64,000 nucleotides of DNA from contig NC_090292.1 in NCBI RefSeq assembly GCF_037392515.1, positions 41,718,747 through 41,782,746 of the forward strand. The letters are read 5' to 3'. The notes beneath the pieces are model-generated. The model had not been told where the DNA came from. It searched no databases and saw only the letters and a program-made list of their open reading frames with translations. Positions 1-64,000 of this stretch are shown here, one piece after another. The DNA comes from Haliotis asinina. Lineage: Eukaryota > Mollusca > Gastropoda > Lepetellida > Haliotidae. The position numbers were made by a program, and so were the translations under genes. Numbering within the stretch: the first letter of the stretch is position 1; every line of letters starts with the position of its first letter.

Positions 1-63
1 GACCAACGCCTTGTAGGTGGAATATTGCTGAGTGCGGCGTAAAACTAAACTCACTCACTCACC
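1..63 (+). mobile_element. SINE-B 3' tail at window edge
   Basis: GTGGAATATTGCTGAGTGCG, GCGTAAAACTAAACTCACTC. The 5' part lies outside the window. Confidence 0.65.
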
Positions 64-530
64 CTTTCACTATGGCGTTCGGTCTATGATATATGCCATA
101 TTTGTGTTATTTACAAACATTTATATAACATCTTAAACGAGATTTCAGAGTCTTGACATAAAAAGCTCCCACGCAACTGGATCATCTATTCATTTGGGTA
201 CATGGTAACAATAACGAAACAAAATTATTTTAGTCTTGAGATCTGCCATACAATTTCCTGTTGTATATAGTTGCAATGGCGAGAGGCGTCAAAGTAGTTT
301 TACAACTAACAGCAAAGATAATGTCATGGTGCCCTATTCGGGACAACCTTCACCCAAATACTTCATAGACCAAAACAAACATCGCGAAATCATGTGATAC
401 TTAATTGTTCTAATTTATTTACAGTAAACTGTATTTTTAAATCCTTATATCACTACCGCAGTGTACATTATCTTGCCACCTACCCTGCACCACTCTGTCT
501 AGACTACCAGTTGTCCGACTTCCATTTTGT

Positions 531-694
531 GGAAGTCGAGGTGGCTGAGCGGGATAGGCTGCGGACCTTGAGTGCTGGCGATTAGGTGCCTGACTTTGAG
601 GGTGCGGGTTCGAATCCCGGATGGGACTTAACCCAAAAAGTACTAGAATATGTACTTTACTTAGAAAGTGAAATCCCAAATATGATATATGTTA
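531..694 (+). mobile_element. tRNA-derived SINE, Ser/Leu-like head (SINE-C)
   Basis: Head looks like a class II tRNA: A box GTGGCTGAGCGG, B box GGTTCGAATCCC. A non-tRNA tail follows (TAGAATATGTACTTTACTTA...AATCCCAAATATGA). A hairpin CGACTTCC/GGAAGTCG lies at the head. Related copies at 13.14 and 60.80 kb. Confidence 0.7.
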
Positions 695-720
695 CTGTAT
701 ATGTATATGAAACCTTAACT

Positions 721-735
721 GACCCCCCCCCCCCC

Positions 736-769
<34 letters not shown>
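721..769 (+). repeat. Poly-C then CA microsatellite
   Basis: About 18 C followed by about 15 AC units. Confidence 0.95.
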
Positions 770-1267
770 GTGGCTGGTTCCTCGACGACCATATCCACTC
801 GTTGTCAGCATCACTGTAACAGCGATAAGACCCCTCTGAAATATACCACTATCACTGGAGCGACGAATTTGTTGACACAGCCAACACATGTTAATAGCAA
901 ATAGTCTTTCTACTATGTTTGACTTAAGGGCAAAGGAACAATTTATTCACCTATAATGTTTGTACATGGGTCTTTAGAAGAATTTAATCTCTGGGCTGGA
1001 TGCCTTTCAGACATGTATTCATTCAAGGCAAAAAATACTGCGTTTGTGCAAAGGTACACTTCTGTCCATTGACAAGCTGTTTTAATAACTCCAGGGACCT
1101 GTGCGCTTACGTAACACCATGTCATGAGAACATGACATTAGATCATGTTTCATGTAAGGTGTCTCCTCATATACACACAATCTATTTTCTTGGTGGGCAA
1201 GATTTTAAATTTTGGCTACCTTCCGCACAATCCCCAGCGGCTAAGGTGTAGTATAAATCCAGCAAGG
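770..1267. other. No gene recognised
   Basis: Unique-looking sequence after the CA repeat. No splice-consistent coding stretch seen. Confidence 0.4.
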
Positions 1268-1330
1268 GTCCATGCAGGTGGCAAAGGTAGCGTAAGTCCC
1301 CATGGGAAGGTTCAAAATAATCACCGGCCC
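1268..1330 (+). mobile_element. LINE 3'-UTR fragment
   Basis: GGTCCATGCAGGTGGCAAAG and GTAAGTCCCCATGG match the minus-strand 3' UTR of the LINE at 40.77-41.32 kb. Confidence 0.5.
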
Positions 1331-1779
1331 GGAGATTAAGAAATCGCCGTCAATGGAGACGAGTACAAACAGCGTCCACACCTATCAGGCATATTTTATT
1401 TGTAGTTGTCGATTTTAATAACATACACAAGAGCTTTCTAATGCCGAAATGTATGCGTCTCTTTCGGCAGGTAAAACATGCCAGTGCTCCGATATAGTAT
1501 TGGCAATAACTTGTACAGATAAAGCACATTCAGCAATATGTAAATTACGTTTGCAGTGACAATATCGGGTGTTTGAGAAATCTGTTATGCCACACAAAAT
1601 GAATATTGGGTATGTTTTGCTTTGGAGATACAGAATATAAGTCTCGAAGAAATTGTGTCGGGAACACGAAATGTGCACATAGCCGCAACATTATGAATCC
1701 TTTTCTTAATTTTACTTTTTCTCTTTAATTTACTTTTTCATTTCCGTTGTCCTGTCATTCTCAACTTTTGCTTTCATCT

Positions 1780-2145
1780 AGGGTCCATGCAAGTAGAAAA
1801 TGTACTGTAAGCTCTAATGGTCCCCAAAGTTGTGATCTACAATGTAGTGTAAGCCCTTGTGGTCCATAGAGTGGTGATCTTCTTAATGTACTGGTAAGCC
1901 CTTATGGTCCCTAGAGAGGTGATCTGCAATGTAATGTAAACCCTTACCATCCATAGAGTGGTGATCTGCAATGAACTGTAAGCTCTAATGGTCCCCAAAG
2001 TTGTGATCCACAATGTACTGTAAGCCCTTATGGCCCCTAGAGTGGTTATCTGCAATGCACTGTGAGCCCTTATGGTCCCTAGAGAGGTGATCTACATTCA
2101 GTTGTGGGCGATTCTCAGCCATTTTAAACTTTAACTCACTCACTC
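1780..2145 (+). mobile_element. LINE 3'-UTR copy with internal 44-bp expansion
   Basis: Enters with GGTCCATGCAAGTAG, as in the LINE 3' UTR. It expands into about six or seven units, then resumes LINE sequence (TTCAGTTGTGGGCGAT) and ends with AACTCACTCACTC, the LINE tail. Confidence 0.65.
1810..2093 (+). repeat. 44-bp minisatellite derived from LINE 3' UTR
   Basis: Unit resembles AATGTACTGTAAGCCC...TTATGGTCCCTAGAG...TGGTGATCTGC. About 6.5 copies with point differences. The single-copy form is in the LINE 3' UTR near 41.05 kb (inverted). Confidence 0.75.
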
Positions 2146-2682
2146 ATGTATAGCTGAAGACATTTTTCAAGGTCACATGCAAACCTCATAACCCCTGATA
2201 TTTTTCAGGTCCGATTGCGGCGTGTTCATGACAATGTTAATTTTAATGAAAAATAATGTCAGCCAATGTCTGTCACCATAGACTCATTCTTATTGCATGC
2301 CTGAACATTATACCGATACCGAGTGAGTGAGTGAGCGAGGCCTACTAGACACAGAAAAACTGTCATGCAAATGCACTGTGAGCCCTTTTGAAAGCTCAAC
2401 TGGTTCGCAATTTTCGCAAAAAAGTAAAATGCTTGCAAAAATTTCTTGATTTACAATACATAAATGCTGATGCCAACAAACTGTAAATTTTCAAATGAGT
2501 TCATTCCTTTGATAGTTTTGTGTCATTCTCAAGAATGTGTCCTGAACAGTTCATCTGTTAATATTACCAAAATTGTTAAACAAGATATTCAGAATGAAAT
2601 ACTGTTTCACTTTGTTATATTTTCACAAAAGTAATGCTGACATTTTAAATATACGCATAAGAGACTCGTGACGACTCTGTTT
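2146..2682. other. No gene recognised
   Basis: AT-rich sequence with one GAGT run near 2324; nothing coding seen. Could hold the missing 5' part of the METTL24-like gene, but I see no candidate exon. Confidence 0.4.
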
Positions 2683-2895
2683 ACAATTTGTCTTCCGTAA
2701 CCAATGCTTGTCGTAAGAGGCGACTAGTAGGATCGGGTGGTCAGGCTGGCTGACTTGGTTGACATATGTCGTCATATCCCAATTGCGCAGATCCGTGCTC
2801 ATACTATTCATCACTGGATTGTCTGGTAAAGACTCGATTATTTACAGACCGCCGCCGTGTAACTGGAATATTGTTGAGTACGGCGGTAAATAATA
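2683..2895 (+). mobile_element. SINE-B copy
   Basis: CCAATGCTTGTCGTAAGAGG head, GGATCGGGTGGTCAGGCTGG, ACTCGATTATTTACAGACCG, GGAATATTGTTGAGTACGGC; ends in an AAAC repeat instead of ACTC. Confidence 0.75.
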
Positions 2896-3057
2896 AACAA
2901 ACAAACAAACATTTTCAATTCCCGATCACATATTTCAAAACGGAACTTTATCCTATATTGTGTTACTGAAGTAGACATTCTGTCTCAGAAGATTGTGAAA
3001 GTGAGTCAATATCTGCTGTCATTATAATTCAATATAATATGTATTCCTTTGATCCAG

Positions 3058-6000
3058 GTTCTTCTACCAGAGAAAGATGCAATAGCAAAAATGACCGGCA
3101 GTCAAGCGTTCAAAACATACCACAGGTATAGTATACGTTTTAGGATCTAACGACACAATACATTCAGTATCACAAGTTTATGAACTGTTTTACACATCTA
3201 GAATATGCTTCTAGTAGAATAGAACGGATCTGCACCTACTGCTTGTGGCTGAACGAGGTGGAGCAAAATTAATATGCATGCTAACTGATTCTACCATGAC
3301 TTCCGTAAATCCTGGATTGTGATTGGTTAATCAAGGTCATTCAGAGGTACATAATCACGTTAAATATCTCGGATTTTCCAACGCAGTGTGTATTTTTTAA
3401 AAAATTTTAATAACGCGGTTATGGTAAAATGGAGAAAAACGCACTGTGTTGGGAAAATCAGAGATACATAACAAAACTATAATACATGTAACTATTATTT
3501 GTTCATTTAACTTCAGTTTTAGATTAAATTTAGAACTCTTATAATTTCGTTTTGTACCTCTGATTTTCAAACACAGTATGTTTACCTCCTAAATGAAAGG
3601 CGAATGAATGCATGACGTCACAGGTCAGAAAGGTCAAGGTGGAGCGAAAAGGTCATTGAACGAAAACACAGTGTTAGCAATGAAATTCTGTGAGGCGAGA
3701 GGTTCGCGTGCGTGCGTCCCTGCGTGCGTGCGAATGTGTTTTGCTCGAGGTCACACGAAGAAAGAGTATTTTTCGAAGACTCATATGATCGATATCTAAA
3801 ATGCACAGACTCCATGATGAAAGATGACACCGATGCGTAAATATTGTCATTATTTTCACATTTATAAGGTCTAAATTATATTTCTATCAAGAAATACATA
3901 ACATGTTTCTGTCAACATTCTAATAACCCAAGTCCCAGCATCTACCGCCTTAATAACATCAGTGAATTCAAATGTTTATTCCAATGTTGTAATTTAAACC
4001 AGACTGAAAGGTGAAGATCATTCACTCTGCATCCCATGTGATGAAAGAATCACAGTCAAGCATGTCCTGCTTGACTGTGTTGAATACTCCATCACAAGGG
4101 GTTACGTTTTTAAATCAGGAACCGTATAGGATCTTTTTAATAATGTTAGTTCTCATTTACGTATTGCATTTTTAAAAGAATTAGAAAAGAATCTGAACTG
4201 ACTGTAAATAGGGGTGTGGTGCACGAGCTGCCTAAAGCGCCAGGCAACTGATCCAGTGATGTTGAAGTGTAGGGATCGAGCTCACCTGTGAACGGGTGTA
4301 TAAACATTGGAGTCAACATTGTGTGCAGACTCCTTCAACGTTGTTACAACCATTACTGTGTAGTGCACAACCCTAAGAACTTAACATACCCCATATACCG
4401 TTGGTATATGGCCAAATGGTGGCCACTCTTACAAAGTGTTCTGACTGTGTCCCAGTCCACCCAGCTGTGAATGGGTACATCGTAAGGATGAGAAAGCTAC
4501 AACAACTCACAGCGCCTAGGAGCTGCAAGAGTTGTTTGTTCCCGGGAGCTGAGATTGCTGGTGTGTTAGTATGCCCGACCTTTCCAGGCCTACGAGACAC
4601 AAAATTCATAAACCAATGCAAAGCTGAAAATAATCTCTGTACACACATAGTAAAACATAGAGAATACGTTATGCTAGTTTTCCACCGGTAAACATAAACA
4701 TCACTGAAGCATCTAAGATGGGTGAGTGAGTTTAGTTTTACGCCGCACTCAAGAATATGCCAGCTATATGGCGACGGTCTGTAAATTATCGAGTCTGGAC
4801 CAGACAATCCAGTGATCAATAACATTCGGCCAGTGTATTTCGTTGAGACATATTAGACAGCACGCACTATGTCCCATTTCCATACCAACAAATCTTCAAT
4901 GAAGGGTGTGTCTTGGTCAGTACATACTAACACAATGTCGCCTGGTAAAGTAAACTAAAGGGAACTCCGTATCGTCATGCGTGACTAGTCATTTCAGCGC
5001 AGTTATAAGCTGGCAACGTTAGGCAGCCTGTATGAGTGAGTGTGAGTGAGTTTGGTTTTACGCCGCTTTTAGCAATATTCCAGCGATATCATGGCTGGGG
5101 ACACCAGAAAATGGGCCTCACGCATTGTACCCATGTGGGAATCGAACCCGGGTCTTCGGCGTGACGAGCGGAAGCTTTAACCATTAGGCTACCCCACCGC
5201 CCCCAGCCTGTAAGAAAATCTTGAACAGAGAGCAAAGACACTTCACTTAAACTACCCACGAAAAGTTTAGCACTCACCATGTTTTATGTACATATGTTAC
5301 ATAAAACATGTATAATCAGTAAATTGTACGACTTACACGCGAATATACGCGCATCAAATTGATGAAAAACGTGCAAATAGTGTGCATGTGAACGGATGCG
5401 GTTTTGCGAGCTCATGACAATATTTATTGAACGTTACGAATTTGTTTTCAATACATCAGTTCATATGTAAACAGTACCTTTAATCAGTATGGAATATTTT
5501 GCAAAATCGTGTTTAAAACAGTTGCCTAAATTCAATGGCTACATTTACACCAGTGAGTCTAAACTTTTAATGGATAGTATTTATTAAACAATAAAGGCCA
5601 CTTTTTAATTTTCTGGATCCGTTTAAAAAATATTTCACTTGGGTTCAAAAGCTGTAAATAATATTTAAAGGCTATTTGTAGTCGTATAATGTACTTTTTA
5701 ACACACGCCCTTCATGAATGATTTTGTATGAATGGACATGTCCTCAAATTGGATGACTGAGGAGTCCTAGAAAATGTGGACTCAACAACACTATTCAAAC
5801 CGAGACCTAGATCAGAGATCACATAATCTATTCATGAATATTCGACCATTGTCCAGTGTATTGACATTGAATCAGGTACATCTCGCCGACAAACCTACTA
5901 CGGTTTCTTTGACCCAAAAGCGGAACGATGAATTTCAATCCAACTCAAACTAATAAACTTATTATAATTGACAATGAAACGCTGATGATAATCGCAGAGT

Positions 6001-9000
6001 TGTTTAGTTTAGTATCATTCAAATAATGAGACAGTGTTCATTATTACAAGGGGGGTGCCAGGTGTGTGAGAAAGGATGGACTCTGCACAGCGTAGGTTAG
6101 TGAATCAATAACTTTGTGCAGGTGCTTTTCAAACATCTGGCTGTCCCTTAGTGAATAACTGAAATACATGCTAATATCGGTCTATATAAATGAATTTATT
6201 TACCTACGACCTGAATAATTGAAATGCATGCTAATATCGGTCTGTATGAATAAATTCATTTACCTATGACCTGAATAATTGAAATACATGCTAATATCGG
6301 TCTATATGAGTAAATTTATTTACCTATGATCTGAATAATTGAAATGCATGCTAATATCGGTCTATATAAATGTATTTATTTACCTATGACCTGAGTAATT
6401 GAAATGCATGCTAATATCGGTCTGTATGAATGAATTCATTTACCTGTGACCTGAATAATTGAAACACATGTTAATTTCGGTCTATATGAATGAATTCATT
6501 TACCTGTTACCTGAATAATTGAAATACATGCTAATATCGGTCTGTATGAATGAATTCATTTACCTATGACCTGAATAATTGAAATACATGCTAATATCGG
6601 TCTGTATGAATAAATTCATTTACCTATGACCTGAATAATTGAAATACGTGCTAATATCGGTCTGTATGAACGAATGTATTTACCTGTTACCTGAATAAAT
6701 GAAATGCATGCTAATATCGGTCTATATAAATGAATTTATTTACCTATGACCTGAGTAATTGAAATGCATGCTAATATCGGTCTGTATGAATGAATTCATT
6801 TACCTGTGACCTGAATAATTGAAACACATGTTAATTTCGGTCTATATGAATGAATTCATTTACCTGTTACCTGAATAATTGAAATACATGCTAATATCGG
6901 TCTGTATGAATGAATTCATTTACCTATGACCTGAATAATTGAAATACATGCTAATATCGGTCTGTATGAATAAATTCATTTACCTATGACCTGAATAATT
7001 GAAATACATGCTAATATCGATCTATATGAATGAATTCATTTACCTACGACCTGAATAATGGAAATACATGTTAATATCGATCTATATGAATGAATTCATT
7101 TACCTGTTACCTGAATAACTCAAATACATGCTAATATCGGTCTGTATGAATGAATTAATTTACCTATGATCTGAATAACTGAAATGCATGCTAATATTGG
7201 TCTGTATGAATAAATTCATTCACCTATGACCTGAATAATTGAAATACATGCTAATATTGGTCTATATGAATGAATTCATTTACCTATGACCTGAATAATT
7301 GAAATGCATGCTAATATCGGTCTGTATGAACGAATGTATTTACCTGTTACCTGAATAAATGAAATGCATGCTAATATCGGTCCATATAAATGAATTTATT
7401 TACCTATGACCTGAATAATTGAAATGCATGCTAATATCGGTCTGTATGAATGAATTCATTTACCTATGACCTGAATAATTGAAATACATGTTGATATCGG
7501 TCTATATGAATGAATTCATTTACCTGTTACCTGAATAATTAAAATACATGCTAATATCGGTCTGTATGAATAAATTCATTTACCTATGACCTGAATGATT
7601 GAAATACATGCTAATATCGGTCTATATGAATCAATTCGTTTACCTGTGACCGAGCATTTTGGAGAGTAGGAAAAATAGACTGAATTTTAACCTGGACATT
7701 CACAATTTCAAAGGTATTTAAATCTGTGTCGTCAATGAACAGCATTTTCATAACATATGAAACTGGTGTCAATATTTGCAAGATGTTGACATATATTTGT
7801 TCAAACTGTGCGTAACTTTATTTCATGATAAACAAAAGGGAGTGTCCCGGCCGAATGATACGTAGATTTCAAACGTCGGACATATGGGTCCTATTCCCCA
7901 TTCTCATTCTCTCTCATTCTCTATCGCTCATTCTCTCTCTCTTTCTCTCTGTCTTATTCTCTCTCTCATTCTCTCTCATTCTCTATCTCTCATTCTCTCT
8001 CTCATTTCCTCTCTCATTCTCTCTCTTTCTCTCTCTCTTATTCTCTCTCTCTCATTCTCTCTCTCTCTGTTGATACTCCCAAATTACTGTGGGTCCTCTA
8101 TTGATCAAAGGTATTGATCTCATGCATTTGATTGGCGAAAGTAATGTATCATATCAAAATATTACAAAACGCTCATATTCTGGCTTACTGATTGGTTTGT
8201 AAGTATGTATGTAAAGCGGGGTTGCAACTAAAGTCTATACAATGATCTCCACAATAATCCTGTGATTGACACCCTCGATAATTGATATTTCTATCAAGAA
8301 ATACATAACATGTTTCTGTCAACATTCTAATAACCCAAGTCCCAGCATCTACCGCCTTAATAACATCAGTGAATTCAAATGTTTATTCCAATGTTGTAAT
8401 TTAAACCAGACTGAAAGGTGAAGATCATTCACTCTGCATCCCATGTGATGAAAGAATCACAGTCAAGCATGTCCTGCTTGACTGTGTTGAATACTCCATC
8501 ACAAGGGGTTACGTTTTTAAATCAGGAACCGTATAGGATCTTTTTAATAATGTTAGTTCTCATTTACGTATTGCATTTTTAAAAGAATTAGAAAAGAATC
8601 TGAACTGACTGTAAATAGGGGTGTGGTGCACGAGCTGCCTAAAGCGCCAGGCAACTGATCCAGTGATGTTGAAGTGTAGGGATCGAGCTCACCTGTGAAC
8701 GGGTGTATAAACATTGGAGTCAACATTGTGTGCAGACTCCTTCAACGTTGTTACAACCATTACTGTGTAGTGCACAACCCTAAGAACTTAACATACCCCA
8801 TATACCGTTGGTATATGGCCAAATGGTGGCCACTCTTACAAAGTGTTCTGACTGTGTCCCAGTCCACCCAGCTGTGAATGGGTACATCGTAAGGATGAGA
8901 AAGCTACAACAACTCACAGCGCCTAGGAGCTGCAAGAGTTGTTTGTTCCCGGGAGCTGAGATTGCTGGTGTGTTAGTATGCCCGACCTTTCCAGGCCTAC

Positions 9001-12000
9001 GAGACACAAAATTCATAAACCAATGCAAAGCTGAAAATAATCTCTGTACACACATAGTAAAACATAGAGAATACGTTATGCTAGTTTTCCACCGGTAAAC
9101 ATAAACATCACTGAAGCATCTAAGATGGGTGAGTGAGTTTAGTTTTACGCCGCACTCAAGAATATGCCAGCTATATGGCGACGGTCTGTAAATTATCGAG
9201 TCTGGACCAGACAATCCAGTGATCAATAACATTCGGCCAGTGTATTTCGTTGAGACATATTAGACAGCACGCACTATGTCCCATTTCCATACCAACAAAT
9301 CTTCAATGAAGGGTGTGTCTTGGTCAGTACATACTAACACAATGTCGCCTGGTAAAGTAAACTAAAGGGAACTCCGTATCGTCATGCGTGACTAGTCATT
9401 TCAGCGCAGTTATAAGCTGGCAACGTTAGGCAGCCTGTATGAGTGAGTGTGAGTGAGTTTGGTTTTACGCCGCTTTTAGCAATATTCCAGCGATATCATG
9501 GCTGGGGACACCAGAAAATGGGCCTCACGCATTGTACCCATGTGGGAATCGAACCCGGGTCTTCGGCGTGACGAGCGGAAGCTTTAACCATTAGGCTACC
9601 CCACCGCCCCCAGCCTGTAAGAAAATCTTGAACAGAGAGCAAAGACACTTCACTTAAACTACCCACGAAAAGTTTAGCACTCACCATGTTTTATGTACAT
9701 ATGTTACATAAAACATGTATAATCAGTAAATTGTACGACTTACACGCGAATATACGCGCATCAAATTGATGAAAAACGTGCAAATAGTGTGCATGTGAAC
9801 GGATGCGGTTTTGCGAGCTCATGACAATATTTATTGAACGTTACGAATTTGTTTTCAATACATCAGTTCATATGTAAACAGTACCTTTAATCAGTATGGA
9901 ATATTTTGCAAAATCGTGTTTAAAACAGTTGCCTAAATTCAATGGCTACATTTACACCAGTGAGTCTAAACTTTTAATGGATAGTATTTATTAAACAATA
10001 AAGGCCACTTTTTAATTTTCTGGATCCGTTTAAAAAATATTTCACTTGGGTTCAAAAGCTGTAAATAATATTTAAAGGCTATTTGTAGTCGTATAATGTA
10101 CTTTTTAACACACGCCCTTCATGAATGATTTTGTATGAATGGACATGTCCTCAAATTGGATGACTGAGGAGTCCTAGAAAATGTGGACTCAACAACACTA
10201 TTCAAACCGAGACCTAGATCAGAGATCACATAATCTATTCATGAATATTCGACCATTGTCCAGTGTATTGACATTGAATCAGGTACATCTCGCCGACAAA
10301 CCTACTACGGTTTCTTTGACCCAAAAGCGGAACGATGAATTTCAATCCAACTCAAACTAATAAACTTATTATAATTGACAATGAAACGCTGATGATAATC
10401 GCAGAGTTGTTTAGTTTAGTATCATTCAAATAATGAGACAGTGTTCATTATTACAAGGGGGGTGCCAGGTGTGTGAGAAAGGATGGACTCTGCACAGCGT
10501 AGGTTAGTGAATCAATAACTTTGTGCAGGTGCTTTTCAAACATCTGGCTGTCCCTTAGTGAATAACTGAAATACATGCTAATATCGGTCTATATAAATGA
10601 ATTTATTTACCTACGACCTGAATAATTGAAATGCATGCTAATATCGGTCTGTATGAATAAATTCATTTACCTATGACCTGAATAATTGAAATACATGCTA
10701 ATATCGGTCTATATGAGTAAATTTATTTACCTATGATCTGAATAATTGAAATGCATGCTAATATCGGTCTATATAAATGTATTTATTTACCTATGACCTG
10801 AGTAATTGAAATGCATGCTAATATCGGTCTGTATGAATGAATTCATTTACCTGTGACCTGAATAATTGAAACACATGTTAATTTCGGTCTATATGAATGA
10901 ATTCATTTACCTGTTACCTGAATAATTGAAATACATGCTAATATCGGTCTGTATGAATGAATTCATTTACCTATGACCTGAATAATTGAAATACATGCTA
11001 ATATCGGTCTGTATGAATAAATTCATTTACCTATGACCTGAATAATTGAAATACGTGCTAATATCGGTCTGTATGAACGAATGTATTTACCTGTTACCTG
11101 AATAAATGAAATGCATGCTAATATCGGTCTATATAAATGAATTTATTTACCTATGACCTGAGTAATTGAAATGCATGCTAATATCGGTCTGTATGAATGA
11201 ATTCATTTACCTGTGACCTGAATAATTGAAACACATGTTAATTTCGGTCTATATGAATGAATTCATTTACCTGTTACCTGAATAATTGAAATACATGCTA
11301 ATATCGGTCTGTATGAATGAATTCATTTACCTATGACCTGAATAATTGAAATACATGCTAATATCGGTCTGTATGAATAAATTCATTTACCTATGACCTG
11401 AATAATTGAAATACATGCTAATATCGATCTATATGAATGAATTCATTTACCTACGACCTGAATAATGGAAATACATGTTAATATCGATCTATATGAATGA
11501 ATTCATTTACCTGTTACCTGAATAACTCAAATACATGCTAATATCGGTCTGTATGAATGAATTAATTTACCTATGATCTGAATAACTGAAATGCATGCTA
11601 ATATTGGTCTGTATGAATAAATTCATTCACCTATGACCTGAATAATTGAAATACATGCTAATATTGGTCTATATGAATGAATTCATTTACCTATGACCTG
11701 AATAATTGAAATGCATGCTAATATCGGTCTGTATGAACGAATGTATTTACCTGTTACCTGAATAAATGAAATGCATGCTAATATCGGTCCATATAAATGA
11801 ATTTATTTACCTATGACCTGAATAATTGAAATGCATGCTAATATCGGTCTGTATGAATGAATTCATTTACCTATGACCTGAATAATTGAAATACATGTTG
11901 ATATCGGTCTATATGAATGAATTCATTTACCTGTTACCTGAATAATTAAAATACATGCTAATATCGGTCTGTATGAATAAATTCATTTACCTATGACCTG

Positions 12001-15000
12001 AATGATTGAAATACATGCTAATATCGGTCTATATGAATCAATTCGTTTACCTGTGACCGAGCATTTTGGAGAGTAGGAAAAATAGACTGAATTTTAACCT
12101 GGACATTCACAATTTCAAAGGTATTTAAATCTGTGTCGTCAATGAACAGCATTTTCATAACATATGAAACTGGTGTCAATATTTGCAAGATGTTGACATA
12201 TATTTGTTCAAACTGTGCGTAACTTTATTTCATGATAAACAAAAGGGAGTGTCCCGGCCGAATGATACGTAGATTTCAAACGTCGGACATATGGGTCCTA
12301 TTCCCCATTCTCATTCTCTCTCATTCTCTATCGCTCATTCTCTCTCTCTTTCTCTCTGTCTTATTCTCTCTCTCATTCTCTCTCATTCTCTATCTCTCAT
12401 TCTCTCTCTCATTTCCTCTCTCATTCTCTCTCTTTCTCTCTCTCTTATTCTCTCTCTCTCATTCTCTCTCTCTCTGTTGATACTCCCAAATTACTGTGGG
12501 TCCTCTATTGATCAAAGGTATTGATCTCATGCATTTGATTGGCGAAAGTAATGTATCATATCAAAATATTACAAAACGCTCATATTCTGGCTTACTGATT
12601 GGTTTGTAAGTATGTATGTAAAGCGGGGTTGCAACTAAAGTCTATACAATGATCTCCACAATAATCCTGTGATTGACACCCTCGATAATTGATGACTATA
12701 TGGATACTAATACCTAACCCTATTGGCTATTTAGTTACCTTGACAACGTAGATACATTGTGCCACCGCAAGCTGCGCATGGGCAAACTGGGAGATGGAGG
12801 CTGGGAGATCTGTGACGATGCCAAGTACCGTCCAGTAAAGCCTTGTATCGTGTACTCGTTTGGGTGAGTAGCTAACTAAAGGGAATACGTATTAGTTAAC
12901 TGGTTATAATACGTGCAAGTCGACTGATTAGAATACGTATGTAGTCAGCTGATTAGAACACGTATTAGTCTATGAACTGATTACTATCCGTATTAGTCAG
13001 ATGATTGGAAGACATATTAGTCTATTAACTGATTAGAATACGTATTTTTCAGATGATAAGACACAGATCACGTGAAACAGGTGTGGTAATGTTGATTCAC
13101 GAGTACACACTGCCAATCAGAAAGTGGTCAGTTAAAACTTTCACACTTTCTTAGTAAAGTGCCAAATCTAGTACTTTTGATAGGATGACTCCCACCCAGG
13201 ATTCGAATCCAGAGTCAAGGATTGCCAGCACACAAAGTGAACAATTTAACCCCCTCATCCACCGCGAAAGCCGCGGACGGGACACAACCCGACCCAGCTG
13301 TAAATCGGTTCTTTACTGAGAGTGTGTAATCCCAAATATGGCATGTGTTACAACTGTTCCTTCATGTTGAATTATGTGGAATGCGTATAATTTAGAAATA
13401 ACGTCGAAGTAATAATGGCTTTCTTTACTGCAGAATCAGCAACGATTTTTCTTTTGACGATGACACAGCAAAAAACTATGAGTGTGATGTCTCAGCCTTT
13501 GATCCAAGGTTTGTATACACGCTTGTTTAGTTGTACTGGTACGTTATGAACTGGTTAGTTCGTTCGTTTGTTTGTTTTTGTTAGTTCTTTCTTTCCTCCC
13601 CTCTTTCGTTGTACCTCAAACTGCATACTCCGCAAAATTCCAGTTATATTTTGGAAGTCATAAGTAAGCAAACTAAATCAGTGGTTGATATTATGAGCAG
13701 CAATGGCAGAAAACGAAGACACAATCAACCAGTCCAGTCCAGTCGATAAGTCGACAAAACCGGCGCCGGTCTGGAGACCACTGTGAAAACCCTGGTGGTG
13801 ATTGTCCTATAGGTTTTGGGCAAGGTGCTTTGATAAGAGGCCATCCATCTTTAGTGAATGGGTGAGTGAGTGAGTATGGTTTACACCTCTTGTAGCAATA
13901 TTCTAGCAATATCATGGCTGGGAACATCAGAAATGACCCTCCCACATTGTACTCCAATTTGGAATCGAGGCTGGGTCTTTGTCGTGACGAGCGAGAGCTC
14001 TAACTGGGCTACCACTAATTTGAAAGTTTTTGTGTTTTTTATTATTTGTATTTTTTTTAAAGAATCATACCCTGAAAGGTTACAGGTTGAGCTACACGCA
14101 GGCATGTTCGTTTACATAACAGTTCTTATGGGTGTAACGGACTGTCTTTTTACGATCTGCTTTTGGAGATTTAACGTCCGCTTTCGGATAATTTTAGCAA
14201 ATGTATATATTATTGCCGTGAGTTTAAAAACAATATAATACTATTGAAGTAATCATCTTTAAACTTTAACAGTCATATTTTAGGCTTACAATCACATGTC
14301 TGCGGATACTTTAGTTTGACGTTTCTGGGCTTCTGCATTTTTTCTGCACACTTTTAAAATGCAAGCAAGGGTATGGCAGCAAGCTTTCATGAATGTTCAG
14401 TTTGAAAAGTTATTTTTAGTATTTTGGGATTAACACGTCACAATTTAATTCTAGACTCAAAAAAGATTGGGATTTAAAATTCATTTCTTTTGCATAGTCT
14501 ACAAAACAAATCTCATGTACTGTTGACTAACTCCCAATTAGCAAGTGTTGGGGCCAAAGAGATTACTAGTAACAGGGTGTTAGTTGTCAACTGACCATGT
14601 GTGGGGTTTGATTGGCTGGTTTCTAAGCAATGTGGGGTGATGATGTCAGGTTGTCCAGATTAATAGTGTCACCGGGACGAGAAAAAGGTGTCGGAATTCG
14701 GAATGTACAGGTGTTGGATAATGCAATGTTTATATGATGATAATATAGAAGAAAGCTGCTTGGATCCCCAAAATATGTCGGAATTCACAGACTGTCGGAT
14801 AATTCAGATGTCGGAATATACAGAGTCTAATGTATGATTCATAAACCCTATTCAGAAATATACATTTGGAAATACAAGGAGAATTGACTGGCATCAAACA
14901 GGGATAGAGTTACCGTTCTTGTTTGAGGTAGTTCTTATGTTCATGCGTGGATATAAAATCCTTCCCGAAGGTCACGAGTCGCTTTTCGGCTTGCCCCGGG

Positions 15001-17701
15001 AAAACAGTTGGTCACGTATGGAACAGCCGATGTTTATCCGAATGTCGTAAACATCGTCTATCATCGCTGAAGCTGTATAATACTGATATTAATGATAATG
15101 ATCTCATTTCAGCATGAACCAGGCATCTTACCAGAGGTCGCCACGCGTCCGGTTTTATAATTCAGGCCTTGACGGAAAGGACCAGAGGCGGAACAACTGG
15201 GATTTACATACATTGACGACTATCAAGAAAATGTTGAACCACACGGGGGTCAGTGACATTTTGAATATTACGAACTATTACAAATATTTGGACATATGTT
15301 CCTCATAAACTAGGAACCTTCACATGTTCTAAACTATGTGTCATTTAGAAAGTGATTAATTGTGATTAAAAGTTTTCAAGTCGGGATTAAACGTTCGTAG
15401 GTGTACAGTGTCTGTGGGAGATGAGTCCGATCTAGTCTTCAAAACCACAATAACAGAAGGATGAAGATTTTATGGATATCAACTTCTTTATATGAGAACA
15501 CAACGTTTCGGAGTTAATGCTTACTCCTTCATCAGGTGATTGAGAATGGGGTACAGAGCTATATTTATATGTACAGGTAAAGCAATAACAAAGTAACAAG
15601 TGGAATGACTTAACGAAAGCTGGAAGCCAGTATAAACAAGCGCTGATTGGAACCCGACAGTTATGATAACAATGATAGAAGCCAATGGTGCCCTTCAAAG
15701 ACACAATAACAGAGTCACCAAATCGGCTATCTAACCTCCTCAGCCACCGCTAGTTCGTTCTAGTACTGGAAGTAATTGTAATTCGAAATAAATTACCTTT
15801 GTTTTTAATGTCTCTATACAGGTCAGTTTCGCCACACTAGAAGCACGAAATTATAATTAATTGGCCCGCAAAGGGGCTACGATTCGTATGATTAATGGGT
15901 TAGCTGTTGATAGTCGCACGCAGACAGAAACATCCCACTTTACGATGGTGGTAGGAAAATAATCGAGGGTCGGTCAGACAATCCAGTGATTGGCATATCA
16001 TCTGGACATGATGCCCGGTTCTAACAAGACGTTCATTTGGTCATCTCGGTAGTGTTAGTTACTAGCACCTGCAATCTAATTCACAAGAGGTTTCTTTGTC
16101 GCTTTGGTGGTTTAAAGACATGGTTTTGAACAAGAACAGCCCATAATAGACAGACTTCACTGTATGTCGAACGTATGTCATATTTATAACTAGACTTATC
16201 TAGAATCAGTAAAATACAGATATAAAATATAGTAAATCTGTGGGTTGAAACCCATCGGGAATAAGAACAAACACGTTCGGAGTGATGCACCTAATCACAA
16301 AGCCAATCCAATCACTTTCCACAAAATGGGAGTTCATTACTTTTGTGATTACCCTGTTACTTGTTGTTACCTTGCCTGGCGCTCGGTAAAACGGGACAGC
16401 TTAAGGATTGATCGTCACCCTTTCAAACTGCACCCTATCTTCATTTCATTCATTTGTTTAGGGGGCTGTGGGTATTCTCGTGGTAAACGACCCGTGTCCT
16501 ATTCCTCACAATATCCTCCTGGATACAATGTGTGAAGCCCATTCCTGGTGTTGCTGGAATATTGCTAAAAGCGACGTAAAACAAAATCCACTCATTGGTG
16601 TGCTGTTCACGCAAGCCAATATTGTTAGGATTCGTCGACACCCTGTCAAGCTGTAACGTGCTCTCCAGCTACACTACCAAACACACTCAAGACAGCACTA
16701 GCTCAACGAGACACTGCTACACATGTGTGTACGTCCCTTTAAGTGTCATGAAGGTAAAGACAACAAATAATATTTTTGTAATAGACGAACAAATACGGGA
16801 TTTCTTGGTTTTTAATGACAGACCTGGTCTGTAGTTCGATCACCTGTGTGACCTCATTACTTTAGCCCCAAATTTAGGTCGAACTTGACCTCATTACTTC
16901 TGGTCCAAATTGACCTCATTACTGTGGGTAAAACTGACCTCATTACTTTGGGCCCAAAGTTAGGTCATTACTCGGAGAGCGGTCAGATCTTATGCTCTTG
17001 AGTATTCCGTTCTGTTGACTGTTTATCACGAAGACAGAAAATAGAAGATTCAGCTCCCCATAATATTCTCAGGAAGAACACAGAAGACGTTGTCAACGAA
17101 CTGGTTGAGTTTGTTACATGAAAGCTGAGATTATCGAAAAATCGCAAACCTCCTTTGACTGCGGAGAATTGATGTCAACATTACCTACACAAGCAAACGC
17201 ACATAACACACGAGCACAAGAAGACCCATCTACACATTCTCAAAATGAATACAATATGTGAAGCCCGTTTTTGGTGTTCCGACGAGAATATTGGTGGAAT
17301 ATTGCTGAATGCGGCATTAAAGTACCTAAACCCACTCATTGTATATATTTGTTGGAAAATTAATGTATAAGGATGTCGTTTTAAAGTCTCTGTTTGTTTT
17401 CCAGAAATACATTGATGTCTTGAAGATGGACATCGAACATTCAGAATGGCCCTCGCTAATCAACATGGTGTCATCAGGCGAAATGTCGAAAGTCCGACAG
17501 TTTTATGTGGAATACCATGGACCTTGCACTGACCGGAATGACTGCATCAGTAAACTGAAACTATTGAAAGACATACATGATGCAGGATTCAGGAAGTTTT
17601 ATGTCCACAAAAATCATCACTGCACACTTACTAATGCCTTATTTCCTGTCATAAGGACATTTTGCTATGAGATTCATTACGTGAATATCAATCTGCAGTG
17701 A
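3058..17701 (+). CDS. METTL24-like: METTL24-like methyltransferase, 3' five exons (5' end not seen)
   Basis: Exons read at 3058-3125, 12735-12863, 13434-13508, 15113-15248 and 17405-17701. All have AG/GT borders and compatible phases (0-2, 2-2, 2-2, 2-0, 0-stop), giving 234 residues plus stop. Seen motifs in order: MGKLGDGGWEIC, a Cys-rich lead-in, VYSFGISNDFSFDD, FDPS, then DVLKMDIEHSEWPSL and a C-terminal domain ending at TGA 17699-17701. From memory these match the METTL24/Methyltransf_22-type family, predicted SAM-dependent methyltransferases usually anchored by an N-terminal signal segment; substrate unknown. The vertebrate protein is about 366 residues, so one or more N-terminal exons are missing, either unrecognised before 3058 or outside the window. 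The first visible intron (9.6 kb) holds the 4.4-kb tandem duplication; the last intron holds the Penelope remnant and a TGACCT array. The first donor (GTATAG) is weak. Family call is firm; exact exon borders are inferred. Confidence 0.82.
3278..3598 (+). mobile_element. MITE-like element, inverted-repeat family, copy 1
   Basis: Contains a long hairpin: GCACTGTGTTGGGAAAATCA near 3450 pairs with sequence near 3560-3590 (TGATTTTCAAACACAGTATG). Its left part (GGATTGTGATTGGTTAATCA) recurs inverted at 20.26 kb. Confidence 0.6.
4005..4600 (+). mobile_element. LINE 3' fragment (C-terminal ORF2 plus 3' UTR)
   Basis: At 4030-4200 the translation resembles the last part of the 41-kb LINE ORF2 (CDERITVKHVLLDCVEYSITR ...SSHLRIAFLKELE, quoted in part), with an in-frame stop. 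A different 3' UTR follows, so it is a related subfamily. 5'-truncated. Confidence 0.7.
4719..4822 (-). mobile_element. SINE-B 3' half
   Basis: GGTGAGTGAGTTTAGTTTTA, CGCCGCACTCAAGAATATGC, GGACCAGACAATCCAGTGAT. Confidence 0.7.
5034..5203 (-). mobile_element. tRNA-derived SINE (SINE-A)
   Basis: On the minus strand: A box TAGCCTAATGGTTAAAGC, B box GGTTCGATTCCC, a middle part, then AATATTGCTAAAAGCGGCGT and ACTCAC repeats. Almost complete; copy of the family seen many times here. Confidence 0.8.
5411..5590 (+). repeat. Unclassified dispersed repeat
   Basis: Shares ACGTTACGAATTTGTTTT, CATCAGTTCAT, GTAAACAGTACCTTTAA and GGCTACA with 36470-36640. Non-coding, no terminal repeats noticed. Confidence 0.55.
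6153..7650 (+). repeat. 60-bp minisatellite, 25 units, higher-order pattern
   Basis: Unit like CTGAATAATTGAAATACATG-CTAATATCGGTCTGTATGAA-TGAATTCATTTACCTATGAC. Variants recur in blocks: 6421-6600 equals 6781-6960 (six-unit period) and the rare variant at 6661 recurs at 7321 (eleven units). Many units hold the palindrome AATGAATTCATT. Confidence 0.92.
7898..8072 (+). repeat. CT-rich run (TCTC, CATTCTCTCT)
   Basis: Imperfect repeat of CTCTCATTCT and CTCT. Produces open frames rich in Leu/Ser that are not genes. Confidence 0.85.
8412..9007 (+). mobile_element. LINE 3' fragment, duplicated copy
   Basis: Same as 4005-4600, carried along in the 4,407-bp duplication. Confidence 0.7.
9126..9229 (-). 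mobile_element. SINE-B 3' half, duplicated copy
   Basis: Same as 4719-4822, within the 4,407-bp duplication. Confidence 0.7.
9441..9610 (-). mobile_element. tRNA-derived SINE (SINE-A), duplicated copy
   Basis: Same as 5034-5203, part of the 4,407-bp duplication. Confidence 0.8.
9818..9997 (+). repeat. Unclassified dispersed repeat, duplicated copy
   Basis: Same as 5411-5590, within the 4,407-bp duplication. Confidence 0.55.
10560..12057 (+). repeat. 60-bp minisatellite, duplicated copy
   Basis: Same 25 units in the same order as 6153-7650, offset 4,407. Confidence 0.92.
12305..12479 (+). repeat. CT-rich run, duplicated copy
   Basis: Same as 7898-8072, in copy 2 of the tandem duplication. 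Confidence 0.85.
12880..13062 (+). repeat. Approximately 25-bp minisatellite next to METTL24-like exon
   Basis: About seven diverged units like CTGATTAGAATACGTATTAG-TC. Begins some 16 bases after the donor of exon 12735-12863. Confidence 0.65.
13141..13352 (-). mobile_element. SINE-C copy with inverted tails
   Basis: B box inverted (GGATTCGAATCC at 13199). The tail motif occurs inverted on the left (CACTTTCTTAGTAAAG) and direct on the right (TCTTTACTGAGAGTGTGTAA), so the element has terminal inverted repeats. Intron of the METTL24-like gene. Confidence 0.55.
13855..14013 (-). mobile_element. SINE-A copy, degraded
   Basis: GAGTGAGTGAGTATGG end, AGCAATATTCTAGCAATATC and a decayed B box (GGAATCGAGGC) on the opposite strand. 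Confidence 0.65.
14014..15100. other. METTL24-like intron, no feature seen
   Basis: AT-rich intron sequence with short poly-T runs. Several TCGGAATTC-type words near 14690-14820 repeat loosely. Confidence 0.4.
15425..15715 (-). mobile_element. Penelope-like element terminal remnant
   Basis: On the minus strand an open stretch reads SPDEGVSINSETLCSHIKK, a sequence typical of the terminal repeats of Penelope-like elements, where a hammerhead ribozyme overlaps it. No RT or GIY-YIG endonuclease part is seen nearby. In the last intron of the METTL24-like gene. Confidence 0.5.
15495..15542 (-). ncRNA. Hammerhead-ribozyme-like core
   Basis: Minus strand reads CAC-CTGATGA, a stem GGAGT/ACTCC with loop AAGCATTA, then GAAAC-GTT-GTG. 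This gives the conserved CUGAUGA and GAAA boxes, a 5-bp stem II and stem I closed by CAC/GUG. Stem III is reduced to the palindrome ACGU, a form known for Penelope hammerheads that act as dimers. One extra A sits between CUGAUGA and stem II, so activity is uncertain. Confidence 0.5.
16528..16600 (+). mobile_element. SINE-A 3' half
   Basis: ATGTGTGAAGCCCATTCC then TTGCTGGAATATTGCTAAAA and GCGACGTAAAAC. The tRNA head is missing or decayed. Confidence 0.6.
16848..16975 (+). repeat. TGACCTCATTACTT repeat
   Basis: Four TGACCTCATTACT units and one decayed unit, about 30 bp apart. TGACCT is the complement of the AGGTCA nuclear-receptor half-site. In the last intron of the METTL24-like gene. Confidence 0.65.
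17258..17340 (+). mobile_element. SINE-A 3' half, degraded
   Basis: ATGTGAAGCCCGTTTTTGGT, GGAATATTGCTGAATGCGGC and a CCCACTCATT end, directly upstream of the last METTL24-like exon. Confidence 0.5.
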
Positions 17702-17708
17702 AGTCCAT

Positions 17709-17790
17709 GGGTGAGTGAGTGAGTGAGTGAGTGAGTGAGCGAGTGGGTTTTATTCTACACGCATTTATCGATATTCAAACAATATGTTAA
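17709..17790 (-). mobile_element. SINE tail with GAGT run
   Basis: Eight GAGT units, then TTTTATTCTACACGCATTTA, a decayed form of the common tail. Starts just after the METTL24-like stop codon. Confidence 0.45.
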
Positions 17791-18419
17791 GTTCTCTTTC
17801 CGACCATTTCCAAGTTTGTGCCTGTTCGAGAGCGTTAGTATCGAGCGTATGAAGCTCAGAGTGACGGACTTGTGAAGACAAAAGATACCATGGATTCCAC
17901 AAAACGGAAATTTGACAACTGGTAGTCTAGATCTCACATTGTTAGCGGCGTAACGATGATCGAACTATCGATTATTGATTGTCACATAGCAATTAATCGA
18001 TTGTCCAGACTAAGACCCATTGATACATGGGTGGCATCTGTGACTATTGATAGTTTAGTAACTGACTTCTTTTGGTAAATGTGCAACACAAAATACAAGA
18101 TGTTTGTGAACAGACTTGCAGCTTCCTTTGGTTTATGATTTTACTGCTTTTATCAGGGTTTTCAGGTTCTTGTCATTTGTGAAAAGAGACTGAAACTACC
18201 TCAGCTGGTGTTTATCGCATATACACAATACATTCATTTGGGAAATGAAACATTTGAAGTAAAAAGTATTTTCCAACAGATGGTCACAATAGGCAATCAC
18301 TACCGCAATAGTTGTTTGCCCCTGTAGTCACCCATATAATAGACAGATGTCGATGAATTTGTAACGAGAGCAGCCATATATCATAGTTGGTGTAACTGGG
18401 GTCTAAATGGTAGAAGTTG

Positions 18420-19110
18420 ATAGTTACTAACGCAACCTTGTTAAAGGATACAGGAACATCCACAATCATAAACACTTCCTGCAACCTTTTTAGAACATAC
18501 AGGAACATCCACAACCTTAGACACTGACTGCATCCTTGTTAGAACATACAGGAACATCCACAACCTTATACTCTGACAGCAACCTTGTTAGAACATACAG
18601 GAACACCCACGGTCTTGTACACTGCCAGCAACCTTGTTAGAACATACAGGAACATCCACAACGTTACACTCTGACAGCAACCTTGTTAGAACATACAGGA
18701 ACATCCACAACCTTATACACTGACAGCAACCTTGTTAGAACATACAGGAACACCCACGGTCTTGTACACTGCCAGCAACCTTGTTAGAACATACAGGAAC
18801 ATCCACAACCTTATACACTGACAGCAACCTTGTTAGAACATACAGGAACACCCACGGTCTTGTACACTGCCAGCAACCTTGTTAGAACATACAGAACCAT
18901 TCTCAACCTTATACACTGAGAGCAGCACTGTTAGAACATACAGGAACATCCACAACCATGTACACTTCCAGCAACCTTGTTAGAACATACAGGAACATCC
19001 ACAACCTTGTACACTGCCAGCAACCTTGTTAGAACATACAGGAACATCCACAACCTTACACACTGCCAGCAACCTTGTTAGAACATACAGGAACATCCAC
19101 AACCTTATTG
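18420..19110 (+). repeat. 49-bp minisatellite, about 14 units
   Basis: Unit like CCTTGTTAGAACATACAGGA-ACATCCACAACCTTATACAC-TGACAGCAA. A variant with CACCCACGGTCTTGTACACT appears three times. First AATAAA after the METTL24-like stop is at about 19588, so it might lie in that gene's 3' UTR; not shown. Confidence 0.9.
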
Positions 19111-19994
19111 CTGACAACGCCAAACTCAAGCTGGACGTATTCCTGGTACGATCTCACTACTTCTTTGTGGTGATGCCGTTTCTCATCTGGTGTGATTGTG
19201 AATGTGATTATCATGCTGAACAAATTGTACATAGATTGGACAAAATAATTTAGGGATATTGCTATTTTTATAATTAATATTTCATCAGATTGTCAGTAAA
19301 AACTAGATCATTATTCATAATTTCAAAATATATCCCTAACTATTTTGTCCAGTATATTTATGTATAATGCATAGTGCACATTATTAGTTATTTGATGGTG
19401 TGACATTTAACGCTTATTTTGTGTATGTGCTGTTTGAAACTTTCATCATATTTGCCAAATATTTTATTTTGTATATTGGTATGTATGCAATATTGTGTAT
19501 GCGTGTGATGTTACCTGAATATTAGTAAAATTAATAATGTCACCATTTTTTACTCACATTCGTATATTTGCGCGTGCTATATATGCAATAAACGAAATGT
19601 GATAAACCTTTATGGTTTACCAGCAAGTACTGACATACTTGCATTTCTGCTACAAACCATAGCTTTAATCCTCATTTGGATTCATCATGGTTTAAAATGT
19701 ATTCAGGAAAATAGCATTAGAAGATCCACAGGGAAATAAATTCCACGACATAATCGGGCTCTGTAAATATCTCATAACATCTTTGCGAGCTACAGTTAAT
19801 AGTTTGAATGGAAGCTGGAGGGATTATGTTGAATTTTCAAAATAAGCAACATGTACTTTAAGTTTACAAAAAGGTTTTAATCCGAGTAGAGGCGTTATCT
19901 CACATGGCTTCTAATCATTACTGGAGCCTCCCTTACAGAGTAGGCAAAGCGGGACATTCATAAGTAGTCAGGCTGGGAGTAATCATAATTAGGA
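19111..19994. other. AT-rich, no gene recognised
   Basis: Contains a loose inverted pair around 19235-19345 (GGACAAAATAATTTAGGGAT against ATCCCTAACTATTTTGTCC), probably a small MITE. AATAAA at about 19588. Confidence 0.4.
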
Positions 19995-20312
19995 GATAAA
20001 CATACTGTGTTGGGAAATCAGATGTATATAACGAAATTATAATAGCTCTAAATTTGATTTACAACCCAACGCGTAGCGTGAGGTTTTAAATACAACATTT
20101 AGAGCTATTATAATTTTGTTATATACCGCTGATTTTCCAACACAATACGTTTATCTCCATTCTACCATTACCATGTTATTCTGATTTTAAATAAATACGT
20201 AACATGTTAAAAAATCAAAGGTATATAATGTGATTATATACCTCTGGATGACTATGATTAACCAATCACAATCCAGTATTTACCGAAGTCATGGTAGAAT
20301 GGGAAGATACCA
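19995..20312 (-). mobile_element. MITE-like element, inverted-repeat family, copy 2
   Basis: Opposite orientation to the 3.3-kb copy. Arms of about 60 bp (20020-20080 and 20095-20155) are almost perfectly complementary, including AAATTATAATAGCTCTAAAT. Non-coding, about 320 bp. Confidence 0.65.
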
Positions 20313-20563
20313 AAGAGAACATCCGTGTCAAACCTGCCAATTATCAGACAAATCAATCAGACTTCACTACAAGACTTACCCACTGATACAGTAACCCTTT
20401 CCCATAGACTTTCCAGATGCTTTACATGAGTTGCGAGTGGTATATTTTAACATTAATTATGATTTTGTTTCTTTTTGTACAGAAATAAACTGGCGAGCAA
20501 AAGAAAGTACACAGATGTAATTGTAGCTGCAATCCCAAATTTTCGATATAATTAGTAAAGCTT

Positions 20564-20836
20564 TTAATAGCACTGATTGTATAGAACGTAACCGTCCTCT
20601 TTAATTTTCCAAAAAGTAACCAAAAAGTTTCTACGGGTTTCTGCACAAAGTTTCGCAAAATTGTGATTATTGTCCCATACACGAACATTTTTCGCACCGA
20701 GAGCATAAAACCAGTTTGTTGTAAAGACTGAAAAATCACTTGACAAAAGTGCAACGAGAACGGGCGACGGAATATCACAAATATGCGTTTCCAACAGCCA
20801 CATTGCAGGGACATTCGGCTGCACAACACAGATCAT
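20564..20836 (-). CDS. Unrecognised ORF of 90 residues, possible exon
   Basis: The reading frame has ordinary amino-acid composition and no repeats (for example HICDIPSPVLVALL, NWFYALGA, WKIKEDGYVLYN). Near its start is a possible 3' splice site (TTGTGCAG/CC). I do not recognise the family. A longer overlapping frame (20422-20829) looks less protein-like. It could be an exon of an unknown gene, a transposon remnant or chance. Confidence 0.25.
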   Translation of the reverse strand: MICVVQPNVPAMWLLETHICDIPSPVLVALLSSDFSVFTTNWFYALGAKNVRVWDNNHNFAKLCAETRRNFLVTFWKIKEDGYVLYNQCY

Positions 20837-21324
20837 AATTCAGCTGTTTAGTTGTTTCAATATGAGAGTCCAGTCCTGTGATCTACCCAGAAGTCACAAC
20901 ACCCCAAAGCAGATTACTATGAGAGGGTTATTAGCTTTCGCAACCGGATGTTGGCGATGAGGTCATCAACAGCCACATCATTTGGTAATTGAATTAGCCG
21001 ATTCACAGTGACAAGACAACTTCGTGCTGCTGGCATACAGGCCTGCCGACCACTGAGTGGTATGCTTTGACTTTCCAGCGTAGAAACCGTCTGCAGTGGT
21101 CATCACTACGTCGCTGTTTACTGGGACAATGTCATTTTGCTGATAAAATACTTTTATTGCAGTGTGCTTCAAAGTACATTTTCCATTTCATCTAACTGTT
21201 TTTTTAGTTTTGTCTTATTGGAAGAAACGCAACCTGTGTACTTTCGTTTGCTCGTCAGTTTACTTTGATCAGAATATTAATAATGCTAGCTGACTTATTC
21301 AATCACCGGCTTCCTAAGCTTATT
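20837..21324. other. No gene recognised
   Basis: No repeats or coding stretch that I can assign. Confidence 0.35.
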
Positions 21325-21735
21325 TCCATATTGTTCACTTTGATCCAAACAGGACTATGACTCCCCTAGTTTGTGTCCAGAATGTTCACGTTGATCAAAA
21401 CAGGACTATGACTCCTCTAGTTTGTGCCCATAATGTTCACTTTGATCAAAACAGGGCTATGACTCACCTCAGTTGGTGTTCATAATGTTTAAAAAGATGA
21501 AACCATGATTATGACTCACCTGAAACATGATTATGATTCCTCTCGGTTTGTTTTCATAATGTTAGTTTAAAATATGACTGACTCCTTCAAGTTTGTTTTC
21601 ATAATAATCACTCAGTTTAAAATATGACTGACCCCTTCAAGGTTTTTTTCATAATGTTCACTTTGATCAAAACATTATTGTGTTTCCTCTGTATGTTTTC
21701 ATACTGTTCACAAGGATCAAAACAGAATTATAGAT
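21325..21735 (+). repeat. Degenerate approximately 65-bp tandem repeat
   Basis: Repeats of TTTTCATAATGTTCACTTTG, ATCAAAACA and ATGACTC..., six or seven units with many differences. Confidence 0.6.
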
Positions 21736-22458
21736 TTCCCATGTAACTAACTGAGTTACTACCATACTTGCACCTTTCTTTGCAACATAAACAAAACCTG
21801 TTGTATAAAATGAAGTGCAAGAGTCAGGGTTCACACACAAACAATGGCTGTCTTCAGAGAGTAGAATATGTGCAGTCACAGAGGGTACCCCTTAGGTATT
21901 CTGATATGTGGAGTTCAAACTCCAGCAAATCAACGCTGCTTTCTTTGACGCTGTGGAGATTGTTTGGGTAATTGTTACTACAGTCACTGTGTTGTCTGTC
22001 TGAACTACATGTGTTCATAATGAGATTAAATATGAAGCATAATATATGCGAATACATATATTGGTTTGTATAAATGAATAAGATTATTTTTTTACCATTA
22101 AAAATCCTTGCTGAATTATCTTTATTTGTTTTATGTATGCTAAATAAGGTCATTATCCATAAATTTGGATCTGCATATTACCTATAGGTAACAATGCAGT
22201 GTACCTGAGTGCAACCAACGAACACTTTTGTTGTTTCAACGTGTCTGACAAACGGGACGTCTAACCGATGGGAGAACATCGGATATAATGAAGGGTATTT
22301 GTCAAAAATAAATTACCTTACGTTGTTTTTGTTTACCGTTATTTGCCATATTGATGTGTTATTTTATATGAATTTTGTAGTCCTAGTCCTGTTTCAAGAG
22401 GTAAATAATATTGAATTGATAATACTAAGCATTAGTTCTTTAAAGGAGTTTCTGATAA
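21736..22458. other. No gene recognised
   Basis: AT-rich; open frames are chance or run into the SINE at 22459. Confidence 0.35.
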
Positions 22459-22865
22459 GAGTGAGTGAGTTTAGTTTTACGCCGCACTCAGCAATAGTCC
22501 AGCTATATGGCGGTGGTCTGTAAATAATCGAGTCTGGACCAGACAATCCAGTGATCAACAACATGAGCATCGATCTGCGCAATTGGGAACCGACGACATG
22601 TGTCAACTAAGTTACGAGCCTGATCACCCGATCCTTACGACAAGCATGGGCTACTGAAAATCAATATTCTGACCCGGCCCTTCACTGGAAGCAATCATTG
22701 TAACTGAGTGCCATGACGCTACATCTAGGACACCTCAACGATTGGTCAACCAAGTCAGCGAGACTGACCACCCGATCCCGTTATTCGCCTCTTGCGACAA
22801 GCATAGTCGCCTTTTATGGCTAGCATGGGTTGCTGAAGGCCTTTTCTACCCGGGACCTTCACGGC
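22459..22865 (-). mobile_element. SINE-B with extra segment (longer subfamily)
   Basis: Usual tail and body, then an extra stretch near 22650-22745 (AATCAATATTCTGACCCGGC, CATGACGCTACATCTAGGAC) before a second copy of the body and head. The same extra stretch is at 52.62 kb. Confidence 0.7.
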
Positions 22866-24287
22866 TTATTGTAATAAGAGAGGGTTCGGCGAATGTGTGC
22901 TGAATTAAAGAAACAATGGATATAAAACTTAAGTGTACGTTAGGCACACATTGGAACGGTTCGGTGGTTTGAACTTGTGCAGTTTTCAAAGAAACCTGTA
23001 GAAATGTTTTGCAGGATGACAGCAGCATTGCAGCTTTGAATAAAGCATTATTATTGTGTTTATAAGACTACATGTGAACGGTGGGTAGAACACACTAGAC
23101 GAGGGACTATGAGGAACTGACAAATACTAAATCATATTTTTTCCCTTCCAACCAGTCTTTCTCTAATTACTATATATCGACAACGGCAGTATGTGGTGTG
23201 TATTGTACCGATAAATACATGCAAATGACAAGACGACAGATGAATTATTTAGAAATTTGGAGAATTGTTTCGTTATTGAATGCAATTATTCCTAACACGA
23301 TTTTGACATGTCACTCAATGATAAATGAGTAATCTTAACCCGTTTATGCTTTCCGACATGTCCGCATGCCGCCATTCTTGTGGCTACTGTTATGAAGTTC
23401 CAATTCACTATTTCTTTTTGTGCTTTAATTACACTGGCATAAGACGCAAAATGCCTGTCTGTACCAAAGGATGTGACATCAAATCAAAACTATACGGCCA
23501 CTCTTCAGGGATCTACTAAAGATAATCTTGAATTGTTAGAATCTATCCGTTCTTCTATCGTACTGTCAGGCAGATTTATGTTGTAAAAATAAAAACGAAA
23601 CTGCAGTTACAATCAAATATCAAATGATTCTGATGTTACATGTGGCTATATTAACAACATTTTGATGGTTACATTTTCAGAAAGCTATTGTTTATTGTTT
23701 GTTATTAGCATGCTTTTCTGCTCAAGACTGTTACATCTAAGTTATTTGTATTCCGGAGCGGTAGTCACATAAGTAATATACTGATTGTTTACTAATCCAT
23801 TCCCTCTTTTGGAAATAAATATGTTTAAAGTGGTGCACCGAGCCGTGATATGGCTGGACTATTGCTAAAAGCGGCGTAAAACTAAACTCACTCACTCATC
23901 CTCAGCCCAGTGGTCAGAGTGGTCATTATTATTCAACAACATCCGCGCCATTTTCCGCTTTGGGCTTACGTCGTGCTCATGTCTTAATTATGCCTGTTCA
24001 CTGAAAACCAATTTCTTTTGTGATACAAACGAAACATGACTGACTAGGGAACGATTATCAAAGAATTGTCATATTGTGTAGTTTGATCGTCTATAAAAGT
24101 ACAGTATAGTTAACGTTTGAAACATTTTTGTCTTTGATGTAAAGTTGATATCATGACACTGCATGTCTAATGTCATATTTCTCTTCAAAAAAAAGCACAG
24201 GCGTTTTCAGTAGTTCATTTTGACATGTTTTGACGTTGGACAGACAAAAGCCACATGGGAGAGAATAGCCCTTTTACAGAAAAACGA
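22866..24287. other. No gene recognised
   Basis: Unique-looking AT-rich DNA apart from the SINE-A tail at 23839. Confidence 0.35.
23839..23900 (+). mobile_element. SINE-A 3' tail
   Basis: CCGTGATATGGCTGGACTAT then GCTAAAAGCGGCGTAAAACT and ACTCACTCACTC. Confidence 0.6.
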
Positions 24288-24362
24288 CCATTAGCTAAAT
24301 GATGACAATTAGCTAAATGATGACCATTAGCTAAATGATGACCATTAGCTAAATGATGACTT
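24288..24362 (+). repeat. 18-bp tandem repeat, four units
   Basis: CCATTAGCTAAATGATGA repeated with one base change. Confidence 0.85.
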
Positions 24363-24709
24363 ATGCCGCCAAATTATGTTTGTGGTCTGAGTAGGAAGTG
24401 GGTCTTGAGGAGGAGATTAGATCTGAAAAGGGTTAATTAATTAAGACACTGAATTAAGACACACTCGGCTTCGCCACTTTCCGGGGCTTTTAGTCCCACA
24501 GGGATTTTGTCGGGCAATCATTTTGGCAGCAATTGTCATCAAAGCAATTCCGTTGTTGGAATCCAGTTGGTCATGCCATGGTTGTTGTGCATTGCACGGA
24601 AACGCATACCATAATGTGTTTGTAAACGTTTGTCATGAAAATATGAAAGTGATACATGGGTGAGCGCATGTAACAAAAAGTGTTCCATGTAAAGTTTTCT
24701 ACGGAGACA

Positions 24710-24985
24710 TGTGAGTGAGTGAGTGAGTTCAGTTTTACGCCGCACTCAGCAATATTCCAGCTATACGGCGACGGCCTGTAATTAGTCGAGTCTGGACCAG
24801 AGACAATCCAGTGATCAAAACATGAGCATCCATCTTCGCAACTGGGAACCGATGACATGTGTCAACCAAGTCAACGAGCCTGAAAACTCGATCCCGTTAT
24901 TCGCCTCTTACGACAAGCATAGTCCCCTTTTACGGCAAGCATGGGTTGCTGAAGGCCTATTCTACCCAAGGACCTTAACATCGAT
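24710..24985 (-). mobile_element. SINE-B, nearly complete
   Basis: Four GAGT units, GCCGCACTCAGCAATATTCC, CGCCTCTTACGACAAGCATA, GGTTGCTGAAGGCCTATTCT. Confidence 0.75.
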
Positions 24986-25059
24986 TATGAAAGGTCAACC
25001 CCAAATTTATCATTTGATTACGAAATATGCGAAGTGAACGAAGATCTAGAAGGCCATGA

Positions 25060-25215
25060 TGAATGCTACTGACCGTAACATCGTCGTTGGATGTTAAGAA
25101 GCAGGGAGTCCAGTCTGCCGTTGCAAGGCACAGCGTCCAACACAGCACCATATGTCGACTACGACATGGGTATACCCGCTTCAGTTTGACCCAACACCGT
25201 CCAGAGGTGGAGGAT
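25060..25215 (+). pseudogene. Possible Tc1-like transposase N-terminal fragment
   Basis: Translation includes QSAVARHSVQHSTICRLRHGY, which recalls the first helix-turn-helix of Tc1-like transposases, partly out of frame. Short and decayed. Confidence 0.35.
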
Positions 25216-25936
25216 AAAAAATGACCATGGGAAGATTCTCTCCATTCCGTCTTTTCTTCTCCTTGTTATGACTTCGTAACATCAAACAAAAATTTCTGCA
25301 CTAATGGTTTTGACTTAAATTCAGTTCTTCAAGGTAATCGAACATCAAGGAACAAAATCAATCAGCTTATTCATGACTCTGTTCATAAAAACATATTACT
25401 TTCAAATAGACTCAAATATTCGTAACTCTTACGTACGCAATTATACCATTTAATGTAATTGTGCAGACTTTTTTCCTGTTCTTATGGATTCCATGGACGT
25501 AATGCTTCTGAAATAATTGTTCTTATAATTTGTTTGAAATTAGTTATTCACTGTATTGTGTTATAGTTCACGGAGCGGCACTTTCATAAGCTTTCGACTT
25601 GTTGTGACAATCCATATATATGTAACGCCGTATTTCTTAATTAACTGGTCTATGAATCGCCCGATCCTATTTTTTGGCAATGGCAAAAGATATAATTTCA
25701 GTGATAAGTGTTTTTTTCTCATTACCGCCGAGTCCTAGGTATCGAAAACGTCATTAAAAACGGATCGACTGACGGATCATATTCCCAATATGAAAATCAA
25801 TTGTCTATCTGCACTGGTTCAGAAATGAATAAATTTACTTATGGGGTACCCTTATTGTTTTTTTCACAGTAAAACAACATGAACAGGAATATTCGTAAAA
25901 TTATGTTGACAATGTAATTGTTTTATAAGTGATCAG

Positions 25937-26575
25937 GCTTTGCTGGCTTTTGCCACCAGCGACGTTGTGCAAACAGTCCATGACAGTCTAGTAGAAAACA
26001 TGATACCAAGACAATTACAATATCCTGCTGTTTTCAGTTGTATGCCATCAAGGAAAAAAAACACATAAGTACGAAGGTATCCCCCATTTTTAAATAGTTA
26101 TATCTCTGTGTTATCCATATCCACTTGTAACCCCCAAGACTTACAAAATTTACACAAGATGTCGCTTTTCTTTTGCAACCCAACCACACTATCGTCCAAA
26201 ATACACCAGTTTACAATAATAATAACAACTCCAAATTCTCTACACCGATAAATATACCTCTGACTTCAGAATCTTCAGTCATAGATTGGAATTCTGAGAT
26301 AACCATTGAAAATAAAATTGGACTAAGGACATCTACACAATCATACCGTCCCTTCTTATGGAGTGGAACAACCAAATATTTACGCTACTCAGTGGGGAAA
26401 GTACCTGTAGATAGTGTAGCACTATACAAAAGTAGAGGATAAGGCGCGAGAAGACAGCCACAACAATGAATCATCTCGGCTAAGACACGATCCGGACCTG
26501 ACCTGCCGCTTTACCCAACTTAAGGTTTTTATGGCTGCTTCAATCTCTACCTGTGTAATATCAGATTTGAGTATA
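25937..26575 (-). mobile_element. Decayed LINE reverse-transcriptase fragment (CR1/L2-like)
   Basis: On the minus strand, pieces in several frames recall a non-LTR RT: ITQVEIEAAIKTL, GKAAGQVRI, then sequence after the catalytic DD region such as KSWGLQVDMD-like and YYNYLGIMFSTRLSWT-like text. The middle of the RT domain is missing. Many stops and shifts. Family label from memory. Confidence 0.5.
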
Positions 26576-27039
26576 TTATTGATATGTACTACATCTATCA
26601 CAAATATTCTACGTCTACGTGCGCAATTACATCACTGTTTACACTTATATCGGATAAATTGAAGACCCTCTGGAAGTAATCGAACCAATACATAATTATA
26701 TAATGAGTTGAATTTTCACCCGTTCACTCAGTTGAACTAGATATCCATTTCAAAAGGCGAATCGCTTTCACCAGTGACAAATGAATATTCACCAGAATAT
26801 TCATACGTTACTGTAAATCTCATTTTATCTTGGAGAAAGTTAATTTTGGAGAGGTTGATACAGTAATGTGGCCTTTCTGGATGAGCTGATGGAAACAGGA
26901 AATCATTATTTCATTTCCTCTTGAACCCCATCTTGAGAAACCATTATGAAAACATTCTGACCTTACTGACCACCATACCCCTAATGCACACGTGAATACA
27001 TATAATGCAAATTAGTTAATCCTGTTGTCCCATTAATGC
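26576..27039. other. No gene recognised
   Basis: AT-rich; may include more of the decayed LINE on the minus strand, not readable. Confidence 0.3.
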
Positions 27040-27074
27040 GGGTGTGTATGGTGTGGTGTGGTGTGGTGTGGTGT

Positions 27075-27152
<78 letters not shown>
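27040..27152 (+). repeat. GGTGT then GT microsatellite
   Basis: About six GGTGT units followed by roughly 38 GT units. Confidence 0.95.
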
Positions 27153-27153
<1 letters not shown>

Positions 27154-27409
27154 TTATGTGTCAATTAGTTAATGCTCATGGCAATCAATCCCACCCCATC
27201 TATTGGTACACAGTTTTATGATGGGTGTGGGGAATTGTCCCACTAGTTTCAAAACAGGTGTGGGGAAATGCCAGGATGGGGAAATGACATGTAGGGAATT
27301 GTCCTGATTGGGAAATGAATGTCTGTGAGGACAAACCTTTAAAATCGTCTGAGAAAAGTGGGAATTCGAGCATATCGTCCTGACACGAGTTCCCAATGGT
27401 GCAACGGTC

Positions 27410-27940
27410 CAATGGTGCAACGCACGGACGGGGTTTGATTTAGCCATGAATCGCGTAAATCAACGTCGGAGTGGAAAGCAACATCGACATCGCCGACATG
27501 AACGTTTTGCGCCGAACTGTGTTTGACAGGTGAAGATGGCGTCACGGTGTGGGGAGGCATGTTCTACACGGGTAGATTAGAAATAGTGGTTGTTCAAGGC
27601 AGCCATACGGCAAATCGCTACATCGATCGCTACAAATCATGCGACTTCACCTCTGTCCACTTTTTAATCGCCAGAAGGAGCTGTTTCAACTCGACAACAC
27701 TCGACCTCCACCTCGTGGAATAGGTGCCAATCTCGCCAATTCAGACGTCAGATCTGAACCCGATCGAGCATCTGTTGGACCAACCTTGTCGACATGTTAG
27801 TAAGCATCATCATCTTCATCATCATGTGCATCGGACACCTGGAGAACTTTGCAGACGCGTTGCAGGAAGAATGGCAATGAAGTCCAACCCAAAATTCGAC
27901 GACTTGTGCAATCCCATCCAAGGCGGGGTCGAACAGTAAC
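27410..27940 (+). pseudogene. Tc1/mariner-like transposase remnant
   Basis: Frames read EDGVTVWGGMFYTGR, ...NRYID..., then SDLNPIEHLLDQ, the usual order around the catalytic aspartates of Tc1-like enzymes. At least one frameshift and several gaps. Upstream text recalls the HERFAPNCV stretch. No terminal repeats seen. A DNA transposon fossil without function. Confidence 0.65.
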
Positions 27941-29049
27941 GACGGTAAGGGGTGGTGTCACCAGCTACTGACCTGAGCCTCTCCTTGTGTCCACACACAT
28001 GTAGTGAGTCAACTGACTTAATGATGCCAACAATATCGCCAACAATATCGTGCGTCGAATTTCCCTTTTCAGCGTAGTTGACTTACGTGCACTTCGATGC
28101 ATTTAAAATATTCCATCTTATGGCCTGTGAGTATAGAATAACATGATATGACGCAAAGCCCAAACCTTTTGTTAAGGTAAACAATTTGGAGTATAAATAG
28201 ATAAAGCATGGCGATCACTTGATCTTGCTTTGTTAGGGAAGAGAAACCGAGACTAAACAAATACAAAAGACAGGGTACAACAACAGACAGGGTACACAAT
28301 ACCGGCCCTGACGTGAGACCCAGCCTGTACATAACAGGCTGAATGGCGTCTAGGCTGTATATAACAAGCTGAATGGCGTCTAGGATGTACATGACAACAC
28401 CCTAGAACATCACACTGGGGACATCAAACTTGGGTTGACATATTGTACCTTTGGGGAATCGAACCTAATGAACGAATTGTGTAACCGTCCTCTTGGTATT
28501 GAACTGTGTTTTGTTTTGTTTACTAGACACCTTGAAACGATGAATAAATCAATGAATGCACGAAGCAATGAATGAATGTAAGGAAAGAAAAATAACAACA
28601 AAAAATAAATGCATAAATTATTGAATAACAGGTAAACTAGCGCCAAATTGTCTGAAGCATCGAAAGTTGCCTTGCGGAGTAACGTCCCTTGGGTGTGACA
28701 GGAACATGCATGGCCTTAGATGTGGAGTCCCAGATAATGATTTCCGTCTGATAACATGACATTTGAGCGGTGGTTTGGCTCAATGGTTAAGGCGGAGTGA
28801 TACATGCCTGGAATAAATTATACTGTATTGAATTATGTCAACTTTATATTGTAAGATATGAAAACGCTGTTCATTGATACTTCGAAATTTAGTACTTGAT
28901 AAAGACGATTTGATACCAAATCAAATTATCTATTATGGAAATGTATATTTCTGAAAGATATTGATAAGCAGTACATTGACACTTCGTAATTCAGCACTTG
29001 ACGCAGACGATGTGAAACCAATCGTGAGAGTAGTTGCTGTGCGGTGGTC
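27941..29049. other. Downstream of the 29-kb esterase; no gene recognised
   Basis: Holds the short repeat at 28320 and, near 28770-28800, a tRNA-head-like GGCTCAATGGTTAAGGCGG. No AATAAA could be placed with confidence for the esterase. Confidence 0.35.
28320..28400 (+). repeat. Approximately 32-bp repeat, three units
   Basis: CTGAATGGCGTCTAGG.TGTA repeated, with minor changes. Confidence 0.6.
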
Positions 29050-31790
29050 TCACGAGTGAAGACAAAGTTGTCTCATGACAAAAGAAAGGGAGACAACTGC
29101 CAGAGAGAGAAAACCCCGAGGCTGACTTCCGGCATTACTTCTTGGACAGGAGAAAGGTGCTTTGGTTGTTTCTGAAAAACATGTCAGCAGTACAAAGAAA
29201 AATATTCAGTTGCACCGATATGGTGTTTTAACGTACATGCTGCTTTCCCCCTAAATTAGCAGCTACATACTGTATTGTCTTGTATTATAATTATAAGGTT
29301 TAGTTTTATATCTCTCTGTGATACACTTTTAGTTTTACTGTTCATCGTGAACACTTTTATAGCTTTTAATGTTATTGATTTTTACTGGTGATACATGGCT
29401 GAAATACTGCCGATTTGATAAGTATTAACTCACATACTCGCTGTCCCTATATTTCCTCATAATGTCACGGTTCCAACATTATACCAGGAATTATTTTTTG
29501 TTCTGTGGTACTTGTGACCTTATACTCGTTTACGTGGTCAGTAAGTGACGTGGCACTGTCCGAATGAAATACGTCAAAATATATTCTGACGTTAAAAGTA
29601 GATTGCGGCAGGATTGTTTGTGTTTACATGAAACCATCCTAACGGTGACGTCAGTCGATTTAGTCGTGGAAGGGTTTTGTTCCAGGTCTGTTAGGTGCAG
29701 TGTGAACAGCATTTGGGGAGAACGTTTAGAAGACTCACGTGGAACATCGACGCCTGGAATCATGGGAAGTATTTTGTTGACGAAGGTGCACTGTTGATGA
29801 CGTAGAGATTGTCCTGTTGCTAGGCTGCTGCCAATATCCAGTTCCAGATACTTTCGGTTGGTGTTGTCGTAAACCGGCCAAGTAACGGGCACTGACACTG
29901 GAACGTTGGGATTTCTGAAATAAAGACAATTATCGAAATAATGATAAATAATGGTACAAAGTCTTGAAGTAATAATTTAAGGATAGAATTCAGTTAGGAA
30001 TGATGAGTCGACAGAGGCGACAAAAGGGATCGGGCGTCCAGGCTCGCTGATTTGGTTGACACATGTCACACAATCCAGTTGCATAGATCAATGCTCATGC
30101 TTTTGATAACTGATTGTCTAGTCCAGACTCGATTATTCGATTATTACAGGCTGACGTAACTAAGCAAAACACGAAAAAGGTACAAAGACAACGTCTTCCA
30201 CCTAAACGCAATAAATACCATAATTACAACTGGAGAATGTTATTTCATACCCGAGTCTACAACAGGATTGTTTGAGTGTGATCAAGAAGTGGTCATTAAG
30301 TGCAAGGCTCACCCAGTCTTAGCAAAATTGGTCCAGTAGGTCATCATGGTCCTGCTGAGGGTCGCCTCATCTTGGTCGAATCCAAACGATTCATTCAATG
30401 GTAGACCAAACACTAGCTCTATCTCAAAGGAGTGTGCTGCACCTGTCCATGCTGGAAATGGATTTGTAGAGATGCGATGGTTGAAACCATACAGAAACGT
30501 GGGGTTCATCCTGGAGAAGACTGATCCAAACTCCACAACAGGACAATTGTAAAGGACGTCGCTCAGAAGAGTGTTGATGCCATCAAAGTAGTTAACGTTG
30601 CCAGGAGGCTGCAGATTCTTGTAGTAGATGCTCAGTGCTTCTTTACCCTTATCGCTCAACTCTTTCATAAATGTTGATTTTATCATCATTTCGTATTCTG
30701 TGGAACTAAGAGTCAGATTTTGTGGTGGGAAAGTGGCATTTCTTAAGCCTGTGACTAAGGTCATCATATACAAAGTAGCTTCGTCTTTGTTAAAACCATG
30801 CAAGAGCTCGGTGTTCTTATACTCGCCTCTGGCCAGCAATGTCTTGGGGTCATCAGGGAGGAAATAGTTATCAACGACAGGAGCAAATGGGATGAGGTTC
30901 TTGACGCCGAGGGTAAACTGAAGGTTTACCATTGACTGAGCATCAGCAAATTTCAAACACTCAAAGATATCAACATCGGAATGAGTAGGGCAGTTGAGTT
31001 TCTCAGCAAGCTTTATTGTATTATCTTTACTTGTGTGAGCATCTAGGTATGTAAACGACTCTGTGATTGGTCCACTCTCCATGACTGCTCTGTCAAACGT
31101 ATCTCGTGACAACGGGGACAATATGTGAAGACCAACAGATATTGCTCCAGCACTCTCCCCAAATGTGGTAATTCGATTGGAATCTCCACCAAATTTGGCA
31201 GCATTTGTCTTGACCCATTTGAATGCCATTCTTTGGTCCATCAAACCCATGTTGCCAGGCACGGTTCCCGGGCCCAGATAGGCGAAACCTAGGGGTCCAA
31301 GTCTGTAGTTGATGGTCGCCACAATGATGTTATTCTCCACAGCAAGAACTGCACCGTCGTGAAGAGGCATCTGACCAGAACCAAGATAAAATCCACCACC
31401 ATATACCCAGATCATTACTGAAAGGTTACCGGTGTTGTTTGTTGGGGTCCAGACCGACAAGTGCAAACAGTCCTCGCTGTAATAATCAGGGATCTGTTTG
31501 AAGCTTTCCGGAAAGAATGGACCTTTTGGCTGGATGCAGGATGGGCCGGGAACTTGGGCATGTGTGATACTCGAGTTGTTCGGCTCAAAAGCAACAGGAT
31601 GCTTGAAGCGCAGATCTCCAACAGGCGGTTTGGCAAAACGAACTCCGTGATATACGTCGACAAACTTTCCACGGACTGACAGACGGTTTCCGCGGAGGCG
31701 TCCACTGGTAGTTGTTACCTCTTGCGTCACAGACAGTGATGACATGGACAAGATGATTACCACGTCAATCACTATCTTTGATGTCACCAT
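29050..31790 (-). CDS. Carboxylesterase/cholinesterase-like protein, three exons
   Basis: Exon 1 is 30313-31790, exon 2 29739-29914, exon 3 29050-29171 (591 residues). It starts with a signal peptide (hydrophobic residues 6-22). Family marks seen: KPPVGDLRF, EDCLHLSVW, oxyanion-hole GGGF (131-134), nucleophile elbow GESAG with Ser213, acid Glu337 (KDEATL) and His453 (AAHSFEIE). The triad is complete, so it should be an active serine hydrolase of the type B carboxylesterase family; substrate unknown. I see no clear choline-site Trp, so true acetylcholinesterase is unlikely. Intron 1 is phase 2 (ACTGG/GTGAGC), intron 2 phase 1. Exon 3 ends in a hydrophobic stretch (GFLSLAVVSLSFVM) then RQLCLHS, a weaker GPI-like tail than in the paralogue at 49.1 kb. 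A 3' splice site lies directly before the ATG (TGATTTCAG), so there is a 5'-UTR intron. Divergent from, and the same structure as, the 49.1-kb gene. Confidence 0.88.
30010..30165 (+). mobile_element. SINE-B fragment in esterase intron 1
   Basis: GAGGCGACAAAAGGGATCGG, GGTTGACACATGTCACACAA, CTGATTGTCTAGTCCAGACT. The usual tail is lost. Confidence 0.6.
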
Positions 31791-31985
31791 TCTGAAATCA
31801 GAAACATTTCACGATTTTTGCTACGTCTGACATTATATTCAGCCATGCCATTCTGAAATCAGAAACATTTCAGGACTATTGCTCTGACTGCCATTATGGT
31901 TGCTCGCGCCATTCTTACAAATCAGAAACATTGACAGGTCTGACATCGTTGATCGCACCATTCTGAAATCAGATTTCGTTTCTAC
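31787..31985 (-). repeat. Repeat of esterase splice acceptor and start codon
   Basis: The stretch CACCATTCTGAAATCAGAAA (inverted: acceptor TTTCTGATTTCAG then AATGGTG) occurs at 31787, about 31850, 31912 and 31957. The first is the copy used in the gene model. The others could serve as alternative acceptors. Confidence 0.7.
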
Positions 31986-32138
31986 ATGACCGTCTTTCGT
32001 CATATCTTGACTGAAACAGGATATCATTACACTTGGTATTGATACTGACGTTGCACTCGATTATGTAATGCATTTGGCATCGTATGCCAGAACCTTGTAA
32101 ATGACCTCTTTTGTTAACGGTCATATGGCCTAAGTGTG

Positions 32139-32285
32139 GGTGAATGCCGCAGTTAGCATTATCCCAGCAATATCACGGTGGGGGACACCTGAATTGGGTT
32201 TTACATATTGTACCCATGTGGGGAATCGAATCCGGGTCTTCGGCCTAAGGAGCAAACGCATTAATCACTAGGTTACCACACTGCT
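32139..32285 (-). mobile_element. SINE-A copy
   Basis: Inverted B box GGGAATCGAATCC, A-box region AATCACTAGGTTACC, and tail GCCGCAGTTAGCATTATCCC. Confidence 0.7.
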
Positions 32286-32477
32286 CTACACTACAAACTG
32301 ATCAGTCAGTTTTTCTTTCATTTTTTAAATCTTCCATTTAAATAGTCAATACACCACATACACATTTCTCTAATGAATACACACAACGCATACAAATACT
32401 GCACGTGCACACACACGTGTCACCTTTGAATCTAACGTGCAGATGTAAAACAAGAAAGCCTGATTTGTGTTGGTCTT

Positions 32478-32535
32478 TTGACGCCACACTCAGCAATATT
32501 TCCTTTCATATGGCTGCGGTCTGTAAACAAACACA
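32478..32535 (-). mobile_element. SINE-B tail fragment
   Basis: ACGCCACACTCAGCAATATT, ATATGGCTGCGGTCTGTAAA; directly before a CA repeat. Confidence 0.5.
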
Positions 32536-32554
32536 TGGAACGCACACATAGAAT

Positions 32555-32593
<39 letters not shown>
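32555..32593 (+). repeat. CA microsatellite
   Basis: About 18 CA units following a SINE-B fragment. Confidence 0.9.
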
Positions 32594-32594
<1 letters not shown>

Positions 32595-33539
32595 ATACAG
32601 CACATAAATACTACATACACCCACTTGCACACACACAACCGGACGCAGCACACCGTTGCTTATACAGAAGCGAGAATACGATGGTCCCTGTCAGCTTTCA
32701 CACAGCACAGTGAACGCTTTGTTTGTTTCGTTCGTTGCTTGTAGTGCACTCAGCAATCAAGAACATGAGCTACGCAGTTGGTATACGATGGCATATCAAC
32801 ATCTGATCCATTTAGTTGCCTCTTGCGAAGATGGCTGAAGACAAATTCTAACCGGGATCATCAAAGGCAGTCGCATTATATAAAAAAGCACGAAAACAAT
32901 GCTTTTCGTAAAGAAACAGTGAGGTAGTTAAGCTTGTGTAAAAAGATCGTATTTATGACCTTATGTCCGCAGTAATGGCCTCCTTGCAGCAAGTCTGTCT
33001 CACATAAAAAAACAAAACAACAATAGGCCTAATGTCTCTGACACGGGTAATTGACTTACCTGGTGTTTTGAGGTCGTTACGACACAACAGATTAAGTTAA
33101 ACTGGTAGCGTATATTCACACATAAAAAACTTGCACTAGAAAACGCCTTTTCAGCTCAAGGCCTGACCTTTCAATGAATACCAAGTGAGATGGAAATTGA
33201 AGCTGTTAATTTTTCTATGACTTTTGTGTATACGGTTGGAAGGAAGACCAATCCACTACCTCGGGTTTGGCCTCGCGTGTGTTTGAGTAGACGCGTTAGG
33301 TAAACATTCCTCCTGGTTAATAGTGTACCCGTGGAGAGTGCGTGAATATGCCTCAGTCAAGTTGCGGGCTCAACTCTGACTAGGAAAGAAAGGATTTGCC
33401 AGTGGCCTTACTGCGACCTTATTCTATTTTCAGATTGTGAGTGAGTGAGTGAGTGAGTGAAGGAGAGAGTAAGTGAGACATTCTCAACGGCAATGATAAC
33501 AGTTTAAAAACAGATGGTTTGTTTTATTGCCCTCACAGA
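32594..33539. other. No gene recognised
   Basis: Upstream of the 31.8-kb esterase start. Contains faint SINE-B traces near 32760-32860 and a GAGT run at 33438; 5'-UTR exon and promoter not identified. Confidence 0.35.
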
Positions 33540-34365
33540 ATGTCAGGCACATATACTATCCCCAAAAAGAAACGCATAAGCAAATTGTATTTATAAAAAG
33601 CTATTAAAAAACTATTGCGTTCAAACAATCGTAAAATTATGTAACAAAAGTGTTGATAAAATGTTTTCCCACAATTGCACATGTAAAAAATCGATTTTAC
33701 CTGAAAATGTTGATTTTGATGAGATTTCAACGCAACAGAAATTACGTCATAGTTAAATTTGTGCAGCAATAAAACTCCAAAATTTAGTATTCGTTTTGAA
33801 GGACTTTCAAGGTTAAATCACTGTCACGTCTTGACTCTGCGACTCGGAACATAGCCACTGAAAGAATGCCTGCTGGCGATTACAACTTTCTTGTTGCCAG
33901 TCGCCTGGATGTTAGTCTGAGCAGATATCATGGCTTGCAGCTCGTTGCAACCAAACATACTGTCCCCGTACAGGCAGTCCTCAAGTTACCACTGCAGCCC
34001 ATACTTGGTACATCCGGGTACTACAGTTGCGTGATCGTACTGCCATGGGTGAGAGCACAGCAGCCAGGGTGCCTTGGCTTCAGAGGATATCCGGTCACAC
34101 TGTACGGAACAGGTTGACAAAGATTGGTCTGAGAACCAGGAAACCCGACGTCGGGGTCGTGCTACGTCGTCACCATCTCGCTCGACGTCTCCGTTATCTA
34201 CAAGTATCCACTTGTTTGTATAGACATTACCTTATTCGAAACTGGTGTAATATTCCATGTACTTAAGTCTATTTGTGGACGAGTTATACGTGTATGAAAA
34301 TACAACATTTGCGCAACAGATTTCTGGTCTTTGCGTTTCTTTCTTTGGATGCTATATATGCTATT
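33540..34365 (+). mobile_element. Tc1-like element remnant with short terminal inverted repeats
   Basis: Left end ATATACTATCCCCAAAAAGA-AACGCA and right end (inverted) ATATAGCATCCAAAGAAAGA-AACGCA match. Inside, 34080-34195 translates to a helix-turn-helix-like NRLTKIGLRTRKPDVGV followed by a Tc1-like RHHLARRL. About 820 bp, half of a complete element, so internally deleted. Confidence 0.5.
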
Positions 34366-35035
34366 ATCACCAAGAGAAATATAACATTATCTGAGTCCTA
34401 TTGTAGTGGTACACAACATAAACACGTATCACTGAAAGGTACAAAGTACCACTGAACAACTCTTATATTATCAAAAAATAAATATTTTAAAATTTAAGAT
34501 ATATCTCCTTGTCATAACAATACCCGATGCACGTTTTGCCTCAAGATTTTCAAAAGTTAAATTTTCCACTTTACCTGTTGAGAAAAAAATGATTACTAGC
34601 AAGAACACTGGGCTAGGGGTCCGCTGCCACCGAGTTTGAACCAAGTAATATGGCTGTTCATGATATCAATCACTCGTTATGTGATATAGAATATGTACAC
34701 TCAAGTTCATCGTGAAAGAAAGAAAGAAATCAGAAACTGGGGCCTGTTAATCGACTCCATCAAAGAAATTGTACTTCCCAAAATATACTAAAAGCAAAAG
34801 AAACTCAAGTTTCGAAAAAATGTGAAATCTCTTAAAAGTAAGCGTTCATGTTTGCGCGGGATTAAAAGCATGACAAAAAAAACCGAGATGCGTTACCTGT
34901 TCGGTATAGCTTCATATTACTAATTACTACACCAAATCCTGTTTCTGTGACATCAACACCGTCCGACAAAGTAGATGTAGGCCGCTGGAGTCTCTGCAGA
35001 AAATAAACCTGTCGCAATTCAGCATGGTAAAGCTT
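34366..35035. other. No gene recognised
   Basis: AT-rich; no assignable element. Confidence 0.35.
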
Positions 35036-35058
35036 GTGTGTGTGTGTGTGTGTGTGTC
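35036..35058 (+). repeat. GT microsatellite
   Basis: About eleven GT units. Confidence 0.85.
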
Positions 35059-35587
35059 AATAACACGAGGCGGTACGACCCTCAAATTCTACACTTGAGT
35101 CACGTGTCCTGTTCAACGTGCCTAACTTCAGACCAGTGGACTTACGTTAGATCTATGTTCATCTTGAATTGATCTATCGCCATACTGGTATTCTGTTATC
35201 CCGTCAGCAAATCTAGCACTCGTTAATGAAACATCAAGGTAGGTTTATTTCTTCATATTTTTTTATTTTTATATTTTAAATGTCGGTTTTGTTATTGTCA
35301 ATACACAACACTTTGTGATACACGTCCATTTTGCATTGAATATGTTTAAGTACATAATGTACGGAAGCGTAGTAGGACCTTTTAGGTTCACTGTCTCCAA
35401 CGTAGGACTTAGTATCTCCTACGTAGAAGATAGTATCTGCCACGTAGTACTTAATATAGCCTTATAAAGGTTCGGATTATAAAGTGTGGTTATTATATTG
35501 AGAAATGTTTGGTTATGCGGGACGTCGAATAGTAGAAATGCACGTCAATGCATATGTATGACACTAACGCAGTGTTACTACACAGTG

Positions 35588-35660
35588 TGTGTGTGTGTGC
35601 GTGTGCGTGTGCGTGTGCGTGTGCGTGTGCGTGTGCGTGTGCGTGTGCGTGTGCGTGTGT
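35588..35660 (+). repeat. GTGTGC microsatellite
   Basis: Alternating GTGTGC units, a potential Z-DNA-forming alternating purine-pyrimidine run. Confidence 0.9.
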
Positions 35661-35707
35661 TACGTTTGGATGACGTGGACCTTGATTTAATTGCAGTTAT
35701 CGGTATT

Positions 35708-35785
35708 CTCTCTCCCTCTCTCTCTTTATCCCTCTCTCTCTCTCACAGATACACACACGCACTCCCGGACGCACACACACAGACA
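35708..35785 (+). repeat. CT then CA low-complexity run
   Basis: CTCTCCCTCTCTCTC then ACACAC with interruptions. Confidence 0.7.
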
Positions 35786-36469
35786 CAGGAGGTGGGGGTA
35801 GTTTCTGATATGAAATTCTCGTTATGACACGTCTTCCGAAAGTTTCCCTTGTCTTTATATGAGGCTAGGTTGGATCAGATATACCCTTGTTTGCGATTTG
35901 ATTTTTTGTAACTGACTCGGGTGGAAAAGTGTTGAATGCGGCGTAAAGCAATACGGAGGCAAAAGATTGTAAGTATAGTTGTTTGTATAAGTATAAGGAT
36001 ATAAGTACGCATAGACTGCCACCGATAGACACGTCACTGCATGCAGATTATGAATAATGTGCAACGACCTCTGAATATCCAGAGCACAATAGATAACTGT
36101 AACCAAGTGCGACGTGTAACAGTGAAGTAACTACAAGGCGTAACAATAGATCAAACTAAACGCGAGGCAGTAAAGTACAACAGTCGTTCCAACACATGAA
36201 AGTAATATGCAACAATTCTACTGCCGTTCAAAAGTCTAGACTCACTTAAAGCACTCACTATATGTTATATATGTATACATGGTTACAACGGAGATGAATT
36301 TCTCCACCATCTTGGGGGAAACAACTGGAAACCTTATGCAGATTGCTCAAGGATGATTCATCAAATTGCTGGAAAGCATTTGCAAATATTGTGTCATGGT
36401 GTATTTTATTTTATATAAGAATTTGCCATTTTTCTCCAAGTAAAATCATTTGTTGAACGCATGACAATA
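35786..36469. other. No gene recognised
   Basis: Only a faint SINE-like AATGCGGCGTAAAGC at about 35937. Confidence 0.35.
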
Positions 36470-36640
36470 ATCGTGTCAACGTTACGAATTTGTTTTATTA
36501 TGCATCAGTTCATGTGTAAACAGTACCTTTAAACAGTATGGAAATATTTCGCTAAATCTAGTTTTGAACAGTTGACTGCAGTATGCGGCTACACTTACAC
36601 TAGTGACTTTAAACTCTTAGTGAGTAGTATAGTTGAACAC
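36470..36640 (+). repeat. Unclassified dispersed repeat, second locus
   Basis: Matches 5411-5590 with about one difference in five to ten bases. Same strand. Confidence 0.55.
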
Positions 36641-36829
36641 ACGAGTCTAAAAGTGTAGACTCTTAGAGTAAATAAAACACATGGCTAAAACTCTGAAAAA
36701 ATGACTGACACATTTGAAAAGGAAATGAGAGAGAGTGGGTGTAAGAGAGGGACTATTTTGTGCATCTCTATGGACATATATGATTGTTTACTGGTTCGTT
36801 GTTTTGTATTTCCGAAATTTCCGACTGCA

Positions 36830-36898
36830 TAGTCTGTAATTAATCGAGTTTGGACCAGAAAATCCAATGATCAACAACATGAGCATTTATCTTGCATG
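36830..36898 (-). mobile_element. SINE-B fragment
   Basis: GTCTGTAATTAATCGAGTTT, GGACCAGAAAATCCAATGAT, AACAACATGAGCATTTATCT. Confidence 0.5.
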
Positions 36899-37048
36899 GG
36901 TGTGATACGACACAATCATTGGTTTGCTGGGTCACTGGGTCAAGACATATTCCACAAGGATGTGGCTATATATAAGGGTGCAGTTGGGCAGTGTACAGTA
37001 GAAATCCACGAATTTCCAGCGCGTTTCAGTTTTATCTTCAGAGACGGA

Positions 37049-37187
37049 CTGAGTGAGTATGGTTTTACGGCGCTTTTAGCAATATTCTAGGAATATCACT
37101 GCCGGGGAACACCGGAAATTGTATCCATGTGGGGAATTGAACCCTGCCTGAAGAGCAGGCGTCTTAGCTACTGGGCTATCCCACCCC
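37049..37187 (-). mobile_element. SINE-A copy
   Basis: GAGTGAGTATGGTTTTACGG tail, AGCAATATTCTAGGAATATC, then an inverted B box (GGGGAATTGAACCC) and A-box region. Confidence 0.7.
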
Positions 37188-37199
37188 AAAGAAGTACAT

Positions 37200-37272
37200 G
37201 CACGCGCTCACGGACACACACGCACACGCACACGCACACACACACACGCGGGCGCGCGCGTGCACACACACA
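37200..37272 (+). repeat. CA/CG microsatellite
   Basis: ACACACGCACACGCACACGC, then GCGGGCGCGCGCG. Confidence 0.85.
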
Positions 37273-37754
37273 TATTGGTTTATCTCAGCATTGTATGTGT
37301 ACTTGCATATATATTTATATCATATGTCAGTGCTTATGTAACACAACAAAAGCTTTCAGTCAGCGTCACGACTTGCTCAGTCGATAATTTTCATATTTCG
37401 CAAGGGTTCACTGGAACTAGTACACTATGACCTAGTTATTTTGTACTGGGGTTGTGTTTAAACATAACAAAACCTTTCAATGGCGTCTTGTGACTATGCA
37501 CTCAGCTCCTGTTTGAACAGCCAACACTCGCCTTGTTGAGTGAGCAAAAGGCCTGCAATGTTAATGTAAGGAAAGACAAGTGGGTAAGTTTGCATATGTT
37601 CTGGAAGCGTAATTGATAGCTGAGTACAGATGGTGCAATCATAGAAGGGGACATAGAGAGATGGAGGGTGAGGATAAATGTGTGTGGGGTTCAGGGGCGG
37701 AGAGATAAATATCTACCTCTGAATTCATTTAAACGGTGTATGTTTCGTGAGGCC
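37273..37754. other. No gene recognised
   Basis: Unique-looking sequence between the CA/CG repeat and the 25-bp repeat. Confidence 0.35.
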
Positions 37755-38075
37755 ATGAATATCTTGCATTTTGAACATACAGAGCTTGAAATGTTAATAC
37801 GCATGCCTTGAAATTTGAACATGCATACCTTGGAATTTCAGCATCATGCCTCCAAATGCAAACATTCATATCTGGAATTTCAACATCCTCGATCTTTGGA
37901 CATGCATATCTTGACATTTGTACATGCATACCTTGACATTTGAGCATTCGTACCTTGAAAGTTAAACATGCATGCATACTTTTAGAAACTCCATCATGGC
38001 AAATCTTGTTTTTTGAACATGTATATCTTGAAATTCCAACATGCATGCCTTGCATTTTTAACATGCATACTGTCA
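37755..38075 (+). repeat. Degenerate approximately 25-bp tandem repeat
   Basis: About twelve diverged units like TTTGAACATGCATACCTTGA-AA. Creates a minus-strand frame with repeating YAC/ISRY text, not a gene. Confidence 0.7.
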
Positions 38076-38349
38076 AATTTCAATACACGATTTTGGGGAT
38101 TAGTAAAACACCATATTTTACCTGATCGACTTTTTGCATTGATGTAAGGGACTTCAAATGAAAGCAGCAGAGAAATATACTTGTGCTCCGTTATTAGATT
38201 TCACTAAATATACTTTCGAACAGTTCATAAACAATCACTCTTGGGGATTCGAGTGGATGTTCCTTGACCCCGTGACCCAGAGATCCGGCAACCTATACTG
38301 GTCGTTAGAGACGAAGCACAGAGTCGTATCCCAAGTTCGATGTTAGAGT

Positions 38350-38550
38350 GGTATAAACAATGGGGGTACGGCTCCAGCCCATATAACCCATGAAATAAAA
38401 AAAAAAACCCATCCTTCCCTCAATCATATTAATTTATAAAACCCATAACATGACTACTTTTCATCTCCCATGTAAAAACGTACCCAACAGTCTTTATAGT
38501 GGGGAATAGTTTATATAAGACAGGGAATCAAATTTGTAATCATATCAAAA
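38350..38550 (+). repeat. Polinton left terminal inverted repeat
   Basis: Begins GTATAAACAATGGGGGTACG, and includes AATCATATTAATTTATAAAA and TTTTCATCTCCC; all three are found inverted at 48.2-48.4 kb. Flanks the frame at 38.7 kb. Confidence 0.8.
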
Positions 38551-38712
38551 CAGTTCTTTACCCTCCTCTTTTTCATCATTTATTAATTCATCTAAAGTAT
38601 CGTTATACTTATCTTCTTCCTTTTCTACAATAGCAGTTTGTAATCTAACACCAAGTGAAATACCAATACGACCAAGACATTAAAAACTTACACCAACAGC
38701 CCCTGAACATTT

Positions 38713-39168
38713 TTATCTTTGAACAATAGGTCTATGAATATTATTCTGATCAGGTTCTCTCCCATTTTCCATTAATGGATGATAACCAGATATTTTTCCA
38801 TTTATTATTATTGGTTTATATTTATTGTATAATTTTACCCAATCAGCAAATTGAGAAGAATGAGGTAATTCATGTATTTTAATTCGGAGAACAGGATTAT
38901 CTAAAGGGGTACCATTTTTCATATTTTTAACAGTTGTTTGAATTTGTGAAAATATTTGGTTCCGTGGTATTTCCGTATCTTTTTTATTGTGTGGAAAATG
39001 TAAAGTTTCATCTCCAGATGTTTTTACAACTTCTTTTTTAACTGCTTGAGAAAGATATGAAATAGCTTTAAATAATGAAAACTCCCGTGGACTTTCATCT
39101 GAATCTGGAATTGTATGTGGTTTTGTTATTGAAATAGTTAATCCATAAGGTCTGTCGTCTTTTGGCAC
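38713..39168 (-). pseudogene. Polinton-borne reading frame of unknown function
   Basis: Frame of 151 residues next to the left terminal repeat, on the minus strand; hydrophilic, with KPHTIPDSDESPREF near its start. Position suggests an element gene. I cannot assign it to a named Polinton protein. Treated as part of the fossil. Confidence 0.45.
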
Positions 39169-39480
39169 GATTCTCGTATGAAGAAATCTGAGTTACTATA
39201 TTTACAAGGTTTAATGTATCAAAAAACACCTACTGTGCACCTACAAAGCAAGCTCGTGAAAGTGTAATGTGACGTTCTCGAATGAAGAAATCTGAGCTCA
39301 TTGAATTACTAAAAAGACAAACCTCTATGGAATTCATGCCTACTGAACATGCTGTAGAAAAATATTTGAGAAATCAGAAGACGGAAGTTCAAAGAAACAT
39401 AGACGTTGAAGATATAAAACAATTGTATTTGATAACATAAACGAAGAACTGAAAGATTTAAGATGTAATAAATTTCAACT

Positions 39481-40200
39481 CACGTTAAAGATGGCACTAG
39501 AGAACCAAAAAGCGAATGGAGCAACTGAATACATCAATGTTTATATCAGAGGTAATCAGGAAGTTACAACGCACCCTGACACTATCAGCTCTTCTATAGA
39601 CAGATCATTTGGAAAAATTCGAGAAACACTAGAACGTTACACTAATAGGGAGTCTGGTTGGGTTGTTGATAACATCAACATGGTTTACCTGGATATAGCA
39701 AACTATGTACCATTGAGAAGTGGATCGTACTTACCACTGTCTGAGTATTTTAAGAAAAAAAACAAGCCATGGTTAATGTTATAACCATAGGAATAATTGT
39801 AAATTTGAAAATGGACAGGTTATTCTCATGTTTTTGAGATATTCAGAAAAACGTGTTTGAGGCAGTACGAGTTGGACCCCGCATGGTATTATTCATGTCC
39901 TGGGCTATCGTGGAATGTTCTACTGAAGAAAGCTGGTGTGGAATTAGAATTATTCACAGATTACAATATGCACCTGTTCATAGAGAAAGGGTTAGCGGTG
40001 GTATTTCTAAGGTATCAAAACATTATGCCGAAGCTAACAACAGGTATGTGAAAGGCTACATCCCTAAGAAAATTTCAAACTATATACTCTACCTCGATGC
40101 CAACTATCTATCTGTACGGTTGGGCCATGAGCCAATATCTACCCACAGGTGGATTTGAATGGTTGCCTGATCAACAGCTTTACCATCCGGAGGACATCAC
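39481..40200 (+). pseudogene. Polinton B-type DNA polymerase remnant
   Basis: Two short stretches are typical of the protein-primed polymerase of Polintons: one with WVVDNINMVYLDIA and YVPLRSGSYLPL, another with DPAWYYSCPGLSWNVLLKKAGV. The family protein is over 1,000 residues, so only a small part remains. Broken. Confidence 0.7.
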
Positions 40201-40679
40201 GAGCATAGTGCCGGATTCGAACAAGGGTTATATACTCATAACATATATGGGTTGACTATAAATAGGACGTCTCTATTACAAAATGATGGATGGCTTCAGA
40301 TGGTGTCAATACCTATGCTTACGGTCATAAAAATATTTATATTTCATATAGTCCAGGAGGAGGCAGCTGAAAAATTCGATGTCGTAGCCTCCCCAGTACT
40401 GATCTGGTTTGACAATATTTTCAGTTAGTATGATGTCTTGGGCTCATGAAAAGCCCTGTAATACTCTCGGTTTGTGGTATCAGGTTTTTTTCACAGGCCA
40501 TTTTATGTACTGGGGGTCAGTGAGCATTAACATGACATTTAGTTTGCTGCTCTACAACACGTCACAGTTAATCATGGATGGTTTTACTACTAACAATCTG
40601 ATCACGTTCATTTTGACTTTTGTGCATTGCTAAGGGATGTAGACATTATTTGACATATTCTCCTCCTGGACTAATGTAT

Positions 40680-40771
40680 ATAATGGAGAAAATTTACTAC
40701 AGCCCACGAGGATACTGGAAAGGGGTAGATGCTGTTAAAAACTTAGCTAAAGCCCCAAGTGTTTCAGAAGA
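40680..40771 (+). pseudogene. Polinton integrase-like remnant, split by the LINE
   Basis: A short stretch reading YYSPRGYWKGVDAVKNLA resembles the N-terminal part of Polinton integrases (transposon-derived F54H12.3-like proteins). It runs into the left target duplication of the LINE; similar coding-like sequence follows the LINE from 46658 to about 46720. Fossil, broken. Confidence 0.6.
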
Positions 40772-41320
40772 GTGAGTGAGTGAGTGAGTGAGTGAGTTAA
40801 TACTTAACGTCACATTGGCAATATTTCAGTCATATCGTGACGAGAACATTTTGATACTGAAATGAAATATGTATACATTATAAAATCCTGTCGTCAAAGG
40901 ACAGTAAAACCACTAGAGCATCACATTTACAATTAAAACTAGTGTGGAGAGTTAAAACAATTACCACTATTCGGACAATACAACATAAAATACTGGCTGT
41001 AGATCGCCAACAACTGAAGGTAGATCACCATACTAGGGACCATGGGGACTTACAGTACTTCTGCTACCTGCATGGACCCCAGATGGATTTACACCATCCC
41101 CTCAGCCGTTGGCGATTATACTGAAAGTTAGCCATTATTAAAAACAACAAATATACTACGATTAAAAGTTTGGTCGTACTAAATTTACATAGAATGTTTA
41201 GGACTTACGTACCCTCTCAGGAGGACAGTAAGTTTACTATACTTCAACCCCCCTCGAGGGCACAGCCACTAACAATCTCAGTTATTAATCTAGACTACCA
41301 ATAATAAAATATTTATCTAT
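40772..41320 (-). other. LINE 3' UTR and CACTC-type tail
   Basis: Non-coding end of the LINE. It contains the stretch (on the minus strand) GTCCATGCAGGTAGCAG...GTAAGTCCCCATGGTCCC that reappears at 1.27, 1.79 and 58.4 kb. It ends with AATATTGCCAATGTGACG and a run of ACTC, the same kind of tail as both SINE families here. Confidence 0.8.
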
Positions 41321-44300
41321 TTACAATTCTGATAGCAAATCTAATTCTTTTAAGAAGGCAATAATTAAATGAGAGCTGGTATGAGTAAAAAGATCAATCA
41401 TAGTTCGTGAATTAAAATACTGATCCCTTGTGATGGAATACTCTATACAGTCAAGCAGGATATGCTTGACTGTGATTCTTTCCTCACAAGGGATGCAGAG
41501 GATCCTCACCTTTCAAAAGGTATTCATGAGTATATCGTGTATGGCCAATACGACATCGCCGCAAAATGACCTCTTCAAATCTGGACTGACAACCCAAGTG
41601 GGTATACCCAATATATGGTTTAATTCCATGTAATTTATTTACACCCACTTGGGTGTCCCACTTCTTCTGCATCAGATCACGGATATAAGATCTAATGGTA
41701 GCTTTGTAATCAGTGTAGGGAATAAGAAGTGGTGTCACAGATTTGTTGAGTGCTGCCTTAGCAGCAAGATCGGCCATTGCGTTACCAGAAATGCCTACGT
41801 GACTGGGTAACCAACAAAAGACTATGTCGCATTGGCCAGTAGCAAGATTATTATACAATTCAATAATATCAATTAAAAGTGGATGTTTACAAGATAGGTT
41901 TTTAATAGCCTGAAGGCAAGAAAGAGAATCTGAATAAATTATATATTGTTTATGTTTAGTGTGTCTTTGAATATATTTGAGAGCCGATAATATGGCGTTT
42001 GCTTCTGCTGTAAAAATAGAGCTGTTATATGGTAATCTAGAAGATATTGTTCTGGATCCAATGACAGTGGCGCAAGCCACTGCACCACAGTCCTTGGACC
42101 CATCTGTAAATAAAGCTTTATAATTGCTATATTTATGTTTTAATTGATTAAATTCTTGTTTGTATTGTAAGTCATTAGTTTCTGATTTTTTAAATGTGGC
42201 TAGTGTTAGGTCGACTTGTGGCCTAACTAACTGCCAAGGAGGAGAAGAAAGAAGACGGGAAGGTGCTATATTGTCCAGCTCAATGCCGGCAGCAGAAATA
42301 AACGATTTAATTCTGTGGCCTAAAGGCGGAACAAGAGAAGTTTTTCTGTTGTACCGTTCCTCAATAAGGGGATTAAAGATGCAGTTATAGGCAGGGTTTG
42401 ACTGATTGGAATGTAGTTTTGTCACGTACTGTAAGGCTAATTTTATACGGCGTTGATCAAGGGATGGCTCATCAGCCTCGACGAAGAGGCTCTCAATGGG
42501 TGACGTTCGAAAGGAGCCAAGACAAAGTCTTAGACCTTGATGATGGACTGAATCTAAAAGTTTAAGGTTACTTTTGCAGGCTCCACCATATACAATTGAG
42601 CCATAGTCAAGTTTAGAGCGGACAAGTGATCTATATAAGTGAAGGAGAGTAGTCTGATCCCCTCCCCACTTTGAATTGGATACAACTTTTAACAAATCGA
42701 GCGCCTTGAGGCATTTAGCTTTAAGAGATTTAATATGTGGCAGAAATGTTAAATGGGAATCAAAAATTAAGCCCAAGAACTTGGCCTCCTTTACCACCCT
42801 GATGGGAGAGCCATTTAAGGTTAGCTCTGGGTCCTTATGAGGTTTATATTTTCTACAGAAGTGTATACAATTAGTTTTGGATTTAGAAAATTTAAATCCG
42901 TTTTCGAGACACCAGTTATTTATTTTATTTAAACACAACTCTAATTGCCGTTCAATGGTGCGCATATTTTTAAGAGATATTAAAATCATCCACGAATAAT
43001 GATCCATCAATTGAATCATTTAAAACCTTTGATAAACTGTTGATCTTAATACTAAATAATGTGACAGACAAAATACAGCCTTGAGGGACACCCTGATCCT
43101 GATTGTAATGATCAGATAGGGTAGAACCCATTCGGACTTGAAATTGCCTGTCTTGTAAAAACTGTGATATAAAAAGAGGTAAACGACCTCTCAAACCAAA
43201 ATCATGTAAATCCTTTAAAATGCCATGCTTCCACGTGGTATCATAAGCTTTCTCGAGATCAAAGAAAATTGATACAGCATGTTGTTTATTTACTATAGCA
43301 TTTTTCACAAAGGATTCTAAACGTACCAAATGATCAATGGTACTGCGATTTTTCCTGAAACCACATTGAATATTTGTAATAAGGTTGTTGGTTTCAAGAT
43401 ACCATGTTAGTCTATTATTTACCATTCGCTCCATGGTTTTACATACACAACTCGTTAAGGAGATTGGTCTGTAATTAGATGGATCAGTATGATCTCGACC
43501 AGGCTTTGGTATTGGGACTACAATGGCATTACGCCAGGAAGTTGGAAAATTGCCTGTAGTCCAGATATTATCAAATACATTAAGCAGCGTTTCCAAACAT
43601 GTTTTGGGCAAATGTTTCAGGAGCTGATAATGGATACCATCAGCCCCTGTAGCTGTATCATGAGCCTGTGCAAGGGCGGTATAGAGCTCATGCAATGAAT
43701 TGATCTTGGAAACATATTTTCTCCAAGACTGACGTTTATTCTGCTTAAATGTGCGTCGAGCCTTGGCATTTAAAATTTTAACTTTATCTAAATTGTGAAC
43801 AGTAGGGTGTCGGAGAAAATAGTCTTCTGCCTTCTTCCTACTTTTCCTGGCCTGTTTACATTCGTTATCAAACCATGGCTTACGAATGTGTGGATTTACA
43901 GAGGACTTAGGGATAGTATCATCAGCAATTTGTTTCAGTGTCTCCGAAAATGACTGGATTGCATAATGAGCGTCCATGAAAAATTCTGGTTTTAAGTTTT
44001 TAGTACAACTAGTCTGAAATAAAGGCCAATTAGCTTTAGAAAAATTCCATCTTGACGTCGACAGATCATCAGTTGGATTTATAGCAGTGATTACTGTCGG
44101 AAAATGGTCACTACCACACAGGTCACCGTGGACTGACCATGAAAATTCATTAAGTATGGTTGGATCTGTGATTGACAAATCTAGTACTGAATATGTACCC
44201 GTTGCTGGATGTAGATATGTGTTCGAACCGTCGTTAAATATGCACAAGTCATTATTAGAAACAAAATCTTCAAGAATTGTACCTTTATTGTTCGTATCGT

Positions 44301-44736
44301 TGCTTCCCCACAGAGGATTATGACCGTTGAGATCTCCCGTTATAACACAGGGTCCAGGCAATTGGGAATATAAATCCTGAAGTTCTGATAGCTGAAGAGT
44401 CGAGGATGGTGGTATGTACAAGGAACAGAGTGTGATCGTGACGTGTAAGGTTAGTCGGACAGCAACAGCCTGAAGTTTAGTTGTAAGAGGAACAAGGCTG
44501 TGAATGATACCCTGTCTCACCAAAATGGAAGCACCCCCGGTTGCTTTATCCCCCGGAGGTGAAAAACAGTGATACGAGTTGTACTGACGCATTTCAAACT
44601 TATCATCACGTTTAAGAAATGTTTCCTGTAGACTAAATGCTGATGGGTTTAAATCTTGAGCTAATAATTGAACTTCGTGAAAATTATTCCTAAGCCCTCT
44701 GCAATTCCACTGTACTACATTTGTAGCGTTACTCAT
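41321..44736 (-). pseudogene. LINE ORF2: endonuclease, reverse transcriptase, RNase H (broken)
   Basis: First part, 42970-44736: APE-type endonuclease with QWNCRGL, GDLNGHNPLWGS and GSDHFP, then reverse transcriptase with FFDLEKAYD, GVPQGCILS and FVDD. Second part, 41484-43019, in another frame: the end of the RT domain and RNase H with FTDGS, AEANAI, SDSLSCL and GNAMADLAAK. A third short part, 41321-41509, carries the C-terminal CEERITVKHILLDC. So there are two frameshifts, near 42985 and 41500. Between endonuclease and RT the text runs KINSL straight into HELYTAL; relatives known to me have roughly 80-100 residues between these, so an in-frame deletion is inferred. Confidence 0.87.
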
Positions 44737-46076
44737 GGCGGTTCTATTGGAAACCTCTCTCGTGTACGAGAGGAGGGTGTACCGTTATTTCGGTTTTGTG
44801 AAGATGGTGTATCATCCATCTCCAAAGGCTCAAACAAATTGTGAACCTCTACAGGAGTATCAGCAGGAGATTTCTTTGATCTACGATTTAGACGTTTTCT
44901 TTGCGATTTTGACATTTCACCTTTTGACGTTTCAACATCTATAGCTGTTTGAACAACTTCACCTGATACATGACTAATAGTCTGAGAGGCTGACGCTGTA
45001 AAAAAGCCCTGACTGCCAGAAGTACTATTCACATGAACAGGTTTCTCAGAAGCCATCCAGGTCAAATCCGTTTGACACGAAGTAGAGATTGTTTCTGGTC
45101 GTCGTGAGACTGCAGCAGAGTATGTCACAGTGGGAGAGGGATTATGTTGATTCTGGCTATGGACTTTGTTTTTAGCCTCCATGAAGGAAATATTTGTTTC
45201 ATACTTTAATTTAAGTATCTTAGATTGCATTTGCCATTCAGGACAACATTTAGAAGAGGAAAGATGACTGCTTCCACAATTGGCACATTTAATATCATTG
45301 CTGCAGTCAGAGTCCTGATGATGTTCACTACAACGATGACAACGAGGAGTGTTTCGACAGGACTTAGACCCGTGTCCAAACTTCTGACAGGAATAGCAGC
45401 GGAGCGGAGTGGGGATATACACCTCCACTCCGATATTGAAATAGCCGGCTTTGATTGACTTTGGCAGAGTGCACGATGAAAAGGTAAACATGTAAGTGTG
45501 GCCAGGTACAATGCTACCATCCTGCTTCTTGACGGGAAAGCGTTTGACGGAAGTTACATTCTGATCCTTAAGTTCAGCCACTATTTCATCCTCGGACATG
45601 TCCGCCAGACAATGGGCTCTATCCCTAACAATGCCTCTACTTGAGTTCAGAGTTCTATGAGCTGAGACAGCAACATTGACGTTGGCAAATTGATGTTGTT
45701 GCAATAAATTTATGGATTGCTGTCGTCGCGCACACTCAACAAGAAGTGTACCTCCTCTGAGACGTGAAACGTTCTTAACCTCTCCACAAATAGATTGTAT
45801 TGTCTTTGATACTAGAAATGGATTGATCTTAAGTGGTTCACCGTTGGTAGATTCAATAACTATGAATCTTGGCCAAGGTTCTTGGTGTGTTGGACCTGAA
45901 ACATCTTCATTGCAAGAAAGATGATCAGCCTCTAAACGTCTTTTTTTGTCGTTTCTCGTGGAACCAGAAAGGGTGATTGACATGGTGATGATAATAGATT
46001 CAGCACCCCCGCTCCCCACCCGCCACCGAGTGTCAACGAGGACAGTGTTCAACTGCAGTGGAACTCCAGCCTGCAA
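44733..46076 (-). CDS. LINE ORF1: nucleic-acid-binding protein with CCHC knuckles
   Basis: Open over 447 codons. The N-terminal half is charged; around residue 227 begins a Cys-rich zone with CYSCQKFGHGSKSC, CHRCSEHHQDSDC and CANCGSSHLSSSKC, i.e. consecutive zinc knuckles. The C-terminal part is Ser/Lys-rich (KSQRKRLNRRSKK). In this LINE group ORF1 binds the element RNA as a chaperone. A second possible start is Met32 (MSITLSG), which looks more natural than the first. The stop overlaps the ORF2 start as ATGA, suggesting stop-restart translation of ORF2. Confidence 0.88.
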   Translation of the reverse strand: MQAGVPLQLNTVLVDTRWRVGSGGAESIIITMSITLSGSTRNDKKRRLEADHLSCNEDVSGPTHQEPWPRFIVIESTNGEPLKINPFLVSKTIQSICGEVKNVSRLRGGTLLVECARRQQSINLLQQHQFANVNVAVSAHRTLNSSRGIVRDRAHCLADMSEDEIVAELKDQNVTSVKRFPVKKQDGSIVPGHTYMFTFSSCTLPKSIKAGYFNIGVEVYIPTPLRCYSCQKFGHGSKSCRNTPRCHRCSEHHQDSDCSNDIKCANCGSSHLSSSKCCPEWQMQSKILKLKYETNISFMEAKNKVHSQNQHNPSPTVTYSAAVSRRPETISTSCQTDLTWMASEKPVHVNSTSGSQGFFTASASQTISHVSGEVVQTAIDVETSKGEMSKSQRKRLNRRSKKSPADTPVEVHNLFEPLEMDDTPSSQNRNNGTPSSRTRERFPIEPP

Positions 46077-46657
46077 ACACTAAGGATACAGGAGTGGTAT
46101 ACTCCAGTAAATACGACATGAGTAGCTACATTTTTCTACCAATTCAAATGCTAGGCTGGTTCGGCTATTAGCAAGAAATTGGAGACATATAGAACACAGA
46201 GGTCGACATCACCAGATTGGCCCATGAGCCACCGCCTTCTGGCATAGGACTCTGGGCAAGTAGATATAGCAAAAAGGTATTACACACTAGACGTCAAAAA
46301 AGACCAATGCCCAATAAATCAAATGTGCGAAAATACTTTCTATGCACAGGGCATGGCGTGACCAGCCGATTGATAGAATCGGGCCGATTCTACCACCCGT
46401 CTAGGTGAAGTAAGGGCCGAAGTGGTGTGTTGAGCAATAGGAGCAAAATGGTTCAGTCTCCTACTGCCCTCAACCACCAGGATCCCGTCCTCCACCGACA
46501 CGGGACGCAACCCACGGCAAACAGACTGCCCAATTTAGTCGCCTCTTACGACAAGCAATGGGGTGCTGTGGACACATTCTGTCCCGGGTCCACATGGGAG
46601 AAGAGCACTTAGCGTTACCCAGCACCCACCACGAGGAGGTGGCTCTTCATGGGTGCC

Positions 46658-47217
46658 TGTTTCAGAAGAACAATCCAAAGCCTGGTTACAACACAGGCAA
46701 ACTGTAGCACAAATGGGGTTGCGCAAGGTTGGCAACGTACTACCTTCGCTTTGGATTGAAAAATATTTTCCATGTCAAAATAAAATATCATCGCCACGAT
46801 CAAAGGTACATTGCCATTTCCTCACTTGGTTGTGTTCTCAGATTTCCTACCCCATGTTTTATAATTACTCACGTAAAATTTGTTTTGTTCAAAATTTTAT
46901 GCGCCACTGGCGGTATTCAGATCGTTCTTCGCCTCCATTACCCCTGCCAGCTTCTGGTTGAATGGAGTCTCTTCATATGTCTCTTTGCGCATTCAGTCTG
47001 TGCGGCCAGCAGTTTTTCTACAGCTATATTGTGTTGTTTTCCTTCCTCTTCTACCTCAGCCGTGTTTGACTTCCTTAATCAAGAAAATTTATCCTGGCAA
47101 ATGCTGGGGCATTCACAACCATCATTGCTATCGTGACCATATTGTTTATATTACTTTAAAATATTTTCAGGTATAATACCTTGCTTTATCAGAACGTCCT
47201 TGGTGGCCATCACCATA
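46658..47217 (+). pseudogene. Polinton sequence right of the LINE
   Basis: Starts with the right LINE target duplication and a short integrase-like stretch, then decays into sequence where I recognise nothing. Confidence 0.4.
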
Positions 47218-47436
47218 TCAATGTTCATAGTAAGCATCTTGCAGGTCGAAGTTGAGGCCGCAGCCAGTCGTAGCGCACGATATAGCGAAACTGAGTTGGT
47301 CCTGCCAAAACTGCATTGGGTTATTGAACCACGCGTGATAAAATTTCACATCAGTGACCAATAACTTATATTTTCCAAACACATCTACAAACTGGGTTTT
47401 GAAGTATGAACCATCCGCATCAACAAAGATTTTCAT
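47218..47436 (-). pseudogene. Polinton-borne frame of unknown function
   Basis: Frame of 72 residues with FGKYKLLVTDVKFYHAWF and QFWQDQLSFA. Resembles structural-type proteins I associate with Polintons, but I cannot name it. Fossil. Confidence 0.35.
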
Positions 47437-47693
47437 GTGTGTGAAGTCGGAGGCATTTATGCTGTCGTTGTTTGGGTTTATACATATTTATTATATAATA
47501 TATAAATATAATTCATAATATGTACATCATGCTTCCAGATATAGGTGAGGCCTTTCAACTTATACACGCTGTTGATAACACGTCTGAGCAACTCGAAATA
47601 GCACTATGCAATATCACATACTAACCGCGATAGACAAACATCTGCAAAAATAATTATAGATATTTGTCAATAATACCAGACACACAATAACCG

Positions 47694-48180
47694 ATGGATA
47701 CTACAGCGTGTGTTCTTTCAACGACGAATCTAAGGCTGCCATCAGAAGAAATAAAACCTAATATTACCATCACTGGTACGAAATTACCAGAGCTAGTTCC
47801 ATACAGCGAGGTATGCGTTCATCTCAAACAGCTTCGCACAACAGATAATGTTCAAAGTGAACGTCCTTCCACGTTGTTGAGGCTGTCCTGGTTAAAACAG
47901 AAAAACACAATGACGGACGCACTGAGTCATTTTCATCGAGGCAGTATGAAAAAATGACAAATAGTAATATATCTGAATTTAAAATATCAATTTTAGATAC
48001 CAAGAATAATACTACAAATATAGGATACTCAACACTACATATACAACAGTAGCTAGTAATCGAGGACCAGGAATGCCAATAAAAAAATGCATTAATGTAG
48101 GGTTATCAGACCTAGGTGATACTAGAGGATTTGATAACACGGGAATAGATGGTAAAATGTACCTGGAGTCAATGTTTTAA
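47694..48180 (+). pseudogene. Polinton-borne remnants before the right terminal repeat
   Basis: Short frames, including INVGLSDLGDTRGFDNTG near 48090-48150, which looks like coding sequence of the element. No named function. Fossil, broken. Confidence 0.35.
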
Positions 48181-48186
48181 GTTGAT

Positions 48187-48396
48187 TTGATTACAACTTG
48201 CTTCCCTGTCTTATATAAACTAGTCTCGTACCCCCAACAGTCTTCCTCTCACTAGTAACACTGTTGGGTACTTTTTCACAGGGGAGATGAAAAGTGGTCA
48301 TATTATGGGTTTTATAAATTAATATGATTGAGGCAAGGATATGTTTTTCATTTTATATGTTATATGAACTGGTCCCGTACTCCCATTGTTTATACT
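48187..48396 (-). repeat. Polinton right terminal inverted repeat
   Basis: Read on the minus strand it starts AGTATAAACAATGGGAGTAC and follows the left repeat at clear but imperfect identity, with small length differences in the inner part. Confidence 0.8.
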
Positions 48397-48664
48397 TCTC
48401 ATGGTGTCACTAGATTGTCAGGCCAAACTGGATTATTTCATATACCGGACTGTTTCTGAGAACGGCTTTACACAACATACAAACAAACCTGAAAGAGACA
48501 AAAAACGATAGATTATAAAAGCATTTTTACATAAATAATTGCTGGCATTCGATTGCATGCGCCACTAACATACAAACACACGATGCATTACACCTGAAAT
48601 TATCAGATTGCCTCAACAGCGACTCCTCTTGGTTCTATTTCCAGGTATGATTGGTTAGTTGTTG

Positions 48665-48722
48665 TGTAATGTCGCTCCCTGCAATATTTCAACTCAAAGC
48701 GGCAATCTGTAAATAATTGAGT
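48665..48722 (+). mobile_element. SINE fragment before GT repeat
   Basis: GCAATATTTCAACTCAAAGC and GGCAATCTGTAAATAATTGA resemble the SINE-B middle; orientation unsure. Confidence 0.35.
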
Positions 48723-48842
48723 CGTGTGCATGTGTATGTGCGTGTGTGTGTGCGTATGTGTGTATGTGTTTGTGTATGTGTATGCGTGTGCGTGCGTGTG
48801 CGTGTGTGTATGTGTGTGCGTACGTGTGCATGCGTGTGCTCT
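48722..48842 (+). repeat. GT-rich microsatellite before esterase
   Basis: GTGTGC/GTATGT mixture, about 230-340 bases upstream of the 49068 start codon. Confidence 0.9.
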
Positions 48843-49067
48843 CCGCGATGAATGACGTTGATCATATACAATCAAACACTGTTATGTACGAAGCCTACAT
48901 TTTCTGAGGTATTGACACAAATGAAACTTATGATTAAGGAATACGTTGGAGCAAACTTTTACATTACTTCGAGACAAATGCAAGTTCGATCCATCCATGT
49001 TTGACTACACGTGCTTATCATAGGTCGGTGAATGTGATACTTATCGATAACTCTTTTCAGGTAAATC

Positions 49068-52000
49068 ATGACATCTTTGCTCATCTTCGGCCTGGTTGTT
49101 ATCATCGTCAGTACCGGAAACAGAGCCTCTGGACAGGAAGTTGACACTACGCATGGCAGAGTCAGAGGTCTGCGAACTTCCGTCCTCGGAAAACTCATCG
49201 ATACTTACTATGGCATACCTTTTGCCAAACCACCAATAGGAGACCTTAGATTTAAACACCCACAACCCATTGACCCCTGGCGACCGGAGGTCAAGGACGC
49301 CTATTCCCAGAAACCGTCATGCCAACAACCAACGCCGATTCCAAACGGCATGTCCTGGAGGACGGCACCTCCGACCTTCAGCGAGGATTGTCTCTACATC
49401 AATGTCTGGGCACCAGTTAATATACCACCAAATACCAATCTCACGACCATGGTATGGATATACGGTGGTTCCTTCAGATCCGGCTCCATCAGTTTGCCGT
49501 TGTATGACGGCAAGTATCTTGCCGCTGAAAAAAACGTCATCGTGATGTCCATGAACTATCGCCTTGGGGCTTATGGGTTTCTATACCTCAGCCCCGACAC
49601 GTTTCCAGGCAACCAGGGCCTCATGGACCAGACTCTTGCATTGCAATGGATCCGAGACAATGTTGAAACATTCGGCGGAGATGCAAACAGGATTACCATA
49701 TTTGGAGAAAGCGCCGGAGCAGCATCAGTTGGACATCTATTGCTATCCCCCAAATCACGTGACCTCTTCACCCGTGCCATTCTACAAAGCGGATCCCCTC
49801 TTCCGGCATGGGCAGCAAAGCAGCCTTCAGCTGCTGTTGGCGGCGCCAGACAACTTGCGATGTTAGCCAACTGCTCTGCCAGATCGGATGCTGATATTTA
49901 CCACTGCATCAAAGACTTACCTCCAGGAACTCTCCTAAAGTACCAGGAACAAGTCATTGGCATTGCAGAGATCGCTTTCTCTCCTGTCGTGGACGGATTC
50001 TTCTTTCCAGAAAATCCAACATCGCTTATAGAAAAAGGGCAAATGAAGAGAACTGAACTATTAATGGGCGTCAATAGGAATGAAGGCACGCTATTTCTAC
50101 CGTATTCTTTGCCCACGATATTCACACTATCGGATCGATTAAACGTGAGTAGGACACAATTCCTAATCGCATTGAGAAAGTATGCGACAGTAAATGGTCT
50201 GTCATCGACATTAATGAAGGCAGTCATGGCCCAATACGATGAAGTCCAGGTTCCTTCTCTACGGAAAGACTACCTCGAAACTATAGACTACATCCTCGGG
50301 GACAGCTTTTTCACCTGCCCAGCAGTCAAACTGGCGGAGTACTACGCTGCAGACGATGACGTGTACTTCTACTACTTCAACCACCGGCTTGACGCTTTGA
50401 TAGCACCGACATGGTTGGGAACTTTTCATTCGGCTGAGATCGAGATGGTGTTTGGTCTTCCTCTCGGGAACAGTTTCACAGCATCAGAGGCAGAAAAAAC
50501 AACAAGTCGTATTATGATGACATATTGGGCGAATTTTGCTAAAACTGGGCAAGTACCTGCATTTTAAAACTGAATCAGGGATTGAAAGGGTGGATAAATG
50601 AAGACTTATGGATGTTTATGCAATTTTTGATATGCATGCTGGGGTGGTGGGATAGCCTTGAGGTTAAAGCGTTCGCTCTTCACGCTGAAGACCCGGGTTC
50701 GATTCCCCAAATGGGTAAAATCGTGTAAACCCAATTTCCGGTGTCCCCCACAGTGATATTGCACGAACATTGCTAAAAGTGGCGTAAAACTAAACTCAGT
50801 CAGTCAGCGCATAATGATGAAGCAATAAAAATATACCCTGATCCGTTCCGTACGTCTTACCTAAGACGGGTTAAAGCGTTTGCTTGACACGCGGAAGACC
50901 CGGACTCGATTCCCCTCCCCTCCCTCCCTATCAATGCTAATAGCGGCATAAAAAATACTCACTCACCCATAACAAGCAATTGTTCAGGTTTTATGTGAAT
51001 CACTTAAAATGTGTTTTAAAGGCTTGAAAGGGATAAAGTTTGTTGAGAAATTAGTTGCTTTGTTTGTAACGTTTCACAATGTGTACAAAGGCACAATAGT
51101 TTAACAGGTCCAAATACCTTGTATTTTCTATTGTAAAGGTTGATAGCATTAATGCAAACCAGCAGAAGTTTTTTTTTCTAATTCTGATTGTGAATGAGGC
51201 GATGAGTCATCAATCAGCAAATATCTATTGGACGTTTGTTGTGCCAGTGTATAATTATTATTGTTACATAATACACTATGTCTTGTTTAATTGTTGTTTT
51301 TATGAGTGGATAATGAATTATTAGTTAGAGGTGATCTTCAGCAACCCATGCTTGTCGCAAGAGGCGACTAATAGATCGGGTGGTCAGGCTCGCTGACTTG
51401 GTTGACACATGGCACCGATTCCAATGCTCTTGATCACTGGATAGTCTGGTCCAGACTCGATTACTTACAGTCTGCTGCCATATAGCTGAAATATTGTTGA
51501 GTGCGGCGCTAAACAAGAAACCAGTCTTATTTCGTATGGTATAATTATTAAAAACAATGTAACTGTCTGTGAGTTGGTGTATTGTGGAAATAATTGTGCA
51601 GACAGTAACTTCTGCCGGTAACCTTGAAATCCTTATGAACAAATATTGAGAGGAAACCGGATCTGGTAATGTTAAACGTTTTTCGCCGTCAATTTGCCAG
51701 GAACCCAAACCTTCCGGAGACACCCAGCTTCCAGTGGCCAAAGTATACCAAAGATGATGAAACCTTCCTTATCTTCACGGATGGAGGACAGGCGACCGGT
51801 CAGGGGCTCAGGAAGCAACAGTGTGTGTTCTGGGATACACTAGTGCCACTGATTCGCCAGAACGAGGAGACGCCTACTGGCTCTAGAAGTAAGTCATCCA
51901 TAGCGTCATATATGGAATTGTCACGTGACTGAGTGAGTGAATGCGTGTGGTGGGTGAGTGCAAGCATGCATGATTTCATGCGTGAGTGCGTTGGATGGTG

Positions 52001-52888
52001 AGTGAGTCCATGCATGCGTGAGTGCATTTGTAAGTGAATTTGATGGTAAGTGAGTGAGAGTGCATGCATGCGTGAGTGCATTTGTAAGTGAATTTGATGG
52101 AAAGTGAATGAGAGTGCATGCATGGGTGAGTGGGTTGGATTGTGAATGAGGGAGTATGATTTTACGGCGCTTTCAGCAATATTTCAACAGCATCAAGACG
52201 GGTAGACTAATGCGTAATCTCCGAATATATGTAATTTCGATAGTAACAATCTAACCCATATAAAATGAAAAAGGGGCCTCATGGAGACCAGAGATTCTTC
52301 AACCTGAGGAAATCTGGACTTGCTTCATTTAAGACTTTAGCACTGCGGAGAGAGATTGGCAGTGAGAAAAATAATATTGTTCAGGGGCAGTGAGACCGAC
52401 TACAACACGGGGATTTATGTGCTTGTTTGTTTACTTGCTTGCTGTTTCACGCCGCACTCAACAATATTCCAGCTATAAGACGGCGGTCTGTAAATAATCG
52501 AGTTTGAACCAGACAATCCAGTGATGAGCATCGATCTACGCAACTGGGAAACGACGACATGTGTTAACTAAGTTACGAGCCTGATCAACTGATCCTTACG
52601 ACAAGCATTGGCTACTGAAAATCAATATTCTGACCCGGCCCTTCACTGGAAGCAGTCATTGTAACTGAGTGCCATGACGCTACCTCTAGGCCACCTCAAC
52701 GATTGGTAGCATGGTCACGTGACGTGTGAATCATAACGTCGCAATCAGAGATATATCACGTAATTTTGTCTGTTTCAGCGACGACAGAGAGGGTGGTCTA
52801 CGTGTGTCCAAACGACGGAAGCAGAATCTCCGTTTCTTTTGGAGTGTTGTGTGGCGTGGCACTTGCAGTTCTGTTGAGCTTTAAATAA
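49068..52888 (+). CDS. Carboxylesterase, probably GPI-anchored, three exons, GC-AG first intron
   Basis: Exon 1 49068-50548, exon 2 51701-51888, exon 3 52779-52888 (592 residues, stop TAA 52886-52888). Signal peptide residues 1-22. Family marks: KPPIGDLRF, EDCLYINVW, GGSF at the oxyanion hole (third Gly replaced by Ser), GESAG with Ser215, Glu339 (NRNEGT) and His454 (GTFHSAEIE). The triad is intact; substrate unknown. The first intron begins GCAAGT rather than GT, and the joined phase-2 codon restores the family motif GNPN, as in the 30-kb paralogue. Exon 3 encodes a short Cys-Pro linker, a small-residue stretch (NDGS) and a hydrophobic end GVLCGVALAVLLSFK, which fits a GPI-attachment signal. 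A 3' splice site (CTCTTTTCAG) lies seven bases before the ATG, implying a 5'-UTR intron. A polyadenylation signal is at 53127. Intron 1 contains three SINEs; intron 2 contains a minisatellite and a SINE. Confidence 0.9.
50642..50810 (+). mobile_element. SINE-A, complete, in esterase intron 1
   Basis: GGTGGTGGGATAGCCTTGAG head, B box GGGTTCGATTCCCC, and tail TTGCTAAAAGTGGCGTAAAA, ending CAGTCAGTCAG. Confidence 0.8.
50862..50968 (+). mobile_element. SINE-A, degraded, in esterase intron 1
   Basis: GGGTTAAAGCGTTTGCTTGA, GGACTCGATTCCCC, then a shortened body and ACTCACTCACCC. Confidence 0.6.
51330..51515 (+). mobile_element. SINE-B in esterase intron 1
   Basis: CAACCCATGCTTGTCGCAAG, GATCGGGTGGTCAGGCTCGC, GGTCCAGACTCGATTACTTA, AATATTGTTGAGTGCGGCGC. 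Ends about 185 bases before exon 2. Confidence 0.7.
51930..52140 (+). repeat. Approximately 62-bp repeat in esterase intron 2
   Basis: GAGTGCATGCATGCGTGAGT and GCATTTGTAAGTGAATTTGA repeated about three times. Begins some 40 bases after the exon 2 donor. Confidence 0.75.
52141..52200 (-). mobile_element. SINE-A tail in esterase intron 2
   Basis: GAATGAGGGAGTATGATTTT, then ACGGCGCTTTCAGCAATATT. Confidence 0.5.
52437..52715 (-). mobile_element. SINE-B longer subfamily, in esterase intron 2
   Basis: Same extra stretch as at 22.65 kb (TATTCTGACCCGGCCCTTCA, CATGACGCTACCTCTAGGCC), here without the second body. Confidence 0.65.
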
Positions 52889-53126
52889 GCACTCACATCG
52901 ACTCAGCATTCTCCTTAGCACTCATGTTAAAGGTTTTTGTGGGTTTTTTTTAAAAGATATACTGAGTGAAACAAAAAAGGGAACACCTCTGCATGGCTGG
53001 CAGTGTTCCTTTATATATTTTTCTCAGCATATTATATCACTGCGTGACCGCAACATGGCATAAATGCCGACATACTTTTGTATCGTGAAGTCTGTTTCTT
53101 ACAAGGATAGGTTTAATTTTTAAAAC

Positions 53127-53132
53127 AATAAA
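53127..53132 (+). promoter_or_regulatory. Polyadenylation signal AATAAA of the esterase at 49.1 kb
   Basis: First AATAAA after the stop at 52888, about 240 bases downstream, in AT-rich sequence. It implies a short 3' UTR. Confidence 0.5.
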
Positions 53133-53157
53133 AAATGTGCTGATTACTTTCGTGTTC

Positions 53158-53313
53158 ATTTAGGTGGGTTAAAGCGTTCGTTCATCACCCCGAAAACCCG
53201 GATTCGATTCCCCACTTGGGCACAATGTGTGAAGCCCATTTCCGATGTCCCCAACCGTGATATTGCTGGAATATTGCCAAAAGCGGCGTAAAGCTCAACT
53301 CACTCATTCACTT
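53158..53313 (+). mobile_element. SINE-A, nearly complete
   Basis: GGGTTAAAGCGTTCGTTCAT, B box GGATTCGATTCCCC, GTGAAGCCCATTTCCGATGT, and tail AATATTGCCAAAAGCGGCGT. Downstream of the esterase polyadenylation signal. Confidence 0.75.
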
Positions 53314-53574
53314 ATTTGTGACCAGTGTTATTTCCTCATGTAATCGGTACCAATATACATTGGCAATGAAGGCAATGTTTTCAGCTCTTAGGGTGGAGGC
53401 AATGGAAGTTCGAATCACTCAGATAATATCTCTTGGTTTGCTGGAGCCATACCGGTGACTGGTGCCTTCTGCAATAGTGTTAGCCTCTAATAGTGTCATC
53501 AATCTGGACATTCCTCAAACACCAAAAGTTAACACTCTTCACTCATATAAGGTTATTCTAGCCCAGCAAACACA

Positions 53575-53845
53575 CAGCGTTTCCCCAACGTTGTGGGAAG
53601 GCTGTAGATTGGTAACGTTGTCACAACGTTAGCATTGCGTCATTTTATAACGTCATGTCACAACGTTAGTGTTGCGTCATTTTATAACGTCATGACAGAA
53701 AGTTAGCATTGCGTCATTTTATGCCATGTCACAACGTTAGCATTTAGTCTTTTTATAGCGTTATGACACAATGCTAGAGTTGCATCATTTTACAATACCA
53801 TGACACGTTAGTATTGCGTTATTTTATAACGTTATGTCACAATGC
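53575..53845 (+). repeat. Approximately 40-bp AACGTT/GCGTCATTTTATAACGT repeat
   Basis: About six units like TCACAACGTTAGCATTGCGT-CATTTTATAACGTCATG. Preceded by ACACAGCGTTTCCCCAACGT. Confidence 0.75.
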
Positions 53846-53942
53846 AAACTGATCATGACGTTCAGGGAACCTTTCGCTTTGAGCTTATCACAACTTTGAA
53901 ACATTTCACCTTGAGATTCTTTCTTCCCTATTCAGCTACAAT

Positions 53943-54212
53943 GAGTGAGTGAGTTAGTTTAGTTTTACGCCGCACTCAGCAATATTCCAGCTATATGGCG
54001 GCGGTTTGTAAATAATCGAGTCTGGGCCAGACAATTCAGTGACCAACAACATGAGCATCGATCTGCGCAATTGGGAAGCGAGGACATTTGTCAACCAAGT
54101 CAGCGAGCCTGACCACCCGATCCCGTTAGTCTCCTCATACGACAAGCATAGTCGCCCTCTATGGCAAGCATGGGTTGCTGAAGGCCTATACTACCCCAGG
54201 ACCTTCACGGGT
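53943..54212 (-). mobile_element. SINE-B, nearly complete
   Basis: GAGTGAGTTAGTTTAGTTTT, GCCGCACTCAGCAATATTCC, CACCCGATCCCGTTAGTCTC, AGGCCTATACTACCCCAGGA. Confidence 0.8.
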
Positions 54213-56208
54213 CCTATTCAGCTACAGCTTCAGACTAAAACAACATGCAAATTGACGAATAAAATTGCAGGTGTTCTCCCATTGGTGAGACGCATTAATT
54301 AATCGTTCACTGCACACTTCCACACCCCTTCAGTGAAGTGGGAACAGCCCTGTTGTAGAAGCGTACTCACAGGAGGCGTAGTTCTCAACTGGGAGTTCAT
54401 TAACGCAGTAGACATTTGTAAGAGCATTTATTGTTTTCAATAAAGAATATCGTTAGATACAGAAATTACAATGGACTAGATATCAAAGATACGGAGCGAG
54501 CAGGTCGACATCGGTACTTGCTGATGGTCTGTCCTAATTCTAATGGTGATCGAAAAGGGCAGTCAAAGGTTTATAGATACACTTATATATGTTATAGTTA
54601 AAAACCTGTTGCAATCAAATGTTACGAAGTGATGGTACGATATATATTCTTCAATGCTGAATTTAATTTTCCATTGCTATTAAGTGTCAAGCTTATTGTT
54701 TCCTACAGGATGCTGGATTGTATTATATTCCTCTTGCCCAGTCTGTACCTGGCGTTGCTTGGCTTAAAAATAATGTACAATTCAATATCATTGATCAGTT
54801 TAAGCAGTTAAAAGTTATTAATACTATATAATGTATAAGCATTCGCGTTTTCAGAACCACATTTGCTACAGTTACATACTTGTTACTATAGACTCTGGCT
54901 AGCTACACTTAGAACTTAAAACCACAGGTTGGTCATTGAAACAGGACATGTATATGTAACAGATATACATCAGCTGCCTGTGATGTACTCCATATTGTAC
55001 TGTCCAGCACTAAATGCCCCTAGATATCAATTTCTTTTCCAATATTGAAATTTCTGTAAACACCCTAATATTGTAAAAATGGTTTATCTAATGGAATGTC
55101 ATTATTCAACACTTAACACAAAAGTTATATCACGTATCAAAACTGGACCTTGTTCAATTTTTGATATATGTCAATATGTTCATTGCGTCGCTATACGTGA
55201 TTTTTAGAATAAAATATCTGTTCTGTGGTCAAGGTTCAGTGACACAGCTAATACCTGCTTAGCTAAGGTTAATTCATTCTATCAGACAGGGGAGTAAGGT
55301 GTGTTTTCTATGGTATTTATCCACTCCACTGCCTCACGACAGGGAGTCTCACAAAAGGGGGTCTCACAACAGGGAGTCTCACAACATGGAGTTTCGCAAC
55401 AGGGAGTCTTACAATTGGGAGTAGACCAAATTGGAGCGAATGTCTGCTTTAAACTAATCAGCCATTATCGTAAAATAGAACGTTGGAGACAACGTAAAAT
55501 ACGTTAGCACCATCAAAAAACTGTTACCTTCTGGCGACAGTACTTTAATTACTTATCAAAATGTCAGGCCACAATGTTGTGACAACGTAAACAATTTACT
55601 CAACTAGACGCCTAATAAAAGCCGTTCACCCCTATGTAGTTAATCCACTTCCACGCCCCTACAAACATACATTTTCCCCAAAGTATTCCATTTATATTTT
55701 GTGTTTCAGTCACCCAAGGCGAGCCCCGTGAATTCATTTCGTTTGAAAAATAAATACTTTTTAGGTTCTTTCACGGGTCGGGGTCAGCCAAAAGAGTTTA
55801 CTTTGATGAATTTTAGCCTTAAAGGTACTACATCACACAGTTCTAAAAGTGAATAATGCATTTCTGTCAGTAACACTATCAGCCCGCAAGGAAGCTACCA
55901 TATACGTTCGGATGAATTAAGGCAATGTTGAATTAAATCAAGTTTCGCACCCTTTTCCAACCGAGCATTATATCAAGCAAACCACACAGAGTTATGTCTC
56001 TTAGAGCGCTCTCCCCTCACCCTTGGAGGGGGATGATCATAGTGTTAACAGTCTGACTATAATTACCTCGGGTAACCCACCCTGTTAGTTAGGCGTTAGG
56101 TTATTGGTCACACGACTTATCACTAAAACGTGTTCGTATTTTGTAACCCGACGCGTTTTTAAAATGGTTTCAAAAGTCATTATTGGTACTGAATCTCGTT
56201 GGCTTAGA
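54213..56208. other. Intergenic, no gene recognised
   Basis: Between the 49.1-kb esterase and the SLC23 3' end; AT-rich with the 15-bp repeat at 55330. No coding stretch seen. Confidence 0.4.
55330..55432 (+). repeat. 15-bp repeat CAACAGGGAGTCTCA
   Basis: About seven units in frame; gives a QQGVSQ-type open frame (55301-55507) that I do not consider a gene. Confidence 0.75.
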
Positions 56209-56338
56209 GTGAATGAGTGAGTTTCATACTGCTTTAGCAATATTCCAGCAATGTCGCGGTGGGGATACCAGAAATGGGCTTCCTATATTGTGGGGAATCG
56301 AACCCAGATCTTCAGCTTGACGAGCGAACGCTATAACA
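56209..56338 (-). mobile_element. SINE-A copy
   Basis: GAATGAGTGAGTTTCATACT tail, AGCAATATTCCAGCAATGTC, and inverted B box GGGGAATCGAACCC. Confidence 0.7.
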
Positions 56339-56796
56339 AGAAGTATGAAAATAGCAAACAATGCACAAAGGTTTAAAAATGAAAGAAGTCATGCAATACA
56401 AACAAAACAATACGAAAGAAAAAATCAAATTGAACGAAGACGATCTGACGGTTACGGGATTGAATATTCATAGATTGAGGAAGGACAGCTTTTCACTGTA
56501 AGTCTGCCAAACATACGTATAGGTCTGGCCTTTATAAATGGAACAAAATATCCTGCATTGTGCGAATATAATTGTGCAATATTTGTTAGAAGCCGAGGAC
56601 TAATCATCCATTTAAAACCTAATGTTTGGGCCAAGTAAACACTGAACACCAAAAGAAACGCAGGGTTACCTGCTCTTGGTTATAAATCCAAGATATTGAC
56701 CCATGACACAAATTGGTGGAGGGTAGATGCAGATGTTATTTTAAAATAAACCTCGCTCCACCCGAGAATATAAAACGGTTTGCCCCGGAAGAGGAG

Positions 56797-59700
56797 CTAT
56801 GCTGAAGAGTCTTTCAGAAGTGGATTGTCCCCTGTCCCACCCGACTGTGAGAGGGTGGGGGTGCCGTCTGTCCCTGTCCGTGGAGGCATGAAGGGGAGAT
56901 TTGAACAGCAGGGTATGTACTGATACAGTCGACCTAGCCAGAACCACCCGTAGGTATTGCCTGATGACGTGTCCATCGACGTTTGTGATGTCATGGTGCT
57001 TGTGACGCCAGCATCAACGTGATTTTGCCAGGCGTCAATCCCCCGATCTTCCCTTGATCCTGAAAATGACGGAATTTTGAAACAAGATGTCATGTCAACA
57101 TCTCGATCAAACAAAACTCACACAGATAACATGGAGGATTCGCAGTGATATTACGGCGGGGGACACCAGTAATGGACTTCACATATTGTGCCCATGTGGG
57201 GAATCGAACCCGGTCTAAGGCACAACGAGGGAACACTTTAACCTATAGGCGTCTCCATCGCTCCTTATGTCAAGAGAATATCGTGTAAAATTGTTAAAGA
57301 TGACTGGGATCGAGAAACAAGTATAACTCTCTGACATCCATTGTGGATAGACCCGTGAAGGTCCCGGGGTAAAATAGACCTTCGGCAAACCATGCTTGCC
57401 ATAAAAGGCGACTATGCTTGTCGTAAGAGGCGACTAACGGGATCGGGCGATCAGGCTCACTGACTTGGTTGACACATGTCATCGGTTCCCAATTCTGCAG
57501 ATCGATGCCCATGTTGTTTATCACTGAATTGTCTAGTCAAGACTCGATTATTTACAGACGGCAGCCATATAGCTGGAATATTGTTGAGCGAAGCGTAAAA
57601 CTAAACTCACTCACTCACTATTGTGGATACCGTTACTTAAGTCGTCCTGATCTTGGCACCATTCTATATACACTATAAGTAAGTGACAGGATTTAGGTTT
57701 ACGCCGTACACAGATATATTTCAGCAATATAGCGATGATCCATAAATAATTGAGTCCGGCCCAGACAATCCAGTAAGCAACAGCATGAGTATCAATCTAA
57801 GAATAGTGTGCCGTAGAGTGTGCTACCACTTTGATAGGAAATGTCCTGAATAAGTTCAATTGTGATTAAAAAAGAAATAGACTCTATTTACCTCTGTGAT
57901 ACCCTTTTGTGTTAATTCGGTTGCTGGGTTGTCTTTTTTGTGGTGTTTTACAGCAAAGACAATCCAGAGTATGTGACAGTATTTACGTTTAATTGTGTTA
58001 TCCACCAAAGACAATTCAGGGTATCTGACAGTGTTTACCTTTAATTGTGTTATCCACCAAAACAATCCAGGTTATCTGACAACGTGGTTATCTGACAATA
58101 TTTACGTTTTATTGTGTTATCCAGCAAAGTTAAGTGAGTGAGTGAGTTATTATGTAACGTCACATCGGCAGTATCTCAGCCATATCGTAAAGAGAACATA
58201 TAACATTTAAATGGAATGTATGCATATGTTAAAAATCTGTCGACAACGGACAGTAAAGTAACTAGAATATCACAGATATACATGTAAAACTGGTAATTAA
58301 ATATAACAAATTTCAGCTAGATGGGACAACACAATATAAAAACAGACTATAGATCGCCAACAACAGAAAGTAGATCACCGTACTAGGGACCATAGGGACT
58401 TACAGTACCTTTGCTAGTTGCATGGACCCAGATTATGTAACAATGTTCATTGTGTTATCCACCAAAGACAATCCATGTTTTATGATAATGTTTACCTTTA
58501 GTGGTGTTATCCAACAATATGGCAATGGTAGCACCAAGGAGCATAGGAGTTCCAAGAATAAGAGTCAGAATTTTATCTAGGTCCTTCACTCCTGAAACAA
58601 AAGGACATTATTTAAATAAACATTACTACGAGTTAGATAGATACAGGATATTTATATAGCGCACATATCCACGCACTAGTGCATGCTCAAGGCGCTGGTA
58701 TTTTCCCCTCTATCACTGGATGTCAGTCTCAACAGCACATCGTAATTCAATCTCAACTCTCCGAGGAGTATACAACTCTTGCTGCCAATAGGCGCACCGA
58801 GTTTATTGTGACTCTCTCGTCCTGACGAGGTACCCAATTGACAGCTGGGTGGACTGGACACATATTTACAGCACTATGTCCAAGTTTACGGTACGTTGTT
58901 TAACTGGGTGTATGCACGTGTTCATGTGGCCACCACCTGGTCATATACCAATGGACCCGTGGGTTCTCTTAAGTGCACAGGGTTGTGTACGGGTTGTGAC
59001 AACACTGAAAGAGTCTGCACACAACGTTGACTCCACGGCTTTTACACCTGGTCACAGGTGGGCTCGATCCATTCACGTCAATCTCGCTGGATCACTGGCC
59101 TGGCGCTTTAGCCAGCTCGCCCACCGCGCCCCATGGGGCCAGTGTATCGTCGCGTTTAGCTGTAGTTCAGATTGATACGTTTAACCCTTATGGAGACACA
59201 AAACATAACAAGTCATAGGATGACATGTGTCTCCCAAGTCAGATAGCTTGACCACACGATCCCGTTAGTTGTCACTGACGACACGCATTAAACCCTCACA
59301 GGAAATCAGAACGAAAGAACTGGAGACACACGGAGCCATGACAGACCATCAGGGCTAGAGACACATCTGTACGGAAGGAGAGACACAGTACCAGAGACAC
59401 ACCTGGACGGAGCCATGATAGATCACTAGGGTCAGAGATAAATCTGTACGGAAATGGAGACACACTACCAGAGACCCACCTGTACGGAGCCATCACAGAC
59501 CAATAGGGCTAGAGACACATCTGTACGGAAATTGAGAAGCACTACCAGAGACACACCTGCACGGAGCCATGAGAGATTACTAGGGCTAGAGACACATATG
59601 TACGGAAGTAGAGACACACAACCAGAGGCACACCTGCATGGTGACATGACAGATAACTAGGGCCAGAGACACATCTGTACGGAAGTGGAGACACACTACC

Positions 59701-62319
59701 AGAGACACACCTCTACGGAGCAATAACAGACCACTAGGGCTAGAGACACACTGCCAAGGGCATACCTGTACGGAAGTCTTCCGGGTAGGTTTCTAACCAC
59801 TCTGGCAGGAACACACCAATAAACAGAGCCAACCCAATGATGATGAGGTTCCTGGAGGAGTTCATATTGACATACTGCAACGTGGACAGTCCCAGCGTGA
59901 CCATCATGCCACACGTCACCACGATCGCCCCTGCCAGGACTGGATCCGGCATTGTGGCCAGTGCAGCACCCACCTTCCCAATCAGAGACAGCAGCATCAT
60001 CACACACCCGGCACAGTACATGATGTAGCGATGGGCAGTCTGCATTAGACACATGTTATAACCCAACAGAGCTAGTTTTTTTTATGAAAGTCTAATGCTG
60101 CAACTTTTGTAGCATTGACTATTTTTGTAGGTGCCTGTGAGTATTTTCTCGTCACTTCGATTACTTTCTCGTTGCTTCAGGTATCTTTCAAAAAATTGAA
60201 ATTTCGAGGTTTGGTATTAAAGAAACTTGAAGTCACGAGAAATTAATTGAAATTACCTGTTTGAAAAGGATACATGCGGTAGCAAGAATATGCTTGAAGC
60301 AATGAGAAATGGATTGAAGCAGCGAGCAGTGGATTGACGGGTTGAGAAATACGAATTGAAGCATCGACCAAAAACTGCGAGAAATGGATTGCTGCAGCGA
60401 AAATCGAACTGAAACAGCGGGAAGTGGATTGAAGCAGCGAGAAATGGATTGAAGCAGCAAGCAATGGATTGAAGCAGCGAGAAGATACTCGACATTTAGA
60501 TTTACATGTAGTACATTTACTCCGATAGTGCCTCCGATTATTTATGTCATAAGCTATAAAAACGAAAGCATATTGAACTCAATTCATGGATAAAATATGT
60601 ATCAGTGTGTTATGATATATTTGACAACTTCACAGGCGTCATGTCACATCGTATTAACATATGCAATCCCCTCTCATTGTATTATGAACCAATCAAGACA
60701 CAGTATTCCGTCAGTAGACGAGACGTACTGGCAATATAAAAAGTGCTGTTTGAATAACCAATCAAATGCCATGACGTCACTGTATAATAATTTATAGCAT
60801 ATGTCATATTTGGGATTACACTTTTATTAGTAAAGTACAAAATCAGATTCACCGTGGAAGTCGCAGTGGCTGGGCGGGCTAGACGGCTGACTTTGCGTGC
60901 CGGCGATTAGGTGCATGACCCTGATGAGAGTTCGAATCCCGAATGGGACTCAACCATAAAAATACTAGAATTTGTTCTTTACTAAGGAAGTGTAATCCTA
61001 AATATGACATACGTTACATTTGACCACTTTCTAAATGGCATTGTGTCATCACAATAATTTATAGCCCAATAAAATGCCTCCCCTCGTAGCCTAACGTGAA
61101 CTCGGAAAATTTGGAACAATAAGATATAGGGGTTCACAGACTGAACCCGGATCTTTGTCGTGATAAGAGAACGCTTTAACAACTAGGGTACCCCACGCCC
61201 CAATCTGTATAATAAGCAAACATACTTTAGTCATCGTCATAGCCGCAATGTTCGGCGTGTACGACGTCGTAGATAGGCCTAAGCCAACGGCTCCAGAAAG
61301 TAGTCCTCCTAGTCCTTCTGTTAAAATCCCCCTGTTGACAGCGTGTTTCGGGGGAGTAGAGACTTCACAGGCTTTGGCAGCAGCAAAGTAATCGCCGACA
61401 GATTCGATAATGGAAGCAAGGAACGATGCTATAAATCCCACAAACAGTCCTATGTTGAACGATGGCACCCCAAACTGGCCTGAAATTGAGCGCATTATTT
61501 TTGTAAGCAAAGATGAACACTTGAGTTTGATGCAAAGGTCTTGGAACTGTTAAATTGCCACAGGACTAGTGAAATAATAATTTTAACACATTTTCAAAGT
61601 TTTCTTGTCAAGGGCATACAAAATCGTAACATACCAGTGAAGATCCGGGTGAGAACTGATCTTCAGTAACCCATGCTTCCCATACGAGCCGACTAACGGG
61701 ATCGGGTGGTCAGGCTCTCTGACATGGCCGACACAGTTGCGTAGATCGATGTCCACACTTTTGAGCATTGAATGGTCTGGTTCAGAGTCAGTTATTGACA
61801 GAACGCCACTCTAGGTGGAATATTGCTGAGTGCGCGTAAAACTAACTCACTCACCCACTCACCCACAAGCACACGTAAAGGCACTTTAAATATAGCCGGT
61901 ATGTGGTCATTTAAGAAACAGCTCCAATGCTGACCAGTTCCCGATGACTGCATGCTAGGGTCGATCTCACTTACAGACACAGGTCGAAACGAGAGCCAAT
62001 GGATCGGCTGTGAAATTCGTACAACTTGAGGACAATATTTTGCGGTTACCCATGTGATTGGTCCTCACAATATTCTAGATTGTCTGGTCCGGCCGTTATC
62101 ATTTACAGGTTCCGTGATGTAGGTAGAATTATTAAACAAATATTGAGGAGTTTGTGTCACACCTGGATGAGGCAGGTAAAACCAAGGCGTGCGCTGTATC
62201 AACTTGGACTTGGCATCAGCACGGGCGCTGTACCTGGGACTGGAGGGGTCTGCGGGGAACACGTTAGTGTAGGTGAGGATTCCAGACACTGCCCATACTA
62301 GCAGGATGCTGAGGAGGAC
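56797..62319 (-). CDS. SLC23-like: SLC23-type nucleobase/ascorbate transporter, last five exons
   Basis: Exons on the minus strand: 62163-62319, 61226-61479, 59766-60039, 58496-58591 and 56797-57059 (stop TAG 56797-56799). Phases agree across all joins. Family marks: ILTYTNVFPAD, WFYLPHPGQFGVPSF, the S-x-x-E-S-x-G-D motif (SIIESVGDYF), then TTSYTPNIAAMTMTK. The last corresponds to the signature [QEP]-N-x-G-x4-T-[RK]; here it begins P-N, as in animal ascorbate carriers, but has Ala for the usual Gly. Next come GLSTLQYVNMNSSRNL, LPEWLE, LGTPMLLGATIAILLDNT and the tail SREDRGIDAWQ. These are multi-pass membrane proteins moving nucleobases or ascorbate with sodium or protons; substrate is not decided here. 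The 5' exons, with the first membrane segments, lie beyond the right edge or are unrecognised. Three of the junctions carry minisatellites derived from the junction itself. Confidence 0.87.
57127..57266 (-). mobile_element. SINE-A copy lacking its tail
   Basis: GTGATATTACGGCGGGGGAC, ATTGTGCCCATGTGGGGAAT, CGAACCCGG. Lies about 70 bases upstream (on the minus strand) of the last SLC23 exon. Confidence 0.6.
57345..57627 (+). mobile_element. SINE-B, full length
   Basis: Starts GACCCGTGAAGGTCCCGGGG, GCTTGCCATAAAAGGCGACT, GTCGTAAGAGGCGACTAACG; ends AAAACTAAACTCACTCACTC. Best complete copy in the window; last SLC23 intron. Confidence 0.8.
57676..57800 (-). mobile_element. SINE-B 3' half, degraded
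   Basis: GGTTTACGCCGTACACAGAT, TTGAGTCCGGCCCAGACAAT, CAGCATGAGTATCAATCTAA. Confidence 0.55.
57906..58127 (-). repeat. Minisatellite derived from SLC23 exon end and donor
   Basis: On the minus strand the units contain GGATAACACAATTAAAGGTAAA-like sequence (quoted in part); the real junction reads GGATAACACCACTAAAG/GTAAAC at 58496. Three or four units here and one more at 58437-58480, the array being split by the LINE fragment. Confidence 0.7.
58128..58435 (-). mobile_element. 5'-truncated LINE 3'-UTR copy inside a minisatellite
   Basis: Matches 40772-41110 of the LINE (GAGTGAG tail, GACGTTACATAATAACTC-type end, ACAGTAAAG, TAGATCGCCAACAACAG, GTACTAGGGACCAT). It interrupts the junction-derived array of the SLC23 intron. 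Confidence 0.75.
58437..58495 (-). repeat. Same junction-derived unit, next to the exon
   Basis: GTGTTATCCACCAAAGACAA and ATGTTTACCTTTAGTGGTGT. Continuous with the exon at 58496. Confidence 0.65.
59226..59292 (-). mobile_element. SINE-B fragment
   Basis: AAGTCAGATAGCTTGACCAC, ACGATCCCGTTAGTTGTCAC. Confidence 0.4.
59296..59765 (-). repeat. Minisatellite derived from SLC23 exon end and donor
   Basis: About every 39 bases a CCTGTACGGA or TCTGTACGGA block occurs (full period about 78). It equals the inverted junction TTCCGTACAG/GT at 59766. Roughly half of the blocks keep AG/GT, so several decoy donors follow the true one. It runs directly into the exon. Confidence 0.75.
60283..60487 (+). repeat. 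Approximately 20-bp repeat in SLC23 intron
   Basis: About ten units like GAGAAATGGATTGAAGCAGC, several diverged. Confidence 0.8.
60798..61017 (+). mobile_element. SINE-C copy with inverted tails
   Basis: Left 60798-60845 is the inverse of the right-hand tail 60958-61017 (GTCATATTTGGGATTACACTT against AAGTGTAATCCTAAATATGA, shortened). The tRNA-like head with B box GTTCGAATCCC lies between. Imperfect direct repeats of about 30 bp (...AATAATTTATAGC) lie on both sides. Confidence 0.6.
61128..61203 (-). mobile_element. SINE-A head in the SLC23 intron
   Basis: Inverted B box (GACTGAACCCGGATC) and A-box region (AACAACTAGGGTACCCCAC), about 20 bases downstream of an exon donor. Confidence 0.5.
61650..61865 (+). 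mobile_element. SINE-B in SLC23 intron
   Basis: TTCAGTAACCCATGCTTCCC, CGGGATCGGGTGGTCAGGCT, GTGGAATATTGCTGAGTGCG, ending ACTCACTCACCCACTCACCC. Confidence 0.7.
62081..62150 (+). mobile_element. SINE-B fragment
   Basis: GATTGTCTGGTCCGGCCGTT and ATCATTTACAGGTTCCGTGA, degraded; near the donor of the first visible SLC23 exon. Confidence 0.4.
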
Positions 62320-62321
62320 CT

Positions 62322-62400
62322 GGTGTCATAACAGTTACAATCACAGTTACAACAATCGGACTACAAGGATGCTCTGGAGGACCGGTTGTTACAATAGGTA
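62322..62400 (-). repeat. Duplicated SLC23 acceptor and exon start
   Basis: On the minus strand GGTCCTCCAGAGCATCCTTG-TAGT near 62365-62385 repeats the true junction AG/GTCCTCCTCAGCATCCTG-CTAGT at 62319. Between them is TTGTAACTGTGATTGTAACT, the start of the large array. Confidence 0.65.
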
Positions 62401-63490
62401 AAACAACAGTAGCAACAATAACAACATTTACAACAATTACAACAGTTACAGCAATCACAACAGTTACAGCAATCAAACAACAGTTACAGCAATCAAACAA
62501 CAGTTGCAACAATCACAAGTTACAACAGTCACAACAATCACAACAGTTACAGCAATCACAATAACAGATACAGCAATCACAATAACGGATACAGCAATCA
62601 AACAACAGTTACAGCAACCACAACAAGTTACAGCAATCACAACAATGACAACAGCAGTTACAACAATCAAACAACAGTTACAACAATCAACCAACAGTTG
62701 CAACAATCACAACAGTGACAGCAATCACAACAGTTACAGCAATCACAATAACAGATACAGCAATCACAACAACAGTTACAGCAATCACAACAATCACAAC
62801 AACAGTTACAGCAATCACAACAACAGTTACAACAATAACACAACAGTTACAGCAACCACAACAAGTTACAGCAATCACAATAACAGATACAGGGATCACA
62901 ACAACAGTTACAACAATCAAACAACAGTTACAGCAATCACAACTGTTACAGCAATCAAACAGCAGTTACAGCAATCACAACAACAGTTACAGCAATCACA
63001 ACACTTACAGCAATCAAACAACAGTTATAGCAATCACAACAACAGTTACAGCAATCACACAACAGTTACAACAATCACAACAACAGATACAACAGTCACA
63101 ACAACAGTGACAGCAATCACAACAACAGTTACAGCAACCACAGCAACAGTGACAGCAATCAGAACAGTTACAGCAATCACAACACTTATAGCAATCACAA
63201 TAACAGTTACAGCAATCACAACAACAGTTACAGCAATCAAACAACAGTTACAACAACCACAACAAGTTACAGCAATCATAACAATCACAACAGTTACAGC
63301 AATCAAACAACAGTTACAGCAATCACAACAACAGTTACAGCATTCAAATAACGGTGACAGCAATCACAATAACAGACACAGCAATCACAACAACAGTTAC
63401 AACAATCAAGCAAGAGTTGCAGCAATCACAACAACAGTTACAGCAATCACAACAGTTACAGCAACCACAACAACAGTTACACCAGTTTCA
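62400..63490 (+). repeat. CAACAGTTACAGCAATCA array, about 55-60 units
   Basis: 18-21-bp units with frequent small insertions of CAA or AAC. No stop codons in most frames, so long open frames (Gln/Ser, Asn/Tyr/Ser or Thr/Val/Ala by frame) appear. In the SLC23 intron just upstream of its first visible exon. Confidence 0.92.
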
Positions 63491-64000
63491 GATACAACAC
63501 ACACAGCGGATACAACCGATACCTCAACGTATCATATATCCATGTAAACTAAGAATACCAATACAGGTTTGCAATAAGGATGACGTGATTAAATTCCGCA
63601 TTGTAGCCCCAGATTCCGTATTGAACCCCTGAATTTGGGGATTCTATGAAATTTTTATTGCTTGTCAAATCGACTTTAAAGTTGAACAGCTTGTTCGTTC
63701 CTTCATACATGTTTGCATGAATGAAGTTCATTTGAATGGTATCATTATTTTGCCTGTGGTAAATTGTGAAAGTGGGACTTGATTCATGACGTAATGCGGA
63801 AGAATGTATCATCTAGGTCAACTGCGTGATCCGCCCACGCCCGGAATGTGAAAATAACCTGAATGCTTTAGCATCGAGAGGCGTGAAAATATGTATCGCT
63901 GCGCAGTGACTTGTCTTCTGAACAAACAGATAAGAGGGCATATGTAACAAATACAGAACGGCATGCTAGTGTATTTGTGTGTTTCGAATTGACCCCGAAG
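63491..64000. other. Right window edge, no gene recognised
   Basis: Within the SLC23 intron as far as can be told. A minus-strand frame (63549-63812) has no recognisable motif. Confidence 0.35.

Follow-up and report, generated by a model that had tools for sequence, protein, structure and literature searches.

The locus analysed here raises the question of why several exon-intron junctions lie beside tandem repeats that contain the junction itself, and whether this reflects a duplication process focused on splice junctions or a tolerance of spare splice sites, the two possibilities put forward in a preliminary description. The window, a stretch of 64,000 nucleotides, has a composition of 39.8% G+C and resembles animal DNA, and no Rfam families were detected in it at gathering thresholds. 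The junction copies are probably minisatellites of the type called mirages, in which chance local tandem duplications ran across junctions and the resulting spare sites are passively tolerated.

Gene models and junctions surveyed

Four minus-strand exons, A to D, can be spliced into 260 residues of an SLC23-type transporter. Residues 264-522 of SVCT1 form a single-stretch match to 259 of the 260 residues (E=1e-66), and Pfam family PF00860 covers residues 1-220 of the product (E=5.7e-53). No continuation of the gene beyond exon D was found by eye among the open frames listed. The window also contains two carboxylesterase genes with matches to PF00135, Est1 (E=3.2e-125) and Est2 (E=1.7e-136). 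The SLC23 exons, placed by the SVCT1 match and splice dinucleotides, and the Est1 coding exon, identified by PF00135, are as follows:

62163..62319, minus strand: SLC23 exon A (acceptor 62319, donor 62163)
61226..61479, minus strand: SLC23 exon B, without junction copies
59766..60039, minus strand: SLC23 exon C (donor 59766)
58496..58591, minus strand: SLC23 exon D (donor 58496)
30313..31791, minus strand: Est1 carboxylesterase coding exon (PF00135)

The survey covered 17 junctions in four genes, placed by homology or reading frame: eight in SLC23, three in Est1, three in Est2, and three in a gene that we take to be METTL24-like. The last of these is the weakest placement, in that PF13383 matches its last exon with a score slightly below the gathering threshold and no Pfam family matches the other exon. 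For Est1 and Est2 the first acceptor was inferred from sequence, and Est2 was assigned a GC donor, apparently belonging to a GC-AG intron at 50548 (GG/GCAAGT, where the slash marks the exon edge); the paralogue at 30312 has GT. Windows of 16-40 bases centred on each junction were compared with the best same-strand copy within 1000 bases, using score thresholds that were set after the data had been seen and of which several were tried.

Copies of four junctions

Copies are carried by 4 of the 17 junctions: the SLC23 acceptor 62319 and donors 59766 and 58496, which make up three of the eight SLC23 junctions, and the Est1 acceptor 31791. Best-copy scores are 21/28 and 29/40 for the exon A acceptor, 20/28 and 26/40 for the exon C donor, 23/28 and 31/40 for the exon D donor, and 23/28 and 30/40 for the Est1 acceptor. 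Scores such as these occur at no more than 0.25% of positions in Markov-random sequence in 28- and 40-base windows. With windows of 28 bases, the remaining 13 junctions score no higher than chance. A candidate copy of the exon C acceptor (score 93) was rejected as a false match, the alignment having run over long mismatches.

The preliminary description had named chance matching of the exon-like words as an outcome that would count against it, and this explanation, together with an origin of the arrays from mobile elements, is scarcely credible on the alignments obtained. Two of the junctions do lie near threshold, at 20/28 (59766) and 21/28 (62319); in 16-base windows both score 12/16, no better than the array-free Est2 donor and indistinct from chance (a score reached by 13.9% of random positions), and in 20-base windows 62319 is again indistinct from chance (12%). 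However, in gapped alignments of each junction against its own array, all four exceeded every one of 2000 Markov-resampled arrays, narrowly at 62319 (33 against a best resampled score of 31) and 59766 (34 against 33), and at 45 against 31 and 51 against 32 for 58496 and 31791, where chance matching was already opposed. Of 3950 random 50-mers drawn from the window, 0.7% scored as high as exon A; the scores of exon C, exon D and Est1 were reached in 0 of 3946, 0 of 3936 and 0 of 3954 trials, respectively. Exon A is the weakest of the four cases and exon C the next weakest.

The donor of exon D heads an array in which a 52-bp unit comprises 22 exon bases and approximately 30 intron bases, including the donor:

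57943..58131, minus strand: array of 52-bp units that repeat the exon D donor junction as spare donors (22 bases of the exon and GTAAA; TRF 57943-58081)
58133..58433, no strand assigned: 301-bp interspersed repeat inside the exon D junction array (78.5% identity to 40783-41084, E=2e-59)
58446..58517, minus strand: exon D donor junction and adjoining decayed copy of the 52-bp unit (self-match of 84.7% over 72 bp to 57989-58060)

An additional junction copy lies at 58122, outside the TRF span, and the junction aligns with the copy starting at 58055 over 35 bases ungapped and approximately 97 columns when gapped. The exon words inside these units encode LDNT, a segment common to SVCT1, which identifies exon D as the source and sets the direction of copying from exon to intron. 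GT is kept in three of the four spare donors, one of which also keeps the preceding G. Beyond the exon D donor, the reading frame meets a stop 13 codons on, ahead of the first spare donor that retains GT.

The presence of an interspersed repeat inside this array could be taken to favour a mobile-element origin, but the arrays at 57943-58131 and 59329-59750 have no match elsewhere in the window at E 1e-4 or better, whereas the 301-bp repeat has one, its second copy at 40783-41084. No target-site duplication of the 301-bp element was discernible by eye.

Other repeats were observed in the window. Part of the 301-bp repeat (58353-58433) matches 1776-2112 and 1266-1305 in reverse orientation; these stretches overlap a 42-bp array at 1799-2096, which may accordingly have arisen by expansion of a piece of a mobile element. 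A 4389-bp stretch at 3888-8276, which includes a 25-copy array of a 60-bp unit, is repeated at 8295-12683 (offset 4407) with 0 mismatches, so that either it was duplicated very recently or the assembly is in error. In a non-LTR retrotransposon at 41487-46079, overlapping frames encode nuclease, reverse transcriptase and RNase H domains; the third frame has no Pfam match.

The exon C donor terminates a second array, the units of which carry 8-12 bases of the exon end:

59329..59765, minus strand: 77-bp array reaching the exon C donor (TRF 59329-59750, 5.5 copies)

The exon word CTTCCGTACAG recurs through the array, and each 77-bp unit contains a pair of exon-end words, of which the first kind precedes GT and the second AT. 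In the GT register, CAG or GAG precedes GT in five of six units, the sixth being partial, and in the AT register all five units have AT. The unit may consist of two junction copies that diverged and were later amplified as a pair. The frame beyond the exon C donor reaches a stop after 8 codons, ahead of the first spare donor with GT. Among the array-bearing introns, only that between exons C and D has a junction copy and could be placed at both ends; its partner acceptor carries no junction copy.

At exon A, two features lie on the intron side of the acceptor:

62320..62400, minus strand: single duplicate of the exon A acceptor junction, offset 63, AG lost (29/40 at +63)
62403..63481, minus strand: minisatellite of the intron that precedes exon A, with a period of 21 bp and related ones (TRF)

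The duplicate, 63 bases into the intron, is diverged and has CG in place of AG. The minisatellite begins by TRF at 62403, at a distance of 84 bases from exon A, and no exon bases are seen in the consensus of its units. The proposal that three SLC23 junctions each edge an array or duplication therefore holds for the donors 58496 and 59766, and 62319 is accompanied by one duplicate rather than an array.

The esterase case, placed previously at approximately 31.8 kb, was borne out:

31787..31969, minus strand: copies of the acceptor of the first coding exon of Est1, AG/AATGG (TRF 31787-31932 and alignments)

Acceptor 31791 has three spare copies, each reading AG/AATGG, at spacings of 61, 61 and 49 bases. 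Use of the spare acceptors would add upstream ATGs opening frames of 17, 17 and 40 codons. The array is presumably intronic; no exon upstream of the Est1 coding exon could be placed.

Seeding at junctions and tolerance of spare sites

An alternative to chance seeding is that junctions are preferred seeds, for example if transcription-linked breaks at exon-intron borders start duplications. When the 17 junctions were slid jointly round the window, random points gave a mean of 2.3 matches and at least 4 in 21% of slides (P=0.21); for SLC23 alone, the mean was 2.3 of 8 junctions, with at least 3 in 40% of slides (P=0.40). The lack of excess under this null follows from the abundance of local copies, which take up 14.7% of positions outside exons and, within the SLC23 region, 28% of positions. 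An array grown from one unit should count once, and so each array was also collapsed to one unit, leaving repeats at 2.05% of the window. Under this collapsed null, which in our view lies closer to the question of seeding, the 4 of 17 junctions compare with 0.35 expected, with P=0.0003, or 0.0005 without exon interiors, in a window that was picked for the pattern. The SLC23 junctions alone give 3 of 8 against 0.28 expected (P=0.002), and those of the esterase region give 1 of 3, with 0.05 expected (P=0.05).

The collapsed null thus speaks against purely passive seeding, and the involvement of two unrelated gene families, and of both donors and acceptors, likewise favours preferred seeds. Against preferred seeds stand the random-point result, the post hoc choice of a window whose SLC23 region is rich in arrays, and the sensitivity of the count to threshold: at 16/20, 22/28, 23/28 and 30/40 two of the 17 junctions remain (P 0.02-0.04, being 0.028 at 22/28 and 0.022 at 30/40), and at 17/20 one remains (P=0.24). 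Preferred seeding is accordingly considered unlikely, and it is a shade less likely that minisatellites of this genome arise preferentially at exon-intron junctions, with mirages a general product and not an amphioxus curiosity. The excess of junction copies is a lead and not a result, since the thresholds were post hoc and the window was selected for the pattern; a duplication process focused on junctions, as first suggested, gains from the collapsed null, shows no excess under the random-point null and is not established.

The suggestion that spare splice sites are tolerated fared better. In all four cases the best copies are situated away from the exon, and local copies occupy 1.1% of exon-interior positions as against 14.7% of positions outside exons, suggesting that only non-coding sequence tolerates the growth of arrays. 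In the mirage-type reading preferred here, duplications with units of 52-77 bp would have begun on segments in which an exon-intron junction lay by chance, and the arrays would then have expanded on the intron side. The exon-adjacent site would stay in use, and the spare copies, presumably silent, would be neutral passengers that are now decaying; the exon A copy lacks AG, GT is lost in part of the exon D copies, and AT stands in place of GT in one register of the exon C units. Selection would keep the spare sites silent, as the spare donors of exons C and D would bring a stop and the spare acceptors of Est1 upstream ATGs with short frames.

It is very improbable that the spare sites are instead used, giving rise to alternative transcripts, such as stop-containing ones that lower expression, or to new introns, as has been proposed for amphioxus globins. 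Several spare donors do retain CAG/GT or AAAG/GTAAAC, but their products would be truncated, and published mirages are reported without splicing disturbance in passages of PMC3087553 and PMC3902484. On the best reading, function is unnecessary to explain the spare copies.

Comparison with known systems

The preliminary description knew of no named system for this pattern, which was mistaken, as its anatomy matches that of the amphioxus mirages described in passages of PMC3087553 and PMC3902484. Amphioxus globin genes possess minisatellite-like tandem duplications of exon-intron boundaries, given a name taken from the amphioxus Adh3 case; they occur at 5' and 3' boundaries, AG or GT is retained by many but not all units, units measure 10-72 bp in Adh3 and 150-160 bp in the globins BflGb6 and BflGb9, and Adh3 data together with globin RT-PCR suggest regular splicing (all from parts of PMC3087553). 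TnC and PGBD5 are further amphioxus mirage genes, with PGBD5 units of 60 and 108 bp (PMC3902484, in part). In the passages of these two papers, the term is applied only to cephalochordates.

The repeats described here likewise have units that span the exon-intron boundary and include exon bases, on donor and acceptor sides, at 4 of 17 junctions. Several tandem units are present at 58496, 59766 and 31791, whereas 62319 differs in having one duplicate. The unit lengths of 52, 77 and 61 bp, and the offset of 63, fall inside the reported range of 10-160 bp, and AG or GT is again present in many but not all units. Unlike in mirages, the exon part is short, at 5-22 bases. Judged by sequence anatomy, the junction copies appear to be a further case of the known mirage type.

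Related tandem duplications holding splice signals are described in parts of PMC2812944, for human repeats at exon-intron boundaries, and of PMC2891723, for Drosophila. The gain of introns through tandemly duplicated AG/GT proto-splice sites, with cases from Drosophila, human and potato in passages of PMC2891723, PMC2812944 and PMC4974935, shares with the present repeats the duplication of sequence bearing splice signals. There, however, duplicated exon sequence gives a new intron, whereas here an existing intron is lengthened; the spliced exons are collinear with SVCT1, no new intron was seen, and AG/GT-duplication intron gain was rejected. Earthworm metallothionein genes possess intronic arrays, and the passages of PMC12783039 that describe them make no mention of exon parts in the units. 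In mollusc-directed literature, no title or abstract opening among the matches listed announces a junction-copy pattern.

The repeat families of the window may resemble those of marine gastropods. In a host other than a lancelet, repeats of the mirage type would extend beyond cephalochordates, and it would be worthwhile to ask, genome-wide, if minisatellites start at splice junctions above chance. The junction copies also have a bearing on how introns lengthen and on how splicing chooses among near-identical sites.
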